DNA of 64,000 nt from Pseudidiomarina insulisalsae (GTDB lineage Bacteria; Pseudomonadota; Gammaproteobacteria; Enterobacterales; Alteromonadaceae). The position numbers and the translations under genes were made by a program. The notes under the pieces were generated by a model. That model had not been told where the DNA came from. It ran no database searches and saw only the letters and a program-made list of their open reading frames with translations. The stretch covers positions 1 through 64,000 of the forward strand of contig NZ_PIPY01000010.1 of assembly GCF_003987065.1 (NCBI RefSeq), written 5' to 3'. Below, in pieces: positions 1 to 64,000 of this stretch. Numbering within the stretch: position 1 is the first letter of the stretch; the number at the start of each line of letters is the position of its first letter.

Positions 1-91
1 TCAGCAAGGTCAGGCTCATCATGGCTCTCCGTAAAAGAGAGTATATGATCACGACTAAAACTGATCGTCAAATCGATCAATTATTTATTAG

Positions 92-217
92 CCCAACTGG
101 TCAAGAAACGTTCACGATCTTGCCCTGACCATTCCTATTGGCTTTATACATGCGCTAGGCTTATTGCTATGTGTTCTCGCATTTAAAGATACGCAACGAA
201 CTCACTCCGATGATTAA
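92..217 (+). other. possible 3' remnant of a membrane protein gene
   Basis: An open frame without a usable start runs to a TAA at 215-217. It encodes a hydrophobic stretch (roughly IPIGFIHALGLLLCVLAF) followed by a short polar tail, KDTQRTHSDD. That is the shape of the last transmembrane helix and cytoplasmic tail of a transporter. Upstream, all three plus-strand frames contain stops, so if this is a gene end it is degraded or truncated. I see no other gene, repeat or clear promoter between 1 and 330. Chance is a real alternative. Confidence 0.2.
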
Positions 218-330
218 TTTTGATGGAAGAAATAGTTAGCAACTTAAAGATAACTATATCACTGGGACCGTAAAGTGGTAGGTTGAACCCGAGCATCAGA
301 CGACTTAACGAGGGTGGTCAATATTCTGTG

Positions 331-747
331 TCAGCCTGGATGATGACTTAGGTAATCTTCCAAAATCAGCTGCGCTGCGGCGCTGTCAATCTTGTCTTTG
401 CTGAGCTCGCGGTAGCCGCCGCGGGCAAATAATTCTTCTTTTGCGGCGACGGTGGTCAGGCGTTCGTCCTGTAGCTCAACGGGAAGTCCAAAGCGGCCGT
501 GCAGGCGATTCGCAAACTTGCGCGCCTTATCGGTCAGCAGTTGCTCCGTGCCGTCCATATTAAGAGGTAAGCCTACGACCAGGCGGGTCGGCTGCCACTC
601 CTTAATTAGCGCCTGCACTTTTTGCCAGTCAGGCTGGCCGTCTTTGGCTTTTAGCGCCGATAAAGGCGAGGCGGTGCCGGTAATGGTCTGGCCGACCGCC
701 ACACCAATATTATGGGTGCCAAAGTCGAATCCGAGTAACTGACTCAT
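331..747 (-). CDS. ruvX: RuvX/YqgF RNase H-fold protein (putative Holliday junction resolvase / pre-16S rRNA nuclease)
   Basis: This is a 138-residue protein of the normal family length. It carries the YqgF signatures: an N-terminal [13 protein letters not shown], the [10 protein letters not shown] loop, a DERLTT motif and a C-terminal [13 protein letters not shown] segment. These hold the acidic metal-binding residues of an RNase H-like fold. In the family it acts in 5' maturation of 16S rRNA and has been proposed as a Holliday junction resolvase. Its ATG overlaps the yqgE stop by four bases (ATGA), so translation is probably coupled. It is the last gene of the rsmE-gshB-yqgE-ruvX operon. 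Confidence 0.96.
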
Positions 748-1310
748 GCGTGGCCTGCGCCCGGGCCCAGCTGCCAGGACTGAAAGCCCAGCTTTTCGGT
801 GGCCCGCTGCCAGCGCTCTGAGCTTGGCGTATTAAACAGAATGTCGGCATCAGCGGGAATGGTCAGCCAACTGTTTTCGGCCAGTTCCTGCTCTAACTGT
901 CCCGACTCCCAACCGGCATAGCCAAGAGTGAGGATAAATTTCTCAGGTGCTTCATTACGACCCATGGCTTCAAGAATATCTTTTGAGGTGGTAATCATTA
1001 CCTCGTCGCTGAGCTGCGCTGAGCTGTTCCATTTCGCGCTTGGGGCATGCAGCACAAAGCCGCGGTCACGCGCCAGCGGGCCGCCAGCAAATACCGGCTT
1101 GTCATACATGACCGACCGTTCGGGAACAACAATCTCAAGTTGCTCGAGTACCTTCGCCACGTTCAATTCCACGGGGTTATTAATGATCAACCCCATCGCG
1201 CCATCTTCGTTATGCTCGCAAATGTAGGTGACCGAACGGTGGAAGAAAGGATCTTCCATATCGGGCATGGCAATTAAAAAATGATTTTGTAAATTCGTCA
1301 GTGCTTCCAT
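744..1310 (-). CDS. yqgE: YqgE/AlgH family protein (DUF179)
   Basis: A 188-residue cytoplasmic protein matching the YqgE/AlgH family. It starts with the typical [15 protein letters not shown] segment, followed by the conserved GLIINNP stretch and a later [15 protein letters not shown] block. The biochemical role of this family is not established; AlgH was linked to alginate regulation in Pseudomonas. It is constantly found beside ruvX, as here, with a four-base overlap downstream and six bases to the gshB stop upstream, so it is co-transcribed with both. Confidence 0.95.
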
Positions 1311-1316
1311 ATATCC

Positions 1317-2261
1317 TTAAGCCTTACAACGTGCCTCAATGGCAGCAAATAATTTACCGGCGATATTAATATCATATGCGGCTTCAATTTCGCGCATACA
1401 AGTCGGGCTGGTGACATTAATCTCGGTAATGCGATCGCCAATAACGTCGAGTCCTACTAAGAATAGACCACGGCGTTTAAGTTCCGGCGCGACGGTACGG
1501 GCCAGCTCCCAGTCGCTGTCGCTCAGTGGTTGCGGTCGGCCACTGCCACCGGCGGCTAAATTGCCGCGAGTTTCGCCAGCCGAAGGCACGCGTGCCAGTG
1601 CGTAGGGCATGGGCTCGCCGTCAATGATCAGAATGCGCTTATCGCCGTCTTTGATTTCTGGCATGTAGCGCTGCACCATGGCCAGACGCGTGCCATGGGC
1701 GGTCAGGGTTTCAATAATGACGCCGAGGTTATTGCCGTCTTCGCCCACCCGGAAAATGGAGGCGCCGCCCATACCATCAAGCGGTTTTAAAATAATGTCA
1801 CGGTGCTTTTTATGAAACGCGCGAATCTGGTCGGGCTGGCGGGTCACAATGGTCGGCGGTGTGTATTCCGGGAACCAGGCGGTAAATAATTTCTCGTTAC
1901 AGTCACGCAAGCTTTGCGGCTTGTTCACCACTAGCGTCCCCGCGTTTTCAGCCAGTTCCAGAATGTGCGTCGCGTACAGGTATTCACTGTCAAACGGCGG
2001 GTCTTTACGCATCATGATCACGTCAAAATCAGCCATTGGCATATCCACCCGTTCCTCGAGGGTGTAAAAGTCCTCGGCCTGATCAACAACTTTCACTGCC
2101 CGGGCACTGCCCATGGGCTTGCCTTGCAGCAGCGAAAGGTCGCCCAGCTCAAGATAAAAACACTCATAGCCGCGCTCCTGCGCTTCAAGCAGCAGCCGGA
2201 AACTGGTGTCTTTATAGGTCTTCACCTTGGCAATGGGGTCCATGATCATCGCTAATTTCAT
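1317..2261 (-). CDS. gshB: glutathione synthetase
   Basis: GshB joins gamma-glutamylcysteine and glycine with ATP, the second step of glutathione synthesis in the cytoplasm. From the chosen ATG the protein is 314 residues and begins MKLAMIMDPIAKVKTYKDTSF, aligning with E. coli GshB (316 aa). The ATP-grasp features are visible: DIILKPLDGMGGASIFRV for nucleotide binding and the C-terminal ITEINVTSPT metal-binding strand. I placed the start at 2261 because an AGGAG lies eight bases upstream; a frame extension to 2300 would run into rsmE and has no homologous sequence. It sits four bases after the rsmE stop. Confidence 0.96.
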   Translation of the reverse strand: MKLAMIMDPIAKVKTYKDTSFRLLLEAQERGYECFYLELGDLSLLQGKPMGSARAVKVVDQAEDFYTLEERVDMPMADFDVIMMRKDPPFDSEYLYATHILELAENAGTLVVNKPQSLRDCNEKLFTAWFPEYTPPTIVTRQPDQIRAFHKKHRDIILKPLDGMGGASIFRVGEDGNNLGVIIETLTAHGTRLAMVQRYMPEIKDGDKRILIIDGEPMPYALARVPSAGETRGNLAAGGSGRPQPLSDSDWELARTVAPELKRRGLFLVGLDVIGDRITEINVTSPTCMREIEAAYDINIAGKLFAAIEARCKA

Positions 2262-2265
2262 TGCG

Positions 2266-3036
2266 TTACTCCTGAATTGAGGTGTCGGCGAGATCGCCAA
2301 ACTGATATTGCACGACGGACAAGGCGGTCAGGGCTGCGGTTTCGGTGCGCAGCACCCGCGGACCTAGCTGTACCGGCTGAAAATCTGCTGCGGCGGCAGC
2401 GCTGACCTCGTGGTCGGTTAACCCGCCCTCGGGACCAATCAGCAATTGCAGATGCTCGTTACTCAGCGTTTGCTGGCGCAACGGTTTTTGTGCATAGGGG
2501 TCAAGCGTCAACCGCAACGCTGGTGTTAACTCTGCCAGCCAGGTCGTAAGTGGCACCGGCGTATGGACGGTGGGAATGACCGAACGGCCACTTTGCTCAC
2601 AGGCGCTGATGACAATTTTTTGCCACTGCTGCTGTTTTTTTTGCAGCCGCTCGCCATTGAGTTTCACGCCGCAGCGCTCGGTAAAAAGAGGCGTAATACT
2701 CGCGACTCCGAGCTCTACCGACTTTTGTAAAACGAAGTCCATGCGATCGCCGCGTGAAATGCCCTGACCCAGATGAATTTTCAGCGCCGATTCGCGCGAA
2801 TTTTTACGCACGCCCTGCACCTTTATACTAACCTTTTTCTTGCTGGCGTCGGTGATAACGGCTGCGTAATCGTAACCATCACCAGTAAAGAGCTCGAGTG
2901 GTTGTCCGGCACTCATGCGCAGCACCCGGCCGACATGGTTAGCAGCTTCATCACTTAAATCAAGCGCTTGCCCTTGCTGTAGCTGGGGTTGCTCACTATT
3001 TTCGGCGAAAGGATGATAAATTCGCGGTACTCGCAT
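2266..3036 (-). CDS. rsmE: 16S rRNA (uracil-1498-N3)-methyltransferase
   Basis: RsmE methylates U1498 in 16S rRNA of the 30S subunit using SAM. The 256-residue protein has the N-terminal PUA-like barrel (MRVPRIYHPF, NHVGRVLRM) and the SPOUT/trefoil-knot methyltransferase core with LLIGPEGGLTDHE and LGPRVLRTETA, the SAM-binding knot motifs. It is a little longer than the enterobacterial protein (about 243 aa). It is the first gene of the operon and is divergent from the M1 aminopeptidase gene, with about 50 bases between the two starts. Confidence 0.96.
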   Translation of the reverse strand: MRVPRIYHPFAENSEQPQLQQGQALDLSDEAANHVGRVLRMSAGQPLELFTGDGYDYAAVITDASKKKVSIKVQGVRKNSRESALKIHLGQGISRGDRMDFVLQKSVELGVASITPLFTERCGVKLNGERLQKKQQQWQKIVISACEQSGRSVIPTVHTPVPLTTWLAELTPALRLTLDPYAQKPLRQQTLSNEHLQLLIGPEGGLTDHEVSAAAAADFQPVQLGPRVLRTETAALTALSVVQYQFGDLADTSIQE

Positions 3037-3087
3037 AACATGGTCCTAATTAAATAACGTCATCATCTTATCAGAAGGAAACCCTAC

Positions 3088-4959
3088 ATGGCGATAAAGC
3101 AAAACATAGTGCATACCGTAGCGCATTGGGCCTGTGCCGCGGCGGTAATCACCGCAGCAACAAGCTCCACTGCCTGGGCAGAAGACGCTCACAGTTATGC
3201 CAAGCTCGATGAGGTGGCGACGCCTTATCTTGAGCTCGACCTCAATATGGATTTTGCCGCGCAGCAGTTACGCGGAACCGCGACCTATGATTTGCTGCGT
3301 CGCAGTGACGCCACCACGGTCCATCTGGACACCCGTGATCTGAGCATCAGCAAAACCGAAATCTGGCAGGACAATGCCTGGCAGGAAACCGAGTTCACTT
3401 TAGGCGAACCCCATGAAACCCTGGGTCAGGAGCTGACCATTGAGATTGGTGAAGAAAGCGACAAGGTGCGTATTCACTATGCCACTGCGCCAACCGCCAG
3501 TGGCCTGCAATGGTTAACGCCGGCACAGACAAAAAGCGGTAAATTACCCTTTATGTTTAGTCAGTCGCAACCTATTCACGCGCGCAGCTGGATTCCCATA
3601 CAGGATACGCCGGCACTGCGGCTGACCTACAATGCCGAGGTCACCACGCCGCCTAACATTCTGGCGGTGATGAGTGCCAATAACAGTCTGGATCCTGAGC
3701 TTGACGGTCAGTACAGCTTTAGTATGCCGCAGCCAATTCCACCTTATCTGATTGCTATTGCAGCCGGTGAGCTGGAAGTTGAAAAGATCAGCGACAAAGT
3801 GGCGGTGTTCGCTGAACCTTACATTGTTGATGAAGCAGCCTGGGAGTGGGCCGATACGCCGGCAATGATTGAGGCTACTGAAGAATTATATGGCCCGTAC
3901 CGTTGGGATCGTTACGACTTGCTGGTGCTGCCGCCAAGCTTCCCGTTCGGTGGCATGGAGAATCCACGCTTGTCGTTTATTACACCGACGGTGGTCTCCG
4001 GCGACCGTACCCTCATCAACTTGATCGCGCACGAGCTGGCGCACTCATGGTCAGGTAATTTGGTAACCAATGCCAGCTGGCGCGACTTATGGCTGAACGA
4101 GGGTTTTACCAGCTATGTTGAGAACCGCATTATGGAAGCTTTGTTTGGTGAGCGGCGCGCGCAAATGGAGTTGGCGCTTGGCTATCAGGATCTGCTTGAG
4201 GATATGAAACGGCTGCCACCGGAAGACACGGTACTGAATATTGAGCTAGGCACCCGTCATCCTGATGACGTGTTCTCGCAGGTGCCCTATGTGAAAGGAC
4301 AGTTGTTCCTGGTGTACCTGGAAAATAAATTTGGCCGTGAAATCTTTGATGAATTCGTACGCGGTTATTTTGATCATTTCGCGTTCCAGAGTATTTCGAC
4401 CGCAGAGTTTAAAGACTATCTGCAAGAGCACCTGCTGGCGAAGCACCCGGGCGTCGTTTCTATGGATAAGATCAACGAGTGGATTCATGAGCCGGGCCTG
4501 CCGGAAGATGCGCCGCAGCCAACTTCGGACGCCTTCGCCAAGGTGGAAAAGCAAATGCAGCGCTGGCTCAAAGGCGGTCAGCTACAGACAGAAGACTGGA
4601 CCACCCATGAGTGGTTGCACTTTATCAATAATCTGCCGCTTGATATCTCGAGCGTGAACATGCGTCGGTTGGATGAGCAGTTTAATCTGACACAAAGCAA
4701 TAACGCCGAAATCGCCCATGCCTGGCTGAAGTTAGCAATTATCAAAGACTATGAACCAGCGCGGGAACGTTTGCGTAATTACTTGCTTACGATCGGTCGC
4801 AACAAGCTGGTCAGCCCGCTGTATCGCGAGCTTGCGAAGACGCCTGAAGATCTGAAGTGGGCGCGTGAAATTTATCAGCAAGCAAAGCCGGGCTACCATC
4901 CGTTGACCCAGACCGTGAATGAAGACTTGTTATACCCGGAAAACCAAAAACAGGAGTAA
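3088..4959 (+). CDS. exported M1 family zinc aminopeptidase (leukotriene A4 hydrolase-like)
   Basis: A 623-residue peptidase of the M1 family. The N-terminus is a Sec signal peptide ending near STAWA/ED, so it acts in the periplasm. The substrate-anchoring GGMEN motif is at 288-292. The zinc site is HELAH at 315-319 with the third ligand Glu338 in LWLNEGF, the expected 18-residue spacing. The C-terminal third is helical, as in the LTA4-hydrolase branch, whose members are also about 610-620 aa. It probably trims N-terminal residues from imported peptides. An AGAAGG precedes the ATG, and the alcohol dehydrogenase follows after three bases, so the two form an operon. Confidence 0.92.
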   Translation: MAIKQNIVHTVAHWACAAAVITAATSSTAWAEDAHSYAKLDEVATPYLELDLNMDFAAQQLRGTATYDLLRRSDATTVHLDTRDLSISKTEIWQDNAWQETEFTLGEPHETLGQELTIEIGEESDKVRIHYATAPTASGLQWLTPAQTKSGKLPFMFSQSQPIHARSWIPIQDTPALRLTYNAEVTTPPNILAVMSANNSLDPELDGQYSFSMPQPIPPYLIAIAAGELEVEKISDKVAVFAEPYIVDEAAWEWADTPAMIEATEELYGPYRWDRYDLLVLPPSFPFGGMENPRLSFITPTVVSGDRTLINLIAHELAHSWSGNLVTNASWRDLWLNEGFTSYVENRIMEALFGERRAQMELALGYQDLLEDMKRLPPEDTVLNIELGTRHPDDVFSQVPYVKGQLFLVYLENKFGREIFDEFVRGYFDHFAFQSISTAEFKDYLQEHLLAKHPGVVSMDKINEWIHEPGLPEDAPQPTSDAFAKVEKQMQRWLKGGQLQTEDWTTHEWLHFINNLPLDISSVNMRRLDEQFNLTQSNNAEIAHAWLKLAIIKDYEPARERLRNYLLTIGRNKLVSPLYRELAKTPEDLKWAREIYQQAKPGYHPLTQTVNEDLLYPENQKQE

Positions 4960-4962
4960 ACC

Positions 4963-6018
4963 ATGCCACATGCCTTTGGCTATGCAGCTCCGGCTGCCGA
5001 TAAAGAGCTGGATTATTTCGAATTTGAACGTCGCGAGCCAAAAGTCGACGACGTTGAAATAGAAATTATTTATTGCGGTGTTTGTCACTCAGACTTACAT
5101 CAGGCGCGGGATGAGTGGGGCGGCACTGTGTTTCCATGTGTGCCCGGCCATGAAATTGTCGGAAAAGTGACCCGGGTGGGCAATCAAGTCACTAAGTTTA
5201 AGGTCGGTGACCGCGTGGGTGTCGGTTGTATGGTCGACTCTTGCGGTCATTGTCATAGCTGTAATGAAGACCATGAGCAGTATTGTGAAAATGGTTTCGT
5301 TGCCACGTACAACGGTGAAGATAAGCACCTTGGTGGTGTTACCTATGGCGGTTATTCCAATCGTATTACGGTGAAAGAAAGCTTTGTTCTGCGCGTTTCA
5401 GACAAGCTTGATCTGGCCGGTGTCGCGCCATTGTTGTGTGCCGGCATTACCACCTACTCGCCGCTGCGACACTGGAACGTCAAGGCCGGTGACAAAGTGG
5501 GCGTGGTTGGTTTAGGCGGACTTGGCCATATGGCGGTGAAGTTGGCAGCAGCCATGGGCGCTGAAGTCACTTTGTTTACCACTTCGCCGGATAAGGTTGA
5601 AGACGCCAAACGACTGGGCGCAAAGCATGTGGTCATTTCCAGAGATGAAGAGGCCATGGCAAAATGGCGGAACTCGCTCGACTTCATTATCAATACCGTC
5701 GCCGCTCCTCACGACCTGGACGAGTACGTAAGCTTGTTACGACTCAACGGCACCATGTGTCTGGTGGGCGTTCCGGCGGAGTCGCACCCTTCACCTGCGG
5801 TCTTCAATCTGATTTCCAAGCGGCGCAGTATCGCTGGCTCGTTAATAGGCGGTATTGCTGAAACGCAGGAGATGCTCGATTTTTGTGCCGAGCATGGCAT
5901 TACCTCCGATATCGAGTTGATCGCGATGGAAGACATCAATAAAGCGTATGAAAGGATGTTACAGAGCGATGTGAAGTACCGCTTTGTCATTGATATGGCG
6001 ACACTTAAACAGCCTTAA
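4963..6018 (+). CDS. yahK: zinc-dependent NAD(P) alcohol/aldehyde dehydrogenase, YahK/cinnamyl-type
   Basis: A medium-chain dehydrogenase of 351 residues that aligns along its length with E. coli YahK, a broad-range NADPH aldehyde reductase. The catalytic zinc residues lie in YCGVCHSDLH and VPGHEIVG. The structural zinc site is the CGHCHSCNEDHEQYC block. The Rossmann motif is GVVGLGGLGHM, and the family stretch CAGITTYSPLRHW is intact. It likely reduces aldehydes in the cytoplasm; the physiological substrate is unknown. It starts three bases after the aminopeptidase stop. The MetJ-type operator for metK begins directly after its stop codon. Confidence 0.93.
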   Translation: MPHAFGYAAPAADKELDYFEFERREPKVDDVEIEIIYCGVCHSDLHQARDEWGGTVFPCVPGHEIVGKVTRVGNQVTKFKVGDRVGVGCMVDSCGHCHSCNEDHEQYCENGFVATYNGEDKHLGGVTYGGYSNRITVKESFVLRVSDKLDLAGVAPLLCAGITTYSPLRHWNVKAGDKVGVVGLGGLGHMAVKLAAAMGAEVTLFTTSPDKVEDAKRLGAKHVVISRDEEAMAKWRNSLDFIINTVAAPHDLDEYVSLLRLNGTMCLVGVPAESHPSPAVFNLISKRRSIAGSLIGGIAETQEMLDFCAEHGITSDIELIAMEDINKAYERMLQSDVKYRFVIDMATLKQP

Positions 6019-6042
6019 AGACTTTTAGACGTCTAAATGTAG
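6019..6042. promoter_or_regulatory. MetJ operator (three tandem met boxes) upstream of metK
   Basis: Three adjacent 8-mers start right after the yahK stop: AGACTTTT, AGACGTCT and AAATGTAG. The middle one is a perfect met box and the first matches six of eight positions. The centre is a 14-base perfect palindrome (6024-6037, TTTAGACGTCTAAA). MetJ with SAM binds arrays of this box cooperatively. A possible -10 (TAAACT, 6063-6068) lies just downstream, so bound repressor would cover the -35 region. This predicts feedback control of SAM synthesis. Confidence 0.85.
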
Positions 6043-6114
6043 AAAATTGGGTGTGGTTTCGCTAAACTACGCCCAATTTTTTAAGCCCGAATGAATGGTA
6101 AAGAAAGGAACACT

Positions 6115-7263
6115 ATGGCGAAGCACCTTTTTACTTCGGAATCAGTTTCCGAGGGACATCCTGATAAAATTGCCGATCAGATTTCTGATGCGGTACTTGA
6201 TGCAATTCTGACCCAAGACCCACGAGCGCGGGTCGCCTGTGAGACCTATGTCAAAACCGGTATGGTACTGGTGGGTGGTGAAGTGTCGACCACAGCCTGG
6301 GTGGATATTGAAGAAATTACCCGTAATACCGTGCGTGAAATCGGTTATGTGCATTCTGACATGGGTTTCGATGCCGATTCATGTGCGGTATTAAATGCTA
6401 TTGGTAAGCAGTCGCCTGATATTAATCAGGGTGTTGATCGTGCCACGCTTGAAGAACAGGGCGCGGGCGATCAGGGCTTGATGTTCGGTTATGCCTCAAA
6501 CGAAACCGACGTGCTGATGCCAGCCGCCATTACCTATGCGCATCGTTTAGTGCAACGTCAGTCCGAAGTGCGAAAAAATGGCACCTTGCCGTGGTTGCGC
6601 CCGGACGCCAAAAGTCAGCTGACCTTCGTTTATGAAGATGGTAAGCCGGTGGCGATTGATACTGTGGTGCTATCAACGCAACACGCCGATGGTATTACCC
6701 AGAAAGATCTGCGCGAAGCGGTCATCGAAACCATCATCAAGCCGGTTTTACCGGAAGAGTGGTTCCCGCAGAATCAAGATCGCATTTTTATCAACCCAAC
6801 CGGTAAGTTCGTAATTGGCGGGCCAATGGGCGACTGTGGTCTGACGGGCCGGAAAATTATTGTCGACACTTATGGCGGCATGGCGCGCCATGGTGGTGGT
6901 GCCTTCTCTGGTAAGGACCCGTCTAAGGTCGACCGCAGTGCGGCTTATGCGGCGCGTTACGTAGCGAAAAACCTGGTCGCTGCTGGTCTTGCAGAGCGCT
7001 GTGAAATTCAGTTGTCTTACGCTATTGGTGTGGCAGAGCCGACCTCAATCAGTATTGAGACCTTTGGCACCAGCAACTACAGTGAAGAGCAGCTGATCGC
7101 GCTGGTACGCAAGCATTTTGACCTGCGCCCTTATGGCCTGATTCAGATGCTGAATCTGGAGCAGCCCATTTATAGCGCCACCGCAGCCTACGGCCACTTT
7201 GGTCGCGACGAATTCCCATGGGAGAAAACAGATAAGGCGGAAGCGCTGCGCGCTGACATCTAA
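6115..7263 (+). CDS. metK: S-adenosylmethionine synthetase
   Basis: MetK makes SAM from methionine and ATP. The 382-residue protein is nearly colinear with E. coli MetK (384 aa). It opens [20 protein letters not shown] with the ATP-binding GHPDK, has [12 protein letters not shown] in the active-site loop, and the phosphate-binding [20 protein letters not shown] chose the ATG at 6115 because AAGGA lies about six bases upstream and homology starts there; an ATG at 6091 would add eight residues with no counterpart. MetJ boxes upstream indicate methionine/SAM repression. Confidence 0.98.
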
Positions 7264-7277
7264 TTTGCTTAGAAGCT

Positions 7278-7341
7278 CCGAATTGTGGAGAATACGCGCA
7301 CCTAGTGAGCATTTTTCTCAAGCAGCAATTCGGGGTTTTTT
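7278..7341 (+). terminator. terminator-like stem in the metK-tkt gap, possible attenuator of tkt
   Basis: CCGAATTG (7278-7285) is repeated as its exact complement CAATTCGG (7326-7333), followed by GG and a run of six T. That is an intrinsic terminator shape with a long 40-base loop. The T run ends three bases before the tkt ATG. A competing small hairpin, CTCC (7276-7279) with GGAG (7287-7290), uses part of the same left arm, so an alternative fold exists. It may end metK transcripts or regulate entry into tkt. Confidence 0.5.
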
Positions 7342-7344
7342 GTT

Positions 7345-9354
7345 ATGACGACAGCAGTTTCTGAGCGCAAGCATCTCGCCAACGCCATTCGTGCATTGAG
7401 TATGGACGCCGTACAGCGCGCCAATTCGGGCCACCCGGGCGCACCTATGGGAATGGCAGACATCGCCGAAGTGTTATGGCGTGATTACATGAAACACAAC
7501 CCGGCGAACCCCGACTGGGCCGACCGTGATCGCTTCGTGCTGTCAAATGGTCACGGCTCGATGCTGATCTATTCGCTGTTGCATCTGACTGGCTACGATC
7601 TGAGTATCGATGAGCTGAAAAACTTCCGTCAACTGCATTCAAAAACCCCCGGCCACCCCGAGTACGGTTATACCCCGGGTGTCGAAACCACCACGGGTCC
7701 GTTAGGACAAGGCGTTGCCAATGCGGTCGGCATGGCGCTGGCGGAAAAAGTACTTGCTGCGCAATTTAACCGTCCCACCCATGACATTATTAATCACCAC
7801 ACCTACGTGTTCCTTGGTGACGGCTGTGTAATGGAAGGGATCTCACACGAAGTTTGCTCGCTGGCCGGTACCCTCGGCTTGGGCAAACTGATCGCTTTTT
7901 ACGACGACAATGGCATTTCGATTGATGGTGAAGTCGAGGGCTGGTTTACCGATGACACGGCAAAACGCTTTGCTGCCTATGGCTGGCAGGTCATCGAAAG
8001 CGTCGACGGTCATGATCCAGAAGCGGTCAAGCAAGCAATTGAAGCTGCGCGCGCCGAGACCGACAAGCCGACCCTGATTATTTGTAAGACCATTATCGGC
8101 TTCGGCGCACCGAACAAACAAGGCTCAGAGAGCTGCCACGGCGCGCCGTTAGGCGATGACGAAATTGCTGCTGCGCGCGAGCAGTTGGGCTGGCATCATG
8201 ATGCTTTTGAAGTGCCGGACGATGTTTATCAGGCCTGGTCGGCAAAAGAAGCCGGTGCCGAGCATGAAAGAGCATGGGACCTGCGCTTTAAGGCCTACCG
8301 TGACTCCTATCCGGAGCTGGCTGTTGAGCTTGAGCGCCGTCTTAAAGGCGAGCTGCCAGATGACTTTGAAGCCCATGCGCAAGCTTACATTGAGCAATTG
8401 CAGGCAGAGCCGGCTGACATCGCCAGTCGTAAAGCGTCACAAAACGCCATTAATGCCTTTGCGCCGAAGTTACCAGAGCTATTAGGTGGCTCAGCCGACC
8501 TTGCCGGCTCAAACCTGACCCTGTGGAGCGGCGCGAAGGGCGTAACCGCGGACGATGCCAGCGGTAACTACGTCTATTACGGCGTGCGTGAGTTTGGCAT
8601 GTCGGCCATGATGAACGGTATTGCCCTCCATGGTGGCCTGGTGCCGTATGGCGCAACCTTCCTGATGTTTATGGAGTACGCCCGCAACGCGGTGCGTATG
8701 GCGGCGCTGATGAAGCAACGCAGTATCTTTGTTTACACCCACGACTCCATTGGTCTGGGCGAAGATGGTCCGACCCACCAGCCGGTTGAACAACTGTCGA
8801 GCCTGCGCCTGACACCTAACATGAGTACCTGGCGTCCTTGTGATCAGGTCGAGTCTGCCGTGGCCTGGAAAGCGGCCTTGCAGCGTACTGACGGCCCAAC
8901 CTCGCTGGTCTTCAGTCGTCAGGGACTGCCACAGCAGCAACGTACCTCTGAGCAACTGGCCAATATTGCCCGTGGTGGTTACGTCCTGCTTGACTGTGAG
9001 CAGCAACCTGAACTGATTTTGATCGCCACCGGCTCTGAAGTGGGTATCACCATGGCCGCAGCGAAAACGCTGCAGGAGAAAGGTCAGCAGGTGCGGGTGG
9101 TATCCATGCCAGCCACCGACGTGTTTGATGCGCAATCAGCAGATTACCGTGAGGCGGTTTTACCTGCCGCAGTAACAAAGCGGATTGCGGTTGAAGCGGG
9201 TATTGCCGATTACTGGTACAAATACGTTGGCCTGAACGGGCGTATTGTGGGCATGACCAGCTTTGGCGAGTCAGCCCCGGCCGGCGACTTGTTCAAGCAT
9301 TTTGACTTTACTGCTGAGCACATTGTAGCCACTGCTGAGGAGCTGTTAAGCTGA
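7345..9354 (+). CDS. tkt: transketolase
   Basis: Transketolase moves two-carbon units between sugar phosphates in the non-oxidative pentose phosphate pathway, using thiamine diphosphate. The 669-residue length fits (E. coli TktA 663). Visible motifs are [15 protein letters not shown] at the N-terminus, the ThDP/Mg signature [31 protein letters not shown]-like sequence in the pyrimidine domain (here [12 protein letters not shown]), and [16 protein letters not shown]. It leads the tkt-epd-pgk-fba block; its stop overlaps the epd start by one base (TGATG). A GGGG eight to nine bases before the ATG may serve as a weak ribosome site. Confidence 0.98.
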
Positions 9355-10382
9355 TGCCAACAACGCCAACAAGAATTGCTTTAAATGGCTTCGGCCGTAT
9401 TGGCCGCAGCGTGCTGCGCGCCTTGTACGAGCGTGGCTATCGCGAGCAGTTGGAAATTGTGGCGATTAATGAGCTGGCGCCGGTGACGGCGATGGCGCAT
9501 CTTTTGAAGTATGACACCAGTCACGGGCGCTTTCAGTTACCAGTGGCGACACCAGGCGAACACCGTCTGCAAGTGGGCAATGATGTCATCCGTATTTCGG
9601 CTGAGGCGGAGATCAGTTGCCTGCAGTGGCGTGATCTCAACGTTGATCTGGTGCTCGACTGCACCGGTGTCCACGGTACCCGCGAAGATGGCGCGCATTA
9701 TCATGAAGCGGGGCTCCCGAAAGTATTGTTTTCGCACCCGGGTTCGCCCGATGTCGACTTTACCGCAATCTATGGTATCAACACTGACCATCTGACAGAT
9801 GATCATAAGATTGTCTCAAATGGTTCCTGTACCACGAACTGTAGTGTGCCGGTATTAAAGGTGCTCGACGATGCTTTTGGCATTGAAAGCGGTGCGATAA
9901 CCACCATTCATGCGGCCATGCATGATCAGCAAGTGATTGATGCCTATCATCAGGATCCGCGTCTGGCACGCGCTGCCGGTCGCTCGATTATTCCGGTGGA
10001 CACCCGTCTGGCACGGGGTATTGAGCGCATCATGCCGCATTTTGCCGGTAAATTTGAAGCGATTCAGGTGCGTGTACCCACGACCAATGTAACGGCCATG
10101 GATATCAGCGTGACGGTGCGCGAGGACGTGACCATTGAAATGGTGAATGAGGCGTTAGCGCAGGCCGCACGCAGTGGCATGGCGGCGATTCTGGGCTTCA
10201 CCAGCGAGCCGCTGGTGTCGATTGATTTTAATCATGACCCGCGTTCCAGCATTGTCGACGGAACCCAGACGCGAGTGGCCGGTAAACATTTAGTGAAAGT
10301 ACTGTGCTGGTGCGACAACGAATGGGGCTTCGCTAATCGTATGCTCGATACCGCGCAGGTAATACTGGCGCAGCAGCAATAA
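9354..10382 (+). CDS. epd: erythrose-4-phosphate dehydrogenase
   Basis: Epd oxidises erythrose 4-phosphate to 4-phosphoerythronate for pyridoxal phosphate synthesis. The 342-residue protein has the GAPDH fold: NAD-binding NGFGRIGR at the N-terminus and the catalytic cysteine in SNGSCTTNC. It resembles E. coli Epd more than GapA, with the Epd-type stretches [36 protein letters not shown] and [16 protein letters not shown]-like sequence (here [12 protein letters not shown]). Position between tkt and pgk is the classical one. Glycerol-phosphate dehydrogenase activity as a side reaction cannot be excluded. Confidence 0.95.
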
Positions 10383-10412
10383 GCAAAAATTTTTAATCAG
10401 GAGGAAGCAGTG

Positions 10413-11597
10413 ATGTCCGCAGTAATAACCATGGATGACCTTGACTTAGAAGGTTTGCGCGTCTTGATCCGCGAAGATCTTAATGTGCCGGTCAAAGACG
10501 GCAAGGTCAGCTCAGACGCGCGTCTGAAAGCAGCCCTGCCAACCTTGCAAAAGGCACTTGATGCCGGCGCGAAAGTAATGGTGATGTCGCACCTTGGCCG
10601 TCCGGAAGAGGGTGAGTATGACGCTGAGTATTCGCTCCAGCCAGTGGTGGACTATCTGAATGAAGCACTTTCGGTACCAGTACGCTTAGCCAAAGACTAT
10701 CTTGACGGAGTTGAGGTGAACAGCGGCGAAGTCGTGGTGTTTGAAAATGTTCGCTTTAACAAAGGCGAAAAGAAAAACGACGACAGTCTGGCGCAAAAAC
10801 TTGCCGCCTTATGCGATGTGTTTGTTATGGACGCCTTTGGAACCGCACACCGCGCTCAGGCTTCGACCCATGGCGTCGCAAAATACGCCGACGTGGCGTG
10901 TGCCGGACCGTTACTGGCGGCTGAACTTGACGCCTTAGGCAAAGCTTTAGCGGATCCAGCGCGGCCGCTGGTTGCCATTGTCGGCGGTTCAAAAGTGTCG
11001 ACTAAGCTGACCGTGCTGGAGTCACTGTCAGGCGTGGTGGATCAGTTGATCGTCGGTGGTGGCATCGCCAACACCTTTATTGCCGCAGCGGGCCACAACG
11101 TGGGTAAATCGCTTTATGAAGCCGACTTAACCGACGAGGCCAAACGTCTGATGGCGGCGGCAAAAGCCAAAGGCGGCGACATTCCGCTGCCGACCGACGT
11201 GGTGACCGGCAAAGAGTTCAGCGCCGATGCGCAAGCACAGACCAAGGCGGTCAGTGACATTGCCGCCGATGACATGGTGTTTGATATCGGTCCGGATACC
11301 GCTGAAGCCTTTGCAAAAATACTGCAAAATGCCGGCACTATTGTCTGGAATGGTCCGGTCGGGGTGTTTGAATTTGATCAGTTCGGCGCGGGCACCAAAG
11401 CCCTGGCTGAAGCTATTGCTGCAAGCCCGGCGTTTTCAATTGCCGGTGGTGGCGACACGCTGGCGGCAATTGATAAGTACGGCATCGCTGATAAAATCAG
11501 TTATATTTCGACCGGTGGCGGTGCCTTTCTTGAATTTTTAGAAGGTAAAAAATTACCTGCAGTCGCGATTCTGGAAGAACGCGCAGAGAATGGCTGA
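10413..11597 (+). CDS. pgk: phosphoglycerate kinase
   Basis: Pgk transfers phosphate between 1,3-bisphosphoglycerate and ADP in glycolysis and gluconeogenesis. The 394-residue protein contains [24 protein letters not shown], the nucleotide-binding VGGSKVSTK and the hinge/phosphate loop [11 protein letters not shown]. The start is taken as the ATG at 10413, eight bases after an AGGAGG; an in-frame GTG at 10410 is the alternative and would add one residue. It follows epd by 30 bases and precedes fba by 34, in one operon. Confidence 0.98.
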
Positions 11598-11631
11598 TAG
11601 CCATTACAATTACACTATCAGGAGATAACTC

Positions 11632-12696
11632 ATGGCTTTAATTTCTTTACGTCAATTGCTCGACCACGCGGCCGAAAACGGATACGGCGTACCCGCGTTT
11701 AATGTCAATAACCTCGAGCAAATGCGTGCCATTATGGAAGCGGCAGATGCCACCGACAGCCCGGTCATCGTGCAAGCGTCAGCAGGTGCGCGTAGCTACG
11801 CAGGTGCCCCTTTCTTACGTCACTTAATTCTTGCTGCCATTGAAGAGTGGCCGCATATTCCGGTGGTGATGCATCAGGATCACGGTACCTCGCCAGCAGT
11901 CTGCCAGCGTTCAATCCAGCTGGGTTTCAGCTCGGTCATGATGGACGGCTCGTTGCAGGCGGACGGTAAGACCCCTGCTGATTACGACTACAACGTGCGC
12001 GTTACCCAGGAAGCGGTTGCCATGGCCCATGCCTGTGGTGTTTCTGTTGAGGGTGAGCTGGGCGTGCTGGGCTCGCTGGAAACCGGCGAAGCTGGTGAAG
12101 AAGATGGCGTTGGCGCTGAAGGTAAGCTGAGTCACGAGCAGTTGCTGACCGATCCGGAAGAAGCTGCACAGTTTGTCAAAGCGACCAACGTCGATGCCCT
12201 GGCCATTGCCTGTGGTACTTCGCATGGCGCCTACAAGTTCAGCCGTCCGCCGACTGGCGACATTCTGGCCATTGACCGTATTAAAGAGATCCACAAGCGC
12301 ATTCCTACCACGCACCTGGTTATGCACGGCTCGTCATCGGTGCCGCAGGAGTGGCTGAAAGTAATCAACGAATTCGGTGGTGAGATCCCTGAGACTTACG
12401 GTGTGCCTGTTGAACAAATTGCCGAAGGCATTAAGCACGGCGTGCGTAAGGTGAATATCGATACTGACCTGCGTCTGGCCTCGACCGGCGCGGTGCGTCG
12501 TCACCTGCAGCAGAACCCAAGCAATTTTGATCCGCGCAAATTCCTGAAAGCTTCAACCGATGCGATGTACGACATTTGTAAAGCGCGTTACGAAGCATTT
12601 GGCTGTGCCGGACAGGCAAGCAAAATTAAGCCGATTTCGCTGGAAGAAATGTTCAAACGCTACGAAGCGGGTGAATTAGACGCCAAAGTGAACTAA
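11632..12696 (+). CDS. fba: class II fructose-bisphosphate aldolase, subclass B
   Basis: The enzyme cleaves or forms fructose 1,6-bisphosphate with a zinc cofactor. The 354-residue sequence matches the class IIB (CbbA-like) branch rather than E. coli FbaA, as seen in [14 protein letters not shown], the zinc-binding [36 protein letters not shown]-type loop and a second zinc histidine in [10 protein letters not shown] and [14 protein letters not shown] precedes the ATG. It ends the carbon-metabolism operon. Confidence 0.96.
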
Positions 12697-12713
12697 TCGG
12701 GGTTCTTTTTGAC

Positions 12714-12753
12714 CGCAATCCCACGTTATACTGTTGAATAGTGTGGGATTGCG
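12714..12753. repeat. perfect 11-bp inverted repeat between fba and the DUF481 gene
   Basis: CGCAATCCCAC (12714-12724) and GTGGGATTGCG (12743-12753) are exact complements separated by 18 bases. There is no T run, so it is not an intrinsic terminator. The loop holds TATACT (12727-12732), which could be a -10 element. It could be an operator or a hairpin in the DUF481 leader; the sequence alone does not decide. Confidence 0.6.
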
Positions 12754-12771
12754 TAATAAGAAGAGGTGCTT

Positions 12772-13572
12772 GTGGAATTTAAAAAGACTTTATCAACACT
12801 GGCTGTATTAGTATGTTTAGGGATGCCGGCGGCTTATGCGCAAGCATCTATTTTCATGTACGATGACGCCAACGACCTCGACACTGAAGAAAAACAAGAC
12901 TGGGATGCTTCGGCAGAGCTTGGCCTGTTATTCACTTCTGGTAATACCGAAACCGAGACCTTCAAGACGAAGCTAAACGCTGCCCGGGACTATCAGAACT
13001 GGCGCCACAAAGGAATGATCGATTATTATCGCTCAGAGCAAGAAGATCAGGACACCGGCGAGTCATTTGTCACCGGTGATCGGTTATTTATTTCAGCGCA
13101 GTCGAACTATAAATTCAGCCCGGAAAGCCGCTCTTCAGTATTTGTCTTTGGCTCTTACGAAGAAGACAAATTCAGCGGTTACGAATACCAAGGTACCGTG
13201 GCGGTCGGTTATGGTGCGCGCTATCGCTACAGTCAGTCGTTGTTTGCTGACTATGAAATTGGTCCGGGTTTCTCGGTCAATAAACCGATTGTGAACGGCA
13301 CCATACAGGAACAGGAAACCAGCGCGATTTTGCGTCTGGCCGGTAACCTGGTTTGGGATATCAGCAAAACCTCGAAGTTTAACGCATTGGCATCGACGGA
13401 AATCGGTGAAGAAAATACCAAATCGCGTGCTGAGCTGTCAGTTTCAGCCAACGTCAATAGTTCGCTGGCGCTGAAGTTCTCAGTGGCAGCGAACCATAAC
13501 TCGTATTTAGAAGACGCGTCGAAAGAAAAATTAGATACTGAAACGGCTGTAACCTTAGTCTATAGCTTCTAA
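12772..13572 (+). CDS. DUF481 family outer-membrane beta-barrel protein
   Basis: A 266-residue exported protein. A signal peptide ends around AYAQA, and the mature part begins with an acidic segment, then alternating strands typical of DUF481 (ELGLLFTSGNTETETFKTKLNA, VGYGARYRYSQS, YEIGPGFSVNKP). The last residue is phenylalanine (TLVYSF), as in outer-membrane barrels. Homologues are annotated as salt-induced outer-membrane proteins; function is not established. I favour the GTG at 12772, five bases after AAGAGG; an upstream GTG at 12766 would overlap that ribosome site. An intrinsic terminator follows. Confidence 0.85.
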   Translation: MEFKKTLSTLAVLVCLGMPAAYAQASIFMYDDANDLDTEEKQDWDASAELGLLFTSGNTETETFKTKLNAARDYQNWRHKGMIDYYRSEQEDQDTGESFVTGDRLFISAQSNYKFSPESRSSVFVFGSYEEDKFSGYEYQGTVAVGYGARYRYSQSLFADYEIGPGFSVNKPIVNGTIQEQETSAILRLAGNLVWDISKTSKFNALASTEIGEENTKSRAELSVSANVNSSLALKFSVAANHNSYLEDASKEKLDTETAVTLVYSF

Positions 13573-13596
13573 GCAGCGTTCAGTTATCGTTTTGTG

Positions 13597-13638
13597 AAAA
13601 AGCGGGTTGCCGATTAGTCCTCGGCAATCCGCTTTTTT
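13597..13638. terminator. bidirectional intrinsic terminator between the DUF481 gene and the terC-family gene
   Basis: A run of A, then AGCGGGTTGCCGA (13601-13613), loop TTAGTCC, and TCGGCAATCCGCT (13621-13633) followed by T6. The stem is 13 base pairs with one G-T pair and has A and T runs on both sides, so it can stop transcripts from both converging genes. Its right half lies inside the last codons of the terC-family gene (stop TAA at 13614-13616). Confidence 0.9.
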
Positions 13639-14357
13639 AGTTCCACAGGTTTATTACGTTTGCGTACGCGGATATTCAACAGCTCTACCGCCAGCGAGAA
13701 CGCCATAGCAAAGTAGACATAGCCTTTGGGTACGTGGAAGCCAAGCCCTTCACCCATTAGTGTAAAGCCAATCAGAATTAAAAAGCTCAAGGCAAGCATT
13801 TTGATAGTAGGATGTCGGTCGACGAAATCGCCAATTGCTTTTGCCGACACCATCATCACCAATACTGCTGCCACAACCGCAATGATCATCACTGCGACGT
13901 AATCGACCAGACCTACGGCAGTAATAACCGAGTCGAGTGAAAAGACGATGTCAATGACGGCGATTTGCGTAATGATGGCGCCGAACGTCGCCACCTTAGA
14001 GGTCGATGTATGCTCTTCGACCCCTTCCAGACTGTGATGTATTTCAAGGGTACTTTTACCGAGCAAGAACAGGCCGCCGAAAAACAGAATCAGGTCGCGT
14101 CCGGAAAACGCGTATCCGAGTACGCTGAAAAGTGGCTCGGTCAAGCCCATTACCCAGACAATACTTAGCAGCAAAACGATCCGCATCGCCATGGCAAGCA
14201 TGAGTCCGATCTGCCGCGCTTTTTGCCTTTGCTGCTCTGGTAATCGTCCCACCAAGATTGAAATAAATATAATATTATCAATACCTAATACAATCTCTAG
14301 GGCGGTTAGAGTGGCCAGCGCAATCCAGGCTTCGGGTAAAAAGATCCATTCAAACAT
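13614..14357 (-). CDS. TerC family integral membrane protein (YgdQ-like)
   Basis: A 247-residue inner-membrane protein with about seven hydrophobic segments, closely matching E. coli YgdQ. The two family signatures with acidic residues in the membrane are present: LEIVLGIDNIIFISI near the N-terminus and IVFSLDSVITAVGL in the middle, plus FVDRHPTIKMLALSFLILIGF. TerC proteins are linked to tellurite resistance and, in several bacteria, to manganese export or metal loading of exported enzymes; the substrate here is inferred only. It is divergent from the phosphate transporter operon. Confidence 0.9.
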   Translation of the reverse strand: MFEWIFLPEAWIALATLTALEIVLGIDNIIFISILVGRLPEQQRQKARQIGLMLAMAMRIVLLLSIVWVMGLTEPLFSVLGYAFSGRDLILFFGGLFLLGKSTLEIHHSLEGVEEHTSTSKVATFGAIITQIAVIDIVFSLDSVITAVGLVDYVAVMIIAVVAAVLVMMVSAKAIGDFVDRHPTIKMLALSFLILIGFTLMGEGLGFHVPKGYVYFAMAFSLAVELLNIRVRKRNKPVELKKRIAED

Positions 14358-14520
14358 TTAGCTTACTCTTACATTGTGGTGAGATTGAATTACAATAAAC
14401 GGGTTATTTCGCAAAAACAATGCGGAATACTCTTTGCGCATAGCTGGTATTTTGGCTAGTATGCGCCCCCCGACAGTCGGGATCACGATGATACTAATAG
14501 CAGCAACAAGGCGAACTTTT

Positions 14521-15201
14521 ATGTCTGCAAACTCGTTTCTTGGTGTATTCGCAAAGTCACCGATCAAACCGATGATCGAGCACATTACTCAGGTGCATGA
14601 CTGCGCAATGACTTTAAAACCCTTCTTTCAGGCGGTTTACGCCGGTAACTGGGATGACGCGGAAGAGCATCGCAAGGCCATTGTTAAAAAAGAGAAAGCC
14701 GCTGATGATTTGAAGCGTGAAATTCGTTTAAACCTTCCTGGTGGTTTGTTTATGCCGGTCGAGCGCACCGATTTGCTCGAACTGGTATCGCAGCAAGACC
14801 GCATCGCAAATAAAGCAAAAGATATTTCAGGGCTGATAACCGGTCGTGAGCTACAAATCCCACAAGACATGGTGGATGGCTTTGATACTTATTTGCAACG
14901 TTGTCTCGACGCAACAGACAAAGCAAAAGAAACTATAGGTGAGTTTGACGACTTGCTCGAAGCCGGCTTTAAAGGTCGCGAACGAAAAATCGTCGACAGC
15001 CTTATTTCCGAGCTCGACAGCATTGAGCAGGACACCGATGCACTGCAGGTTAAATTGCGCCGTCAGTTGCGGGCAATAGAGCAGGACATGAACCCTCTGG
15101 ATGCAATGTTCCTTTATAAAATTCTTGATTGGGTCGGTGATCTTGCGGACCTGGCTGAGCGTGTGGGCGCACGATTTGAGCTCATGCTGGCACGCGTCTA
15201 A
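14521..15201 (+). CDS. PhoU-like DUF47/TIGR00153 protein, accessory to phosphate transport
   Basis: A 226-residue, mostly alpha-helical cytoplasmic protein of the DUF47 family, related to PhoU. It has the N-terminal MSANSFLGVFAKSPIKPMIEH segment and repeated acidic helices such as DLLELVSQQDRIANKAKDIS. Members sit next to PiT transporters and probably modulate them. I start at 14521, where homology begins; an ATG at 14434 would add 29 unrelated residues. The Pit gene follows after 14 bases with a GGAG between them, so they are one operon. Confidence 0.93.
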   Translation: MSANSFLGVFAKSPIKPMIEHITQVHDCAMTLKPFFQAVYAGNWDDAEEHRKAIVKKEKAADDLKREIRLNLPGGLFMPVERTDLLELVSQQDRIANKAKDISGLITGRELQIPQDMVDGFDTYLQRCLDATDKAKETIGEFDDLLEAGFKGRERKIVDSLISELDSIEQDTDALQVKLRRQLRAIEQDMNPLDAMFLYKILDWVGDLADLAERVGARFELMLARV

Positions 15202-15215
15202 GTCGGAGATAAACG

Positions 15216-16484
15216 ATGGATATTATTTCTACCTATAATCTCACGCTGATCCTGATGGCCGCAGCTTTTGCGTTTTTTATGGCCTGGGGTATCGGTGCGA
15301 ATGATGTCGCAAATGCGATGGGAACGTCAGTCGGCTCCAAAGCATTAACTATTAAACAAGCGATTATCATTGCAATGATTTTCGAATTCGCCGGCGCCTA
15401 CTTAGCGGGTGGTGAAGTAACCTCTACCATTCGTAAGGGAATTATTGACTCGGCTTACTTTGTCGATGCGCCCGAGCTGTTAGTCTTCGGTATGATAGGC
15501 GCCCTGCTGGCGGCAGGCTTCTGGCTGCTTATCGCCTCTTATCTGGGCTGGCCGGTTTCGACCACGCATTCAATTATTGGCGCAATCGTTGGTTTTGCCG
15601 CCATTGGTGTTAGCCCCGACTCGGTTGAATGGGGCAAAGTCCTTGGCATTGTCGGCAGTTGGGTCATTACCCCGATGATTGCCGGCTTGATCGCTTACTT
15701 TATATTCCTCAGTGCACAGAAACTGATTTTTGACCGTGAAAACCCACTTGCAGAAGCAAAACGTTACGTGCCTTTTTACATGGGCTTGACCGGCTTCGTT
15801 ATTGCCTTGGTTACCATTACCAAAGGCCTTAAGCATGTCGGGTTGAATTTCACTACCGGAGAAGGTTTCCTGCTGGCAGGTGCTATTGGTATTGTGGTTT
15901 TTGTCCTCGGTAAGATTATGATCGGCCGCTTGCGCTTCGATCCTGCTGCTGACAGAGAGATGCATTACACCAACGTCGAGAAAGTCTTTGCTATTTTGAT
16001 GGTGGTCACGGCCTGTGCCATGGCATTTGCCCACGGCTCGAACGACGTTGCAAACGCTATCGGTCCGTTAGCTGCGGTGGTGAGCGTCGTTGAAAGTGGC
16101 GGACAGATTACCGGTAAAGCGCAGCTTGCGTGGTGGGTCTTGCCGGTAGGCGCGGTTGGTATTGTGCTTGGTCTCGCTATGCTGGGTAAGCGCGTTATTG
16201 CAACTATTGGTAAAGGAATTACTCACTTAACGCCAAGCCGCGGTTTTGCTGCTGAGTTAGCGGCGGCTACCACGGTAGTACTTGCCTCGGGTACTGGCTT
16301 GCCAATTTCTACCACTCAAACTCTGGTTGGTGCGGTCTTAGGTGTCGGCATGGCACGTGGTATCGCGGCGCTGAACCTGGGTGTGGTACGTAAAATTGTC
16401 GTCTCCTGGGTAATTACCTTGCCTGCGGGTGCCGTGATGTCGATTATTTTCTTCTATATTCTGAAGGCGGCATTTGGCGCGTAA
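15216..16484 (+). CDS. pit: low-affinity inorganic phosphate transporter, PiT family
   Basis: A 422-residue inner-membrane transporter that imports phosphate with protons or sodium, often as a metal-phosphate complex. It has about ten membrane segments and the two inverted PHO4 signatures: GIGANDVANAMGTSVGSKAL near the N-terminus and HGSNDVANAIGPLAA in the second half, each with the matching P(V/I)STT(H/Q) motif (WPVSTTHSIIG, LPISTTQTLVG). It is co-transcribed with the DUF47 partner and ends at an intrinsic terminator. Confidence 0.95.
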   Translation: MDIISTYNLTLILMAAAFAFFMAWGIGANDVANAMGTSVGSKALTIKQAIIIAMIFEFAGAYLAGGEVTSTIRKGIIDSAYFVDAPELLVFGMIGALLAAGFWLLIASYLGWPVSTTHSIIGAIVGFAAIGVSPDSVEWGKVLGIVGSWVITPMIAGLIAYFIFLSAQKLIFDRENPLAEAKRYVPFYMGLTGFVIALVTITKGLKHVGLNFTTGEGFLLAGAIGIVVFVLGKIMIGRLRFDPAADREMHYTNVEKVFAILMVVTACAMAFAHGSNDVANAIGPLAAVVSVVESGGQITGKAQLAWWVLPVGAVGIVLGLAMLGKRVIATIGKGITHLTPSRGFAAELAAATTVVLASGTGLPISTTQTLVGAVLGVGMARGIAALNLGVVRKIVVSWVITLPAGAVMSIIFFYILKAAFGA

Positions 16485-16503
16485 GACAATTTAAGTCATT
16501 ATC

Positions 16504-16530
16504 AAAAGGCGACTCCGGTCGCCTTTTTTT
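16504..16530 (+). terminator. intrinsic terminator after pit
   Basis: GGCGAC (16508-16513) pairs with GTCGCC (16518-16523) around a TCCG tetraloop, with flanking AAAA/TTTT extension and a run of seven T (16524-16530). The C(TCCG)G loop is of the stable UNCG type. Confidence 0.93.
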
Positions 16531-16616
16531 GTGCCCGAATGAAAATTTTTTAATGTACGCAAAACTTTTTTCGAATGGGTCACGACTACAGTAGCAAAGA
16601 ACAAAGGAATCCAATT

Positions 16617-17159
16617 GTGTTTGCTCCATCAGATGAACGGCTCGTGAAGCGAGCTTTAGACAACAACAAGCAGGCCTGGCTGCAAATCGTCAGGCGCTAC
16701 GAAGGGCTGGTGTTTAACTATGCCTTACGCATGAGCGGCAGTCGTGATGACGCCATGGACCTGATGCAGGACGTTTTCATGTCGTTGTTCCGTAATCTGG
16801 CTGGTTGGCGCGGTGAAAGTTCATTTAAGAACTGGTTAATGACCATTGCCCATCACCGCTGTGTTGAGCATTTTCGCCGCCGCAAAGACTACGCCGAGGA
16901 TTACGACTTTGAGCAGCAGGAAAGTTCGCTTGACTGGGATAGTCCGGAAGCCGTGTATCAGGGGCAGCAGCGCACGCAACAGCTGGTTCGTGCCATGCAG
17001 CAACTACCGGTAGAGCAACGTTTGGTGGTGGAACTAAAGTTTTTTCAGCACCTGAAGCTACAAGAAATTAGTCAGCAACTTGATGTACCACTGAATACCG
17101 TCAAGTCACGTCTATACAAGGCGGTTGAAAACCTGCAAAAGTTGGTGGAGGAAGTATGA
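16617..17159 (+). CDS. ECF-type RNA polymerase sigma factor
   Basis: An extracytoplasmic-function sigma factor of 180 residues. Region 2 (YEGLVFNYALRMSGSRDDAMDLMQDVFMSLFRNL, FKNWLMTIAHHRCVEHFRRR) and region 4 (LPVEQRLVVELKFFQHLKLQEISQQL, LNTVKSRLYKAVENL) are complete; regions 1 and 3 are absent, as usual. I prefer the GTG at 16617, about eight bases after AAGGAA; an in-frame ATG at 16575 lacks a ribosome site. The anti-sigma gene overlaps its stop by four bases (ATGA). AAAACTT near 16560 and GTCACGA about 16 bases on faintly resemble an ECF autopromoter. Confidence 0.85.
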   Translation: MFAPSDERLVKRALDNNKQAWLQIVRRYEGLVFNYALRMSGSRDDAMDLMQDVFMSLFRNLAGWRGESSFKNWLMTIAHHRCVEHFRRRKDYAEDYDFEQQESSLDWDSPEAVYQGQQRTQQLVRAMQQLPVEQRLVVELKFFQHLKLQEISQQLDVPLNTVKSRLYKAVENLQKLVEEV

Positions 17160-17731
17160 ATAAGTCACACGAATTTGAACAATGGGTTCAGCAAACAGCC
17201 GATGAGACGCGGGGTGAGGCCGTACCAGAGTGGCCGCGGGAGCTGACGTTTCGCGCCACGCGCGAGCCGAAATTGCGGTGGTGGCAGCGGCCATTGTTGC
17301 CGGTCGCCTCATTGGCTTGCTCAGCGCTGGCGTTGCTGGCCATTGTCAGCCAGTTACAGGTACAGGTCACCGACAACGGCTTTAATGTTCACTTTGGTGG
17401 CGGCTTGACGGAGCAACAATTGCAGGCCGCAGTGGCCGAGCAGATGACGACCTATAAGGCTCAGCAGCAGCTGCAAATGGCCGACTACGCAGCGAACCTG
17501 CGCGAAGATTTTCGTGATGACGTGGCCGCTGCCAATCAGCAACTGGTGAATTATGTCCTCACCACCAGTCGCAGTGAACGCCAGCAAGATATGGAGGACC
17601 TGATTCGTTACGTCAACGCGCAGCGTGAGGATGATCAGGTGTACTTCGCTTATCAACTTTCTCAGGTCACCGAGCAGTTAGTAGAGCCCGGCAGCCTGGA
17701 CGGTAATCCGACTTTTGACACGAAGGAGTAA
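17156..17731 (+). CDS. putative single-pass membrane anti-sigma factor
   Basis: A 191-residue protein with a cytoplasmic N-terminus of about 45 residues, one transmembrane helix (roughly 46-66) and a periplasmic, glutamine- and acid-rich helical domain. There is no HxxxCxxC zinc anti-sigma motif, and I cannot name a family from sequence. The role is inferred from topology and from the four-base overlap with the upstream ECF sigma gene. The periplasmic part (TEQQLQAAVAEQMTTYKAQQQ, LVNYVLTTSRSERQQDMEDL) could sense envelope stress or bind the next gene's product. Confidence 0.7.
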   Translation: MNKSHEFEQWVQQTADETRGEAVPEWPRELTFRATREPKLRWWQRPLLPVASLACSALALLAIVSQLQVQVTDNGFNVHFGGGLTEQQLQAAVAEQMTTYKAQQQLQMADYAANLREDFRDDVAAANQQLVNYVLTTSRSERQQDMEDLIRYVNAQREDDQVYFAYQLSQVTEQLVEPGSLDGNPTFDTKE

Positions 17732-17735
17732 TCCC

Positions 17736-18656
17736 ATGCGTACATTAATGGCAGTATCAGCGGTAGCGCTGGCTTTGACCACAAGTGCTATGGCACAGAC
17801 GGATCAACAGCAGCGCGGTGAATTGCGAAAGCAATTAGAAATTATGAACAGTATTTTCTCCACAGCACTTCAGCAAGAACAACAGGGTGAAAAGGCGCGC
17901 ATGATTGCCCGTGATCGCCTGAGCTACAACTATCTGGCCGGTCAAGGGGTGGTCTATCGCACCCGTATTGGTGGCAGTCGTATTATGTTTTTTGACGGAA
18001 ATGTACCTTTGCCGCCGATGCCGGAAATGCCCGAAATTGAAGGTATCTCACACATTGAATTGCGGGCTGCCGCGGCCGAGGGCTTGGCTGCTGCATCAGA
18101 AGCACTGGAGAATATCGAGATTGTGACCGAAGATGTTTACGGCAATGAAAACGGTAATATTCGTGTCATTCGTACTGTCACCGACAATGTCCGTGAGAAC
18201 GCCCGTGAGGTACGCGAATTACGGCGTCGCGAGCGGGATCTGGAGCTGGCAAAGGAAAATGCCAACGGTGAGCAAAGCGCTGAACTCAATCGCAAGCTCG
18301 AGCAGGTTCGTGCTGAATTGCGTGAAACTGAGCAAGCACTGGACGAGGCGCGTGCTGAGATAACCGAAGCGCGTGAACAGTTGCGTGAAGAAGGACAGGC
18401 ACGACGCGCGAAGCTGGCAGAAGAAAAAGCCGAGCGTCTGGCTAAATTTGAACAAACCATGGCCAGTACCTTATGTGACTACGGTCGCACTTTACGGGCC
18501 TTGCCGGCACAAGAACATGTGACCTTTGTTATCGAAGGCGCAGGTGTTGAAGAGCACGGTGGTGATGACAAAATTTATATCTTTTCCAAGCGCCAGTTAG
18601 AACAATGTCAGTCGCCAGGTGATCTTTTAAGTAAGGCGACCACGTATAGCTTTTAA
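17736..18656 (+). CDS. secreted coiled-coil protein of the ECF sigma operon
   Basis: A 306-residue exported protein of unknown function. The signal peptide ends at AMAQ. A compact N-terminal part (about 25-110) contains a proline-rich PLPPMPEMPEIEG. A long heptad-rich coiled coil rich in Glu, Arg, Ala and Leu spans about 155-250. The C-terminus is a small domain with VTFVIEGAGVEEHGGDDKIYIF and two cysteines (in STLCDYG and LEQCQSP). The ATG at 17736 follows AAGGAG by seven bases, and the gene starts four bases after the anti-sigma stop, so it is in the same operon. It may be the sensor or the effector of this stress response. Confidence 0.75.
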   Translation: MRTLMAVSAVALALTTSAMAQTDQQQRGELRKQLEIMNSIFSTALQQEQQGEKARMIARDRLSYNYLAGQGVVYRTRIGGSRIMFFDGNVPLPPMPEMPEIEGISHIELRAAAAEGLAAASEALENIEIVTEDVYGNENGNIRVIRTVTDNVRENAREVRELRRRERDLELAKENANGEQSAELNRKLEQVRAELRETEQALDEARAEITEAREQLREEGQARRAKLAEEKAERLAKFEQTMASTLCDYGRTLRALPAQEHVTFVIEGAGVEEHGGDDKIYIFSKRQLEQCQSPGDLLSKATTYSF

Positions 18657-18688
18657 CTGGTCCGTTAGACCGGTTGTCATCTCTGTTT

Positions 18689-18715
18689 AGCACGCCATCT
18701 GGCGTGCTTTTTTTT
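18689..18715 (+). terminator. intrinsic terminator of the ECF sigma operon
   Basis: AGCACGCC (18689-18696), loop ATCT, GGCGTGCT (18701-18708), then a run of eight T starting with the last stem base. Confidence 0.93.
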
Positions 18716-18765
18716 ATCTGCCAAAACGGGTAAAGTACGCGCTCAAAATAACGGCAGTGAAAACC

Positions 18766-19812
18766 ATGGATCTTAAAGACTTTACTTTCGAATTACCTGA
18801 CGAGCTGATTGCCCGTTACCCGCAACCTGATCGCAGTGCCAGCCGTATGCTGCGCCTTGATGGCGCCACCGGCGCGGTCGAACATTCTCAGTTTAAAGCC
18901 ATTGTCGATGAACTCGAAGCGGGCGATCTGCTGGTGTTCAACGACACCCGGGTGATTCCGGCGCGACTGCTTGGCGAGAAGGTTTCAGGCGGTAAAGTTG
19001 AAGTGTTGGTTGAGCGCTTGCTCGATGAGCAACGTGTGCTGGCGCATGTACGCAGCAATCGCGCGCCGAAGGCCGGACAAAAGATGTTGCTCGAAGGCGC
19101 CGTCGAGGTGGAAATGATTGCCCGCCAGGGTGCCTTGTTTGAACTGCGTTTTTTAACTGACGCGCCGGTTCTGGAGGTACTTGAGCAGTACGGTCATATG
19201 CCTTTGCCACCCTATATTGATCGACCCGACGAAGCCAGTGATCGTGAGCGCTATCAGACGGTTTATAATAAAAAGCCAGGCGCGGTAGCCGCACCCACAG
19301 CGGGTCTGCATTTTGACGCGCAGATTCTGGCAGCCTTAGAAGCCAAGGGTGTGAAGTTTGCTTACGTCACACTGCATGTGGGGGCGGGTACTTTCCAGCC
19401 GGTGCGTGTCGATAAGATTGAAGAGCATCACATGCATAGCGAGTACGCGGAAGTGCCAGAAGAAACGATTGCCGCCATCGCGGCCACGCGCGCCGCTGGC
19501 AAGCGCGTGGTTGCCGTTGGTACCACTTCAGTGCGTTCGCTCGAGTCGGCAGCACAAGCGGCGCGAGAAAAGGGTGAAACATTGGCGCCGTTTTTCTCTG
19601 ATACCGATATTTTTATCTATCCGGGCTATGAGTTTCAGATAGTGGATGCCATGGTGACTAATTTCCATCTGCCGGAGTCGACGCTGATTATGCTGATATC
19701 AGCTTTCGCAGGACGTGAAAATGTGTTGCATGCCTATGAGCAGGCCATCGCCGAGCGTTATCGCTTCTTTAGTTATGGCGATGCGATGTTTGTGACCCGC
19801 AAACCCAGCTAA
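18766..19812 (+). CDS. queA: S-adenosylmethionine:tRNA ribosyltransferase-isomerase
   Basis: QueA builds epoxyqueuosine on tRNA from the SAM ribosyl group, a late step of queuosine synthesis. The 348-residue protein matches E. coli QueA across its length: [64 protein letters not shown] and [17 protein letters not shown]. An in-frame GTG at 18757 is a weaker start. tgt, the preceding enzyme in the pathway, lies 54 bases downstream, as in most gammaproteobacteria. Confidence 0.97.
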
Positions 19813-19851
19813 GGTATACTGTCGCACTCGGACTGTTTTTCCGTGATTTAA

Positions 19852-20982
<1,131 letters not shown>

Positions 20983-21014
20983 TAGCGCATACCGGTAAGA
21001 GTTGATCCCTGCGC

Positions 21015-21662
21015 TTAGGCGGGGATCGCTCTGGCAATGTCAATCACATACGGCTTAATACCGGCAAAGAAGAACTCTACCGCAATCAACATTACAATTA
21101 AGCCCATCAGGCGCATCAGTATTTTACTGCCGCTGCGACCGAGCTTCGCCAGTAACTGACGTCCACTGGCAAGCACCACTGCGGTCAAAGCACATACCAC
21201 GGCAATGGCGATAAACAAGCTGATGGTTGCTGTCGCAGTCGAGGCCGCTGTTTTACTTTCCTGAATAACCAGTATGACCATGGTAATCGCGCCTGGTCCG
21301 GCAATCATCGGAATACCAATGGGCGTGACCGCAACATCGGAGCCAAAGTCACCATCACTTTCGCCGTCAACCCGCTTAGGTACAGTGCGTCCGCGCAGCA
21401 TTTCAAAGCCCATCACGAAGAACAAAATACCACCGGCCACACGCAGTCCGTTCACCGAGATATTAAAAAAGCTGAAAATGACTTCACCGAGCAGCGCAAA
21501 CACAGTCAAGGCGATAAAAGCGGTCACCGCAGCACGCATCGCAACCCAACGCGCGGCTTTTGGCGTCATGGTTTCGGTAAGTGCTATATAAATAGGCACC
21601 GCTGCTACCGGGTTGATCATGGTAAACAGTGAGGTGAACTGGAAAATAAAGGTTTCGAACAT
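21015..21662 (-). CDS. MarC family inner-membrane protein
   Basis: A 215-residue protein with six hydrophobic segments in two related halves, typical of MarC/YchE/YhgN. Conserved family stretches are FTMINPVAAVPIYIALT at the N-terminus, LRVAGGILFFVMGFEMLRG, and TPIGIPMIAGPGAITMVIL at the start of the second half. The function of the family is unknown; the old link to multiple antibiotic resistance was not upheld. It converges on tgt, with a hairpin (GATCCC 21004-21009 / GGGATC 21022-21027) over its stop codon. Confidence 0.9.
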   Translation of the reverse strand: MFETFIFQFTSLFTMINPVAAVPIYIALTETMTPKAARWVAMRAAVTAFIALTVFALLGEVIFSFFNISVNGLRVAGGILFFVMGFEMLRGRTVPKRVDGESDGDFGSDVAVTPIGIPMIAGPGAITMVILVIQESKTAASTATATISLFIAIAVVCALTAVVLASGRQLLAKLGRSGSKILMRLMGLIVMLIAVEFFFAGIKPYVIDIARAIPA

Positions 21663-21745
21663 GCCGGGCTCCGAACCATCAGGGCGATAAGTAGCGGTAT
21701 TGTATCAAGATTTTAAAATGTTGGTAAAAAAACAAAAAAAAGATT

Positions 21746-21774
21746 TTGTGCGACAGCCGTTGGCGCAATAAAAT
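21746..21774 (+). promoter_or_regulatory. probable sigma-70 promoter of the rpsU-dnaG operon
   Basis: TTGTGC (21746-21751) and TAAAAT (21769-21774) are separated by exactly 17 bases. The -10 matches five of six consensus bases; the -35 matches three. It would give a leader of about 270 bases before rpsU. The whole gap 21663-22053 holds this promoter and the structured leader described next; I see no gene in it. Confidence 0.5.
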
Positions 21775-21819
21775 GCCATAATAAGAATTACAAAATTAAT
21801 ACATAAACCATAAAAACCA

Positions 21820-21898
21820 GCTTCTCCACTTTTGGAAGCGGTGACTCAAAAGCATGGATGTCTCGTCACCAGCCTGATACCATGCTTCACCGCTTCCA
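21820..21898 (+). promoter_or_regulatory. structured leader with competing hairpins upstream of rpsU
   Basis: TGGAAGCGGTGA (21833-21844) has its exact complement TCACCGCTTCCA at 21887-21898, and inside it AGCATGG (21851-21857) pairs with CCATGCT (21880-21886). This makes a long hairpin with a six-base bulge. The left arm can instead pair with GCTTCTCCA (21820-21828) or, through GGTGAC (21840-21845), with GTCACC (21865-21870). Such mutually exclusive folds are the layout of a regulatory leader. It lies about 155 bases before rpsU; no T run follows, so premature termination is not obvious. Confidence 0.5.
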
Positions 21899-22053
21899 TC
21901 TCCCTATTTCCTGCCCCCAGAATTAAATTGATCGCAGGCTTTACATCAGGATCTGAAGTCGCTACAATTCAGCACCATTTTTATTCGTCTTGGTCAGAAA
22001 ACGACCAAAGTTTGATAACCAAACAACAGAATTTTCATTGAGGTGAGATTTTA

Positions 22054-22269
22054 ATGCCAGTTGTTAAAGTAAAAGAAAACGAGCCGTTTGACGTAGCGCT
22101 GCGTCGTTTCAAACGTTCTTGCGAAAAAGCGGGCGTACTGTCAGAAGTTCGTCGCCGCGAACACTACGAAAAGCCTACTGCAGAGCGCAAGCGCAAGAAA
22201 GCAGCAGCTGTAAAACGTCACGCGAAGAAGTTGTCGCGCGAGAACGCGCGTCGTACTCGTCTGTACTAA
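22054..22269 (+). CDS. rpsU: 30S ribosomal protein S21
   Basis: A 71-residue, very basic protein identical in length and layout to E. coli S21 ([21 protein letters not shown] at the start, RRTRLY at the end). It takes part in initiation on the 30S subunit. A strong GAGGTGA ribosome site precedes the ATG. It is the first gene of the macromolecular synthesis operon rpsU-dnaG-rpoD; a terminator follows it, which would make S21 more abundant than primase. Confidence 0.98.
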
Positions 22270-22347
22270 GGCTATTCAGGGCTTCATTTAATAAGCCTAG
22301 CTTTTACATCGCGACTGGTCTCTGAACTAATTCAGTGACAGTATGAG

Positions 22348-22378
22348 AGCCGGAGCAGTTTCCACGCTTCGGCTTTTT
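22348..22378 (+). terminator. internal intrinsic terminator between rpsU and dnaG
   Basis: AGCCGGAGC (22348-22356) pairs with GCTTCGGCT (22366-22374) over nine positions with one G-T pair, loop of nine, followed by a T run (22374-22378). E. coli has a terminator (T1) in the same place, which lowers dnaG expression relative to rpsU; the arrangement is conserved here. Confidence 0.85.
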
Positions 22379-22451
22379 CATTTCTGGAATACAGGGTACA
22401 ATCCTCAGACGATCATCAGTGCCTTGGTAAACGAACGGAACCGCGATATTC

Positions 22452-24203
22452 ATGGCAGGCCTTATCCCAAAAAGCTTTATTCACGATTTGCTCGACCGCG
22501 CTGACGTGGTTGAAGTCGTCGATAGCCGTGTACCGCTGAAAAAGGCCGGGCGTAATTATCAGGCCTGTTGTCCCTTCCATAACGAAAAAACACCTAGTTT
22601 CACTGTTGCCCCCGATAAACAGTTTTATCACTGCTTTGGCTGCGGCGAGCACGGTAATGCCATCGATTTTCTGATGGCCTACGACGGTCTTGAGTTTCCG
22701 GATGCGGTTGAAGAGCTGGCGTCGATGATGGGCGTCGAAGTGCCGCGCGAGACTTCGGCGAACCCGCAGGCTGAAGCACGGAAACGCCAACAGGCGGCCG
22801 ATGACTATCAGCAAATGGAGCGGGCCACCCAGTTTTTCAGTTATCAGCTACGAAAGCACAAAAAAGCCCCGGAAGTCATTGAGTACCTGAAAGGGCGTGG
22901 TTTGAGTGGTGAGATCGTGAAGCAGTTTCAGATTGGCTACGCCCCCGATGGTTGGGATGATCTGCTGAAGTCGCTGGCCAAAGATCAGCGATCACGTGAT
23001 CAACTGGTGGATCTGAAGCTGGTAAACCGCAACGACAATGGCCGTTATTACGACTTTTTTCGCGATCGCATTATGTTTCCTATCCGCGATAGACGCGGAC
23101 GGGTGGTGGGCTTCGGCGGACGCATCATCAGCGGTGATGGACCTAAATACCTGAACTCTCCTGAAACGCGAATTTTCCACAAAGGCCGCGAGCTTTATGG
23201 CTTCTATGAAGTCAAACAAGCACATCGTAGTATTGAACAGGTCGTTATTGTTGAAGGCTACATGGACGTGGTGGCATTGGCGCAGGCGGGGATTGATTTT
23301 GCGGTGGCCTCGTTAGGCACCGCGACCACGACCGAACAGTTGCAAATGCTGTTTCGCGCCACACGCCAGGTGACTTGCTGTTATGATGGTGATCGTGCCG
23401 GCCGTGACGCTGCCTGGCGGGCCCTTGAAAATGCGTTGCCGCTGCTGACCGACGGCTTGCAGCTGAATTTCCTGTTCTTACCCGATGGCGAAGATCCGGA
23501 TAGCCTGGTGCGCCAGGAAGGTGCTGAAGCGTTTAAAGCGCGGCTGGGCGAGGCACAAAGTTTTACCCAGTACTTTTTCGCGCACCTGACCGAGACACTC
23601 GACCTTGCCACAGACAGTGGCCGCGCAATGCTGCTGAGCCAGGCAAAACCGCTAATTGAAAAAGTAGCGAGTGATTACTATCGCGAAGAGCTACTGCAAG
23701 AGCTGGCACGGTTATTACGCCGTGAAGTTTCGCAGGTGGCGGGGCAGATGAAAGCAAAAGCGGCGCCTACCGCGAATCGCGACGAATTAAAAATGACGCC
23801 GATACGGCGCGCTATTGCGCTGTTATTGCAATACCCGCAACTGGGGCAGGAAGTTCCTTTGCACGAAGAATTAGCACAGCTAAAGCTTCCCGGCATTCCA
23901 GTGCTACTAAAACTTCACCGACAAACCCGTGAGCACAGCCTGACCCCGGCGCAATTACTGGAGCAGTGGCGCGGCACCCGCGAAGAGAAGCTTTTGCGTC
24001 AGTTAATGAGTTGGGAGCATCATCTTGAGCAGGATAAAATCAGTCAGGAGTTTTTTGACACCTTCTTGTATTTTATCGATCTGTTCGTCGAGCAGCGCGC
24101 GAACGAACTGTTAGCCAAAGAACGTCAGGCACCTCTGACCGCAGCGGAAAAGCGTGAATATATGGCATTACTGCGACATAAAGCGCAAAAGCACTCTTCG
24201 TAA
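22452..24203 (+). CDS. dnaG: DNA primase
   Basis: DnaG lays down RNA primers at the replication fork. The 583-residue protein has the N-terminal CHC2 zinc finger (Cys40, His43, Cys61, Cys64 in CCPFHNEKTPSF and YHCFGCGEHGN), the catalytic core with FPIRDRRGRVVGFGGR, the TOPRIM domain (VIVEGYMDVVALAQAG, CCYDGDRAGRDAA) and a C-terminal helical domain that contacts the DnaB helicase. No strong ribosome site is visible upstream, fitting the low expression known for this gene. Confidence 0.98.
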   Translation: MAGLIPKSFIHDLLDRADVVEVVDSRVPLKKAGRNYQACCPFHNEKTPSFTVAPDKQFYHCFGCGEHGNAIDFLMAYDGLEFPDAVEELASMMGVEVPRETSANPQAEARKRQQAADDYQQMERATQFFSYQLRKHKKAPEVIEYLKGRGLSGEIVKQFQIGYAPDGWDDLLKSLAKDQRSRDQLVDLKLVNRNDNGRYYDFFRDRIMFPIRDRRGRVVGFGGRIISGDGPKYLNSPETRIFHKGRELYGFYEVKQAHRSIEQVVIVEGYMDVVALAQAGIDFAVASLGTATTTEQLQMLFRATRQVTCCYDGDRAGRDAAWRALENALPLLTDGLQLNFLFLPDGEDPDSLVRQEGAEAFKARLGEAQSFTQYFFAHLTETLDLATDSGRAMLLSQAKPLIEKVASDYYREELLQELARLLRREVSQVAGQMKAKAAPTANRDELKMTPIRRAIALLLQYPQLGQEVPLHEELAQLKLPGIPVLLKLHRQTREHSLTPAQLLEQWRGTREEKLLRQLMSWEHHLEQDKISQEFFDTFLYFIDLFVEQRANELLAKERQAPLTAAEKREYMALLRHKAQKHSS

Positions 24204-24401
24204 AAAGTTGGCGAAATTGCAAAACAATTTGTCAATTTGCCTACCCATCCCAACTGACCCCACGGTTGCCAAATTCCCATAAGCTACTGTTATTATTGTC
24301 TTTAACACATTGATACAAAGTTGGCATTATCTTTGCTTTATTTGCTTAGGTTATAAGGCATACTTCTCCTATCTGACAAATTGAATAAAGGAATTAGCAT
24401 A

Positions 24402-24794
24402 ATGAAAACAATGAAAGCTTTAGCCACTGGCGCGGTACTGCTGACTTCAGTCATGACCCTGCAAGGTTGTCTGATAGTGGCGGACGGGTATTCGGACGAT
24501 GGTGAATACTCTGCAAGTGATTATCGTAAGCTGGAAGAAAAGAACCGCCGAATGATCGCCGCGCTTGATAATCAGGTCACCCTGGACTACGTCCGTAACA
24601 CCATGGGAACGCCGGAATTCGCTGATCGCGTCACGGTTGACGGTGAGCGCTATGACGTACTTTACTATCGGACACAGCGCGTTGAGAGCGACGGCAACAC
24701 CACTCGTGACGAGTGCACACCACTGGTTTTTGAGAACGGTAAACTGGTCGGTACAGGCCAGCTGGCGCTGAAGCGCATCCCACAGCACGACTGA
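24402..24794 (+). CDS. small lipoprotein with BamE/SmpA-like (DUF3192-type) domain
   Basis: A 130-residue protein with a lipoprotein signal peptide ending at LQGC. The mature part has a basic-acidic linker, then VTLDYVRNTMGTPEFADRVTVDGERYDVLYYRT, the helix-turn-strand pattern of SmpA/BamE-like domains; it resembles the DUF3192 group. Probably anchored in an envelope membrane; function unknown. I start at the ATG at 24402, preceded by AAAGGAA. It is inserted between dnaG and rpoD, which are normally adjacent, and has its own terminator-like stem downstream. Confidence 0.75.
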   Translation: MKTMKALATGAVLLTSVMTLQGCLIVADGYSDDGEYSASDYRKLEEKNRRMIAALDNQVTLDYVRNTMGTPEFADRVTVDGERYDVLYYRTQRVESDGNTTRDECTPLVFENGKLVGTGQLALKRIPQHD

Positions 24795-24833
24795 TTAATT
24801 TCTGGCTCAAAACTGCATAATCTGCTACACTAT

Positions 24834-24873
24834 CCGGTCTTAAATTTGATACCTCATTTTAAGACCGGTTTTT
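24834..24873 (+). terminator. strong intrinsic terminator / attenuator 36 bases before rpoD
   Basis: CCGGTCTTAAA (24834-24844) and TTTAAGACCGG (24858-24868) are exact complements around a 13-base loop, followed directly by T5. It ends the lipoprotein transcript. Just before it is an extended -10-like element, TGCTACACT (24823-24831). Only 35 bases lie between the T run and the rpoD ATG, with AGGTGG as its ribosome site and no clear promoter, so rpoD must be reached by read-through or from an unrecognised promoter. Confidence 0.88.
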
Positions 24874-24908
24874 AGTTATCCATTTGAAATCACAGGTGGT
24901 AGATCTGT

Positions 24909-26753
<1,845 letters not shown>

Positions 26754-26781
26754 TTGAGGTCTCGCGGTGTGAACCCGAATA

Positions 26782-26817
26782 AAGCCCCTGCAGCTTGAAG
26801 CTTCAGGGGCTTTTTTA
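26782..26817 (+). terminator. intrinsic terminator after rpoD
   Basis: AAAGCCCCTG (26782-26791) pairs with CAGGGGCTTT (26805-26814), with a short inner AGC/GCT extension, followed by T. It has A and T runs on the two sides. Confidence 0.93.
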
Positions 26818-26885
26818 TAGCCTGTATATGAAAAACGGCGCCAGATTTGTTAAGGTGTGCGTAATTTCGTTGAAAAGGATACTTT

Positions 26886-27680
26886 ATGACCGCACTGGAT
26901 CAGAAAATGACTGATACGCCCAAACCACGTCGGATTATTGATGCGCATTTGCATATCTATAATGACTCTTACCCGCTGATTGAAAATCAGGGGTTTTTGC
27001 CGACGCCTTTTTCGGTTGAGGACTATCAGCATCGCACGCGCGATCTTCCCATCGTGGGTGGTGTGGTGGTGTCGGGTTCGGCTCATGGTTTTGATCAAAA
27101 GTACCTTAAACCGGCACTTGAGCAATTCGGTGATAACTTTGTCGCCGTTACCAACCTGCCAAGCAGCGTATCGGACGAAAAAATATTGTCACTACGCGAC
27201 TTGGGCGTGCGCGGTGTACGCGTCAACCTGAAACGTCGGGTGGTTAGTGGCCTGGACAACCTGGTCGACTTTGGCATGCGCATTTGGGATCTCGCCGGCT
27301 GGCATTTGGAAATGTATGTCGACAGCCGCGAACTTGATGAAATCATCCCGAAACTGGTGAAGCTGCCAAAAGCCTCAGTCGATCACCTTGGCATGGCACG
27401 CTCTGGCGTGTCACAGGTTCAAAGACTTGCTGATGCGGGTGTTCACATTAAAGCCAGTGGCTTTGGCCGCACCGAAGTGAACGTCACAGAAGCAGTGAAG
27501 GTGTTGTACAAGACCAACCCCGACTGCCTGATGTTCGGCACCGACTTGCCGTCAAACCGCGCCGAGCGACCGTTCAACATTAGCGATATCACCACCGTCG
27601 CCCAGGCACTGGACGACGAAGACGCCATCGACAAAGTTTTCGCGCGCAACGCCGCCGAATTCTACAACCTGAAACTGTAA
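26886..27680 (+). CDS. amidohydrolase-2 family metal-dependent hydrolase
   Basis: A 264-residue TIM-barrel protein of the amidohydrolase-2 family. The N-terminal metal motif is IIDAHLHIY, a mid-barrel histidine is in ASVDHLGMAR, and the C-terminal catalytic aspartate is in MFGTDLPSNR. Relatives act on lactones, pyrones and carboxylated rings (2-pyrone-4,6-dicarboxylate hydrolase type); the substrate here is unknown. AAAGGA lies before the ATG at 26886. It is a single gene between the rpoD terminator and the tRNA promoter. Confidence 0.82.
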   Translation: MTALDQKMTDTPKPRRIIDAHLHIYNDSYPLIENQGFLPTPFSVEDYQHRTRDLPIVGGVVVSGSAHGFDQKYLKPALEQFGDNFVAVTNLPSSVSDEKILSLRDLGVRGVRVNLKRRVVSGLDNLVDFGMRIWDLAGWHLEMYVDSRELDEIIPKLVKLPKASVDHLGMARSGVSQVQRLADAGVHIKASGFGRTEVNVTEAVKVLYKTNPDCLMFGTDLPSNRAERPFNISDITTVAQALDDEDAIDKVFARNAAEFYNLKL

Positions 27681-27698
27681 AAACAGCCCTGCGGGGTC

Positions 27699-27727
27699 AT
27701 GACAAGCGGGCAGAAATTTCATATACT
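27699..27727 (+). promoter_or_regulatory. sigma-70 promoter of tRNA-Ile2
   Basis: ATGACA (27699-27704) and TATACT (27722-27727) with a 17-base spacer, both matching five of six consensus bases. The sequence after the -10 (TTGCGCCCGC) is a GC-rich discriminator as expected for a stringently controlled stable-RNA promoter. AAGCGGGC (27704-27711) and GCCCGCTT (27731-27738) are complementary, so the same DNA could also form a terminator for the amidohydrolase gene. Confidence 0.8.
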
Positions 27728-27756
27728 TGCGCCCGCTTTTGCATTCCTTCCAAAAT

Positions 27757-27832
27757 GGCCCCTTAGCTCAGTGGTTAGAGCAGCCGACTCATAATCGGTT
27801 GGTCCCCAGTTCAAATCTGGGAGGGGCCACCA
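27757..27832 (+). tRNA. ileX: tRNA-Ile2 (anticodon CAT, lysidine type)
   Basis: A 76-base tRNA with CCA encoded. The acceptor stem GGCCCCT pairs with AGGGGCC. The anticodon stem CCGA/TCGG closes the loop CTCATAA with CAT at 27790-27792. The body matches E. coli ileX/ileY almost throughout, including the acceptor stem and D-arm, and differs from elongator tRNA-Met (GGCTACG acceptor). The C34 is therefore expected to be converted to lysidine by TilS so that it reads AUA. In E. coli ileX also lies near rpoD. Confidence 0.95.
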
Positions 27833-27985
27833 ATAAAGTCATTAAGTTACGGTATTTCTTGAGCCTTTGAAGGTGCAATCTCCGTGCTCCCGCTCTTGGT
27901 ATATTAGCAGGCTCGTCCAAATAGGAAATTTATTAAGACCTGTCCTATACTTTTTGAAAGTCGAGCGAGCACAGGGATATTAACG

Positions 27986-29317
27986 ATGAACGATGAGACC
28001 CAGGCCAGCAGCGGCAAAAAAAAGATCTTCGTCGTCGGTGCCGACGACTACAATCTCTCCCTGATCGAGAAAATCCCAGGCTCGGAGAACTGGGAACTGA
28101 TCCGTACACTTGAATATTCTGACGTTCAGCCAGCCAGCGGCCGCATCGATTTCGACGAGCTTTATGAGCATGCCAGATCCATTATCGACGCGCATGGCGG
28201 CAAGCCAGATGCGATCATCGGCTATCTGGATTTTCCCGTGACCTCGCTCGTTTCGTTGCTGCGGCGCGACTACGCAATGCCGGGTGCTAGTCCCGAAGCG
28301 GTCGCGAAATGCGAGCACAAGTACTGGGCACGCCTGAAGGAGAAAGAGGCCTTTCCCGATGGCACACCCGAGGTGCGTGCCATCAATCCCTTCGATCCGG
28401 AAAATGCCAAGAAAGAGGCGCCGGACTATCCGTTTTGGCTCAAACCGGTCAAAGGTCACTCCTCCGTGCTCGGATTTCTGGTCGAGGACGAGGAAGAATT
28501 CGATGAGGCGTTGCACGCCTGTCGCCAGAAGATTCATCTGATCGGCGAGCCTTTCAACGCTTTCCTGGACAAGCTTGAGGACCGCAGCGAGATCGACGGT
28601 ATCGACGGTAATTTCGCCGTGGCCGAACAACTCATTTCGGCCAAGCGGCAGTTCACGTTGGAAGGCTATGTCTGGCAGGGCGAAACTAGGATCTACGGCG
28701 CGGTGGAATCCCTGCGCGAGGGCGAGCACGCGTCCAGCTTCTCGCGCTATCAGTATCCCGCCGATTTGCCCGAAGAGGTCATCGAGCGCGCCACCGAGAT
28801 CACCGGCAAGATGATGACGGCGATCGGCTATGACGGCTCACCGTTCAATGTCGAATTCTTCTATGATCCCGAAAGCGGCGACCTGCATCTGCTCGAAATC
28901 AACGCCCGAATCTCGAAGTCCCACTCTCCGTTATTCCACATGGTTGACGGCGCGGCTCACCAGAAGGTGGCTATCGAGCTGTCGATGGGGCTCGAGCCGG
29001 ACATGCCTCATCGCGAAGGAAAAGACGCCATCGCGGGCAAATTCATGCTGAGAAGCTTCGAGGCCGATGGCATTGTTAAGCGCGTGCCCAGCTCCGAAGA
29101 GATCGCAGAATTGAAACGCATCCTGCCCGATTTTGATGCGAACGTTCTTGTCGAGAAGGATCAGCGTCTCTCTGACATGTTTTTCCAGGACAGTTATTCG
29201 TACGAGCTTGCCGACATTTTCCTCGGCGGTGACGACAAGGACATGCTGGAGGATGCGTATAACCGGATCCTGGCTTCGCTTCCCATTTACATTCAACCGC
29301 TCCCCGAGAAAGTATGA
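27986..29317 (+). CDS. ATP-grasp ligase of unknown substrate, paired with a CocE/NonD hydrolase
   Basis: A 443-residue ATP-grasp enzyme. A pre-ATP-grasp Rossmann part (KKIFVVGADDYNLSLI ... GYLDFPVTSLVSLL) is followed by KCEHKYWAR, the ATP-binding lysine strand in PFWLKPVKGHSSVLGFLV, a second strand in AEQLISAKRQFTLEGYVW, and the metal-binding NVEFFYDPESGDLHLLEIN. This is the carboxylate-amine ligase fold; the amine and acid substrates are unknown. The downstream hydrolase gene overlaps its stop by four bases (ATGA). Codons end in C or G more often than in flanking genes, suggesting transfer. A -10-like TATACT lies at 27946-27951. Confidence 0.82.
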   Translation: MNDETQASSGKKKIFVVGADDYNLSLIEKIPGSENWELIRTLEYSDVQPASGRIDFDELYEHARSIIDAHGGKPDAIIGYLDFPVTSLVSLLRRDYAMPGASPEAVAKCEHKYWARLKEKEAFPDGTPEVRAINPFDPENAKKEAPDYPFWLKPVKGHSSVLGFLVEDEEEFDEALHACRQKIHLIGEPFNAFLDKLEDRSEIDGIDGNFAVAEQLISAKRQFTLEGYVWQGETRIYGAVESLREGEHASSFSRYQYPADLPEEVIERATEITGKMMTAIGYDGSPFNVEFFYDPESGDLHLLEINARISKSHSPLFHMVDGAAHQKVAIELSMGLEPDMPHREGKDAIAGKFMLRSFEADGIVKRVPSSEEIAELKRILPDFDANVLVEKDQRLSDMFFQDSYSYELADIFLGGDDKDMLEDAYNRILASLPIYIQPLPEKV

Positions 29318-31344
29318 AAAGCGTATCCGACTTTCCCCACGAGATCATCGAGGAGGAGAATGTCTGGATCCCGGTCGGCGATGGCCTGAAGCTGGCCGCG
29401 CGTATCTGGCGCCCAAAGGATTCAGGCGACGATCCGGTGCCGGTGATCCTGGAATACATTCCCTATAGAAAGCGCTTCGGTTCGACCGTGCGCGACGAGA
29501 TCACGCACAAATACCTCGCCGGGCACGGCTATGCCTGTGTTCGCCTGGACATTCGGGGCAGCGGGGAGTCCGAGGGCGTGCTGACTGACGAGTACCTGCA
29601 GAGCGAGCTCGATGACGGCGTGGCTGCCATCCACTGGCTGGCTGAGCAGGACTGGTGCGATGGCAATGTCGGAATGATGGGCATCAGCTGGGGCGGGTTC
29701 AACGGTCTGATGATCGCGGCGATGCAGCCCGAACCGCTCAAGGCCATCGTTACGGTCTGCTCCAGTGACGACCGCTATGCCGACGACATCCACCACATGG
29801 GCGGCACGCTGTTGGGCGACAATCTCTCCTGGGCTGGCGTCATGTTCTCTTACAACACCATGCCGCCCGATCCCGCGCTAGTGGGGGACCGCTGGAAGGA
29901 CATGTGGATGGAGCGCCTGAAAGGTAGCGGACTGTGGCTGAAGACCTGGCTGCAGCATCAGCGCCGCGACAGCTACTGGCGGCACGGCTCAGTTTCTGAG
30001 CATTACGGCGACATCAAGATCCCGGTCTTCGCAGTCTCAGGGTGGGCCGACGGCTATACCAATACCGTCTTCCGCCTCATGGAAAATCTCGACGTGCCGC
30101 GTAAGGGCCTCGTCGGGCCCTGGGGTCACACCTATCCGCATATCGGCAGCCCCGGGCCGGCCATCGACTTTCTCGGCGAGCTTCTCGATTGGTGGGATCA
30201 CTGGTTGAAAGGCAAGGACCGCGGCATGGACGACGAGAACATGCTATGCGCCTACATGCAGGACTCCGCCCCGCCCAACCCTCAGTACAAATACCGCAAG
30301 GGCCGCTGGGTGGTCGAGGCTGAATGGCCGAGCCCGGATATCGAGCCTCGCGCTTACACCTTCGGGACCGGACGCCACCTCATCGCAGAGAATAGCGGGG
30401 AGGAGACCGGGGAGGTAGGCATGAAAGTCCAGTCCCCGGTCACGCTGGGACTGTTCGCCGGCAAATGGTGTTCCTACGCCAACGGGCCGGATCTCGCCGG
30501 TGACCAGCGTTCCGAGGACGGCGGCGGACTGATCTTCCAGACTCACGAGCTGGAAGAGGACGTGGAGATTCTTGGTCAGCCGGTCGTCGAACTCGAGTTG
30601 GAGAGCGACCAGCCGCTCGCCATGGTCGCGGTGCGCCTGTCGGATTTCTTGCCCGACCATCAAATCACGCGCGTCACCTACGGAATGCTCAACCTCACCC
30701 ATCGTGACAGTCGCCAGCACCCCGAATTACTGGAACCGGGCAAGCGCTACAGGGTCAAGGTGCCCTTGAACCACATCGCCCAACGCTTCGAGAAGGGCCA
30801 CCGAATTCGGGTTTCGGTATCCACCGTCTACTGGCCAATGGCTTGGACCCCACCGGAATCGACCAAACTCACGGTCTATACGGGCAAGAGCCGGATCATC
30901 CTGCCCTGCCGCACGAAAAATATCGGCGGTGAGGAGGAGGCAAGCTTTGATCCGCCGGTCTGCGCGCATCCGCCTTCGACCACCGTGTACGAACCGGGCG
31001 CGCATCGCTGGCTGGTCCATCGCGATCTTGCTGACCAGCGCTCCGAACTGGAGGTCATCGATGATCGCGGCCTATTCCGGTTCGACGATATCGACCTGAC
31101 GGTCGGCACCCATGCGGTGGAGAAATATTCAGCCGTCACGGGCGATTTCACCAGTGTAAGGGGGACAACCGAGTGGATCCGGACACTCCAGCGCGACGAC
31201 TGGAAGATCAAGACCCGGACCTATACCTGCCTGACCTCGGACGCGAATAATTTCTACATCCGCGCCGAACTCGATGCCTATGAAGGCGACACGCGGGTGT
31301 GCTGCTTTAGCTGGGACGAAACGATCCCGCGCGACCATATTTGA
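29314..31344 (+). CDS. CocE/NonD family alpha/beta hydrolase (S15 X-Pro dipeptidyl-peptidase-like)
   Basis: A 676-residue hydrolase without a signal peptide. The alpha/beta domain has the nucleophile Ser125 in GISWGGFN and predicted partners Asp246 (SGWADGYTN) and His272 (WGHTYPH). The C-terminal half is the jelly-roll domain of X-Pro dipeptidyl-peptidases and CocE, containing LSDFLPDHQITRVTYGMLN and RVKVPLNHIAQRFEKGHRIRVSVS. The family cleaves amide or ester bonds (Xaa-Pro peptides, cocaine, glutaryl-amides). An extra segment after about residue 580 is beyond the usual domain. Translation is coupled to the ATP-grasp gene, so it may act on the ligase product. Base composition is GC-rich relative to neighbours. 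Confidence 0.88.
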   Translation: MKSVSDFPHEIIEEENVWIPVGDGLKLAARIWRPKDSGDDPVPVILEYIPYRKRFGSTVRDEITHKYLAGHGYACVRLDIRGSGESEGVLTDEYLQSELDDGVAAIHWLAEQDWCDGNVGMMGISWGGFNGLMIAAMQPEPLKAIVTVCSSDDRYADDIHHMGGTLLGDNLSWAGVMFSYNTMPPDPALVGDRWKDMWMERLKGSGLWLKTWLQHQRRDSYWRHGSVSEHYGDIKIPVFAVSGWADGYTNTVFRLMENLDVPRKGLVGPWGHTYPHIGSPGPAIDFLGELLDWWDHWLKGKDRGMDDENMLCAYMQDSAPPNPQYKYRKGRWVVEAEWPSPDIEPRAYTFGTGRHLIAENSGEETGEVGMKVQSPVTLGLFAGKWCSYANGPDLAGDQRSEDGGGLIFQTHELEEDVEILGQPVVELELESDQPLAMVAVRLSDFLPDHQITRVTYGMLNLTHRDSRQHPELLEPGKRYRVKVPLNHIAQRFEKGHRIRVSVSTVYWPMAWTPPESTKLTVYTGKSRIILPCRTKNIGGEEEASFDPPVCAHPPSTTVYEPGAHRWLVHRDLADQRSELEVIDDRGLFRFDDIDLTVGTHAVEKYSAVTGDFTSVRGTTEWIRTLQRDDWKIKTRTYTCLTSDANNFYIRAELDAYEGDTRVCCFSWDETIPRDHI

Positions 31345-31447
31345 GGATACCCATCAGAAGCACATGGAGAAAAGGGAATAAGATCGCTCGGCAAATTACC
31401 GACGGGCGGTCACCTGGCAAAACTTGGCAGTTTTACGCTTAAATCCA

Positions 31448-32368
31448 CTAAAAATAGGTTTTATTAATCTGCTCAGCAATTTTTATCATGCCCAACTGCA
31501 TGTCATCGATGAACTCATGCAGCTCTTGTTGCTCCAGGCACTGCGGCTTGCCATCGACGAGCTGCGTTTCTAACTTCTCAGTGGCTTCGACCGCTTTTTC
31601 ATGGCGTGGCAGCTCTTCTAGTAAAGCTTTTACCTGATGCAGGGTGTGCAGCAGTGACCGCGGGAAACGCGGTTCGAGTAATAAAAATTTCAGCACATCA
31701 GGGCGGTTGATGCGCAGTCGTACTTTCTGGCGGTACATCTGATATGCCGACATGGACTTCAGTACGCTCATCCATTGAATATTCTCAAAGGTGGACTGAT
31801 CACCGTCAAGCTCGGGCAGTAGCGATGCCGAGCGCACGTCGATAATGCGGGTGGTCATGTCGCCACGTTCAAGATTGCGGCCAAGACGTATAAAAGCATA
31901 GCCTTCATCGTGGGTCATAATACCGGCCAGGGTGCCGGTAATGGTTTGATTGGCGCGGATGACGCCACTCAGAGCCTCATAGCGGCGTCGGCGCCCTAAC
32001 AGAGCCTGGCGGTTTTGCATCGCCGACAGGTATAAGCCGTTGACTTGCTCCCAGATCTCCGACGGAATGATCTCCCTTACGGTGCGAGCATTCTCACGCG
32101 CTTGGGTGAGTGAGTTAATAATCGAGCCCGGATTTTCTTTGTCGGTGACAAGATATTTCACCACACTGGCTTCATCGGCCTTGTCATAGCGCTCGTAAAA
32201 GCCATCGCGGCCGGAGAGAATATCGATAATCGGCTCCCAGCCCAGCTTAACCGTAGTGGGAAGATCCATTAACAGGTGCGAGTTGACGTTAATCAAACGC
32301 GCGGTGTTTTCGGCGCGCTCCAGATACCGTGCCATCCAGAACATATTACTTGCAACGCGTGACAACAT
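31448..32368 (-). CDS. alpha-E domain protein (DUF403)
   Basis: A 306-residue all-helical protein of the alpha-E family, starting with the hallmark MLSRVASNMFWMARYLERAENTAR and carrying further family stretches (ARENARTVREIIPSEIWEQVN, YAFIRLGRNLERGDMTTRIIDVR). These proteins occur next to circularly permuted ATP-grasp enzymes and are thought to support a peptide- or amide-forming system; no activity is proven. It starts two bases after the ATP-grasp stop, so the two are one operon. In many genomes a transglutaminase-like gene follows; here it is missing. Confidence 0.92.
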   Translation of the reverse strand: MLSRVASNMFWMARYLERAENTARLINVNSHLLMDLPTTVKLGWEPIIDILSGRDGFYERYDKADEASVVKYLVTDKENPGSIINSLTQARENARTVREIIPSEIWEQVNGLYLSAMQNRQALLGRRRRYEALSGVIRANQTITGTLAGIMTHDEGYAFIRLGRNLERGDMTTRIIDVRSASLLPELDGDQSTFENIQWMSVLKSMSAYQMYRQKVRLRINRPDVLKFLLLEPRFPRSLLHTLHQVKALLEELPRHEKAVEATEKLETQLVDGKPQCLEQQELHEFIDDMQLGMIKIAEQINKTYF

Positions 32369-32370
32369 GA

Positions 32371-33822
32371 TTAAGCCTCCATATCCACTATCCAGGTGTC
32401 CTTACTGCCACCGCCCTGCGACGAATTGACCACAATGGAGCCTTTGCGTAGGGCAACGCGGGTCAGGCCACCGGTGGTGACCTTGATATCTTTGCCGCTT
32501 AAAATAAAGGGGCGCAGATCGAGATGCCGCGGTTCAGCCTTGGTTTCGACCAGCGTTGGCGCGGTAGAGAGCATCAACATTGGCTGCGCCACATAATTTC
32601 GCGGGTCGCGGCGGATCAGGCGCTTAAATTTTTCGCACTCGGCTTTGCTCGCGTGCGGACCTATCAGCATGCCGTAACCACCGGATTCATTGGCCGGCTT
32701 GACCACCATCTTATGAATATTTTCAATAACGTAATCGCGGTCCTCTTTATTAATGCACTTGTAGGTAGGTACATTCGGAATACTTGGCTCTTCATTGAGG
32801 TAATAGCGAATAATTTCGGGCACAAAGGCGTAAACCACTTTATCGTCGGCGACACCTGAGCCCGGCGCATTGGCCAGCGCTACCTTGCCAGCTTTCCAGG
32901 CGCGCATCAGGCCGGGTACACCGAGCATCGAGTCGGGATTAAACACCTCGGGGTCAAGAAAGTGATCATCAATACGGCGGTAAATAACATCCACCCGCGC
33001 AGGGCCCTCAATGGTGCGCATGTAAACCACATTATCGTCATCGACAAATAAGTCGCTGCCCTCAACCAGCTCGGCGCCCATCTGTTGGGCAAGGTAGGCG
33101 TGTTCAAAATAGGCCGAGTTGTAGATACCTGGGGTCAGTACAACAATTTCCGGGTGCTCGATGTCGCGCGGCGACAGCTGCGAGAGCATGTCGTACAGGT
33201 GAGACGGATAATCGTCTACCGGTAAAATGCTGTATTGCTCAAACATTTCCGGGAAGACGCGCTTCATCACCTTGCGATTTTCAAGCATATAGGAAACCCC
33301 TGAGGGTACGCGCAAATTGTCCTCCAGCACGTACACAGTACCGTCACTGTCGCGAACCAGGTCCGAACCGCAGATATGCGCCCAGATGCCTAATGGCGGA
33401 TGTACGCCTTTACACTCAGGTAAGAAGTTCTTCGACTTTTTCAGCAGCTCTTCGGGGAACACGCCGTCTTTGACAATTTTTTGCTCGTTGTAAAGATCGT
33501 CTATAAACATGTTCAGCGCTTTCACCCGCTGCTTTAAACCTTTTTCAATCTGCAGCCATTCTTGCTTGTCGATAATGCGCGGGATGATATCGAAGGGCCA
33601 GTCACGGTCGATGGAGCCTTCATCTTCATGGTACACCCGAAAACTGATGCCCATGACATGTATGGCAGACTCGGCAGCAACCTTAAATTCTTCCAGGTCA
33701 TTGTCGGTCAGGCTGCGCAAATAGCCACAAATAATCTCGGCTGCGGCGCGCGGCTTTCCTGCAGCTCGCAGCAGTTCATCGTAAAGATTGGTAGTTTTGT
33801 AACTTCCCCAACGAATGGTCAT
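32371..33822 (-). CDS. circularly permuted ATP-grasp ligase (CP_ATPgrasp)
   Basis: A 483-residue enzyme of the circularly permuted ATP-grasp group. Family sequences include LLRAAGKPRAAAEIICGYL, VYVLEDNLRVPSGVSYMLENR, DVIYRRIDDHFLDPEVFNPDSMLGVPGLM and MVVKPANESGGYGMLIG, the last holding the ATP-binding lysine and glycine loop. It probably ligates an amino group to a peptide or other carboxylate; the substrate is not known. I start at the ATG at 33822, with AGAGG about nine bases upstream; an in-frame start at 33879 would run past the promoter below. First gene of the two-gene operon with the alpha-E protein. Confidence 0.92.
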   Translation of the reverse strand: MTIRWGSYKTTNLYDELLRAAGKPRAAAEIICGYLRSLTDNDLEEFKVAAESAIHVMGISFRVYHEDEGSIDRDWPFDIIPRIIDKQEWLQIEKGLKQRVKALNMFIDDLYNEQKIVKDGVFPEELLKKSKNFLPECKGVHPPLGIWAHICGSDLVRDSDGTVYVLEDNLRVPSGVSYMLENRKVMKRVFPEMFEQYSILPVDDYPSHLYDMLSQLSPRDIEHPEIVVLTPGIYNSAYFEHAYLAQQMGAELVEGSDLFVDDDNVVYMRTIEGPARVDVIYRRIDDHFLDPEVFNPDSMLGVPGLMRAWKAGKVALANAPGSGVADDKVVYAFVPEIIRYYLNEEPSIPNVPTYKCINKEDRDYVIENIHKMVVKPANESGGYGMLIGPHASKAECEKFKRLIRRDPRNYVAQPMLMLSTAPTLVETKAEPRHLDLRPFILSGKDIKVTTGGLTRVALRKGSIVVNSSQGGGSKDTWIVDMEA

Positions 33823-33851
33823 ACACGACGTCCTCTGTTGTTCTGCTAACC

Positions 33852-33879
33852 TAATTAAAGATAGTGGCAAATGCGTCAA
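33852..33879 (-). promoter_or_regulatory. promoter of the CP-ATP-grasp / alpha-E operon
   Basis: On the minus strand TTGACG (33879-33874) and TAATTA (33857-33852) are 16 bases apart. It points away from the Anbu promoter 28 bases further right, so the two halves of the locus are expressed divergently from one short region. Confidence 0.5.
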
Positions 33880-33906
33880 AAAGACAAAAAACTGTTGCTT
33901 TTGGTT

Positions 33907-33934
33907 TTGAACTGCATTGCAAATACGCTACATT
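33907..33934 (+). promoter_or_regulatory. promoter of the Anbu peptidase gene
   Basis: TTGAAC (33907-33912) and TACATT (33929-33934) with a 16-base spacer. Transcription would begin near 33941, about 32 bases before the GTG start at 33973. This argues against any start upstream of it. Confidence 0.5.
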
Positions 33935-33972
33935 CGGAAGAAGTTTCGCTTGCTCACCGGGGAGAGTATTTA

Positions 33973-34713
33973 GTGACTTATTGTTTGGCAATTCATGTGA
34001 ATAACGGCTTGGTCTTTGCCTCTGACTCGCGAACTAACGCGGGTGTCGATTACGTGGCAACTTACAGTAAAATGTTTCGCTTTGTCTGGCCCGGCGAGCG
34101 CAGTGTGGTGTTATTGACCGCGGGCAGCCTCGCGACTTCGCAAGCGGTGGTTAACGCCATCAAATCCGATCTAGAAGACCCTGACGCATCGTTTAATCTG
34201 CGCAAAGGTAAACACCTCTATGATCTGGCCAGCTATATTGGCGGATTAAGCCAAAAAGAACAGCAACAGCATGCGCAGGCACTGGAGAAGAGTAACGCCA
34301 GCCCGGAGGCCAGCTTTATTATCGGCGGGCAAATTGCCGGTAAAGCCTGTGAGGCCTACATGATTTACCCGCAGGGCAACTATATTAGTGCCTCGGAAGA
34401 CACGCCGTATTTGCAGATTGGCGAAAACAAATACGGCAAACCCATATTAGATCGCATCATCGCTCCCGACACCTCACTGGAAGATGCGGCGCGATGCGCG
34501 ATGATCTCAATTGACTCTACAGTGCGCAGTAATATCAGTGTAGGGTTGCCTCTTGAGCTCGCTATTTACACGAACGACAGCCTGGACGAGCCCTGGCACA
34601 ACAAATATCGTGCACTAAGCCCCATGTATAAGTCCATGCAAAAGCAATGGAATGAGGGTTTGCGGCAGGCATTCTCAGGCCTGCCAAGGTTCGACTGGGA
34701 AAAAGAAGATTAA
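33973..34713 (+). CDS. Anbu family proteasome-like peptidase
   Basis: A 246-residue Ntn-hydrolase of the Anbu (ancestral beta subunit) family, related to HslV and the 20S proteasome. From the GTG start it reads MTYCLAIHVNNGLVFASDSRTNAGVD, so removal of Met exposes Thr2 as the N-terminal nucleophile; the conserved SDSRTNAG motif and later GGQIAGKACEAYMIYPQGN are present. GGGGAG lies eight bases before the GTG, and a promoter lies within the 102-base frame extension upstream, so the start is well supported. It is divergent from the CP-ATP-grasp/alpha-E operon with which Anbu usually co-occurs. Its stop overlaps that of the metallopeptidase. Confidence 0.92.
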   Translation: MTYCLAIHVNNGLVFASDSRTNAGVDYVATYSKMFRFVWPGERSVVLLTAGSLATSQAVVNAIKSDLEDPDASFNLRKGKHLYDLASYIGGLSQKEQQQHAQALEKSNASPEASFIIGGQIAGKACEAYMIYPQGNYISASEDTPYLQIGENKYGKPILDRIIAPDTSLEDAARCAMISIDSTVRSNISVGLPLELAIYTNDSLDEPWHNKYRALSPMYKSMQKQWNEGLRQAFSGLPRFDWEKED

Positions 34714-35801
34714 GTGCCGTTGCGACAGGCCGCGCAGATCACTTTGTCGACAAAGCGCAACTTATCCAGTGCCAGACTGGAAAAGACAAACGGGTAAGCG
34801 TCGCCGTGTCCCATACTGCGGTTAAGTGCGTTTAGCATCCCGGTTAAGCGCACCCAGTCATCATACAGCTGATTAAAATGCGCCGTGGTTTGCTCCGGCC
34901 TCGTCGGCGGTAACTGCTGAAGCGGATTAATAACCGGATGAGCTGAGACACTAAAGTCATAGTCACTGGCGGTCTCAAGGGTATCCACCATGTGCAGGTA
35001 GTGCGCCCAGGTTTCTGCCCAGTCTTCCCAGGGGTGCATGCTTGCGTAAGCACTTACCCACACTTTGTGCCAGTCTGGCGCGGGCCCCTCTCGATAGTAG
35101 TTTTGTAAGGCCAGCGTGTAGTCGAGCCGCTCGTCACCAAACAGCGCCCGAAACTCCTCCAGCCACGGGCTGTTGTGGATGAGCCTGTCCCAGTAGTAAT
35201 GACCTGACTCGTGGCGAAAGTGGCCCAGCAAGGTGCGGTATTGCTCGTTCATCTGCTCGCGCATCTGCACGCGTGCACTGGCTCTTGCTTCTTTTAGGTT
35301 GAGCGTGATCACACCGGCGTTGTGGCCGGTGGTAACAAAGCTTTTGACCGTAAGCTCATTCCCGTATTCGTCTTCGGTCTGATCTTCGAGAAACTCAAAA
35401 GCCAGACCATGTTCGGGATCTTCTTGCTGCGAGCGTACTGGTAATCCCAATTTGAACAAAGTGTACAGCAAGCGCCGTTTGGCTTGCTCCATGCGTGCCC
35501 AAAGCCTGCGGTTGCCGCGTATATCAAGGTTTGGAATGGTTCGGGTTAATGCACAGGAGGTACAAAATTCACCCGTGTCTTCCACTGGAATCATCCAGTT
35601 GCATACATCCTGCACGACATAGTTCTGGCATGGACGGTAGCGTTTACCATTGAGTGCTGCCAACCAGGTGCCATCTTGCTCACGGTTAAATGCGCTGAGC
35701 TTATTCTCCTCGGGTATGAAACCAAGCATGCGCCCGCACGCTACACACTGAGTGTTAGCGAAATAAAGCGTGTTTCCACACTGGCACGAGAAGGTGAGCA
35801 T
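34710..35801 (-). CDS. putative zinc metallopeptidase with N-terminal zinc ribbons
   Basis: A 363-residue protein. The N-terminus has a zinc ribbon of CxC and CxxC pairs (SCQCGN, CVACGRML), followed by another cysteine set around FCTSCALTRTIPN. The catalytic zinc motif is HESGH in LLGHFRHESGHYYWDRLI, with a downstream glutamate in WAETWAHYLHM. This is the pattern of the putative zinc-binding metallopeptidase family found near alpha-E / CP-ATP-grasp genes. No signal peptide is seen, so it acts in the cytoplasm. It converges on the Anbu gene with a four-base stop overlap. Confidence 0.87.
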   Translation of the reverse strand: MLTFSCQCGNTLYFANTQCVACGRMLGFIPEENKLSAFNREQDGTWLAALNGKRYRPCQNYVVQDVCNWMIPVEDTGEFCTSCALTRTIPNLDIRGNRRLWARMEQAKRRLLYTLFKLGLPVRSQQEDPEHGLAFEFLEDQTEDEYGNELTVKSFVTTGHNAGVITLNLKEARASARVQMREQMNEQYRTLLGHFRHESGHYYWDRLIHNSPWLEEFRALFGDERLDYTLALQNYYREGPAPDWHKVWVSAYASMHPWEDWAETWAHYLHMVDTLETASDYDFSVSAHPVINPLQQLPPTRPEQTTAHFNQLYDDWVRLTGMLNALNRSMGHGDAYPFVFSSLALDKLRFVDKVICAACRNGT

Positions 35802-35987
35802 TGTATAGTTCTCCCGACATTTACGAGCAACGCATCTTTTTTAGTTCTACTTCAGCAACTAACTTAGCATGTTCGTGAGCAAAACGAAGCTAATAGGAGT
35901 GAAAGCCGCTGGCATTATCAGTAGTTTATACCATGCTTAAACGAATAAAGTTTAAACGGGTGTGCGCGGTAAACAGGGGAGGACGTC

Positions 35988-36890
35988 ATGCGGGTTGTAG
36001 CAGCCTTAGGGGGAAATGCTGTTTCGCCAAGAGGCGAAAAACTCACCGCTGAGAAACAACGAGAAAATATAAAAGGAGCGGTACAGGCGCTGGTAAAAAT
36101 TGTGCGTGCGGGTCATGACCTGGTCATTACCCATGGGAATGGTCCGCAAATCGGTCTGCTAGCATTACAAAATGATGCCTACGACCGAAATAACAGTTTC
36201 CCGCTCGACATTTTGGGCGCTGAGTCGGAAGGGATGATCGGTTATATGCTGGAGCAGGAACTGGAAAGTGAGCTAGGTGAGGAACCTGAAGTCGCCACTG
36301 TTTTGACGCAAATTGCCGTGGTTGAGGATGATCCCGCCTTTGCTGATCCGCACAAGTTTGTTGGCCCGGTTTATGACGAGGAGCAGGCACAGCAGTTGAA
36401 AGATGAGCGGGGCTGGTCGATTGCGAAAGATGGCGACAAGTGGCGCCGCGTAGTGCCGTCACCTGCGCCACAGAAAATTCTTGATTTGAAAGTCTTGCAG
36501 TTACTGGTTGCCCACAAGATTATCCCTATTTGCATTGGCGGTGGCGGTATACCCGTCGTACAGCATTCTGATGGTAGCTATCATGGGGTTGAAGCAGTCA
36601 TTGATAAAGATGCGGCGAGCGCCTTATTGGCCCGCCAACTCGATGCCGACGCGTTATTACTGCTGACGGATGTCGCAGCCGTTTACGAAAATTATGGCAG
36701 TTCTGAGCAAAAAGCGATCGCGCATATGACGGTTGCAAAGGCGCAAAATTTCGATGCCCCCGCAGGTTCCATGGGGCCAAAAATTCAAGCCGCGGCAGAG
36801 TTCGCGCAGCATGGAGATTTTAGCGTTATTGGCTGTTTGGACGACGCGCTGGCCATGCTGGAGCACCGTGCTGGTACCTGTATCCGATAA
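35988..36890 (+). CDS. arcC: carbamate kinase (orphan)
   Basis: A 300-residue amino-acid-kinase-fold enzyme that interconverts carbamoyl phosphate plus ADP with carbamate plus ATP. Motifs are VAALGGNAVSP at the N-terminus, VITHGNGPQIG, the carbamate-kinase insertion with KFVGPVYDEEQA and VVPSPAPQKI, ICIGGGGIPVV, VIDKDAASALLA and the C-terminal GSMGPKIQAA. No arginine deiminase or ornithine carbamoyltransferase gene is in the window, so it is not in an arc operon; it may use carbamoyl phosphate from another source. A strong GGGGAGGA precedes the ATG. Confidence 0.93.
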   Translation: MRVVAALGGNAVSPRGEKLTAEKQRENIKGAVQALVKIVRAGHDLVITHGNGPQIGLLALQNDAYDRNNSFPLDILGAESEGMIGYMLEQELESELGEEPEVATVLTQIAVVEDDPAFADPHKFVGPVYDEEQAQQLKDERGWSIAKDGDKWRRVVPSPAPQKILDLKVLQLLVAHKIIPICIGGGGIPVVQHSDGSYHGVEAVIDKDAASALLARQLDADALLLLTDVAAVYENYGSSEQKAIAHMTVAKAQNFDAPAGSMGPKIQAAAEFAQHGDFSVIGCLDDALAMLEHRAGTCIR

Positions 36891-37018
36891 GTCATTTCCG
36901 CTGCTTTTTTCGCTTGTCTGTTAATAAGGTGTTGTGTACGCTCATGACATTCTTCTCGCTGAGGATAGGGGTCTTCTGGCGTGTTGCCTCAAAGCTTACT
37001 TGAAAAGGAATTATCATA

Positions 37019-37720
37019 GTGAAATACAGTGTTATTGCGATTGCTCTTTTGCTGTCGGGTTGTGCAGCCACCCAGAACCAGCAACCGCAGGAAGTTGCCT
37101 CCCAGGTGAGTCCTCTCGTACAACATCTTGATCGTGGTGTCGAAGCCTTGTCGGCAGGTGACATGCAGCTAGCCGGCAGCGCGATCGATCAAGCCCTGGC
37201 ACTGTGTGCGAAAGAGCTGGAAGGTAATGAGCAACGTTATTATGCGTCCCGCGGCATGGCGGAGTCGATGTTTTACATGCTGATGGCCGCCCAGAGCGGC
37301 GCGGATGCGGTAGACATTGATACGAGCTGCGGCGATGCGTTGTATTTACGAACCTATATCAGTGTTGAGCAGGGCGATATTGATCAGGCCGAGCGCCTGA
37401 TACGCCAGGCGTTAGAGCTGTCGCCGGCAAATGCCATGTATTTGGCAGAGTTAGGCCACATCTATCACCTTAAGCGGGACTGGAAAGGTGCGCTTGATGT
37501 CTTTACTAAAGCGGAGTCTTATGCCCTGGCATACTCGCCTGAGCACCGCAAAGTTGAAGAGCTCGGGCGGGCAAAACGAGGTATGGGATTTAGCCTGATT
37601 GAACTTGGCCAACTTGATGAAGCCGAGGCAAAATTTAAAGAGTGTTTAGAGCTGAATAAGCAGGATCTCAACGCGTTACAGGAACTTGAGTATATTAAAC
37701 AGTTGCGTAGTCAGGGGTAG
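37019..37720 (+). CDS. TPR-repeat lipoprotein
   Basis: A 233-residue lipoprotein starting with GTG. The short signal peptide ends at LLLSGC. The mature protein has tetratricopeptide helices, clearest in ALYLRTYISVEQGDIDQAERLIRQALELSPANAMYLAELGHIY and the next two repeats (about residues 105-225), where it should bind a partner protein. It contains two more cysteines (ALCAKEL, SCGDA). AAGGAA lies eight bases before the start. The patatin gene follows after seven bases, so they share a transcript. Function unknown. Confidence 0.82.
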   Translation: MKYSVIAIALLLSGCAATQNQQPQEVASQVSPLVQHLDRGVEALSAGDMQLAGSAIDQALALCAKELEGNEQRYYASRGMAESMFYMLMAAQSGADAVDIDTSCGDALYLRTYISVEQGDIDQAERLIRQALELSPANAMYLAELGHIYHLKRDWKGALDVFTKAESYALAYSPEHRKVEELGRAKRGMGFSLIELGQLDEAEAKFKECLELNKQDLNALQELEYIKQLRSQG

Positions 37721-37727
37721 GCGATTA

Positions 37728-38612
37728 ATGAGCAGTCACGGGCACAGGTCAATTGTTGTTGAGGGTGGCGCAATGCGTGGGATTTTTGCCGCTGGCGTGC
37801 TGGATGGCTTCATGCGCGAGGCATTTAAGCCCTTCGACTTCGCTATCGGCGTATCGTCGGGGTCAACCAACCTTATCGGCTATCTGACCGGTGACTACCA
37901 GCGAAGCTACCGGATCCTGACTGAGCTTGCGCAATCGAAGCATTTTATTGATCCGATTCGGGGCATGCTCGGTGGCCATCTATGTGATGTTGAGTGGCTA
38001 TGGCGCACCTCCTATGACACTATCGAGCTTCATCTGGAGCGCTATTTGCAACAAAGAATTCCGCTGTACGCGGTGACCACACGAGTTGAAGATGGCGCGC
38101 CCTGTTACATTGAGGTGACCGAACAAAATCTGCACCAGTTATTCCCGGCCTCGTGTGCCATACCGATAGCGTTTCGCGACTTCCCTGAAGTTGATGGCGT
38201 AGCCATGACCGACGGCGGTGTCGCTGATTCAATTCCGGTGGTCAAAGCTTATGAAATGGGCGCGCGGGAAATTACTGTGGTTCTTTCCAGAGCCGAAGGC
38301 TACCGGAAAACCGGTAGTCGTACATTGGGCTTTACCCGTCGGTTATTAAGTCACTATCCGAAGCTCTGCGATGCCATTGAGGCTCGTGCCGAGCGCTATA
38401 ATGCGACGATTGACTTTATCAATAGCCCGCCCTCAGACTGCACCATTCATGTTATTGCGCCGCCCAAAGATATGCCGGTTGGGCGCTTCACGCGTCAGCG
38501 TGAGCGCCTTGAAGTGGGATATAATGCCGGCTTGCGCGCCGCCTTTGAGCACATCGATAAGCTCTCAGGCGCGCAACCTATTGCTCGCCAACCAGAAACT
38601 CTGGCGCAGTAA
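37728..38612 (+). CDS. patatin-like phospholipase (YjjU-like)
   Basis: A 294-residue patatin-family lipid acyl hydrolase similar to E. coli YjjU. The oxyanion loop is EGGAMRGIFAAGVL, the nucleophile serine sits in GVSSGS (GxSxG), and the catalytic aspartate is in MTDGGVADSIP. It has no signal peptide. I start at the ATG at 37728, where homology begins. It is seven bases after the TPR lipoprotein gene. Its last 35 bases overlap the convergent amidase gene. Confidence 0.88.
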   Translation: MSSHGHRSIVVEGGAMRGIFAAGVLDGFMREAFKPFDFAIGVSSGSTNLIGYLTGDYQRSYRILTELAQSKHFIDPIRGMLGGHLCDVEWLWRTSYDTIELHLERYLQQRIPLYAVTTRVEDGAPCYIEVTEQNLHQLFPASCAIPIAFRDFPEVDGVAMTDGGVADSIPVVKAYEMGAREITVVLSRAEGYRKTGSRTLGFTRRLLSHYPKLCDAIEARAERYNATIDFINSPPSDCTIHVIAPPKDMPVGRFTRQRERLEVGYNAGLRAAFEHIDKLSGAQPIARQPETLAQ

Positions 38613-40152
38613 AGCCACCAATCTTCGCTTCGAGCATAGCCGCAAGGCTAAAGAGTTGCGGCTCACTCCAGGGCAAGCCCACCAGGCTTAAACCTAATGG
38701 CAGTGAACCCTGCTGGCCTTCCTGCATGCCCAGAGGCACGGTAATTGACGGATAGCCTGAAACCGCAGCAGCGGTTGAAGTGCCAAAACTGAAGCTACCG
38801 CCTTCTGCGGGCGGGGTAGGCCATGCCGGACCATAAGAGGGCAACAGAATGGCGCTGGCACCCTTACCTTTTAAGTACTGATTCAGATGCGCTTCGGCAA
38901 GGCGGCGACCTTCAGTGAGCGCCTGGTGGTAGCTCTCGGCTGCTTCAGCAAGATCAATGGCGTTCGCTTGCTCAAAGTACTCCTGGCCAAAGAGCGCAAG
39001 TTCACGTTCGGCGTTCGCTTTATTGTAATCAATCACCGCCTGCATGGTAGCTGCTGGTGCACCAAATTCTGCCAGCCAGGCGTTTAGATCGCGTTTAAAC
39101 TCATAAAGAAGAACTTCGAATTCGGCTGCATAAAGCGCATCAGGAAGCTCCCATTGGGCGACTTCTACCACCTCGAAACCTTGCGATTTCAAAGTTCGTA
39201 CAACATCGTCAACCATGTTTTTAACGCCGCTGAACTGATCGTCGAACGCTCTGACCACAATAACTTTTTCGGTCTCAACAGCTTGTTGCGCTGCGTTACT
39301 TAATGAGACTCCGTACCGGCTTCTTGCCTCGGCAGTTGCCATGGTGTCAAGCAATAGCGCTGCTCCATAAACTGAGCGCGTCATTGGGCCAGCGATATCC
39401 TGTGCTGCGGCAATGGGAATAATGCCATAGCCTGAGACCGCGCCACGCGTTGGTTTAACGCCCACCACACCATTTACCGAAGCCGGGCACATAATGGAAC
39501 CATCGGTCTCGGTGCCCACCGCAAGCAAGGTGAAATCGGCAGCAACCGCGGCACCCGAACCCGAGCTGGAGCCACAGGGATTATGGGTCAGCAAATGCGG
39601 GTTACGCGTTTGTCCACCGATGCCCGACCAGCCGCTGATGGAGTTCTCGCCACGGAAATTCGCCCATTCGGATAGGTTGGCTTTACCAAGAATAATGGCG
39701 CCACTTTGCCGTAGTTGGGTCACCAGCGTAGCGTCTTTTGCGGTAATAAAACCTTGCATGACACTTGCACCAGCCGTGGTTGCAAGACTATCAGCGGTTG
39801 CGATGTTGGCTTTTAACACGACAGGTAAGCCGTGCAGAGGGCCGCGTATTACGCCCCGGCGCCTCTCTTCATCCATTTGTCTGGCCAGCGCCAGCGCGTC
39901 CGGGTTCACTTCAATAATCGCCCGAATCTCGTAACCGTCGCGATTATTAGCCGCGATCGCGTCCAGGTAATGCTGTACCAATGCCTCGCTGGTAAGGGTG
40001 CCGGCAGTCAACTGCTGCTGTACTTTTGCTGTATCAGTAAAGCTTAGCTCTGCTGACCCGGTGGCTTGTGGTGCCGAAGCGCTACAGCCGGTCATGATCC
40101 AAGCCGTTGCGAGTATCAGAAGCCGTAGATTAGTGAGGTAAGGCTGGATCAC
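38578..40152 (-). CDS. lipoprotein amidase of the amidase signature family
   Basis: A 524-residue amidase-signature enzyme with a lipoprotein signal peptide (lipobox MTGC, Cys23), so it is membrane-anchored outside the cytoplasm. The Ser-cisSer-Lys triad is visible: Lys114 in GLPVVLKANIAT, the cis-serine in the CGSSSGSG loop (195-197), and the nucleophile Ser219 in GTETDGSIMCPAS. It hydrolyses amides; peptide-amide or aryl-acylamide substrates are possible. It is a single gene, convergent with the patatin gene (35-base overlap) and divergent from the PIMT operon. Confidence 0.9.
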   Translation of the reverse strand: MIQPYLTNLRLLILATAWIMTGCSASAPQATGSAELSFTDTAKVQQQLTAGTLTSEALVQHYLDAIAANNRDGYEIRAIIEVNPDALALARQMDEERRRGVIRGPLHGLPVVLKANIATADSLATTAGASVMQGFITAKDATLVTQLRQSGAIILGKANLSEWANFRGENSISGWSGIGGQTRNPHLLTHNPCGSSSGSGAAVAADFTLLAVGTETDGSIMCPASVNGVVGVKPTRGAVSGYGIIPIAAAQDIAGPMTRSVYGAALLLDTMATAEARSRYGVSLSNAAQQAVETEKVIVVRAFDDQFSGVKNMVDDVVRTLKSQGFEVVEVAQWELPDALYAAEFEVLLYEFKRDLNAWLAEFGAPAATMQAVIDYNKANAERELALFGQEYFEQANAIDLAEAAESYHQALTEGRRLAEAHLNQYLKGKGASAILLPSYGPAWPTPPAEGGSFSFGTSTAAAVSGYPSITVPLGMQEGQQGSLPLGLSLVGLPWSEPQLFSLAAMLEAKIGGFTAPEFLVGEQ

Positions 40153-40357
40153 GAGATGTTCCTTTTTATTATTTAGAGTGACGACTTGTTTTTATACTAG
40201 AAAAAAAACCGCACATAAACAGCCAGGCAGTCATGGTCGTGTTTTATTTAATTTGGCTGATTCAAAACTGAGTGACTACACTTAGTGACGCATATAAGTA
40301 ACAAACATGAAAACTGGAGATTGCGACACACAAAAAAACATGCCAAAGGTGACAACC

Positions 40358-40987
40358 ATGAACACCAAGGAAATCATGATAGAGCGCCATCTAAAGGGTA
40401 GAGATATCGCGGATGAGCGTGTAATTGAGGCGATGCGAGAAGTGGATCGCTCGCTGTTTGTACCTGAGGAACTACAGCAACATACCTACGATGACAGGCC
40501 TTTGCCCATTGGTAAAGGACAAACCATTAGCCAGCCTTACATTGTGGCCTACATGGCACAAGCGCTGGACCTTAAGCCCAATGATAAAGTTCTCGAAATA
40601 GGTACCGGTTGCGGCTATAACGCTGCCGTACTGTCCCACCTGGCCGGCGAGGTTTACTCGATTGAAATTATTGAGTGGCTGGCCGAGCTGGCAAAAAACA
40701 ATCTGGCCAAAACTGATATTGATAATGTACAGACCCGTTATGACGACGGTTATCAGGGTTGGCCTGAGAACGCGCCCTTTGACGCGATCGAACTGACCGC
40801 TGCGCCGGCGAAGATTCCCGAAACCCTGAAACAGCAGCTGAAAATTGGCGGCCGACTACTTGCACCTGTGGGTACCGAACGCCAGGAGCTGGTGGTATTG
40901 GAGCGCACCGGGGAAGATACCTTCGAAGAAACGAAATTACTGTTAGTACGTTTTGTCCCCATGACCGGGCTGGCCGAGAAGGAGTAA
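40358..40987 (+). CDS. pcm: protein-L-isoaspartate O-methyltransferase
   Basis: PIMT repairs isoaspartyl residues in aged proteins with SAM. The protein is 209 residues from the ATG at 40358, close to E. coli Pcm (208). Motifs are the substrate loop LPIGKGQTISQPYIVAYM, SAM motif I VLEIGTGCGYNAAVL, and FDAIELTAAPAKIPE, followed by GGRLLAPVG. I chose 40358 because AAGGTGA lies directly upstream; earlier in-frame ATGs at 40307 and 40340 lack homology. Five bases separate it from the next gene, so it heads an operon with a protein of unknown function and an erythromycin-esterase-like enzyme. It is not next to surE/nlpD, so it may be a second copy. Confidence 0.92.
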   Translation: MNTKEIMIERHLKGRDIADERVIEAMREVDRSLFVPEELQQHTYDDRPLPIGKGQTISQPYIVAYMAQALDLKPNDKVLEIGTGCGYNAAVLSHLAGEVYSIEIIEWLAELAKNNLAKTDIDNVQTRYDDGYQGWPENAPFDAIELTAAPAKIPETLKQQLKIGGRLLAPVGTERQELVVLERTGEDTFEETKLLLVRFVPMTGLAEKE

Positions 40988-40992
40988 CTATC

Positions 40993-42138
40993 ATGACCGA
41001 AGCGAATGCGACGAAGGCGGCGCAAGCGCGCGATATCATGATGGGTTTCGCGCAGCGTACCGGACTTACCGAGGATGCCTCAGATAGTAGCCGTCGTTAT
41101 CTCTGGACCGACGCTTTTGCGACATTAAACTTTCTCGCGCTGAAGCGCCAATTCGATGCGCGCGAATTTGAGGCGATGGCACTGCGCACCATCAAGCAGG
41201 TGCACTGCCACTTAGGGCAGTTTGCCGCTGACGATCAGCGCGAGGGCTGGATTAGTGGCCTCACCGGAGACAATGCGCTTGAGCATCCCACGGTGGGCGG
41301 TTTACGAATAGGCAAAGAGTTACTTGAGCGCACTCCCGAAGAGTCTTATGACGCTGAGCTGGAGTGGCAGCGCGACGGTCAGTACTATCATTACCATACC
41401 CGCTGGATTGTGGCACTGCTGCGGGCGAGCAAACACTTTAACAACGAGCAGCTAGCACTGTGGGCCGCCGAGCTAAGTCTGGCTGGCGCCCGGTTTATGA
41501 GTAATGAAGTTGGCCGCGGTAACAGGCTGTACTGGAAGATGAGTATCGACTTATCCCGTCCTCTGGTACCCATGATGGGTGCCCATGATCCGCTGGAGGG
41601 CTTGCTCTGCGCGATGCAGACGTTCGCTGAAACTGGCACTTTCAAATATGAATTTGACGGCTACATTGCCAGGCTGAAAGAGCTCTGTGCCAGTTCCCAC
41701 TGGGCAACTGAAGACCCGCTTGGCGCTGGCTCGTTGTTACTTGACGTGGTTCGGGCGACCGAACTACAAGCATTTATGGAGTTACCGCCAGCCGTGAAGC
41801 CCCAGCGACTGATGCGTGATGCACAGCAAAGTCTGGAAGTCATTTATGAGAATTTCGATACTGGCGCTCCAGCGCATGCGCGATTAGCTTTTCGCGACTG
41901 CGGCTTGTCGCTGGGCTTACGCTGTCTGCAAGCGAGCGTACCTTTCATTGAAGCTAATGGCGTGGAAGTGCAAATCGAACCGGAAATTTGGCAGTTAGCA
42001 GATGACATTGAAGACTTCTGGAGCGATGCCCGAAACCAGGAGGCTTCGAGTTTTCAAAATCATCTGGATATTAACGAGGTCACCCTGGCGTCTAGCTTGC
42101 TGGCATCAAGCCAGCCGGAAATATTTACTCGTGTCTGA
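40993..42138 (+). CDS. protein of unknown function, possibly an alpha/alpha-toroid fold
   Basis: A 381-residue soluble protein that I do not recognise. It is mostly helical, with regularly spaced helix pairs and aromatic, acidic residues between them (RRYLWTDAFATLNFLALKR, YYHYHTRWIVALLRASKHF, ELSLAGARFMSNEVGRGNRLYWKM, HDPLEGLLCAMQTF). That pattern recalls alpha/alpha toroids of glycosidase and epimerase families, but no catalytic motif can be claimed. No signal peptide. It lies five bases after pcm and 34 bases before the erythromycin-esterase gene. Confidence 0.75.
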   Translation: MTEANATKAAQARDIMMGFAQRTGLTEDASDSSRRYLWTDAFATLNFLALKRQFDAREFEAMALRTIKQVHCHLGQFAADDQREGWISGLTGDNALEHPTVGGLRIGKELLERTPEESYDAELEWQRDGQYYHYHTRWIVALLRASKHFNNEQLALWAAELSLAGARFMSNEVGRGNRLYWKMSIDLSRPLVPMMGAHDPLEGLLCAMQTFAETGTFKYEFDGYIARLKELCASSHWATEDPLGAGSLLLDVVRATELQAFMELPPAVKPQRLMRDAQQSLEVIYENFDTGAPAHARLAFRDCGLSLGLRCLQASVPFIEANGVEVQIEPEIWQLADDIEDFWSDARNQEASSFQNHLDINEVTLASSLLASSQPEIFTRV

Positions 42139-42172
42139 ATGCGCCAGACCCAAAAAATCATGGAGGTAGTTC

Positions 42173-43471
42173 ATGAGCGACCCACTGATTAAAATTATTG
42201 AGCAATCTAAGCATGAGTTTAGCGGCACAGACGACTTAGCGCCCTTACTGGAAAGCCTTGCAGATAAAAAAATCGTGATGCTCGGTGAGGCTTCGCACGG
42301 TACCCATGAGTACTACCAGTGGCGTGCGCGCATCTCAAAAAAATTGCTGGAAGAACATGACTTTGACTTCGTTGTAGTAGAGGGTGACTGGCCCGCCTGT
42401 TATGAGCTGAACAGGCATGTCAAAGGTTATGCTGATGCGCCTGAAAAAACCACGGACGCGCTGAAGCACTTTGAACGCTGGCCGACCTGGATGTGGGCCA
42501 ACTGGGAGGTCTACGAATTCGCCCGCTGGCTTAAGGGATTTAATCAGGAGCGCAGTACCGGGGAACAAAAAGGCTTTTATGGATTGGACGTTTATAGCCT
42601 GTGGGAGTCAATGGACGCGGTCATGGATTACCTGAAAACAGAAGACCCGCAAGCCTATGAAGCGGCCAAAGATGCGATGCGTTGTTTCGAACCCTACCGC
42701 GATGAAGATGGTCAGCGGTATGCACTCTCGACGCAACTGGTACCTGAGGGTTGTGCCGATGAAGTCACCCGGTTGTTAGCCGAAGTACGTCGTAATGCCC
42801 CCACCTATAATTCTGATCGTGAGGAGGCGTTAAGCGCTGAGCAAAACGCTCATGTAAGTAAAAACGCAGAGCGCTACTATCGCATCATGGCCAGAGGCGG
42901 AGAGTCCACCTGGAATTTACGCGACCGCCACATGATGGACACATTGAATCGTCTGCTGGCATTTCACGGGCGCGATGCGAAAGGTATTGTCTGGGCCCAT
43001 AATACCCATATTGGCGACGCTACTTTTACCGATATGAGTACGCAGGGACTGTTTAATATTGGCCAGTTGGCGCGTGAAGAATATGGCAATAAGCAAGTCG
43101 CGTTGGTGGGTTTCGGCAGTTATGAGGGCAGTGTCATGGCGGGTAGCTCATGGGGTGCCCCAATGGCCGAGATGGACTTACCGGCTGCCCGCGAGGGTAG
43201 TTGGGAAGACTTGTGTAACCGGGCGGGCGAGCAGTTCTACCTGAACTCAGCCGACTTGGCCAGGCATGATGCCTTGTTGCGGCGTATCGCCCATCGGGCC
43301 GTCGGCGTAGTATATAATCCACGGCATGAACGTTATGGTAATTACGTTCCCACCGTGATTCCCAAGCGCTACGATCACTTCATTTTCTTTGCAGCGAGTC
43401 GGGCGCTACACGCTCTCGATATTAAAGCAGACTCTGAGACTATCCCTGATACCTATCCGTTTGCACTCTAA
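42173..43471 (+). CDS. erythromycin esterase family protein
   Basis: A 432-residue member of the erythromycin-esterase (EreA/succinoglycan-biosynthesis) superfamily. The catalytic motif GEASHGTHEYYQWR holds Glu39, His42, His45 and Glu46, and the second histidine region is VWAHNTHIGD. Other family stretches are FVVVEGDWPACYELN and YGLDVYSLWESM. Chromosomal members are rarely proven macrolide esterases; the substrate is unknown. GGAGG lies before the ATG, and it is the last gene of the pcm operon. The Fur box of the TonB receptor gene follows its end. Confidence 0.9.
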   Translation: MSDPLIKIIEQSKHEFSGTDDLAPLLESLADKKIVMLGEASHGTHEYYQWRARISKKLLEEHDFDFVVVEGDWPACYELNRHVKGYADAPEKTTDALKHFERWPTWMWANWEVYEFARWLKGFNQERSTGEQKGFYGLDVYSLWESMDAVMDYLKTEDPQAYEAAKDAMRCFEPYRDEDGQRYALSTQLVPEGCADEVTRLLAEVRRNAPTYNSDREEALSAEQNAHVSKNAERYYRIMARGGESTWNLRDRHMMDTLNRLLAFHGRDAKGIVWAHNTHIGDATFTDMSTQGLFNIGQLAREEYGNKQVALVGFGSYEGSVMAGSSWGAPMAEMDLPAAREGSWEDLCNRAGEQFYLNSADLARHDALLRRIAHRAVGVVYNPRHERYGNYVPTVIPKRYDHFIFFAASRALHALDIKADSETIPDTYPFAL

Positions 43472-43497
43472 AAGGGGGCATATGTCACTCGCTCAAT

Positions 43498-43534
43498 GAT
43501 AATGATTGTCATTTACAAAAAAGCGATTTAATAT
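43498..43534 (+). promoter_or_regulatory. Fur box overlapping the promoter of the TonB-dependent receptor gene
   Basis: The 19-mer at 43498-43516 begins GATAATGAT and matches the Fur consensus at 15 of 19 positions. It overlaps TTGTCA (43506-43511), which is 17 bases from TAATAT (43529-43534). Iron-loaded Fur would therefore block this promoter. Confidence 0.82.
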
Positions 43535-43584
43535 CCCGGCTCATATCAGTAGCTAACCCTAACTTTTGGATTAAAGATAAAGAT

Positions 43585-45717
43585 ATGAGCCCTTCTTTTA
43601 GCAAGTTAACCTGCGCTATTTTGAGTACCTGTGTTCTGTCTCCTGCACTCGCTAAGGACAACTTAGCGGAGCAATCCTTAGAAAGAATTACGGTCACTGG
43701 CAGTCGTATTATCGAGAGCTTTGACGAAGTACCTGCGAGTATTACCGTCATTGATCAGCAGACGATTGAAGAAAACCTGAATACCAGTTCTGAGTTACAG
43801 TCGTTACTGTCCTTTGTGGTCCCGGGGATGGCGCCCGCTACCGGCAGTACGAGTAATTTTGGACAAACCTTACGTGGGCGAAACATGCTCATTATGATCG
43901 ATGGTGTTCCCCAGGATACGCCATTACGCAACGGAGCGCTTGGCATCCGTACCCTTGACCCAGCCGCGATAGAGCGAATAGAGGTTCTCAACGGTGCCAC
44001 TTCCATTTGGGGTAACGGCGCTGCCGGCGGGGTAATTAATTATATTACCAAAAAGCCAACTGCCGAGCCTGTCCAGTTCTCACTGACACAAGCCCTACAT
44101 TCAAGTCTGGTCGAAACCGAAGATAGTCTTGGCTATCGCACGGTACTATCAGCGCATGGCTCGCGCGATGCTTTAGGTTTTGTCCTGAAGCTCTCGCAGG
44201 AAAACTACGGCGTACAGCGTGATGCTGACGGCGACATTCTGGGGCTGCAATATGGCCTGTCAGATAGTACGCAGCGCGATATCTTTGCCAAGCTGACCTA
44301 TGCCATAGACGCCGAAAAATCTGTGCAGTTGACTTATAACTTCTACGATTCCGACCAAAACGCCGACTATAAAGATGTATCGGGAATCATCGATCTTGGG
44401 GAAAAAACCTACGCAGTGCCTTTGACTGAGGGTGAGAGTAACCGGGGAGCACCTCAGGGCCCCGAAGGGAACTCGAATTTGATGCTTAAATACGAGGACC
44501 GCGACCTATTTGCTAACACAGCATGGACGTTGGATGCTTACGCGCAGACCATCGACAACGTCTTCTTCTGGTCACCCACCCTGGGCAATCCTGAGGCGGG
44601 TTACGAGGGCGGTCAGTCCGCTATTTTATCTGAGAAGTTGGGCGTACGCTCTGTACTCACAAGCCAACTTGAGGTTATGAATGTTCCTTCGACCTTAATT
44701 TATGGCATTGATTTACTCGAGGATGTCACCTCGCAGCCGTTGCTGGATGGACGTATTTGGGTACCTGAAATGGATATGCAGTCGACAGCTTTATTCCTGC
44801 AGACCAAATGGGACCTCGGTTATGACTGGACACTGAAGGCAGGAGTGCGGCACGAAGATATAGCAGTAGCAGTTGACGACTATGAAACCTTGAAGGTATG
44901 TCGTACCGCACAAACCTGCTCAACGCCCATGATGGTTGATGGCGGTGAAATGAATTATGCGGCAACGACTTTCAACATAGGACTACGCTATCGCAGTGAT
45001 TCAGGGCTCTCACCCTATATCAGTTATTCTGAGGGATTCGAGGTTCCTGATTTAGGACTGCTGATGCGGACGGCAACCGTCACAGATGTATCTCTGATCG
45101 CCAGCGAGGCCTCCATTATTAAAAATTACGAGCTCGGTCTGAGCGGCGAATGGCAGCGCCTTTATTATACTTTAGCGGCGTTCAGAAGTACTTCAGAATT
45201 AGGCACGCGAAGCGAGTACGATCCGACAAGCGGTATCTACCGACCGGTGCGCGCGCCGCAGGAAATCTGGGGCTATGAAGCGACGGTGGACTACCGTCTT
45301 AATGATTTCTGGCAGCTCATCGCAGCGTATGGGTATACCGAGGGTAAAGATACTGAAAACGATGAGTATCTGGGTGCGCGACAAATAAGTGCGCCAAAAT
45401 TGAGTACATCAGTACGATATCATTTACCGCAAGGTCTTAAATTAAGCGTTAACTGGCTACATGTATTCGACCGTGATCGCTTTGAGCCCAATTTGGAAGG
45501 TTTCTATAGTGGCGATCAGGGGCCCATCGAAAACTATGATGTTGTGAACCTTTCCGCACGTTACGAGTTAGCTAACTGGGAGTTGTTCCTGGGGATTGAA
45601 AATGTCCTCAACAGTGATTACTTCCCTGCACGTGCCCAAGCCTTCCGGTATGGCACCGGATATAGTGTGAAAGGTAAAGGCGCGACCGCGAACTTAGGTT
45701 TTACTTACCATTTTTAA
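43585..45717 (+). CDS. TonB-dependent outer-membrane receptor, Fur-regulated (iron-siderophore type)
   Basis: A 710-residue outer-membrane receptor. A signal peptide ends near PALA/KD. The plug domain contains ITVTGSRI, LRGRNMLIMIDGVPQDTP and the plug signature IERIEVLNGATSIWGNGAAGGVINYITKKP. About 22 barrel strands follow, ending in the C-terminal phenylalanine of TYHF. The Fur box upstream indicates iron starvation control, so the substrate is probably an iron-siderophore or haem-like complex; no HemR-type motif is clear. It is a single gene closed by a terminator. Confidence 0.92.
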   Translation: MSPSFSKLTCAILSTCVLSPALAKDNLAEQSLERITVTGSRIIESFDEVPASITVIDQQTIEENLNTSSELQSLLSFVVPGMAPATGSTSNFGQTLRGRNMLIMIDGVPQDTPLRNGALGIRTLDPAAIERIEVLNGATSIWGNGAAGGVINYITKKPTAEPVQFSLTQALHSSLVETEDSLGYRTVLSAHGSRDALGFVLKLSQENYGVQRDADGDILGLQYGLSDSTQRDIFAKLTYAIDAEKSVQLTYNFYDSDQNADYKDVSGIIDLGEKTYAVPLTEGESNRGAPQGPEGNSNLMLKYEDRDLFANTAWTLDAYAQTIDNVFFWSPTLGNPEAGYEGGQSAILSEKLGVRSVLTSQLEVMNVPSTLIYGIDLLEDVTSQPLLDGRIWVPEMDMQSTALFLQTKWDLGYDWTLKAGVRHEDIAVAVDDYETLKVCRTAQTCSTPMMVDGGEMNYAATTFNIGLRYRSDSGLSPYISYSEGFEVPDLGLLMRTATVTDVSLIASEASIIKNYELGLSGEWQRLYYTLAAFRSTSELGTRSEYDPTSGIYRPVRAPQEIWGYEATVDYRLNDFWQLIAAYGYTEGKDTENDEYLGARQISAPKLSTSVRYHLPQGLKLSVNWLHVFDRDRFEPNLEGFYSGDQGPIENYDVVNLSARYELANWELFLGIENVLNSDYFPARAQAFRYGTGYSVKGKGATANLGFTYHF

Positions 45718-45723
45718 AAGTAG

Positions 45724-45754
45724 GGGCGCGCCCTCAGGGGGCGCGTCCTCTTTT
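45724..45754. terminator. GC-rich intrinsic terminator between the TonB receptor and osmC-ycaO genes
   Basis: A ten-pair stem (45724-45733 with 45739-45748, one G-T pair) around a five-base loop, followed by TCTTTT on the plus strand. The T run overlaps the stop codon of the convergent gene, and a weaker T-rich stretch on the other side could serve that gene. Confidence 0.8.
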
Positions 45755-47936
45755 AAGAAGTAGCTAACGCGCGGGCAGCGTGCAGCTTTTTGTAGCTGTC
45801 GATCAGACGTAAGTGTTTATCGAGGCCTTCCAACTGCAGGTTCGTAGGCGTCAGACCGTGAAAACGCTCCGTGCCATGCACTGAACCCACGACGGCGGCC
45901 ATGGTATCGACGCCAAACATGCGCTGCAGGTTCACAATGAAGTCATCCAATTGTAGCTCTTCGTCGAGTTCAATCTCCAGTACAGCCTGAACGGCACGAT
46001 AGAAAAGTACGCGCTCGACAGTATTGTCGTTGTACTGTAAGAACATTTCGACCAAATCAAGCGCATCTTCCAGTTGGCCCAGTGCCAGATAAATCAACAG
46101 CTTTAATTCCAATAGGGTCAGTTGGCCCCAGACCGTATTCTCGTCAAACTCAATACCGATGAGGGTGATAATATCGGTGTAGTTGTCGAGTTGGCTCTCT
46201 TCCAGTCGCTCCACCAAATCTTTAAGTTGCGCGTCATTCAGGCGATGCAGGTTGAGAATATCGCTGCGGTACTGAAGTGCGACATTGGTGTTGTCCCAGA
46301 CCAGATCTTCGACCGGATAAACTTCAGAATAGCCCGGTACCAGAATCCGGCACACAGGTGCGCCGAGCTCGGTGTAAACTGCGGTGTAAGCTTCCAGTCC
46401 GTTCTCGGCCAGAATATGGAATAGCTGTGCAGCTTCATCTTCATTACTTCCGGAAAAATCCCAGTCGCTAAAAGCATAATCGCTTTTAGCACTAAAAAAG
46501 CGCCAGGATACAAGGCCCGATGAATCGATAAAGTGCTCGACAAAGTTATTTGGCTCAGTCACGGCCATCGAGTTAAAGGTCGGCGGCTGGAAATCGTTAA
46601 GACCTTCAAAACTGCGGCCTTGCATCAGTTCGGTTAAGCTGCGCTCCAGCGCCACGTGCATACTCGGATGCGCACCGAAAGATGCGAAAACACCACCGGT
46701 ACGTGGGTTCATTAAGGTAACGCAGGCCACCGGAAACTGTCCGCCAAGGGAAGCGTCTTTAACCAATACGGGATAGCCCTGAGCTTCAAGAGCTTTCACC
46801 CCTTCGACCAGATGCGGGTAGCGCGCCATGACCTCGTCAGGCACGTCAGGCAGTGCTATCTCATTTTCCAGAATAAAGCGCTTCACGCCGCGCTCGAAAA
46901 TCTCTGACAGGCATTGTACCTCTGCTTCTGGCAATGTATTGCCCGCACTCATACCGTTACTCAGGTACAGGTTTTCAATCAGGTTTGATGGAAAATACAC
47001 GGTTTCGCCGTCGGAATGACGGGTAAAGGGCAATGAGCAGATGCCACGGTCTGTACGACCTGAATTGGTATCAATTAAATGTGACCCGCGTAATTCGCCA
47101 TCGGGGTCGAAAATAGCTAAGCAGTGTTCATCCAGTATCTCTTTGGGCAGGGCGTCACCCGGCCCTGGCTTAAACCACTTTTCGTTGGGGTAGTGGACAA
47201 ATTCGCTGGCGGCGATTTCTTCACCAAAATATTGGTCATTATAGAAAAAGTTACAGTTCAGTCGTTCAATAAACTCGCCAAGCGCCGAAGCCAGCGCGGC
47301 CTCTTTGGTCGCGCCCTTACCGTTGGTAAAGCACATCGGCGAGGCTGCGTCGCGAATGTGTAACGACCACACGTGAGGAACGATATTACGCCACGAGGCG
47401 ATTTCAATTTTCATGCCCAGGTCAGCAAGAATCTGGGTCATGTTGGCGATGGTTTTTTCCAGCGGCAGATCTTTACCTTCAATATAGGTCAGTGAACTAC
47501 CTTCCTGTGCGCCCATTAATAAGGCTTGCGCGTCTTCGTCAAGATTCTCGACGACTTCAATCTGAAAATCAGGACCGGTCTGTACTACTTTTTTCACTGT
47601 GCAGCGGTCAATCGCGCGCAAGATACCCTGCCGATCCTTATCGGAAATGTCCTCAGGTAGCTCGACTTGAATTTTAAAGATCTGGTTATAGCGATCTTCA
47701 GGATCAACAATATTATTTTGTGACAGACGGATGTTGTCGGTCGGAATATTGCGTGACACACAGTAAACTTTGACAAAGTACGCCGCACACATGGCTGATG
47801 ATGCCAGAAAGTAGTCAAATGGACTGGGTGCTGAGCCGTCGCCCTTGTAGCGGATCGGCTGATCGGTGATGACGGTAAAGTCGTCAAATTTAGCTTCGAG
47901 GCGAAGGTTGTCGAGAAAGTTTACTTTGATTTCCAT
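45753..47936 (-). CDS. OsmC-YcaO fusion protein
   Basis: A 727-residue two-domain protein. Residues 1-140 are an OsmC-like domain (peroxiredoxin-like, with APSPFDYFLASSAMCAAYFV and a second cysteine in AIDRCTVKKV). From about 150 on it aligns with full E. coli YcaO (586 aa): FTNGKGATKEAALASALGEFIERL, the ATP-binding TDRGICSLPFTR, SNGMSAGNTLPEAEVQCLSEIFER, and a TPR-like C-terminal region. YcaO enzymes activate amide backbones with ATP; the E. coli protein has been linked to RimO-dependent methylthiolation of ribosomal protein S12. The fused OsmC part suggests a thiol or sulfur input. It ends at 45753, convergent with the TonB receptor gene. Confidence 0.93.
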   Translation of the reverse strand: MEIKVNFLDNLRLEAKFDDFTVITDQPIRYKGDGSAPSPFDYFLASSAMCAAYFVKVYCVSRNIPTDNIRLSQNNIVDPEDRYNQIFKIQVELPEDISDKDRQGILRAIDRCTVKKVVQTGPDFQIEVVENLDEDAQALLMGAQEGSSLTYIEGKDLPLEKTIANMTQILADLGMKIEIASWRNIVPHVWSLHIRDAASPMCFTNGKGATKEAALASALGEFIERLNCNFFYNDQYFGEEIAASEFVHYPNEKWFKPGPGDALPKEILDEHCLAIFDPDGELRGSHLIDTNSGRTDRGICSLPFTRHSDGETVYFPSNLIENLYLSNGMSAGNTLPEAEVQCLSEIFERGVKRFILENEIALPDVPDEVMARYPHLVEGVKALEAQGYPVLVKDASLGGQFPVACVTLMNPRTGGVFASFGAHPSMHVALERSLTELMQGRSFEGLNDFQPPTFNSMAVTEPNNFVEHFIDSSGLVSWRFFSAKSDYAFSDWDFSGSNEDEAAQLFHILAENGLEAYTAVYTELGAPVCRILVPGYSEVYPVEDLVWDNTNVALQYRSDILNLHRLNDAQLKDLVERLEESQLDNYTDIITLIGIEFDENTVWGQLTLLELKLLIYLALGQLEDALDLVEMFLQYNDNTVERVLFYRAVQAVLEIELDEELQLDDFIVNLQRMFGVDTMAAVVGSVHGTERFHGLTPTNLQLEGLDKHLRLIDSYKKLHAARALATS

Positions 47937-48070
47937 GGTACACGCTTAATGAATAAATTGCGGTGTGTATTATCCCATAGTTGGGGGGCTCTCGTCTGCG
48001 TGGAAATTCAGATCATTTCGTATTATGCTGGACGCAATAATAACTTAATAAACGGCTAATAATTTTTTAC

Positions 48071-49816
48071 ATGAGCGCTTTCTCTTGCCGGCTTGCCGGA
48101 CTTATTCTGCTGACCTTAGTTATTGCCCTTAGCGGCGGTAGCAGTGCTTATGCCAGTGAGCCTCCGCTGACTGTTCTTGACGAGCCGTCGATTGAGCTGG
48201 AAAACTTCCCGATTGAATATGTCGTGACAGAGCCCGGCGAGGCGTTTGCGCAGGTGAGAAGTAAGCAATATACCCACTATGAAAGCCGACTGGCGTTAGG
48301 CACCGATGCCAAATCAGTGTGGTTGCGTTTTCGGCTGCATAATAGTCTGGCCAATGCTCGCGAAGTGTTTGTTCACTTCCCCGAGGCTTATCACAACCGT
48401 GCGGTAGGTTTTTATGAAGTTCGTGGCGGGCAACTGACTAATACGGCGGAAATTGATCTTAATCATGCCACCGAAAGTCCCTATATGGTGCGCGAACAGG
48501 CGGTTTACGCAACTGAAATCGGCGCTGGCGAGACCATTACCCTATACGTACATAGCTGGTCTTATTCCCATCAGTGGTTTGAAGTGCAGGTTTATGATGA
48601 AGCGCATTCGCGTGACGCCCTTGCCGGCACTATGCTCGATATTGCGTTAATGGTCGGCATTTTATTGGCGCTCATCATTTTTAACTTCCTGCTGTATATT
48701 TCAGCCCGATCGCTCGACAATGTTTTTTACGCTTTGTACCTGATTTCCGGCGCCCTCTGGATTGCGCTGTCATACGGTTTACTTGGCAATATGCTGGGTC
48801 TGTTTGGCGAGGTTGCGTTACAGTTCCATCTATCGCTGATGACCATGGCGATATTCCTTATTTTGTTTATGACGGCAGTATTCGATACCCGTAAGAGCTT
48901 TCCCCGCGAGCATAAAGTTTTGCTGTTTCTATTAGTCATTCTGGTTGCCGATCTGATTTATGGCTTGTTTGATATGGTAGCGGCGCTCAGCTATGCCAGT
49001 TCGATTGCCGCCTTGATGATCGTGCTTACCTTGTCTGTCGGCATTTCCATTTGGCGTAAAGGCCATCCGCTTGCCAAGTTTTTCCTGCTCGGCCATAGCT
49101 TTTTCTTTATTTTTAATGCGCTTGCCGTGCTTTATTACAAATCGATTCTCGATTTTAGCTATATCACCAAGCATGGCGTCGGTATCGGCATTATGCTTGA
49201 GGCGCTGATGCTGGCCTTTATCGTGGCCTATCGCATTAAGATGCTTGAACAAATTAAAGCAAGTGAGCAACGCTTGCGTATTGAGGCACAGACCGACTCG
49301 CTGACACTGCTTCACAATCGCCGTTATTTTTACCGCCGTGCCAATGAACTGCTCGAAAAAGCCCGAGCCCAGAGCGTGCCGATGGCAGTATTGGCCATCG
49401 ACATTGATGACTTTAAACAGGTTAACGATCACTTTGGGCATCAGGTAGGTGATCAGGTACTGGTTAAGCTGGCCGAGTTGTTACGTACCTCGTGTCGTTC
49501 CAATGATGTCGTCGCCCGTTTCGGCGGTGAGGAGTTTGTGGTGTTGCTGTATCGCACGTCGCTGTCGAGCGCGGAAGCGATCGCACAGACCCTACGTCTG
49601 GCGTGTAAAGAGATGCAGGTAAACTTGTCAGAATCGCAGGAGCTGTCTATAACCGTAAGTATCGGGGTTGCTGAGGTCGATCTGAATATCTCGTCCATCG
49701 AGCTGGCGTTGCATGACGCAGACACTGCTTTGTACCAGGCCAAAGGCGGCGGTCGGGACAGAGTAGTTGTGTACGGAGAATCCCCCGAGCTGGAAATGAC
49801 GACCGAGTCAAATTAA
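48071..49816 (+). CDS. membrane diguanylate cyclase with 7TMR-DISM sensor
   Basis: A 581-residue sensor enzyme. After a signal peptide (ends near SAYA) comes a periplasmic 7TMR-DISMED2 domain (about 30-185, with SVWLRFRLHNSLA and VFVHFPEAYHNRAVGFYE), then seven transmembrane helices (about 195-395), a short coiled linker (MLEQIKASEQRLRIEAQTDSLT), and a GGDEF domain. The active-site motif is GGEEF at 485-489 and the inhibitory I-site RSND at 476-479, so it should make cyclic di-GMP with product feedback. The periplasmic domain probably binds a carbohydrate. It is followed after ten bases by a small membrane protein gene. Confidence 0.93.
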   Translation: MSAFSCRLAGLILLTLVIALSGGSSAYASEPPLTVLDEPSIELENFPIEYVVTEPGEAFAQVRSKQYTHYESRLALGTDAKSVWLRFRLHNSLANAREVFVHFPEAYHNRAVGFYEVRGGQLTNTAEIDLNHATESPYMVREQAVYATEIGAGETITLYVHSWSYSHQWFEVQVYDEAHSRDALAGTMLDIALMVGILLALIIFNFLLYISARSLDNVFYALYLISGALWIALSYGLLGNMLGLFGEVALQFHLSLMTMAIFLILFMTAVFDTRKSFPREHKVLLFLLVILVADLIYGLFDMVAALSYASSIAALMIVLTLSVGISIWRKGHPLAKFFLLGHSFFFIFNALAVLYYKSILDFSYITKHGVGIGIMLEALMLAFIVAYRIKMLEQIKASEQRLRIEAQTDSLTLLHNRRYFYRRANELLEKARAQSVPMAVLAIDIDDFKQVNDHFGHQVGDQVLVKLAELLRTSCRSNDVVARFGGEEFVVLLYRTSLSSAEAIAQTLRLACKEMQVNLSESQELSITVSIGVAEVDLNISSIELALHDADTALYQAKGGGRDRVVVYGESPELEMTTESN

Positions 49817-49826
49817 GGATTTGCAA

Positions 49827-50045
49827 ATGAATATCAACATGACCGTTATGGGCCAATTCATGGCGGTTTTTATGTTAGTAGTCGCCGCGCTAAGTTACTT
49901 GCTGGGTAAGCGCAAAACGCACTCACCTATGATAGCGACTGCGGTGGGCGTACTACTGGCATTATTGCCACCGCTGGCGCTGATTTATCTGTTGGTATTA
50001 GCTTTGAAAAAAGATGTAAAAAAGCCACCGCAACAGACCAGATAA
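49827..50045 (+). CDS. small two-helix membrane protein
   Basis: A 72-residue protein with two hydrophobic helices (about 8-27 and 36-61) and a basic, proline-containing tail (KKDVKKPPQQTR). AAGGA lies nine bases before the ATG at 49827; an in-frame TTG at 49821 is less likely. It starts ten bases after the diguanylate cyclase gene and probably shares its transcript. No family recognised; it ends two bases from the stop of the convergent DUF3750 gene. Confidence 0.7.
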   Translation: MNINMTVMGQFMAVFMLVVAALSYLLGKRKTHSPMIATAVGVLLALLPPLALIYLLVLALKKDVKKPPQQTR

Positions 50046-50047
50046 AG

Positions 50048-50596
50048 CTACTCGGTTAAGCCAGTGTCGTTATCGGCGAAACCACTGCCAATGGCGCTAA
50101 AAGGTAAACGCAAGCCAAGCTCGGGAAAGCGCAGCCCGATCCAGGCCGGAAAAGTATTACTATTCGGGCCGGGAACGGCGCGGTACTCATTTGCCCAGGG
50201 GTATTCGTCGGCGGCAACGGCAATGCGCGGAATCAGCTCCGCGGCCTTTGCTCCAGTCATGGTGAGTAGTTTTTCGGGCCGGGCGCCATACCAGTAACGG
50301 TCCGGAGTTGCCGTCTGATAAATTCGCAGTGCTGGCTCGCCATTATCCACACGCCAACCGACCACCTCATAAACGGTATACTCACTGGCACTTTCAGGCT
50401 TCACTGCCAGCCAGGTATGCACTGCAAACCATCCGCGCCAGCCAAATGCATCCGCGGCGTAAACTTCAATCACTGCCTGTTGTGTCGTCAGCGGACTTAG
50501 CGCCAGTCCGGCAGGCTCACGCGAGGCATCGCGCCAGTCACTGCTGGAACAACCGCTCAGTAATAACGCCAAAAATATTATCAGATGCTTATACAT
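50048..50596 (-). CDS. DUF3750 family lipoprotein
   Basis: A 182-residue lipoprotein with lipobox LLSGC. The mature sequence has the features of DUF3750: YAADAFGWRGWFAVHTWLAVKP, YTVYEVVGWRVDNGEPALRI, and PWANEYRAVPGPNSNTFPAWIGLRFPEL. The conserved cysteine-free WPGPNSNTF-like motif suggests an enzyme-like pocket, but no activity is known. It is a single gene. Confidence 0.82.
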   Translation of the reverse strand: MYKHLIIFLALLLSGCSSSDWRDASREPAGLALSPLTTQQAVIEVYAADAFGWRGWFAVHTWLAVKPESASEYTVYEVVGWRVDNGEPALRIYQTATPDRYWYGARPEKLLTMTGAKAAELIPRIAVAADEYPWANEYRAVPGPNSNTFPAWIGLRFPELGLRLPFSAIGSGFADNDTGLTE

Positions 50597-50714
50597 ACGA
50601 TCAGTCTGCGCTGGTTAGATGTTACCGACTATTTTTCACGCTGCTGTATCGTCGTGCAAGTATTTCTTTGTTAAAGTAGAGCCAACATCAACTTCACAAA
50701 ACGGAATAAAAATA

Positions 50715-52133
50715 ATGAAATTCAAGGGACTTATCATTGGCGCCGTGGTGGCGGCAGCGGCGCTCGTAGTTGCACCGTGGTGGATTGGCCAGCAGGTCGA
50801 AACTAAGGTCACCCGTTATGTGCAACTATTTTCTGAAGGCCAGCCAACCTATCATGCCGAGCTGCTGAGCTATGAGCGCAGCTGGTTTGGTGCCAACGCG
50901 ACCATTTCACTTAGTATGGATCCCGCTTTGTTCGCTGCGGTGGACGATATGGAATCTGATTTCTCGATGACCATGGAGCTGAGCATTCAACATGGTCCGG
51001 TTTTAACCGATCAGGGTCTGGAGCTGGGACTCAACTCGTGGCAGTTGCTGGCAACGGGCAACGACCTGCGTGAACAGCTGAGCTGGGACAGTGAGCGGCC
51101 GCTTTACTTACAGCAAGGCCGGGTCAATCTGCTTGGCGATGCGGTTTTTATTGATTACATCCCCGAGCTGCAATGGCAAAGCCTTGAGTCGGAAGCCTTT
51201 TTAACATTGTCGGCATACCGGGGCGCAGGTACTTACCAGAATGAGGTGTTGGAATACGCTGGTGATTTTGACCGCTTCATGGCTGTCATTGAGGAAAATG
51301 AAATCGTAATGGATCAGATGGCGCTGGTGCTCAACGCGCACGCCAGTATGGAAACGCTGCTACAGGGGCAACTGTACGAAAATACTGCTCGGTTTACCGT
51401 TGCCGCTATTGAGGTTAGCGATCCTGACGAGCTGTTATTCGCGCTTAATGGTTTGCAGGTGACCAGTGAACTGATGTTCCGTGATGATCTCATGGACGGG
51501 GTGGTGAACTATGAGCTGGCCGAAATGTTCGCCGCTGGTGAGCGTATCTCAGATATGCAATTGAAAGTAGCTTTACGCAACTTAGACCGCCAGGTGATTC
51601 AGCGCTACATAGAGCAATTCAACAAGCTGTACCAGCAAGATCCGGAGATTGTTGAAGAAGAATTTGAGCTGCTCCTGGAGCAAGAGGCGCTGGCACTGTT
51701 GCAGGCAGAGCCTGAGTTTGTGATTGAGCGCTTCAATGCGGTATTTCCGGCGGGTCGGGTGCATGGCGATGCCTTAGTAGGTATTTATGGTGTCACCTCC
51801 TTGCCAGCTACGACTGATGATCCTGACTTTTGGTTCGCTCATCTGCGCGGCGATATGTTCACAGAAATTGATAAAAGTTTGATGGACTGGGTGTTGGAAC
51901 GCTATGTTGAATATAGCTTGTTAGCGATGCAACCTGGCTATAGCGAGCAAGCAGAAGAGCAACAGCAAACGGCCATCGCCCAGGTGAAAGCTCAGATGCT
52001 GCAGGGCTTGTTGCAAAGCGGCTTTTTGAGAGAGGTTGAGCAGACCTATCAGAGCAGTGTCAGTTTCGCCAACGGCGAATTGACCGTGAACGGCCAAGTC
52101 ATGCCGTTAGAACAGTGGTTAGGAGCAATGTAA
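50715..52133 (+). CDS. DUF945 (YdgA-like) envelope protein
   Basis: A 472-residue protein with one N-terminal membrane anchor (KFKGLIIGAVVAAAALVVAPWWIGQQ) and a long extracytoplasmic part, the layout of YdgA/DUF945 proteins. The early segment QVETKVTRYVQLFSEGQPTYHAELLSYERSWFGANATISLSM carries the family's conserved SYERGWFxS-type motif. The role is unknown. I start at 50715, preceded by ACGGAA. The NDH-2 gene begins on its stop codon (TAATG), so they are translationally coupled. Confidence 0.85.
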   Translation: MKFKGLIIGAVVAAAALVVAPWWIGQQVETKVTRYVQLFSEGQPTYHAELLSYERSWFGANATISLSMDPALFAAVDDMESDFSMTMELSIQHGPVLTDQGLELGLNSWQLLATGNDLREQLSWDSERPLYLQQGRVNLLGDAVFIDYIPELQWQSLESEAFLTLSAYRGAGTYQNEVLEYAGDFDRFMAVIEENEIVMDQMALVLNAHASMETLLQGQLYENTARFTVAAIEVSDPDELLFALNGLQVTSELMFRDDLMDGVVNYELAEMFAAGERISDMQLKVALRNLDRQVIQRYIEQFNKLYQQDPEIVEEEFELLLEQEALALLQAEPEFVIERFNAVFPAGRVHGDALVGIYGVTSLPATTDDPDFWFAHLRGDMFTEIDKSLMDWVLERYVEYSLLAMQPGYSEQAEEQQQTAIAQVKAQMLQGLLQSGFLREVEQTYQSSVSFANGELTVNGQVMPLEQWLGAM

Positions 52134-53437
52134 TGAGTAAAAACGAGAAGCAAGAGCTGGTTGTCGTCGGTGGTGGTGCAGGGGGACTTGAGTTAGTGAC
52201 CAAGCTCGCCCGCAAGTTCAGAACCAATGTCAATGTCAATGTCACTCTTGTGGATCGTAACCTGACTCATATCTGGAAACCGCTGCTGCATGAAGTGGCA
52301 GCGGGCGCGCTGGACTCCGATGTGGACGGCGTTGATTACCGTGTGCAGGCAGCGGATGCGGGGTTCAGGTTTCAACCCGGTGAGCTGATCGATGTGGATG
52401 CCGAGCAACGCTGTATTCGCCTCGCCGCTATCCGTGACGATGTTGGTGATGAAGTCGTTGCTGAGCGCACCCTGAACTACACAACGTTAATTCTTGCGAT
52501 TGGCTCGGTAACCAATGACTTCGGTATCAAGGGGGCCTCTGAGTACTGTTATTTTCTTGATAGTGTGCAACAGGCACGGCGTTTTCATCACACGCTGATG
52601 AATACTTTTTTGGCATTACAGGCACGTAAATATTCACAACCCTTGAAGGTAGCGATTGTTGGCGCTGGCGCAACCGGTGTCGAGCTCTCAGCCGAACTAC
52701 ATAAATCGGCTGAACTAATCCGTAGCTATGGGTTTGACGATTTTGAGATGAATCATTTGCAAATCACTCTGATAGAACTCGCTGATCGGATTTTGCCGGC
52801 ATTGCCTGAGCGCATTGCCGACTCGGCACGCGACGAGTTAGAGAGCTTAGGTGTAAAGGTAAGAACTGGAACCCCAGTGACGGAGGCGACTGAAAAGGGA
52901 TTTCTCATGGAAGATGGCGAGCTTATTGAGGCACCCATTAAAGTGTGGGCGGCCGGCGTTAAAGCCCCCCCTTTCCTGAGCAAGCTCAAGGGCCTTGAAA
53001 CGAACAAAGGCAATCAGATTTTAGCCCGACGTACGCTGCAATCCTCGACCCATGACTCTATTTTTGTAATGGGTGACTGCGCGGCTGTTGAGCAACCTGA
53101 TGGCTCACGCGTCCCCCCACGTGCGCAAGCCGCCCACCAGATGGCAAATCACCTTTATAAAGCGATGCTGCGCCAGCAAAAAGGGCGTCCTTTACTTAAT
53201 TTCAAGTACCGTGATCACGGCTCACTGATATCGTTATCAAGCTACTCAGCGGTGGGCAATTTGATGGGAAACTTAACCAAGGGCTCCATGAAAGTCGAGG
53301 GATTCCTGGCCCGCATCATCTATAAGGGACTGTATCGCCAGCATCAGGTTGCAGTACACGGTTACTTTAAAACATTTCTGCTGATGCTGGGGCATGTGAT
53401 CAGTCGGGGTCTGCGGCCTCGCTTGAAGCTGCATTAG
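52133..53437 (+). CDS. ndh: type II NADH:quinone dehydrogenase (NDH-2)
   Basis: A 434-residue single-subunit, non-proton-pumping NADH dehydrogenase, bound to the cytoplasmic face of the inner membrane. It has the FAD-binding VVVGGGAGGLELVTKLA, the quinone/FAD stretch NLTHIWKPLLHEVAAGALD, the NADH-binding IVGAGATGVELSAEL, and the second FAD motif FVMGDCAAVEQPDG followed by PRAQAAHQMA. The C-terminal basic helix region serves membrane attachment. AGGAG precedes the ATG. It overlaps the DUF945 stop by one base. Confidence 0.95.
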   Translation: MSKNEKQELVVVGGGAGGLELVTKLARKFRTNVNVNVTLVDRNLTHIWKPLLHEVAAGALDSDVDGVDYRVQAADAGFRFQPGELIDVDAEQRCIRLAAIRDDVGDEVVAERTLNYTTLILAIGSVTNDFGIKGASEYCYFLDSVQQARRFHHTLMNTFLALQARKYSQPLKVAIVGAGATGVELSAELHKSAELIRSYGFDDFEMNHLQITLIELADRILPALPERIADSARDELESLGVKVRTGTPVTEATEKGFLMEDGELIEAPIKVWAAGVKAPPFLSKLKGLETNKGNQILARRTLQSSTHDSIFVMGDCAAVEQPDGSRVPPRAQAAHQMANHLYKAMLRQQKGRPLLNFKYRDHGSLISLSSYSAVGNLMGNLTKGSMKVEGFLARIIYKGLYRQHQVAVHGYFKTFLLMLGHVISRGLRPRLKLH

Positions 53438-53478
53438 CCATTAAATTTGCCCGCAAACGCTAATTTATGTATGATTCG

Positions 53479-53504
53479 CGGCCTGTTTTTGCCGTTACAG
53501 GCCG
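53479..53504. repeat. hairpin in the ndh-sulP gap
   Basis: CGGCCTG (53479-53485) and CAGGCCG (53498-53504) are exact complements with a 12-base loop. A second small stem, GGCTC/GAGCC, lies nearer to sulP (around 53613-53627). Neither has a following T run long enough for a clear terminator. The 232-base gap has no gene that I can support. Confidence 0.45.
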
Positions 53505-53669
53505 TCGCGCGCCACCTTCTTGTGCTTTCGCGCTCAATTTTAACGCATGGAGATAGACACTTTGTATCTGCTTACGCCGCCCTAGACGTAACAGTTTCTC
53601 ACCGTTTTTTTGTTGGCTCTGAATGAGCCGGCCTCTCTCTTGATCGCAACATTTAATGAAGTGAAAATT

Positions 53670-55160
53670 ATGATGAATATGATTCGTAGCCAATGGCTGG
53701 GGAATATTCGCGGCGACCTGCTTGCGGGTATTGTGGTGGCATTGGCACTAATACCTGAAGCTATCGCTTTCTCAATTATTGCCGGGGTCGACCCTAAAGT
53801 AGGTTTATATGCGTCTTTTTGTATTGCGGTGATTATTGCTTTCGTCGGTGGTCGTCCGGGCATGATCTCCGCCGCAACCGGCGCTATGGCCTTACTGATG
53901 GTGACGCTGGTAAAAGAGCACGGGCTGCAGTACTTGTTGGTTGCCACGCTGCTGACCGGGGTACTGCAAATTGTTGCAGGCTATTTAAAGCTGGGGGACT
54001 TGATGCGCTTTGTTTCGCGCTCGGTAGTTACCGGTTTTGTTAACGCGCTGGCGATACTGATTTTCATGGCGCAACTGCCGGAACTGACCAATGTTACCTG
54101 GCATGTTTACGCAATGACTGCTGCAGGCCTGGGTATCATTTATCTGTTCCCTTACGTGCCCAAAGTGGGCAAGTTATTGCCCTCGCCCCTGGTATGTATT
54201 ATTACGCTGACACTGGCCGCTATTTTCTGGAATATTGATATTCGCACCGTGGGCGATATGGGCCAGTTGCCTGATACGCTGCCAATTTTCCTGTGGCCGG
54301 ACGTGCCGCTAAACCTTGAAACTCTGAAAATTATTTTGCCGTATTCGATAGGACTTGCCGTTGTTGGTTTGCTGGAATCAATGATGACTGCCACTATTGT
54401 CGACGATTTGACCGATACCGAAAGTGATAAGAACCGCGAATGCCGCGGTCAGGGCATTGCTAATATCGGCGCTGGCTTGTTGGGTGGTATGGCAGGTTGT
54501 GCCATGATTGGTCAGTCGGTGATTAATGTGAAATCAGGTGGACGCGGCCGGTTGTCGACGCTTACCGCCGGTGTTTTCCTGATGGTAATGATTCTGGTAC
54601 TCGATGAGTGGCTGAAGCAAATTCCAATGGCGGCACTGGTTGCGGTGATGATCATGGTCTCAATTGGTACCTTTAGCTGGGACTCGCTGCGCAAAATGCG
54701 TAAACATCCGCTGTCGACTAATATTGTCATGGTAACGACGGTGGTGGTGGTGGTTGCCACCCACAACCTCGCTATCGGTGTCGGTGTAGGTGTTTTGCTG
54801 GCGGCAATGTTTTTCGCTAACAAAATCGGACACTTCATGCATGTCAGCCCGACCATCGACGCTGCCGGCAGTGAACGGATTTATCATGTTACAGGACAGG
54901 TTTTCTTTAGTTCAGCTGATAAATTTGTTGCTTCTTTTGACTTTAAAGAAGCGTTGGATAAAGTGGTCATTGATTTAACCAAAGCGCATTTTTGGGACAT
55001 TACCGCGGTCGGCGCACTCGACAAAGTGGTCATTAAATTCCGTCGTGATGGTGCCGAGGTGGAAGTGATCGGCCTCAATGAAGCGAGCGCGACCATTGTC
55101 GATCGCTTTGGTGTGCACGATAAGCCCGGTGCTACAGATGAAATCATGGGCGGCCATTAA
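53670..55160 (+). CDS. SulP family anion transporter with STAS domain
   Basis: A 496-residue inner-membrane transporter of the SulP family. The N-terminal signature is [38 protein letters not shown], followed by [18 protein letters not shown] and about 12 membrane segments. A C-terminal STAS domain (about 400-490) has [23 protein letters not shown]. It may import sulfate or, as in BicA-type members, bicarbonate with sodium; the sequence does not decide. I start at 53670 (ATGATG); upstream frame has no homology. The Usp gene follows after 16 bases, a pairing seen for other SulP genes. Confidence 0.92.
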
Positions 55161-55176
55161 GCCAAGGGAGAAAGTT

Positions 55177-56028
55177 ATGTCGTACGTAGTTGCCTGTATT
55201 GATGGTGCCACCGCTTCGACTGCGGTATGTGATTATTCGGCGTGGGCGGCAAACCAGCTGTCCGCACCTCTGATGTTGCTGCATGTGCTAGAAGAGCGCA
55301 TGCGCGAAGCGGCAACAGATGTGTCGGGAAACATAGGTCTGGGCACGCGCGAGCACTTATTGGAGCAATTGGCTGAGCTTGATGAAAAACGCGCCAAGCT
55401 GGCGCTGCAGCACGGCCACGTGTTGTTAGAGCAAGCAGAACAAAAAGTGCAGCAGTTCGGCGTGGAAAAAGTTCAGCAGCGGCAACGTCATGGCGCGCTG
55501 GCGACAACCTTAAATGATATGGTAGAAGAGGTGCGTCTGGCGGTGCTCGGACTTCATGGCGAAGGGTCGGTGAATCAGTTGCATAAAGTCGGCAGTCATT
55601 TAGAAACAGTGATTCGCGCGGTGCATCGGCCACTATTGTTGACCCCGGATCGTTATACCCAGCCAAAAACGGCGATGCTTGCCTATGACGGCAGCAAAAC
55701 CACCCAAAAGGGCGTGGAAATGTTGGCGCAAAGCCCGCTCTTCAAAGGCATGCCGTTGCACGTTGTGATGGTTGATGCAGAGACGGCTGACAACCGTGAG
55801 CGGTTGCAGTGGGCCGCTAATAAATTAACCGCCGCCGGGCATCAGGTTACCAGTGCGCTGGTAGCGGGCGATGTTGAGCACAGCCTGCACGCCTATCAGC
55901 GCGAGCAGGCGATTGACCTGATGGTAATGGGAGCATTTGGGCACTCCCGTATTCGCCAGTTTCTGGTTGGCAGCACCACAATGCGGATGTTGCAGGAAAG
56001 CGTAACGCCGGTGCTGGTATTACGCTAG
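55177..56028 (+). CDS. universal stress protein with two Usp domains
   Basis: A 283-residue tandem Usp protein. The C-terminal domain has the nucleotide-binding motif GAFGHSRIRQFLVGSTT (G-2x-G-9x-G-S/T), so it can probably bind ATP. The N-terminal domain has a degenerate form (LGLHGEGSVNQLHKVGSH). I start at the ATG at 55177 after GGGAGAAA; an in-frame start at 55078 would lie inside sulP. It is co-transcribed with the SulP transporter, so it may regulate anion uptake. Confidence 0.92.
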   Translation: MSYVVACIDGATASTAVCDYSAWAANQLSAPLMLLHVLEERMREAATDVSGNIGLGTREHLLEQLAELDEKRAKLALQHGHVLLEQAEQKVQQFGVEKVQQRQRHGALATTLNDMVEEVRLAVLGLHGEGSVNQLHKVGSHLETVIRAVHRPLLLTPDRYTQPKTAMLAYDGSKTTQKGVEMLAQSPLFKGMPLHVVMVDAETADNRERLQWAANKLTAAGHQVTSALVAGDVEHSLHAYQREQAIDLMVMGAFGHSRIRQFLVGSTTMRMLQESVTPVLVLR

Positions 56029-56040
56029 GTATTGACTTAT

Positions 56041-57312
56041 TTAAGTAACCTTGTGCCGTTGCTGGAACTGCGGCGCAAGGTAGCTTTTATCGGCCATAAT
56101 CTGCGCAAGTCGTTCTACCGCCAGACCAATATCAGTAAAGCGCGTATAAAGCGGGGTGAAACCAACCCTTAAGTAATTTGGCGCGCGGAAATCAGCAATA
56201 ATCTTTGCGTCAATAAGTGCCTGGCAGATCGCATAAGCATCGTCATGGGCAAAGGATAACTGACTGCCACGCTCATGGCTTTGCGCTGGCGAGATGCAGC
56301 GAAACTCATTGGCGCATCCAGTACTTTCTAATAAATCCAGGAATAACTCACTTAGTTGTACTGACTTCGCTCGCAGCTGCTGCAAATCGACACCGGTAAA
56401 GCTGTCTAAGGCAGCATCCACTGCGGCCATGGCCAGTACCGCAGGCGTTCCGCTCAGCATCTTTTCAATACCTGGCGCGGCCTCATAGTCGGCTTCAAAA
56501 GCAAATGGATTGGCGTGACCAAACCAGCCCGCCAGTGGCTGTGAAATCGCAGGCAAATGGCGCTTGGCAACATAAATAAAGGCTGGCGCGCCGGGCCCGC
56601 CGTTCAGATATTTGTAGGTACATCCCACCGCAAAGTCGGCTTGCCACGCGTCGAGCGCCACCGGCATCGCGCCGGCACTATGAGCTAAATCAACGATGAC
56701 CCGTGCGCCGACCCGGTGCGCGTGCTCAATGAGCTTCGCCACTGGTAAACGCCGCCCGGTACGAAAGTTTACCTCGGTGATCAGAACCACTGCGGTCTGC
56801 TCAGTAATAAAGGCTTGCGGGTTTGCCAGTAACTCGCTCTCATCGGCAAGCTGCAGTTCACACCGCTCACTCCCGACGATAGAGCTCAGTCCCTGAACCA
56901 TGTACAAGTCAGTAGGAAAGTTATCCCGTGTTGAGAGCACCTGATGACGCGGTCGGGCACCCTCATCTTGTTGTTTCACTAATGATAGAGCGGCGCTTAG
57001 CGCTTTAAACAGATTGACTGAAATAGAGTCGCAGCAGACCACCTGACCGGGTGCAGCGCCGATAAGCGGAGCCAGTTTTTCGCCGACGCGTTGGGGCAAT
57101 TGCACCCACTGGTGTTTGTTCCAGCTTTTAATGCCGTCTTGTCCCCATTGCCCGGCGGTCACTTCGGCCACCCGCGCCTGGGTCGCATGGCTTAGTAGCC
57201 CGAGCGAATTACCGTCCAGATACACGGTATCCGCTGGAATCACGAACTGCGCGCGACAATGCGCGAGGGGATCTGCCGCATCGAGCTGCGCAAGTTTTTC
57301 AAAATCAATCAT
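56041..57312 (-). CDS. kynU: kynureninase
   Basis: Kynureninase cleaves kynurenine to anthranilate and alanine with pyridoxal phosphate. The 423-residue protein has VYLDGNSLGLLSHAT, DSISVNLFKALSAAL, the PLP-aspartate region IVDLAHSAGAMPVALDAW, and the Schiff-base Lys234 in CTYKYLNGGPGAPAF, then AGWFGHANPFAFEADYEAAPGI. Its start overlaps the stop of the upstream hydrolase by eight bases, so translation is coupled. No tryptophan 2,3-dioxygenase gene is in the window. Confidence 0.96.
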   Translation of the reverse strand: MIDFEKLAQLDAADPLAHCRAQFVIPADTVYLDGNSLGLLSHATQARVAEVTAGQWGQDGIKSWNKHQWVQLPQRVGEKLAPLIGAAPGQVVCCDSISVNLFKALSAALSLVKQQDEGARPRHQVLSTRDNFPTDLYMVQGLSSIVGSERCELQLADESELLANPQAFITEQTAVVLITEVNFRTGRRLPVAKLIEHAHRVGARVIVDLAHSAGAMPVALDAWQADFAVGCTYKYLNGGPGAPAFIYVAKRHLPAISQPLAGWFGHANPFAFEADYEAAPGIEKMLSGTPAVLAMAAVDAALDSFTGVDLQQLRAKSVQLSELFLDLLESTGCANEFRCISPAQSHERGSQLSFAHDDAYAICQALIDAKIIADFRAPNYLRVGFTPLYTRFTDIGLAVERLAQIMADKSYLAPQFQQRHKVT

Positions 57313-58195
57313 TTTCCGTTAAAACTCTCTTATTTTCATTACCGGAAAGCCGCTGTAACTCAGTTAAAATTTCGCTCCAGGCCCGGGTTTGCGGGTGGAT
57401 CAGGTCAAAATGACCGGCCCCATCGAGCCACTTATGCTCAGCTGCCTGGCTGAAGTTCTCTGTCTGTTCACGAGGCACAATAGTATCAGCGGTACCATGC
57501 CAGAGATAGGTAGGAATTTGGGATGGCAGAAACTGCGGATTAGCGCTGCGCCAGGCATGATGATCCGCTTCTCCCATAAATTTACCGGCGGCTTGCTGGC
57601 AGCCATTTGCGCCTTGCGCATAGCTGGCAAGGTCCGTAATCGCGGCAAGGGCAAACACCCGATCCATGCTGGCGCCGAAAGCGTGGCCTGCGAGCAAGGC
57701 CAGATGTCCACCGGCACTATGTCCCAACAAAGTAATGTCGCGCGCCTGGAGCTTTTCGGTGTCACCCAGGTAATTTTGTAGCGCAAGGATACCGGCCTGA
57801 ACATCATGCCAGGAGCCGGGCCAACCACCGCCTTCGTCACCCAGGCGCCGGTATTCCAGCGACCAGACCATGAATCCTGCCTCTTGCAGGGCGGTATTCA
57901 GTGCATAGGTATGTTCCACGTTATAAGCATTCAGCCAACAGCCGCCATGAATGGCGATGACAATAGGTGCCTCAGCGGAGGCCAGCGTGCCCGCAGGCTG
58001 CCAAAGCTCAGCAAACTGAGCACTGTGCTCACCGTAGGCAAAGCGCGCATCGGGCTGGGCGTGACTTAGTTCAGTTACTGCGGCAAAGCTGACATTGGCG
58101 TCAACATACTGACTTTGTTGTGATAAAACCGGCGTGCTAAGAAAAATTAAGCTAAAAAGCGCAAAACGTCCTGGAAACAAGTTTGCTAGCAACAT
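57305..58195 (-). CDS. alpha/beta hydrolase, probable kynurenine formamidase with signal peptide
   Basis: A 296-residue alpha/beta hydrolase. The HGGCW motif (83-87) is the oxyanion element seen in HGGXW-type kynurenine formamidases. The nucleophile is Ser160 in GHSAGG; Asp237 (HGTADTIVP) and His262 (GAGHFDLIHP) complete a triad. It is upstream of and overlaps kynU by eight bases, which supports formamidase, the step just before kynureninase. The odd point is a Sec signal peptide (FALFSLIFLSTPVLS/QQ), which would place it outside the cytoplasm, away from kynU. A general exported esterase is the alternative. Confidence 0.78.
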   Translation of the reverse strand: MLLANLFPGRFALFSLIFLSTPVLSQQSQYVDANVSFAAVTELSHAQPDARFAYGEHSAQFAELWQPAGTLASAEAPIVIAIHGGCWLNAYNVEHTYALNTALQEAGFMVWSLEYRRLGDEGGGWPGSWHDVQAGILALQNYLGDTEKLQARDITLLGHSAGGHLALLAGHAFGASMDRVFALAAITDLASYAQGANGCQQAAGKFMGEADHHAWRSANPQFLPSQIPTYLWHGTADTIVPREQTENFSQAAEHKWLDGAGHFDLIHPQTRAWSEILTELQRLSGNENKRVLTEND

Positions 58196-58335
58196 TGTAC
58201 AAGTTGTCCTCGGGGTGCTTTTTTATGATGAATCAGAAGCATACAAGTAGTCGTTCGCCGAAACAATTGAAGTTGCGAAAAAAAACAAAAAGAGGTCTAT
58301 ACTTAGATTGGCAACAGACACCTCAGGAGGTGATT

Positions 58336-58557
58336 ATGCGTACCATGGCATTAACACTTGGCCTTTTGAGCGTTGTGATGATCAGTGGATGTTCTAGCAC
58401 GCAAACGGCAAGTTATGAGCAACGACTGGTGGTAGACAGAGAGTATATGGCAGCTGTGGAAGCCGCCTCAAAACGCTCGATAACCCCGGCAAAAATATAC
58501 TGGGTAAACCCACCTACCAAGTATGTAGTGACCAAAACTGAGGGCGAGCAGCCGTAA
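58336..58557 (+). CDS. small lipoprotein
   Basis: A 73-residue lipoprotein with lipobox MISGC and an almost perfect ribosome site, AGGAGGTGA, before the ATG at 58336. The mature part is about 52 residues (SSTQTASYEQRLVVDREYMAA ... IYWVNPPTKYVV). A longer in-frame extension to 58183 has no signal peptide at its start and is rejected. No family recognised. It is a single gene between the divergent hydrolase gene and the convergent DUF962 gene. Confidence 0.78.
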   Translation: MRTMALTLGLLSVVMISGCSSTQTASYEQRLVVDREYMAAVEAASKRSITPAKIYWVNPPTKYVVTKTEGEQP

Positions 58558-58593
58558 TAAGCCGCGACTCGCCCATGAGCCGTGACACGGACG

Positions 58594-59094
58594 TCACGCT
58601 TTTTCTTCGAACCGTGCTTCGATGGCGCGGTGCAATTCTTTTTTTCCGCCTAGTTTGAAGACCACTTCGGCAACGACAAATAACGGCCCGATGGCAAGCC
58701 CCATCAGATCGTCAACGAAGGCAGGCTTGCGACCTTCAAAGTAATGTCCGATAAACTGAAAAATCCAGCCCACTACGAACAGCCCGATACCCCAGCTCAG
58801 CCAGGCGGCAGTGGTCAGACTGGCAACTTCATTACCCAGCAGCACGGTTAGCGCCAGTAGCACCGCCATGAGCACACCCATGGTGAGATCCAGTTTCAGA
58901 TAAAATAACGATGCCAGCACGGCTACGACCACTGCTGGTGTGATAAACCAGCCGTCAAACGTCCAGTAAGGTCGGGAAAGCAAAATCTGAATAGCAATAA
59001 CAATCATGGGTATGCCTGCCAGATGCGTTAGAATATTACGCTGGTCGCGATGGTAGGCGGCATACTCTGCCAGATGATCTGTGATAGTTTTCAT
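58594..59094 (-). CDS. Mpo1/DUF962-like membrane protein
   Basis: A 166-residue inner-membrane protein of the DUF962 / YGL010w family. It has the N-terminal EYAAYHRDQRNILTHLAGIPMIV segment, about four membrane helices, and the histidine-containing FQFIGHYFEGRKPAFVDDLMGLAIGPLF. The yeast member Mpo1 is an iron-dependent dioxygenase of 2-hydroxy fatty acids, using the conserved histidines; activity here is inferred. I start at the ATG at 59094, with GGGAG upstream; a longer frame has no homology. It is divergent from the AI-2E transporter gene. Confidence 0.88.
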   Translation of the reverse strand: MKTITDHLAEYAAYHRDQRNILTHLAGIPMIVIAIQILLSRPYWTFDGWFITPAVVVAVLASLFYLKLDLTMGVLMAVLLALTVLLGNEVASLTTAAWLSWGIGLFVVGWIFQFIGHYFEGRKPAFVDDLMGLAIGPLFVVAEVVFKLGGKKELHRAIEARFEEKA

Positions 59095-59176
59095 AAGCTT
59101 GCTCCCGTAGAATTCTGCTGTCACTATGGACGTTTGCCATCTACTATAAAGACAAAACAAAAATAAAGGAAAGGCT

Positions 59177-60223
59177 ATGCGCGATAAACTGGAACGTCGC
59201 TCATTTATCTTGTTACTCATTGCGGTAAGTATCGCCTTTGGCTTCATTCTTGAACCGTTCTGGGGCGCGATTTTCTGGGCCTGTGCGGTGACCGTTATTT
59301 TCTCACCTCTGCAACGCTGGATGCTGACAAAAATTGGTGACCGGCCCAATATAGCAGCGCTACTCACCTTATTTATTCTGCTGGCTATTGTGGTGATACC
59401 GGTTATTTTGCTGACTTCAGCTTTTGTCAGTGAGGGTGTTCAGTTTTATCAGCGTGTAGAAGCAGGTGAGATCGATCCCCGTGCTATTGTGCAACGCTTG
59501 CGCGATGCTTTCCCCTGGTTTGATCAACTGCTGGTAGAGCTAGGTGTTGATACCAGTAATCTGCGTGAACGTATTTCCCAGGCGCTGGTCAGTGCCAGTC
59601 AGTTCCTCGCCAGAGAAACCCTCACTATAGGCCAAAATACCTTTAGCTTTCTTATCAGCCTGGCACTGATGCTGTACCTGACGTTCTTTTTATTACGCGA
59701 TGGCAATGCCTTAATTAAGCTCATTATTCAGGCCCTGCCGTTGGGAGATGAGCGCGAGAAGGCCTTATTCAATAAGTTTGCAGAAGTGACCCGTGCCACC
59801 GTCAAGGGTAACCTGGTGGTGGCGATCGTGCAGGGCGCCCTGGGGGGCATTATTTTCTGGATACTGGCAATACCCGGTCCACTGTTATGGGGAGTCATCA
59901 TGGCCTTTCTGTCACTGATACCGGCAGTGGGCGCGGCGATTATCTGGTTCCCGGTCAGTCTTTATTTGTTTGCCACCGGTGACTGGATAAGTGCGACCGT
60001 ATTAATTGCTTATGGCGCGATTGTAATCGGTCTTGCAGATAACCTGTTACGACCCATTCTGGTCGGGCGTGATACCAAGTTACCCGATTATGTCGTGCTG
60101 TTCTCAACCATTGGCGGTATTGCCTTATTCGGTATTAATGGCTTCGTTATTGGCCCGCTGGTGGCGGCGCTGTTTATGGCGACCTGGCAAATCTTTATGA
60201 AAGACTTTAGCGGCGAGCCGTAA
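59177..60223 (+). CDS. AI-2E family (PerM-like) transporter
   Basis: A 348-residue inner-membrane protein with about seven to eight helices of the AI-2E/PerM/TqsA family. Features are the N-terminal hairpin of helices (LLIAVSIAFGFILEPFWGAIFWACAVTVIFSPLQRW), a central soluble part, SFLISLALMLYLTFFLLRDG, and the conserved C-terminal LIPAVGAAIIWFPVSLYLF and GLADNLLRPILVGR. Substrates differ within the family (autoinducer-2, sodium, others). AAAGGAAAGGCT precedes the ATG. A GC-rich hairpin straddles its stop codon. Confidence 0.9.
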   Translation: MRDKLERRSFILLLIAVSIAFGFILEPFWGAIFWACAVTVIFSPLQRWMLTKIGDRPNIAALLTLFILLAIVVIPVILLTSAFVSEGVQFYQRVEAGEIDPRAIVQRLRDAFPWFDQLLVELGVDTSNLRERISQALVSASQFLARETLTIGQNTFSFLISLALMLYLTFFLLRDGNALIKLIIQALPLGDEREKALFNKFAEVTRATVKGNLVVAIVQGALGGIIFWILAIPGPLLWGVIMAFLSLIPAVGAAIIWFPVSLYLFATGDWISATVLIAYGAIVIGLADNLLRPILVGRDTKLPDYVVLFSTIGGIALFGINGFVIGPLVAALFMATWQIFMKDFSGEP

Positions 60224-60230
60224 GGCTCGC
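60213..60230. repeat. hairpin over the stop codon of the AI-2E transporter gene
   Basis: GCGAGCC (60213-60219), loop GTAA, GGCTCGC (60224-60230); the TAA stop (60221-60223) is in the loop. No adjacent T run, so at best a weak or Rho-assisted terminator between converging genes. Confidence 0.55.
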
Positions 60231-60237
60231 TACCATT

Positions 60238-61350
60238 TTATAGCTGTGGGCGCCGGTAGCCGTTGGTAAGTCCTTGCTTACTGAATAACCACTGCCAGAC
60301 CTGGAGGTCACGTGCGCGGAAAGCGCCTGCACAAGAGAGTAAGTAATACCGCCACATGCGGAAGAAAGTCGCATTGTAGTGCTGTTCTAACTCAGGCCAA
60401 TGCTTTTCAAAGTTGGCGCACCACGCCATCAGGGTAGGATCGTAGTCGGCACCGATGTTGTCTACGTCCTCAGCGCAGAAATGATTGCGCGAGGCACTAT
60501 CAATATGCGCCAGGCAGGGCAGTTCGCCGTTGGGAAAAATATAGCGACTGATCCAGGGGTCGGTGCCCCGCACATCGCGGTTGCGGCCAATGGTATGTAA
60601 TAAAAACAAACCATCGTCGCGAAGGCAACGCGCGGCCACTTGCATAAAGTCGCGATAGTTTTTCTGACCTACATGCTCGAACATGCCGATGCTGACCACC
60701 GCGTCGAAGGGCTCATTAACCTCGCGGTAATCTTGTAAACGAAATTCAACCGGCAGGTCCCGGCAAAGCTGCTTACCCAGCTCAACCTGCTCTTTTGACA
60801 CAGTGAGCCCGACGCAGCGCACTCCGTAATTTTCGGCGGCGTATTTCATAAAGCTGCCCCAGCCGCAACCGATATCAAGTACCCGCATACCGGCTTTCAA
60901 TTGCAACTTGCGACACACCAATTCAAGCTTGTCGCGCTGAGCGTCCTCGAGATTGTCGGCGCGCTGCCAGTAGCCGCAGGTGTAGACCATACGGGAGTCA
61001 AGCATGGCCTGATACAGCGTGTTGCCAAGATCATAATGGTACTCACCCACCTGAAACGCCCGGCGCCGGCTCTGGAGGTTCAAAAAACGCGCCTTCAGGT
61101 GCTGCCAGAGTAGTTTGGCCGGACGTATCTCGTGACCAAGCTTCGCCCTTAAAATACGGTGAAAAAACTCGTCTAACTGCTCGCAGTCCCAGTCACCACG
61201 CATATAGCCTTCGCCGAGCCCCAGATTACCGCGCGCCAGCGCATCGTTCAGTACCTCGTGACGGTGCACTTGCATGTCCCAGGGGCGCGAGCCATTGATT
61301 TGGATATCAGCGCGTTGCAGCAATTGAGCGACATAGCTTTCTGTATGCAT
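60238..61350 (-). CDS. cfa: cyclopropane-fatty-acyl-phospholipid synthase
   Basis: Cfa adds a methylene from SAM to unsaturated phospholipid acyl chains. The 370-residue protein has the N-terminal lipid-binding part (GSRPWDMQVHRHEVLNDALARGNLGLGEGYMRGDWDC), the YDLGNTLYQAMLDSRMVYTCGYW active-site region, SAM motif VLDIGCGWGSFMKYAAE, and SIGMFEHVGQKNYRDFM. It is similar in layout to E. coli Cfa (382 aa). It confers membrane stability under acid, solvent or salt stress. Its upstream region contains repeated AGCTAAG elements. Confidence 0.96.
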   Translation of the reverse strand: MHTESYVAQLLQRADIQINGSRPWDMQVHRHEVLNDALARGNLGLGEGYMRGDWDCEQLDEFFHRILRAKLGHEIRPAKLLWQHLKARFLNLQSRRRAFQVGEYHYDLGNTLYQAMLDSRMVYTCGYWQRADNLEDAQRDKLELVCRKLQLKAGMRVLDIGCGWGSFMKYAAENYGVRCVGLTVSKEQVELGKQLCRDLPVEFRLQDYREVNEPFDAVVSIGMFEHVGQKNYRDFMQVAARCLRDDGLFLLHTIGRNRDVRGTDPWISRYIFPNGELPCLAHIDSASRNHFCAEDVDNIGADYDPTLMAWCANFEKHWPELEQHYNATFFRMWRYYLLSCAGAFRARDLQVWQWLFSKQGLTNGYRRPQL

Positions 61351-61380
61351 ACACTCTCCGTAGTTTTTTGCACTAATTGT

Positions 61381-61429
61381 AGCTAAGCTTTAAAAAAACG
61401 CAGCTAAGTGCTCTAAAATTCTAGCTTAG
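61381..61429. repeat. short repeats in the cfa / rcsF-like divergent promoter region
   Basis: AGCTAAG occurs at 61381-61387 and 61402-61408 (21 bases apart, two helical turns). CTAAGCT (61383-61389) also has its complement AGCTTAG at 61423-61429. The spacing suggests a regulator binding site array on one face of the helix, but no known consensus is matched. Confidence 0.4.
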
Positions 61430-61498
61430 TTGTATTCGTTCTAGACTTTTAAGCTGTCAAAACGTAATGTTTTGGCTCCGAATCAAGCGAGGTAACCC

Positions 61499-61864
61499 AT
61501 GCGCTTTACCATGATAATTCTGTTGTGCGGTCTGTTGCTGGCCGGCTGCTCTACGCCCGTCGAACGTTTCCCCGCAAGTGATCTGACGCGTAGTAGTAGC
61601 GTTGAATTTATGCGGTCTTATGAATTGTCGCGTACCGATGTTGAATTTATCAGTATGGGCGAAGTGTATGGTGAATCGTGTGAACGGCTTTTACTTGACG
61701 GACATGCATCGCAGGAAGAGGCCATGATTGCGATGAAAATTGCAGCTGCTGACAAGCAAGCCAACCGGATTATTTTAAAAAGCTGCCAGCAGGATCAAAA
61801 AGGTAATTGCAGCGTGCGCTGGCGTTGTACCGGTGAGGCCTATCAGGCGCGTCCATTGCAGTAA
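61499..61864 (+). CDS. RcsF-like outer-membrane lipoprotein
   Basis: A 121-residue lipoprotein with lipobox LLAGC (Cys17). The mature C-terminal domain matches the RcsF pattern: ISMGEVYGESCE, ANRIILKSCQQ and a final CSVRWRCTGEA, with four cysteines (61, 96, 104, 110) that in RcsF form two non-consecutive disulfides. RcsF senses envelope stress for the Rcs phosphorelay in enterobacteria. No rcs genes are in the window, so its partner is unknown. GAGGT precedes the ATG. Its last codons lie in a 16-base tandem duplication. Confidence 0.82.
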   Translation: MRFTMIILLCGLLLAGCSTPVERFPASDLTRSSSVEFMRSYELSRTDVEFISMGEVYGESCERLLLDGHASQEEAMIAMKIAAADKQANRIILKSCQQDQKGNCSVRWRCTGEAYQARPLQ

Positions 61865-61881
61865 CCGTCCATTGCAGTAAC
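61850..61881. repeat. perfect 16-bp tandem duplication at the end of the rcsF-like gene
   Basis: CGTCCATTGCAGTAAC occurs twice back to back (61850-61865 and 61866-61881). The first copy holds the last sense codons and the TAA stop of the rcsF-like gene; the second is untranslated. It looks like a recent replication-slippage event and leaves the protein intact. Confidence 0.95.
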
Positions 61882-61894
61882 GAAGGAGTAGTCA

Positions 61895-62938
61895 ATGCGT
61901 TTAGCACAACGTCCGACCGAGTTGATCGGACACACCGACATGATTCGGGTGCGTTCTTTGTCTGAGCTTACCGGTTGTGATATCTGGTTAAAGCTGGAGT
62001 CGCAGAACCCCGGTGGCTCCATTAAAGATCGTGCCGCGCTGCAAATGATTCAGGACGCTCTGGCGAGCGGGGAACTGGAACCGGGCATGACCGTCGTCGA
62101 GGGCACTGCCGGGAACACTGGCATTGGGCTGGCCATCGTTGCCCGCTCCTTTGGCTTGAATATGTTAGCGGTGATGCCGAACGATCAGTCGCCGGAAAAA
62201 GAGCGCATGATCAGTTTGCATGGAGCTGAGTTAAAAACCGTCGATCCAGTCCCATTTCGTAACGAAAACCATTTTTACCATACCGCGCGCAGACTCGCCG
62301 AAAGCCGCGATGACTACTGGTGGGCGAACCAGTTTGAAAACACCAGCAATGCCCGTGCCCATTACCTGACCACCGGCCCTGAAATTTGGCAGCAGACCGA
62401 TGGCGCTATCGATATTCTGGTGTCAGTGGCGGGCACCGGCGGCACCATCGCCGGCAATTCCATGTACTTAAAAGAGCGCAATCCTGACGTGCAAGTCTGG
62501 TTAACTGACCCGGACGGTTCAGGTATTTACAGTTATCTTAAGCAGGGCGAGTACATTGCCCAGGGTGGCTCTTTTACCGAAGGCATTGGCATTATGCGCC
62601 TGGTTGATAACTTCAGACAGGCCGAAGTGGATGCGGCTGTGAATCTGCCGGATCAGGACTTGCTGGCATTATCGCGCTTTGTCCGTGAGCAGGACGCGAT
62701 TGTCCTTGGTAGCAGTTCGGCACTGAATCTGGCCGGAGCTCTACAAGCCGCGGCGTTGCACGGGCCGGGTAAAACCATCGTAACCTTTGCCTGTGATTTA
62801 GGCGAACGCTCGGCGAGCAAACTTTACAATGAGAAGTACCTGCGCGAGCGTGGCCTGAACCTGGAGCTGGAGCCTATTTTTGACATGTACGCGCGCTATC
62901 GCGAACAAGGCGACAGCGTCTGGTACAAGCAGGATTAA
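61895..62938 (+). CDS. cysteine synthase family PLP enzyme (O-acetylserine sulfhydrylase-like)
   Basis: A 347-residue fold-type II PLP enzyme that probably makes cysteine from O-acetylserine and sulfide. The PLP lysine is Lys44 in NPGGSIKDRAA; the phosphate/asparagine loop is VEGTAGNTGIGLAIVA; the glycine loop is SVAGTGGTIAGNS. It differs from CysK and CysM in a longer C-terminus (KYLRERGLNLELEPIFDMYARYREQ), as in the longer cysteine-synthase group seen in alteromonads. Cystathionine beta-synthase-like activity is an alternative. GAAGGAG precedes the ATG; its stop overlaps that of the GNAT gene by four bases. Confidence 0.88.
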   Translation: MRLAQRPTELIGHTDMIRVRSLSELTGCDIWLKLESQNPGGSIKDRAALQMIQDALASGELEPGMTVVEGTAGNTGIGLAIVARSFGLNMLAVMPNDQSPEKERMISLHGAELKTVDPVPFRNENHFYHTARRLAESRDDYWWANQFENTSNARAHYLTTGPEIWQQTDGAIDILVSVAGTGGTIAGNSMYLKERNPDVQVWLTDPDGSGIYSYLKQGEYIAQGGSFTEGIGIMRLVDNFRQAEVDAAVNLPDQDLLALSRFVREQDAIVLGSSSALNLAGALQAAALHGPGKTIVTFACDLGERSASKLYNEKYLRERGLNLELEPIFDMYARYREQGDSVWYKQD

Positions 62939-63405
62939 GCTTCGCTGCTTTGCGCAAAGCTGAGTCGCATACGATAGCCATCGGCATGACCGGGATAGTA
63001 ATCGGGCAGTAGCTCAGTCACTTCAAAATCATAACGGCGATAGAGGTCTATCGCCGCTTTATTATCCACTTTAACTTCCAGCGATACAGCCTCAGCGCCT
63101 TGCTCGCGAGCGTAGTTGAGCGCATGTTCAAGCAACTTGCGGCCGACTCCGGTACCACGCGCCGCGGCCGCCACGGCAATCGAGTACAGTCGCCAAATAC
63201 GACTGTTTTTGCGGGTCAGCAACAGGCTATAACCTACCAGTTGCGCGTTATCGGTGTCGCGCATGACGAACAGATGCGTACTGGCGCTGGTGAGAAAGCG
63301 ACGAAAACTGCGACGGCCCAGTTGACTGTAGCTGAACGTTGCCGCTTCTAACGCCACCAGATCATCTAGATCACTCAAGCTGGCGGCGGTTAACTGCTGT
63401 GCCAT
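62935..63405 (-). CDS. GNAT family N-acetyltransferase (RimI-like)
   Basis: A 156-residue acetyltransferase. The acetyl-CoA-binding motif A is IAVAAAARGTGVGRKLLEHAL (V-x-x-x-x-RGxGVG), with later VKVDNKAAIDLYRRYDFEV as in RimI. The substrate is unknown. Its ATG overlaps the stop of the RimK-like gene by one base (TAATG), so the two are translationally coupled. GNAT plus RimK-like ATP-grasp is a recurrent gammaproteobacterial pair. Confidence 0.9.
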   Translation of the reverse strand: MAQQLTAASLSDLDDLVALEAATFSYSQLGRRSFRRFLTSASTHLFVMRDTDNAQLVGYSLLLTRKNSRIWRLYSIAVAAAARGTGVGRKLLEHALNYAREQGAEAVSLEVKVDNKAAIDLYRRYDFEVTELLPDYYPGHADGYRMRLSFAQSSEA

Positions 63406-64000
63406 TACTTCTCGTCCAGGCGACGGGCAAAGTCACGCATGATAATGTGGTATAACTCATCACCTAACAGCTGATCTTCGACGCCGGCATCAATCGATGG
63501 GTTATCGTTAATCTCGATAATCACCGCACCTTTGTTGGTTAGCTTCATATCGACCCCGTACAGGCCATCACCAATAAGGCGAGTCGCCTGCAGGGCGGTT
63601 TTCACCACATCTTTTGGTACCTGATGCACGCCAACAGTCTCAAAGCCGCCCGATTTGCTACGACTGGTCGAGCTGGCGTGGTTGTATATTTGCCAGTGGT
63701 TACGCGCCATAAAATAACGACAGGCATAAATTGGCCGGTTATTCAGTACGCCGATGCGCCAGTCAAACTCAGTGCGAACAAATTCCTGCGCCAGCAAAAT
63801 GGTCGATTTTTTGAACAGCTCGGCGGCGATCGACTTCAGCTCATCGATATTTTCTGCTTTCTCGACACCAATCGAGAATGAACCGTCAGGAATCTTCAAC
63901 ACCACCGGATAGCCAAGACGCTCACCGATGGCATGATAATCAATGCTTTGCTGGCTCAACAGCAGCTCGGTGCGCGGCGTCGGAATTTTATGTTTATCGA
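63405..64000 (-). CDS. RimK-like ATP-grasp ligase (5' end beyond the window)
   Basis: The C-terminal 198 or so residues of an ATP-grasp enzyme of the RimK family; the frame is open to the right edge of the window, so the start is missing. An internal TTG at 63959 is not the real start, because the family sequence DKHKIPTPRTELLL precedes it. Visible motifs are YPVVLKIPDGSFSIGVEKAE (ATP lysine), AQEFVRTEFDWRIGVLNNRPIYACRYFMARNHWQIYNH, and the metal-binding GAVIIEINDNPSIDAGVE. RimK-type enzymes add amino acids such as glutamate to proteins or small molecules. It is coupled to the GNAT gene downstream. Confidence 0.9.
   Translation of the reverse strand, partial: DKHKIPTPRTELLLSQQSIDYHAIGERLGYPVVLKIPDGSFSIGVEKAENIDELKSIAAELFKKSTILLAQEFVRTEFDWRIGVLNNRPIYACRYFMARNHWQIYNHASSTSRSKSGGFETVGVHQVPKDVVKTALQATRLIGDGLYGVDMKLTNKGAVIIEINDNPSIDAGVEDQLLGDELYHIIMRDFARRLDEK

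Follow-up and report, generated by a model that had tools for sequence, protein, structure and literature searches.

An ATP-grasp/CocE pair beside a variant Anbu locus in Pseudidiomarina: two probably independent modules in a tRNA-Met cargo hotspot

Six contiguous genes at 27986..35801 of the window (the whole stretch of DNA analysed, 64,000 nucleotides from Pseudidiomarina insulisalsae) are best explained as two independent modules that adjoin each other within a tRNA-Met cargo hotspot of the genus, a reading to which we give a probability of about 0.93. One module consists of an ATP-grasp ligase and a CocE-type hydrolase (the pair); the other is an Anbu locus holding alpha-E, a circularly permuted ATP-grasp (CP-ATP-grasp), Anbu and a metallopeptidase, Mx. 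The account as a whole, comprising independent modules, a ligase/hydrolase pair and a variant Anbu locus, we regard as likely. Two puzzles that looked like one are pulled apart by it.

The six genes and the cargo hotspot

All six frames are present, open and contiguous, as a sequence-only reading of this DNA had it, and the family assignments made there were borne out by Pfam and NCBIfam domains. The ligase (27986..29317, + strand, 443 aa) carries an ATP-grasp_4 domain (Pfam, 4e-9) and resembles L-amino-acid ligases by fold comparison. Its frame overlaps by 4 nt that of the CocE/NonD (S15) hydrolase (29314..31344, 676 aa), also on the + strand, which has Peptidase_S15 and PepX_C domains (Pfam) and matches TIGR00976 CocE_NonD at 2e-69 (NCBIfam). 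The alpha-E protein (31448..32368, 306 aa; Alpha-E domain, 2e-93) and CP-ATP-grasp (32371..33822, 483 aa; CP_ATPgrasp_2, 1e-170) are both on the − strand. Anbu (33973..34713, + strand, 246 aa) gives a Proteasome domain match at 2e-7, and a solved Anbu chain is matched at 2e-79 (phmmer); the gene is divergent from CP-ATP-grasp across 150 bp. Mx (34710..35801, − strand) is convergent with Anbu, overlapping it by 4 nt, and joins a zinc ribbon (Zn_ribbon_DZR_6) to a Peptidase_Mx domain (1e-102) with the HExxH motif HESGH. The six genes form more than one transcription unit, with the pair on the + strand, alpha-E and CP-ATP-grasp on the −, Anbu on the + and Mx on the −. The most likely start of Anbu is GTG 33973 rather than the upstream ATG 33871; it places threonine second (V-T-Y-C...), as in solved Anbu proteins, and exposes it once the initiator is removed. 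CP-ATP-grasp most likely starts at ATG 33822 rather than TTG 33879, which gives the 483 aa of its relatives in the genus when ATG is used. A carbamate kinase gene (35988-36890) adjoins the block; G002 and G005 have a match to it close to their Anbu blocks, with none found in the G006 and G020 stretches.

The left edge of the hotspot is a tRNA-Met (CAT) gene at 27757..27832 (+ strand; ARAGORN, Rfam). The amidohydrolase gene to its left was found in 19 of 26 genomes of the genus, and the DNA to the right was examined for 18 other than that of the window. The tRNA-Met gene sits at the same place in all 18 regions, and the right anchor is the same YcaO-type gene in 15; the remaining three stretches end earlier or lack a YcaO-type gene. 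Between these anchors the gene content varies widely, with some genes common to close genomes. We note that the region from tRNA-Met to the YcaO/OsmC-type gene (window 27832-45753, and L040-L057 elsewhere) is hypervariable, and that its identified cargo includes several peptidases and hydrolases. A check for phage-type integration at the tRNA found no duplication of the 3′ end of tRNA-Met in the window.

Within this region the pair behaves as a sharply bounded cassette. The segment 27876..31346 (3.47 kb, no strand assigned), comprising the upstream region and both pair genes, is 95.3% identical between the window and G005, and G005 and G006 agree at 96.7%. The cassette is thus about 95-97% identical across three species, with 91-100% identity to G005 or G006 in 100-base windows inside the pair genes, whereas its flanks are 74-80% identical or without homology. 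Identity falls sharply on both sides, on the right at 2 nt past the CocE stop codon. Among these three genomes, identity is 74-80% for the Anbu block and about 75-80% for the stretch holding the amidohydrolase and tRNA genes. GC3 of the pair genes is 0.71 and 0.78, against 0.51-0.62 in the 11 other genes measured. The sequence-only reading was right to name chance insertion as an alternative. The pair is probably a transferred cassette, and it differs from the Anbu block in divergence and in spacing. In a quick tree of 81 ligases (SH-aLRT values, without bootstraps), the three Pseudidiomarina ligases are sister to that of Euryhalocaulis caribicus (SH-aLRT 96), the three lying in a nine-row clade (SH-aLRT 100) whose other six rows are alphaproteobacterial. 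Arrival of the pair in the genus from an alphaproteobacterium would be the simplest reading of this tree, and the spread by transfer was probably recent. The region upstream of the pair is kept within the genus and has no clear conservation against four alphaproteobacterial loci. Scans for sigma-70 promoters and terminators came near their shuffled controls (9 against 6.2 and 9 against 8.7), and the nine plasmid records matching the ligase all fell below 60% identity (21-36%).

Could the six genes nevertheless be one system, with a single kind of bond formed by both ligases and cleaved by Anbu, Mx and CocE? Their contiguity speaks for it, as does the genus itself: the ligase occurs in three of 26 genomes and Anbu in five, and the Anbu block is present in all three pair genomes against two of the 23 others (p = 0.004, a value that ignores kinship and the shared hotspot). 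Shared hotspot and kinship can themselves produce this co-occurrence. CocE and alpha-E are 0.10 kb apart in the window and 1.80 kb apart in G006; in G005 the distance grows to 6.26 kb, with four genes (a subtilase, an S10 peptidase, a PhzF-like protein and a GGDEF protein) in between. The Anbu block is also found in G002 and G020, which lack the pair. The parts also stand on different strands and differ in divergence.

Outside the genus the linkage disappears. Among the best 80 ligase loci in named genomes, the flanks of the 78 from outside Pseudidiomarina (44 of these loci have 5 kb or more on each side, 38 about 10 kb) hold no match to Anbu, alpha-E, CP-ATP-grasp or Mx. Nor does any Anbu-block gene lie beside the pair in the 10 loci of nine further genomes from a phylum sample of 398. 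Three of these nine carry Anbu at all (G161, G109, G324), and there the pair is INDEPENDENCE from Anbu, on a different contig or 2.3 Mb off. Anbu occurs in 144 of the 398 genomes, in 3/9 pair genomes against 140/388 others (two-sided Fisher p = 1), counts that assume the same 398-genome sample in each search, for which sizes and handles agree. Of 126 genomes in the family of G463, 63 have the ligase (counted without regard to CocE) and four have Anbu; in the two with both (G558, G577), ligase and Anbu are separated by over 1 Mb or sit on different contigs. The notion of one system built around Anbu thus failed on linkage (0/78 named loci outside the genus, 0/10 sample loci), and the proposed neighbourhood check found no repeated linkage beyond Pseudidiomarina, with genome co-occurrence at background level. 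A single six-gene system is, in our estimate, highly improbable, and we keep to two independent modules. Just after the pair in G006 (L054:4515-4580) lies a 66-bp fragment with 92% identity to the alpha-E/CP-ATP-grasp junction (window 32328-32393), perhaps the scar of an older Anbu block.

The ATP-grasp/CocE pair

The two genes of the pair make up an operon that is widespread, and they have diverged in step with each other. Using an 11-sequence alignment, a scan of named genomes gave at least 592 pattern matches, at least 534 of them confirmed as ligase relatives; from these we retained the best 80. The next gene after the ligase is a same-strand CocE in 68 of the 80 loci, and in two CocE is on the opposite strand, 1.3-3.6 kb away. 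No CocE was in reach in the other 10 of the best 80, where the downstream sequence was shorter than 1.3 kb in three, 2.5 and 8 kb in two and 10 kb in five. Since these last five loci (L141, L150, L152, L153 and L154, two of them from Halomonas) show no CocE match over 10 kb, the ligase may also work alone. In the phylum sample (398 evenly drawn genomes) the ligase was found in 11: that of the window, nine others with 10 loci between them, and G331. CocE is directly downstream of the ligase on the same strand in all 10 loci; G331 has a 26% ligase match with no CocE within the stretch examined. Pairwise distances of ligase and CocE correlate with r = 0.93 over 67 sequence pairs including that of the window, a value reached in 0 of 2000 permutations. 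Clustering of neighbouring frames over the 80 loci gave no constant third partner. D-lactate-dehydrogenase-like neighbours, named by eye, recur in four Thioalkalivibrio loci and in Kangiella and looked lineage-specific. Except for one second copy, in L174, the additional ATP-grasp frames seen in these 80 loci were overlapping shadow frames. In the literature searched we found no description of the pair as such and no paper naming both CocE and ATP-grasp, common and well conserved as the couple is.

The fold of the ligase matches that of L-amino-acid ligases among the folds listed in the comparison, to which this reading is confined, with PurK, PurT and biotin carboxylases within 2 to 6 Z units. 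Ranked by E-value, Foldseek puts 4dim first, an entry titled phosphoribosylglycinamide synthetase and not an amino-acid ligase. The pair ligase is about 16% identical to the L-amino-acid (dipeptide) ligases BL00235, YwfE/BacD and RizA, and, unlike theirs, its gene usually shares an operon with that of a CocE-type hydrolase. The hydrolase has the Ser125/Asp246/His272 triad by motif (GISWGG, WADG, GPWGH), near-invariant in 67 sequences. It shares the Ser-Asp-His motifs, PepX_C and a TIGR00976 score well over the cut-off with cocaine esterase and the CocE/NonD (S15) family, differing from them in being around 100 residues longer and partnered with a ligase gene. We think it reasonably probable that the two enzymes are an amide ligase and a hydrolase of related bonds. 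As its best fold relatives, the L-amino-acid ligases, do, the ligase would use ATP to join a carboxylate, probably of an amino acid, to an amine via an acyl phosphate. CocE, as a Ser-Asp-His hydrolase and probably in the same compartment, would then open the ligase product or a close relative of it.

The pair might instead be a catabolic or detoxification unit, with CocE opening an imported ester or amide, the ligase re-amidating or trapping the acid, and salt reflecting habitat only. The nearest solved relatives of the hydrolase are indeed cocaine esterases, and the distribution of the pair is patchy and marked by transfer. Eight of the 80 loci (L104, L107, L138, L143, L162, L165, L169 and L175) have TRAP-transporter-like genes, again identified by eye, no more than about 9 kb from the ligase, yet no constant third gene adjoins the pair. 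The CocE alignment has 178 near-invariant positions across 67 sequences, which by record title span several phyla; this would be unusual for a specialised xenobiotic enzyme. We consider such a catabolic unit unlikely and favour a ligase and hydrolase acting on related bonds.

Pair and salt

Many hosts of the best 80 loci belong to groups that we take to be of marine, saltern or soda-lake origin (Halomonas, Thioalkalivibrio, Ectothiorhodospira, Wenzhouxiangella, Photobacterium, Nitrosomonas marina, Salinisphaera), in a list biased by its ranking on similarity to the protein of a halophile. As a marker of salt adaptation we used ectoine synthase (PF06339), present in 59 of the 398 sample genomes, in 58 over the curated cut-off. 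It occurs in 7/9 pair genomes against 52/388 others (odds ratio 22.6, p = 3e-5), an association confounded by kinship as four of the nine belong to one family. A rough count by family, with approximate, hand-made numbers, gives 4/6 against 15/98 (p = 0.01). The PF06339 search found no ectoine synthase in two of the nine pair genomes or in the genome of the window.

A role of the pair at high salt is plausible, and published work offers some leads. As described in the accessible part of its report, P. terrestris grows at 0.5-17% salt, no ectoine or betaine synthesis genes were found in it, and its osmoadaptation strategy could not be deduced from the genome (PMC10893183). Our search found the pair in a P. 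terrestris record (L099). The available portion of a 2005 review treats the enzymes for neutral dipeptide and derivatised amino acid osmolytes as then unexplored, and describes N-acetylglutaminylglutamine amide and N-carbamoylglutamine amide as neutral amide or dipeptide solutes of halophiles (PMC1224877). That the pair makes either compound is a proposal of ours. The same portion names Ectothiorhodospira marismortui (PMC1224877), and another species of that genus has the pair (L112). For H. beimenensis, which has the ligase at L141, the main text of a halotolerance mutant study nowhere contains 'grasp' (PMC5638851), and no paper combining "NonD family hydrolase" with "salinity" was found in the literature searched.

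That the product of the pair is a salt-linked solute we hold to be doubtful, if worth stating. More speculatively, a small neutral amide or dipeptide might serve as a solute at high salt, made as salt rises and recycled as it falls. More doubtful again is the fuller picture of a portable salt cassette, in which the ligase would make an undescribed neutral amide or dipeptide solute, the hydrolase would dismantle it when salt falls, and the two would move among marine and hypersaline bacteria and fill the osmolyte gap of P. terrestris. If the pair does make a solute, it could explain salt tolerance in organisms for which osmolyte genes are not known.

The variant Anbu locus

The Anbu operon has been described, in the accessible text of two reports, as four genes encoding CP-ATP-grasp, alpha-E, a transglutaminase-like protein and Anbu (PMC5666114, PMC6376114). 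The block in the window is like this operon in that alpha-E and CP-ATP-grasp adjoin Anbu, which has, by eye, the threonine after the initiator, Asp17 and Lys32 when set against the part of PMC6376114 available. It differs in that Anbu is divergent from the other two genes and the zinc-ribbon/HExxH metallopeptidase is convergent with Anbu. No frame for a transglutaminase-like gene was found in the block, nor any such gene in the genome of the window with one query. The association of alpha-E, CP-ATP-grasp and Anbu, which the sequence-only reading had called known, is so: among 20 Anbu loci drawn from the list of 144, both genes are present in 18, with a transglutaminase in 15 and Mx in two. Alpha-E, CP-ATP-grasp, Anbu and Mx thus form a variant of the Anbu locus, in which a metallopeptidase is present and no transglutaminase gene adjoins. 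Assignment of the DUF2248 family to the zincins from its HExxH motif has already been published, according to the available part of PMC3650047.

Mx adjoins Anbu in all five Anbu loci of the genus, at 75-76% protein identity. In the 398-genome sample Mx is found in 72 genomes and Anbu in 144, with Mx beside Anbu in four (G000, G372, G193 and G275, by eye). No transglutaminase was seen in the stretches examined of the three of these outside the genus (G372, G193, G275). A single query with a transglutaminase from one classical operon found none in G000, G002, G020 and G193, a weak match in G372 and an unlinked 34% match in G275. Among 20 Mx loci picked from the 72 genomes, six have alpha-E and CP-ATP-grasp within about 7 kb, three of them at only 23-30% identity; one has CP-ATP-grasp alone nearby, and five have a distant transglutaminase-like match (23-25%) within about 7 kb. 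Mx accompanies alpha-E and CP-ATP-grasp in a minority of lineages, and the Anbu-linked examples seen here are without a transglutaminase.

These observations bear on the standing question of what the transglutaminase-like member does in Anbu operons. Mx may stand in for it, which we put at a little under even odds; we had earlier thought this rather probable, and lowered the estimate in view of the five Mx loci above, where distant transglutaminase-like genes are found close to Mx. Replacement is only one reading for the same reason, the two being neighbours in other alpha-E loci. As a stand-in, Mx would do what the transglutaminase-like protein does in the usual loci, a suggestion we make weakly. 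If Mx fills the transglutaminase slot, the slot may be one for a hydrolase; and if a metallopeptidase can replace the transglutaminase-like member, cross-linking becomes a less likely role for that member than hydrolysis. Alternatively, Mx is no stand-in at all: it may be an independent accessory, or lie next to Anbu by chance. The five loci just mentioned point this way too, and so does the rarity of adjacency, four genomes of 398 despite 72 with Mx and 144 with Anbu. Adjacency is nevertheless kept throughout the genus Anbu loci and in three further genera, and the six Mx loci with alpha-E and CP-ATP-grasp nearby also argue against chance, as does G027 (L198, C1 about 268-272 kb), in which alpha-E, CP-ATP-grasp and Mx occur together, 1.3 Mb from Anbu. 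We judge this alternative possible, if rather less than an even bet, and retain replacement as a tentative reading. In five loci without Anbu (L200, L201, L202, L211 and L214), Mx has distant matches to transglutaminase-like proteins and CP-ATP-grasp close by; these are perhaps a second alpha-E-type locus.
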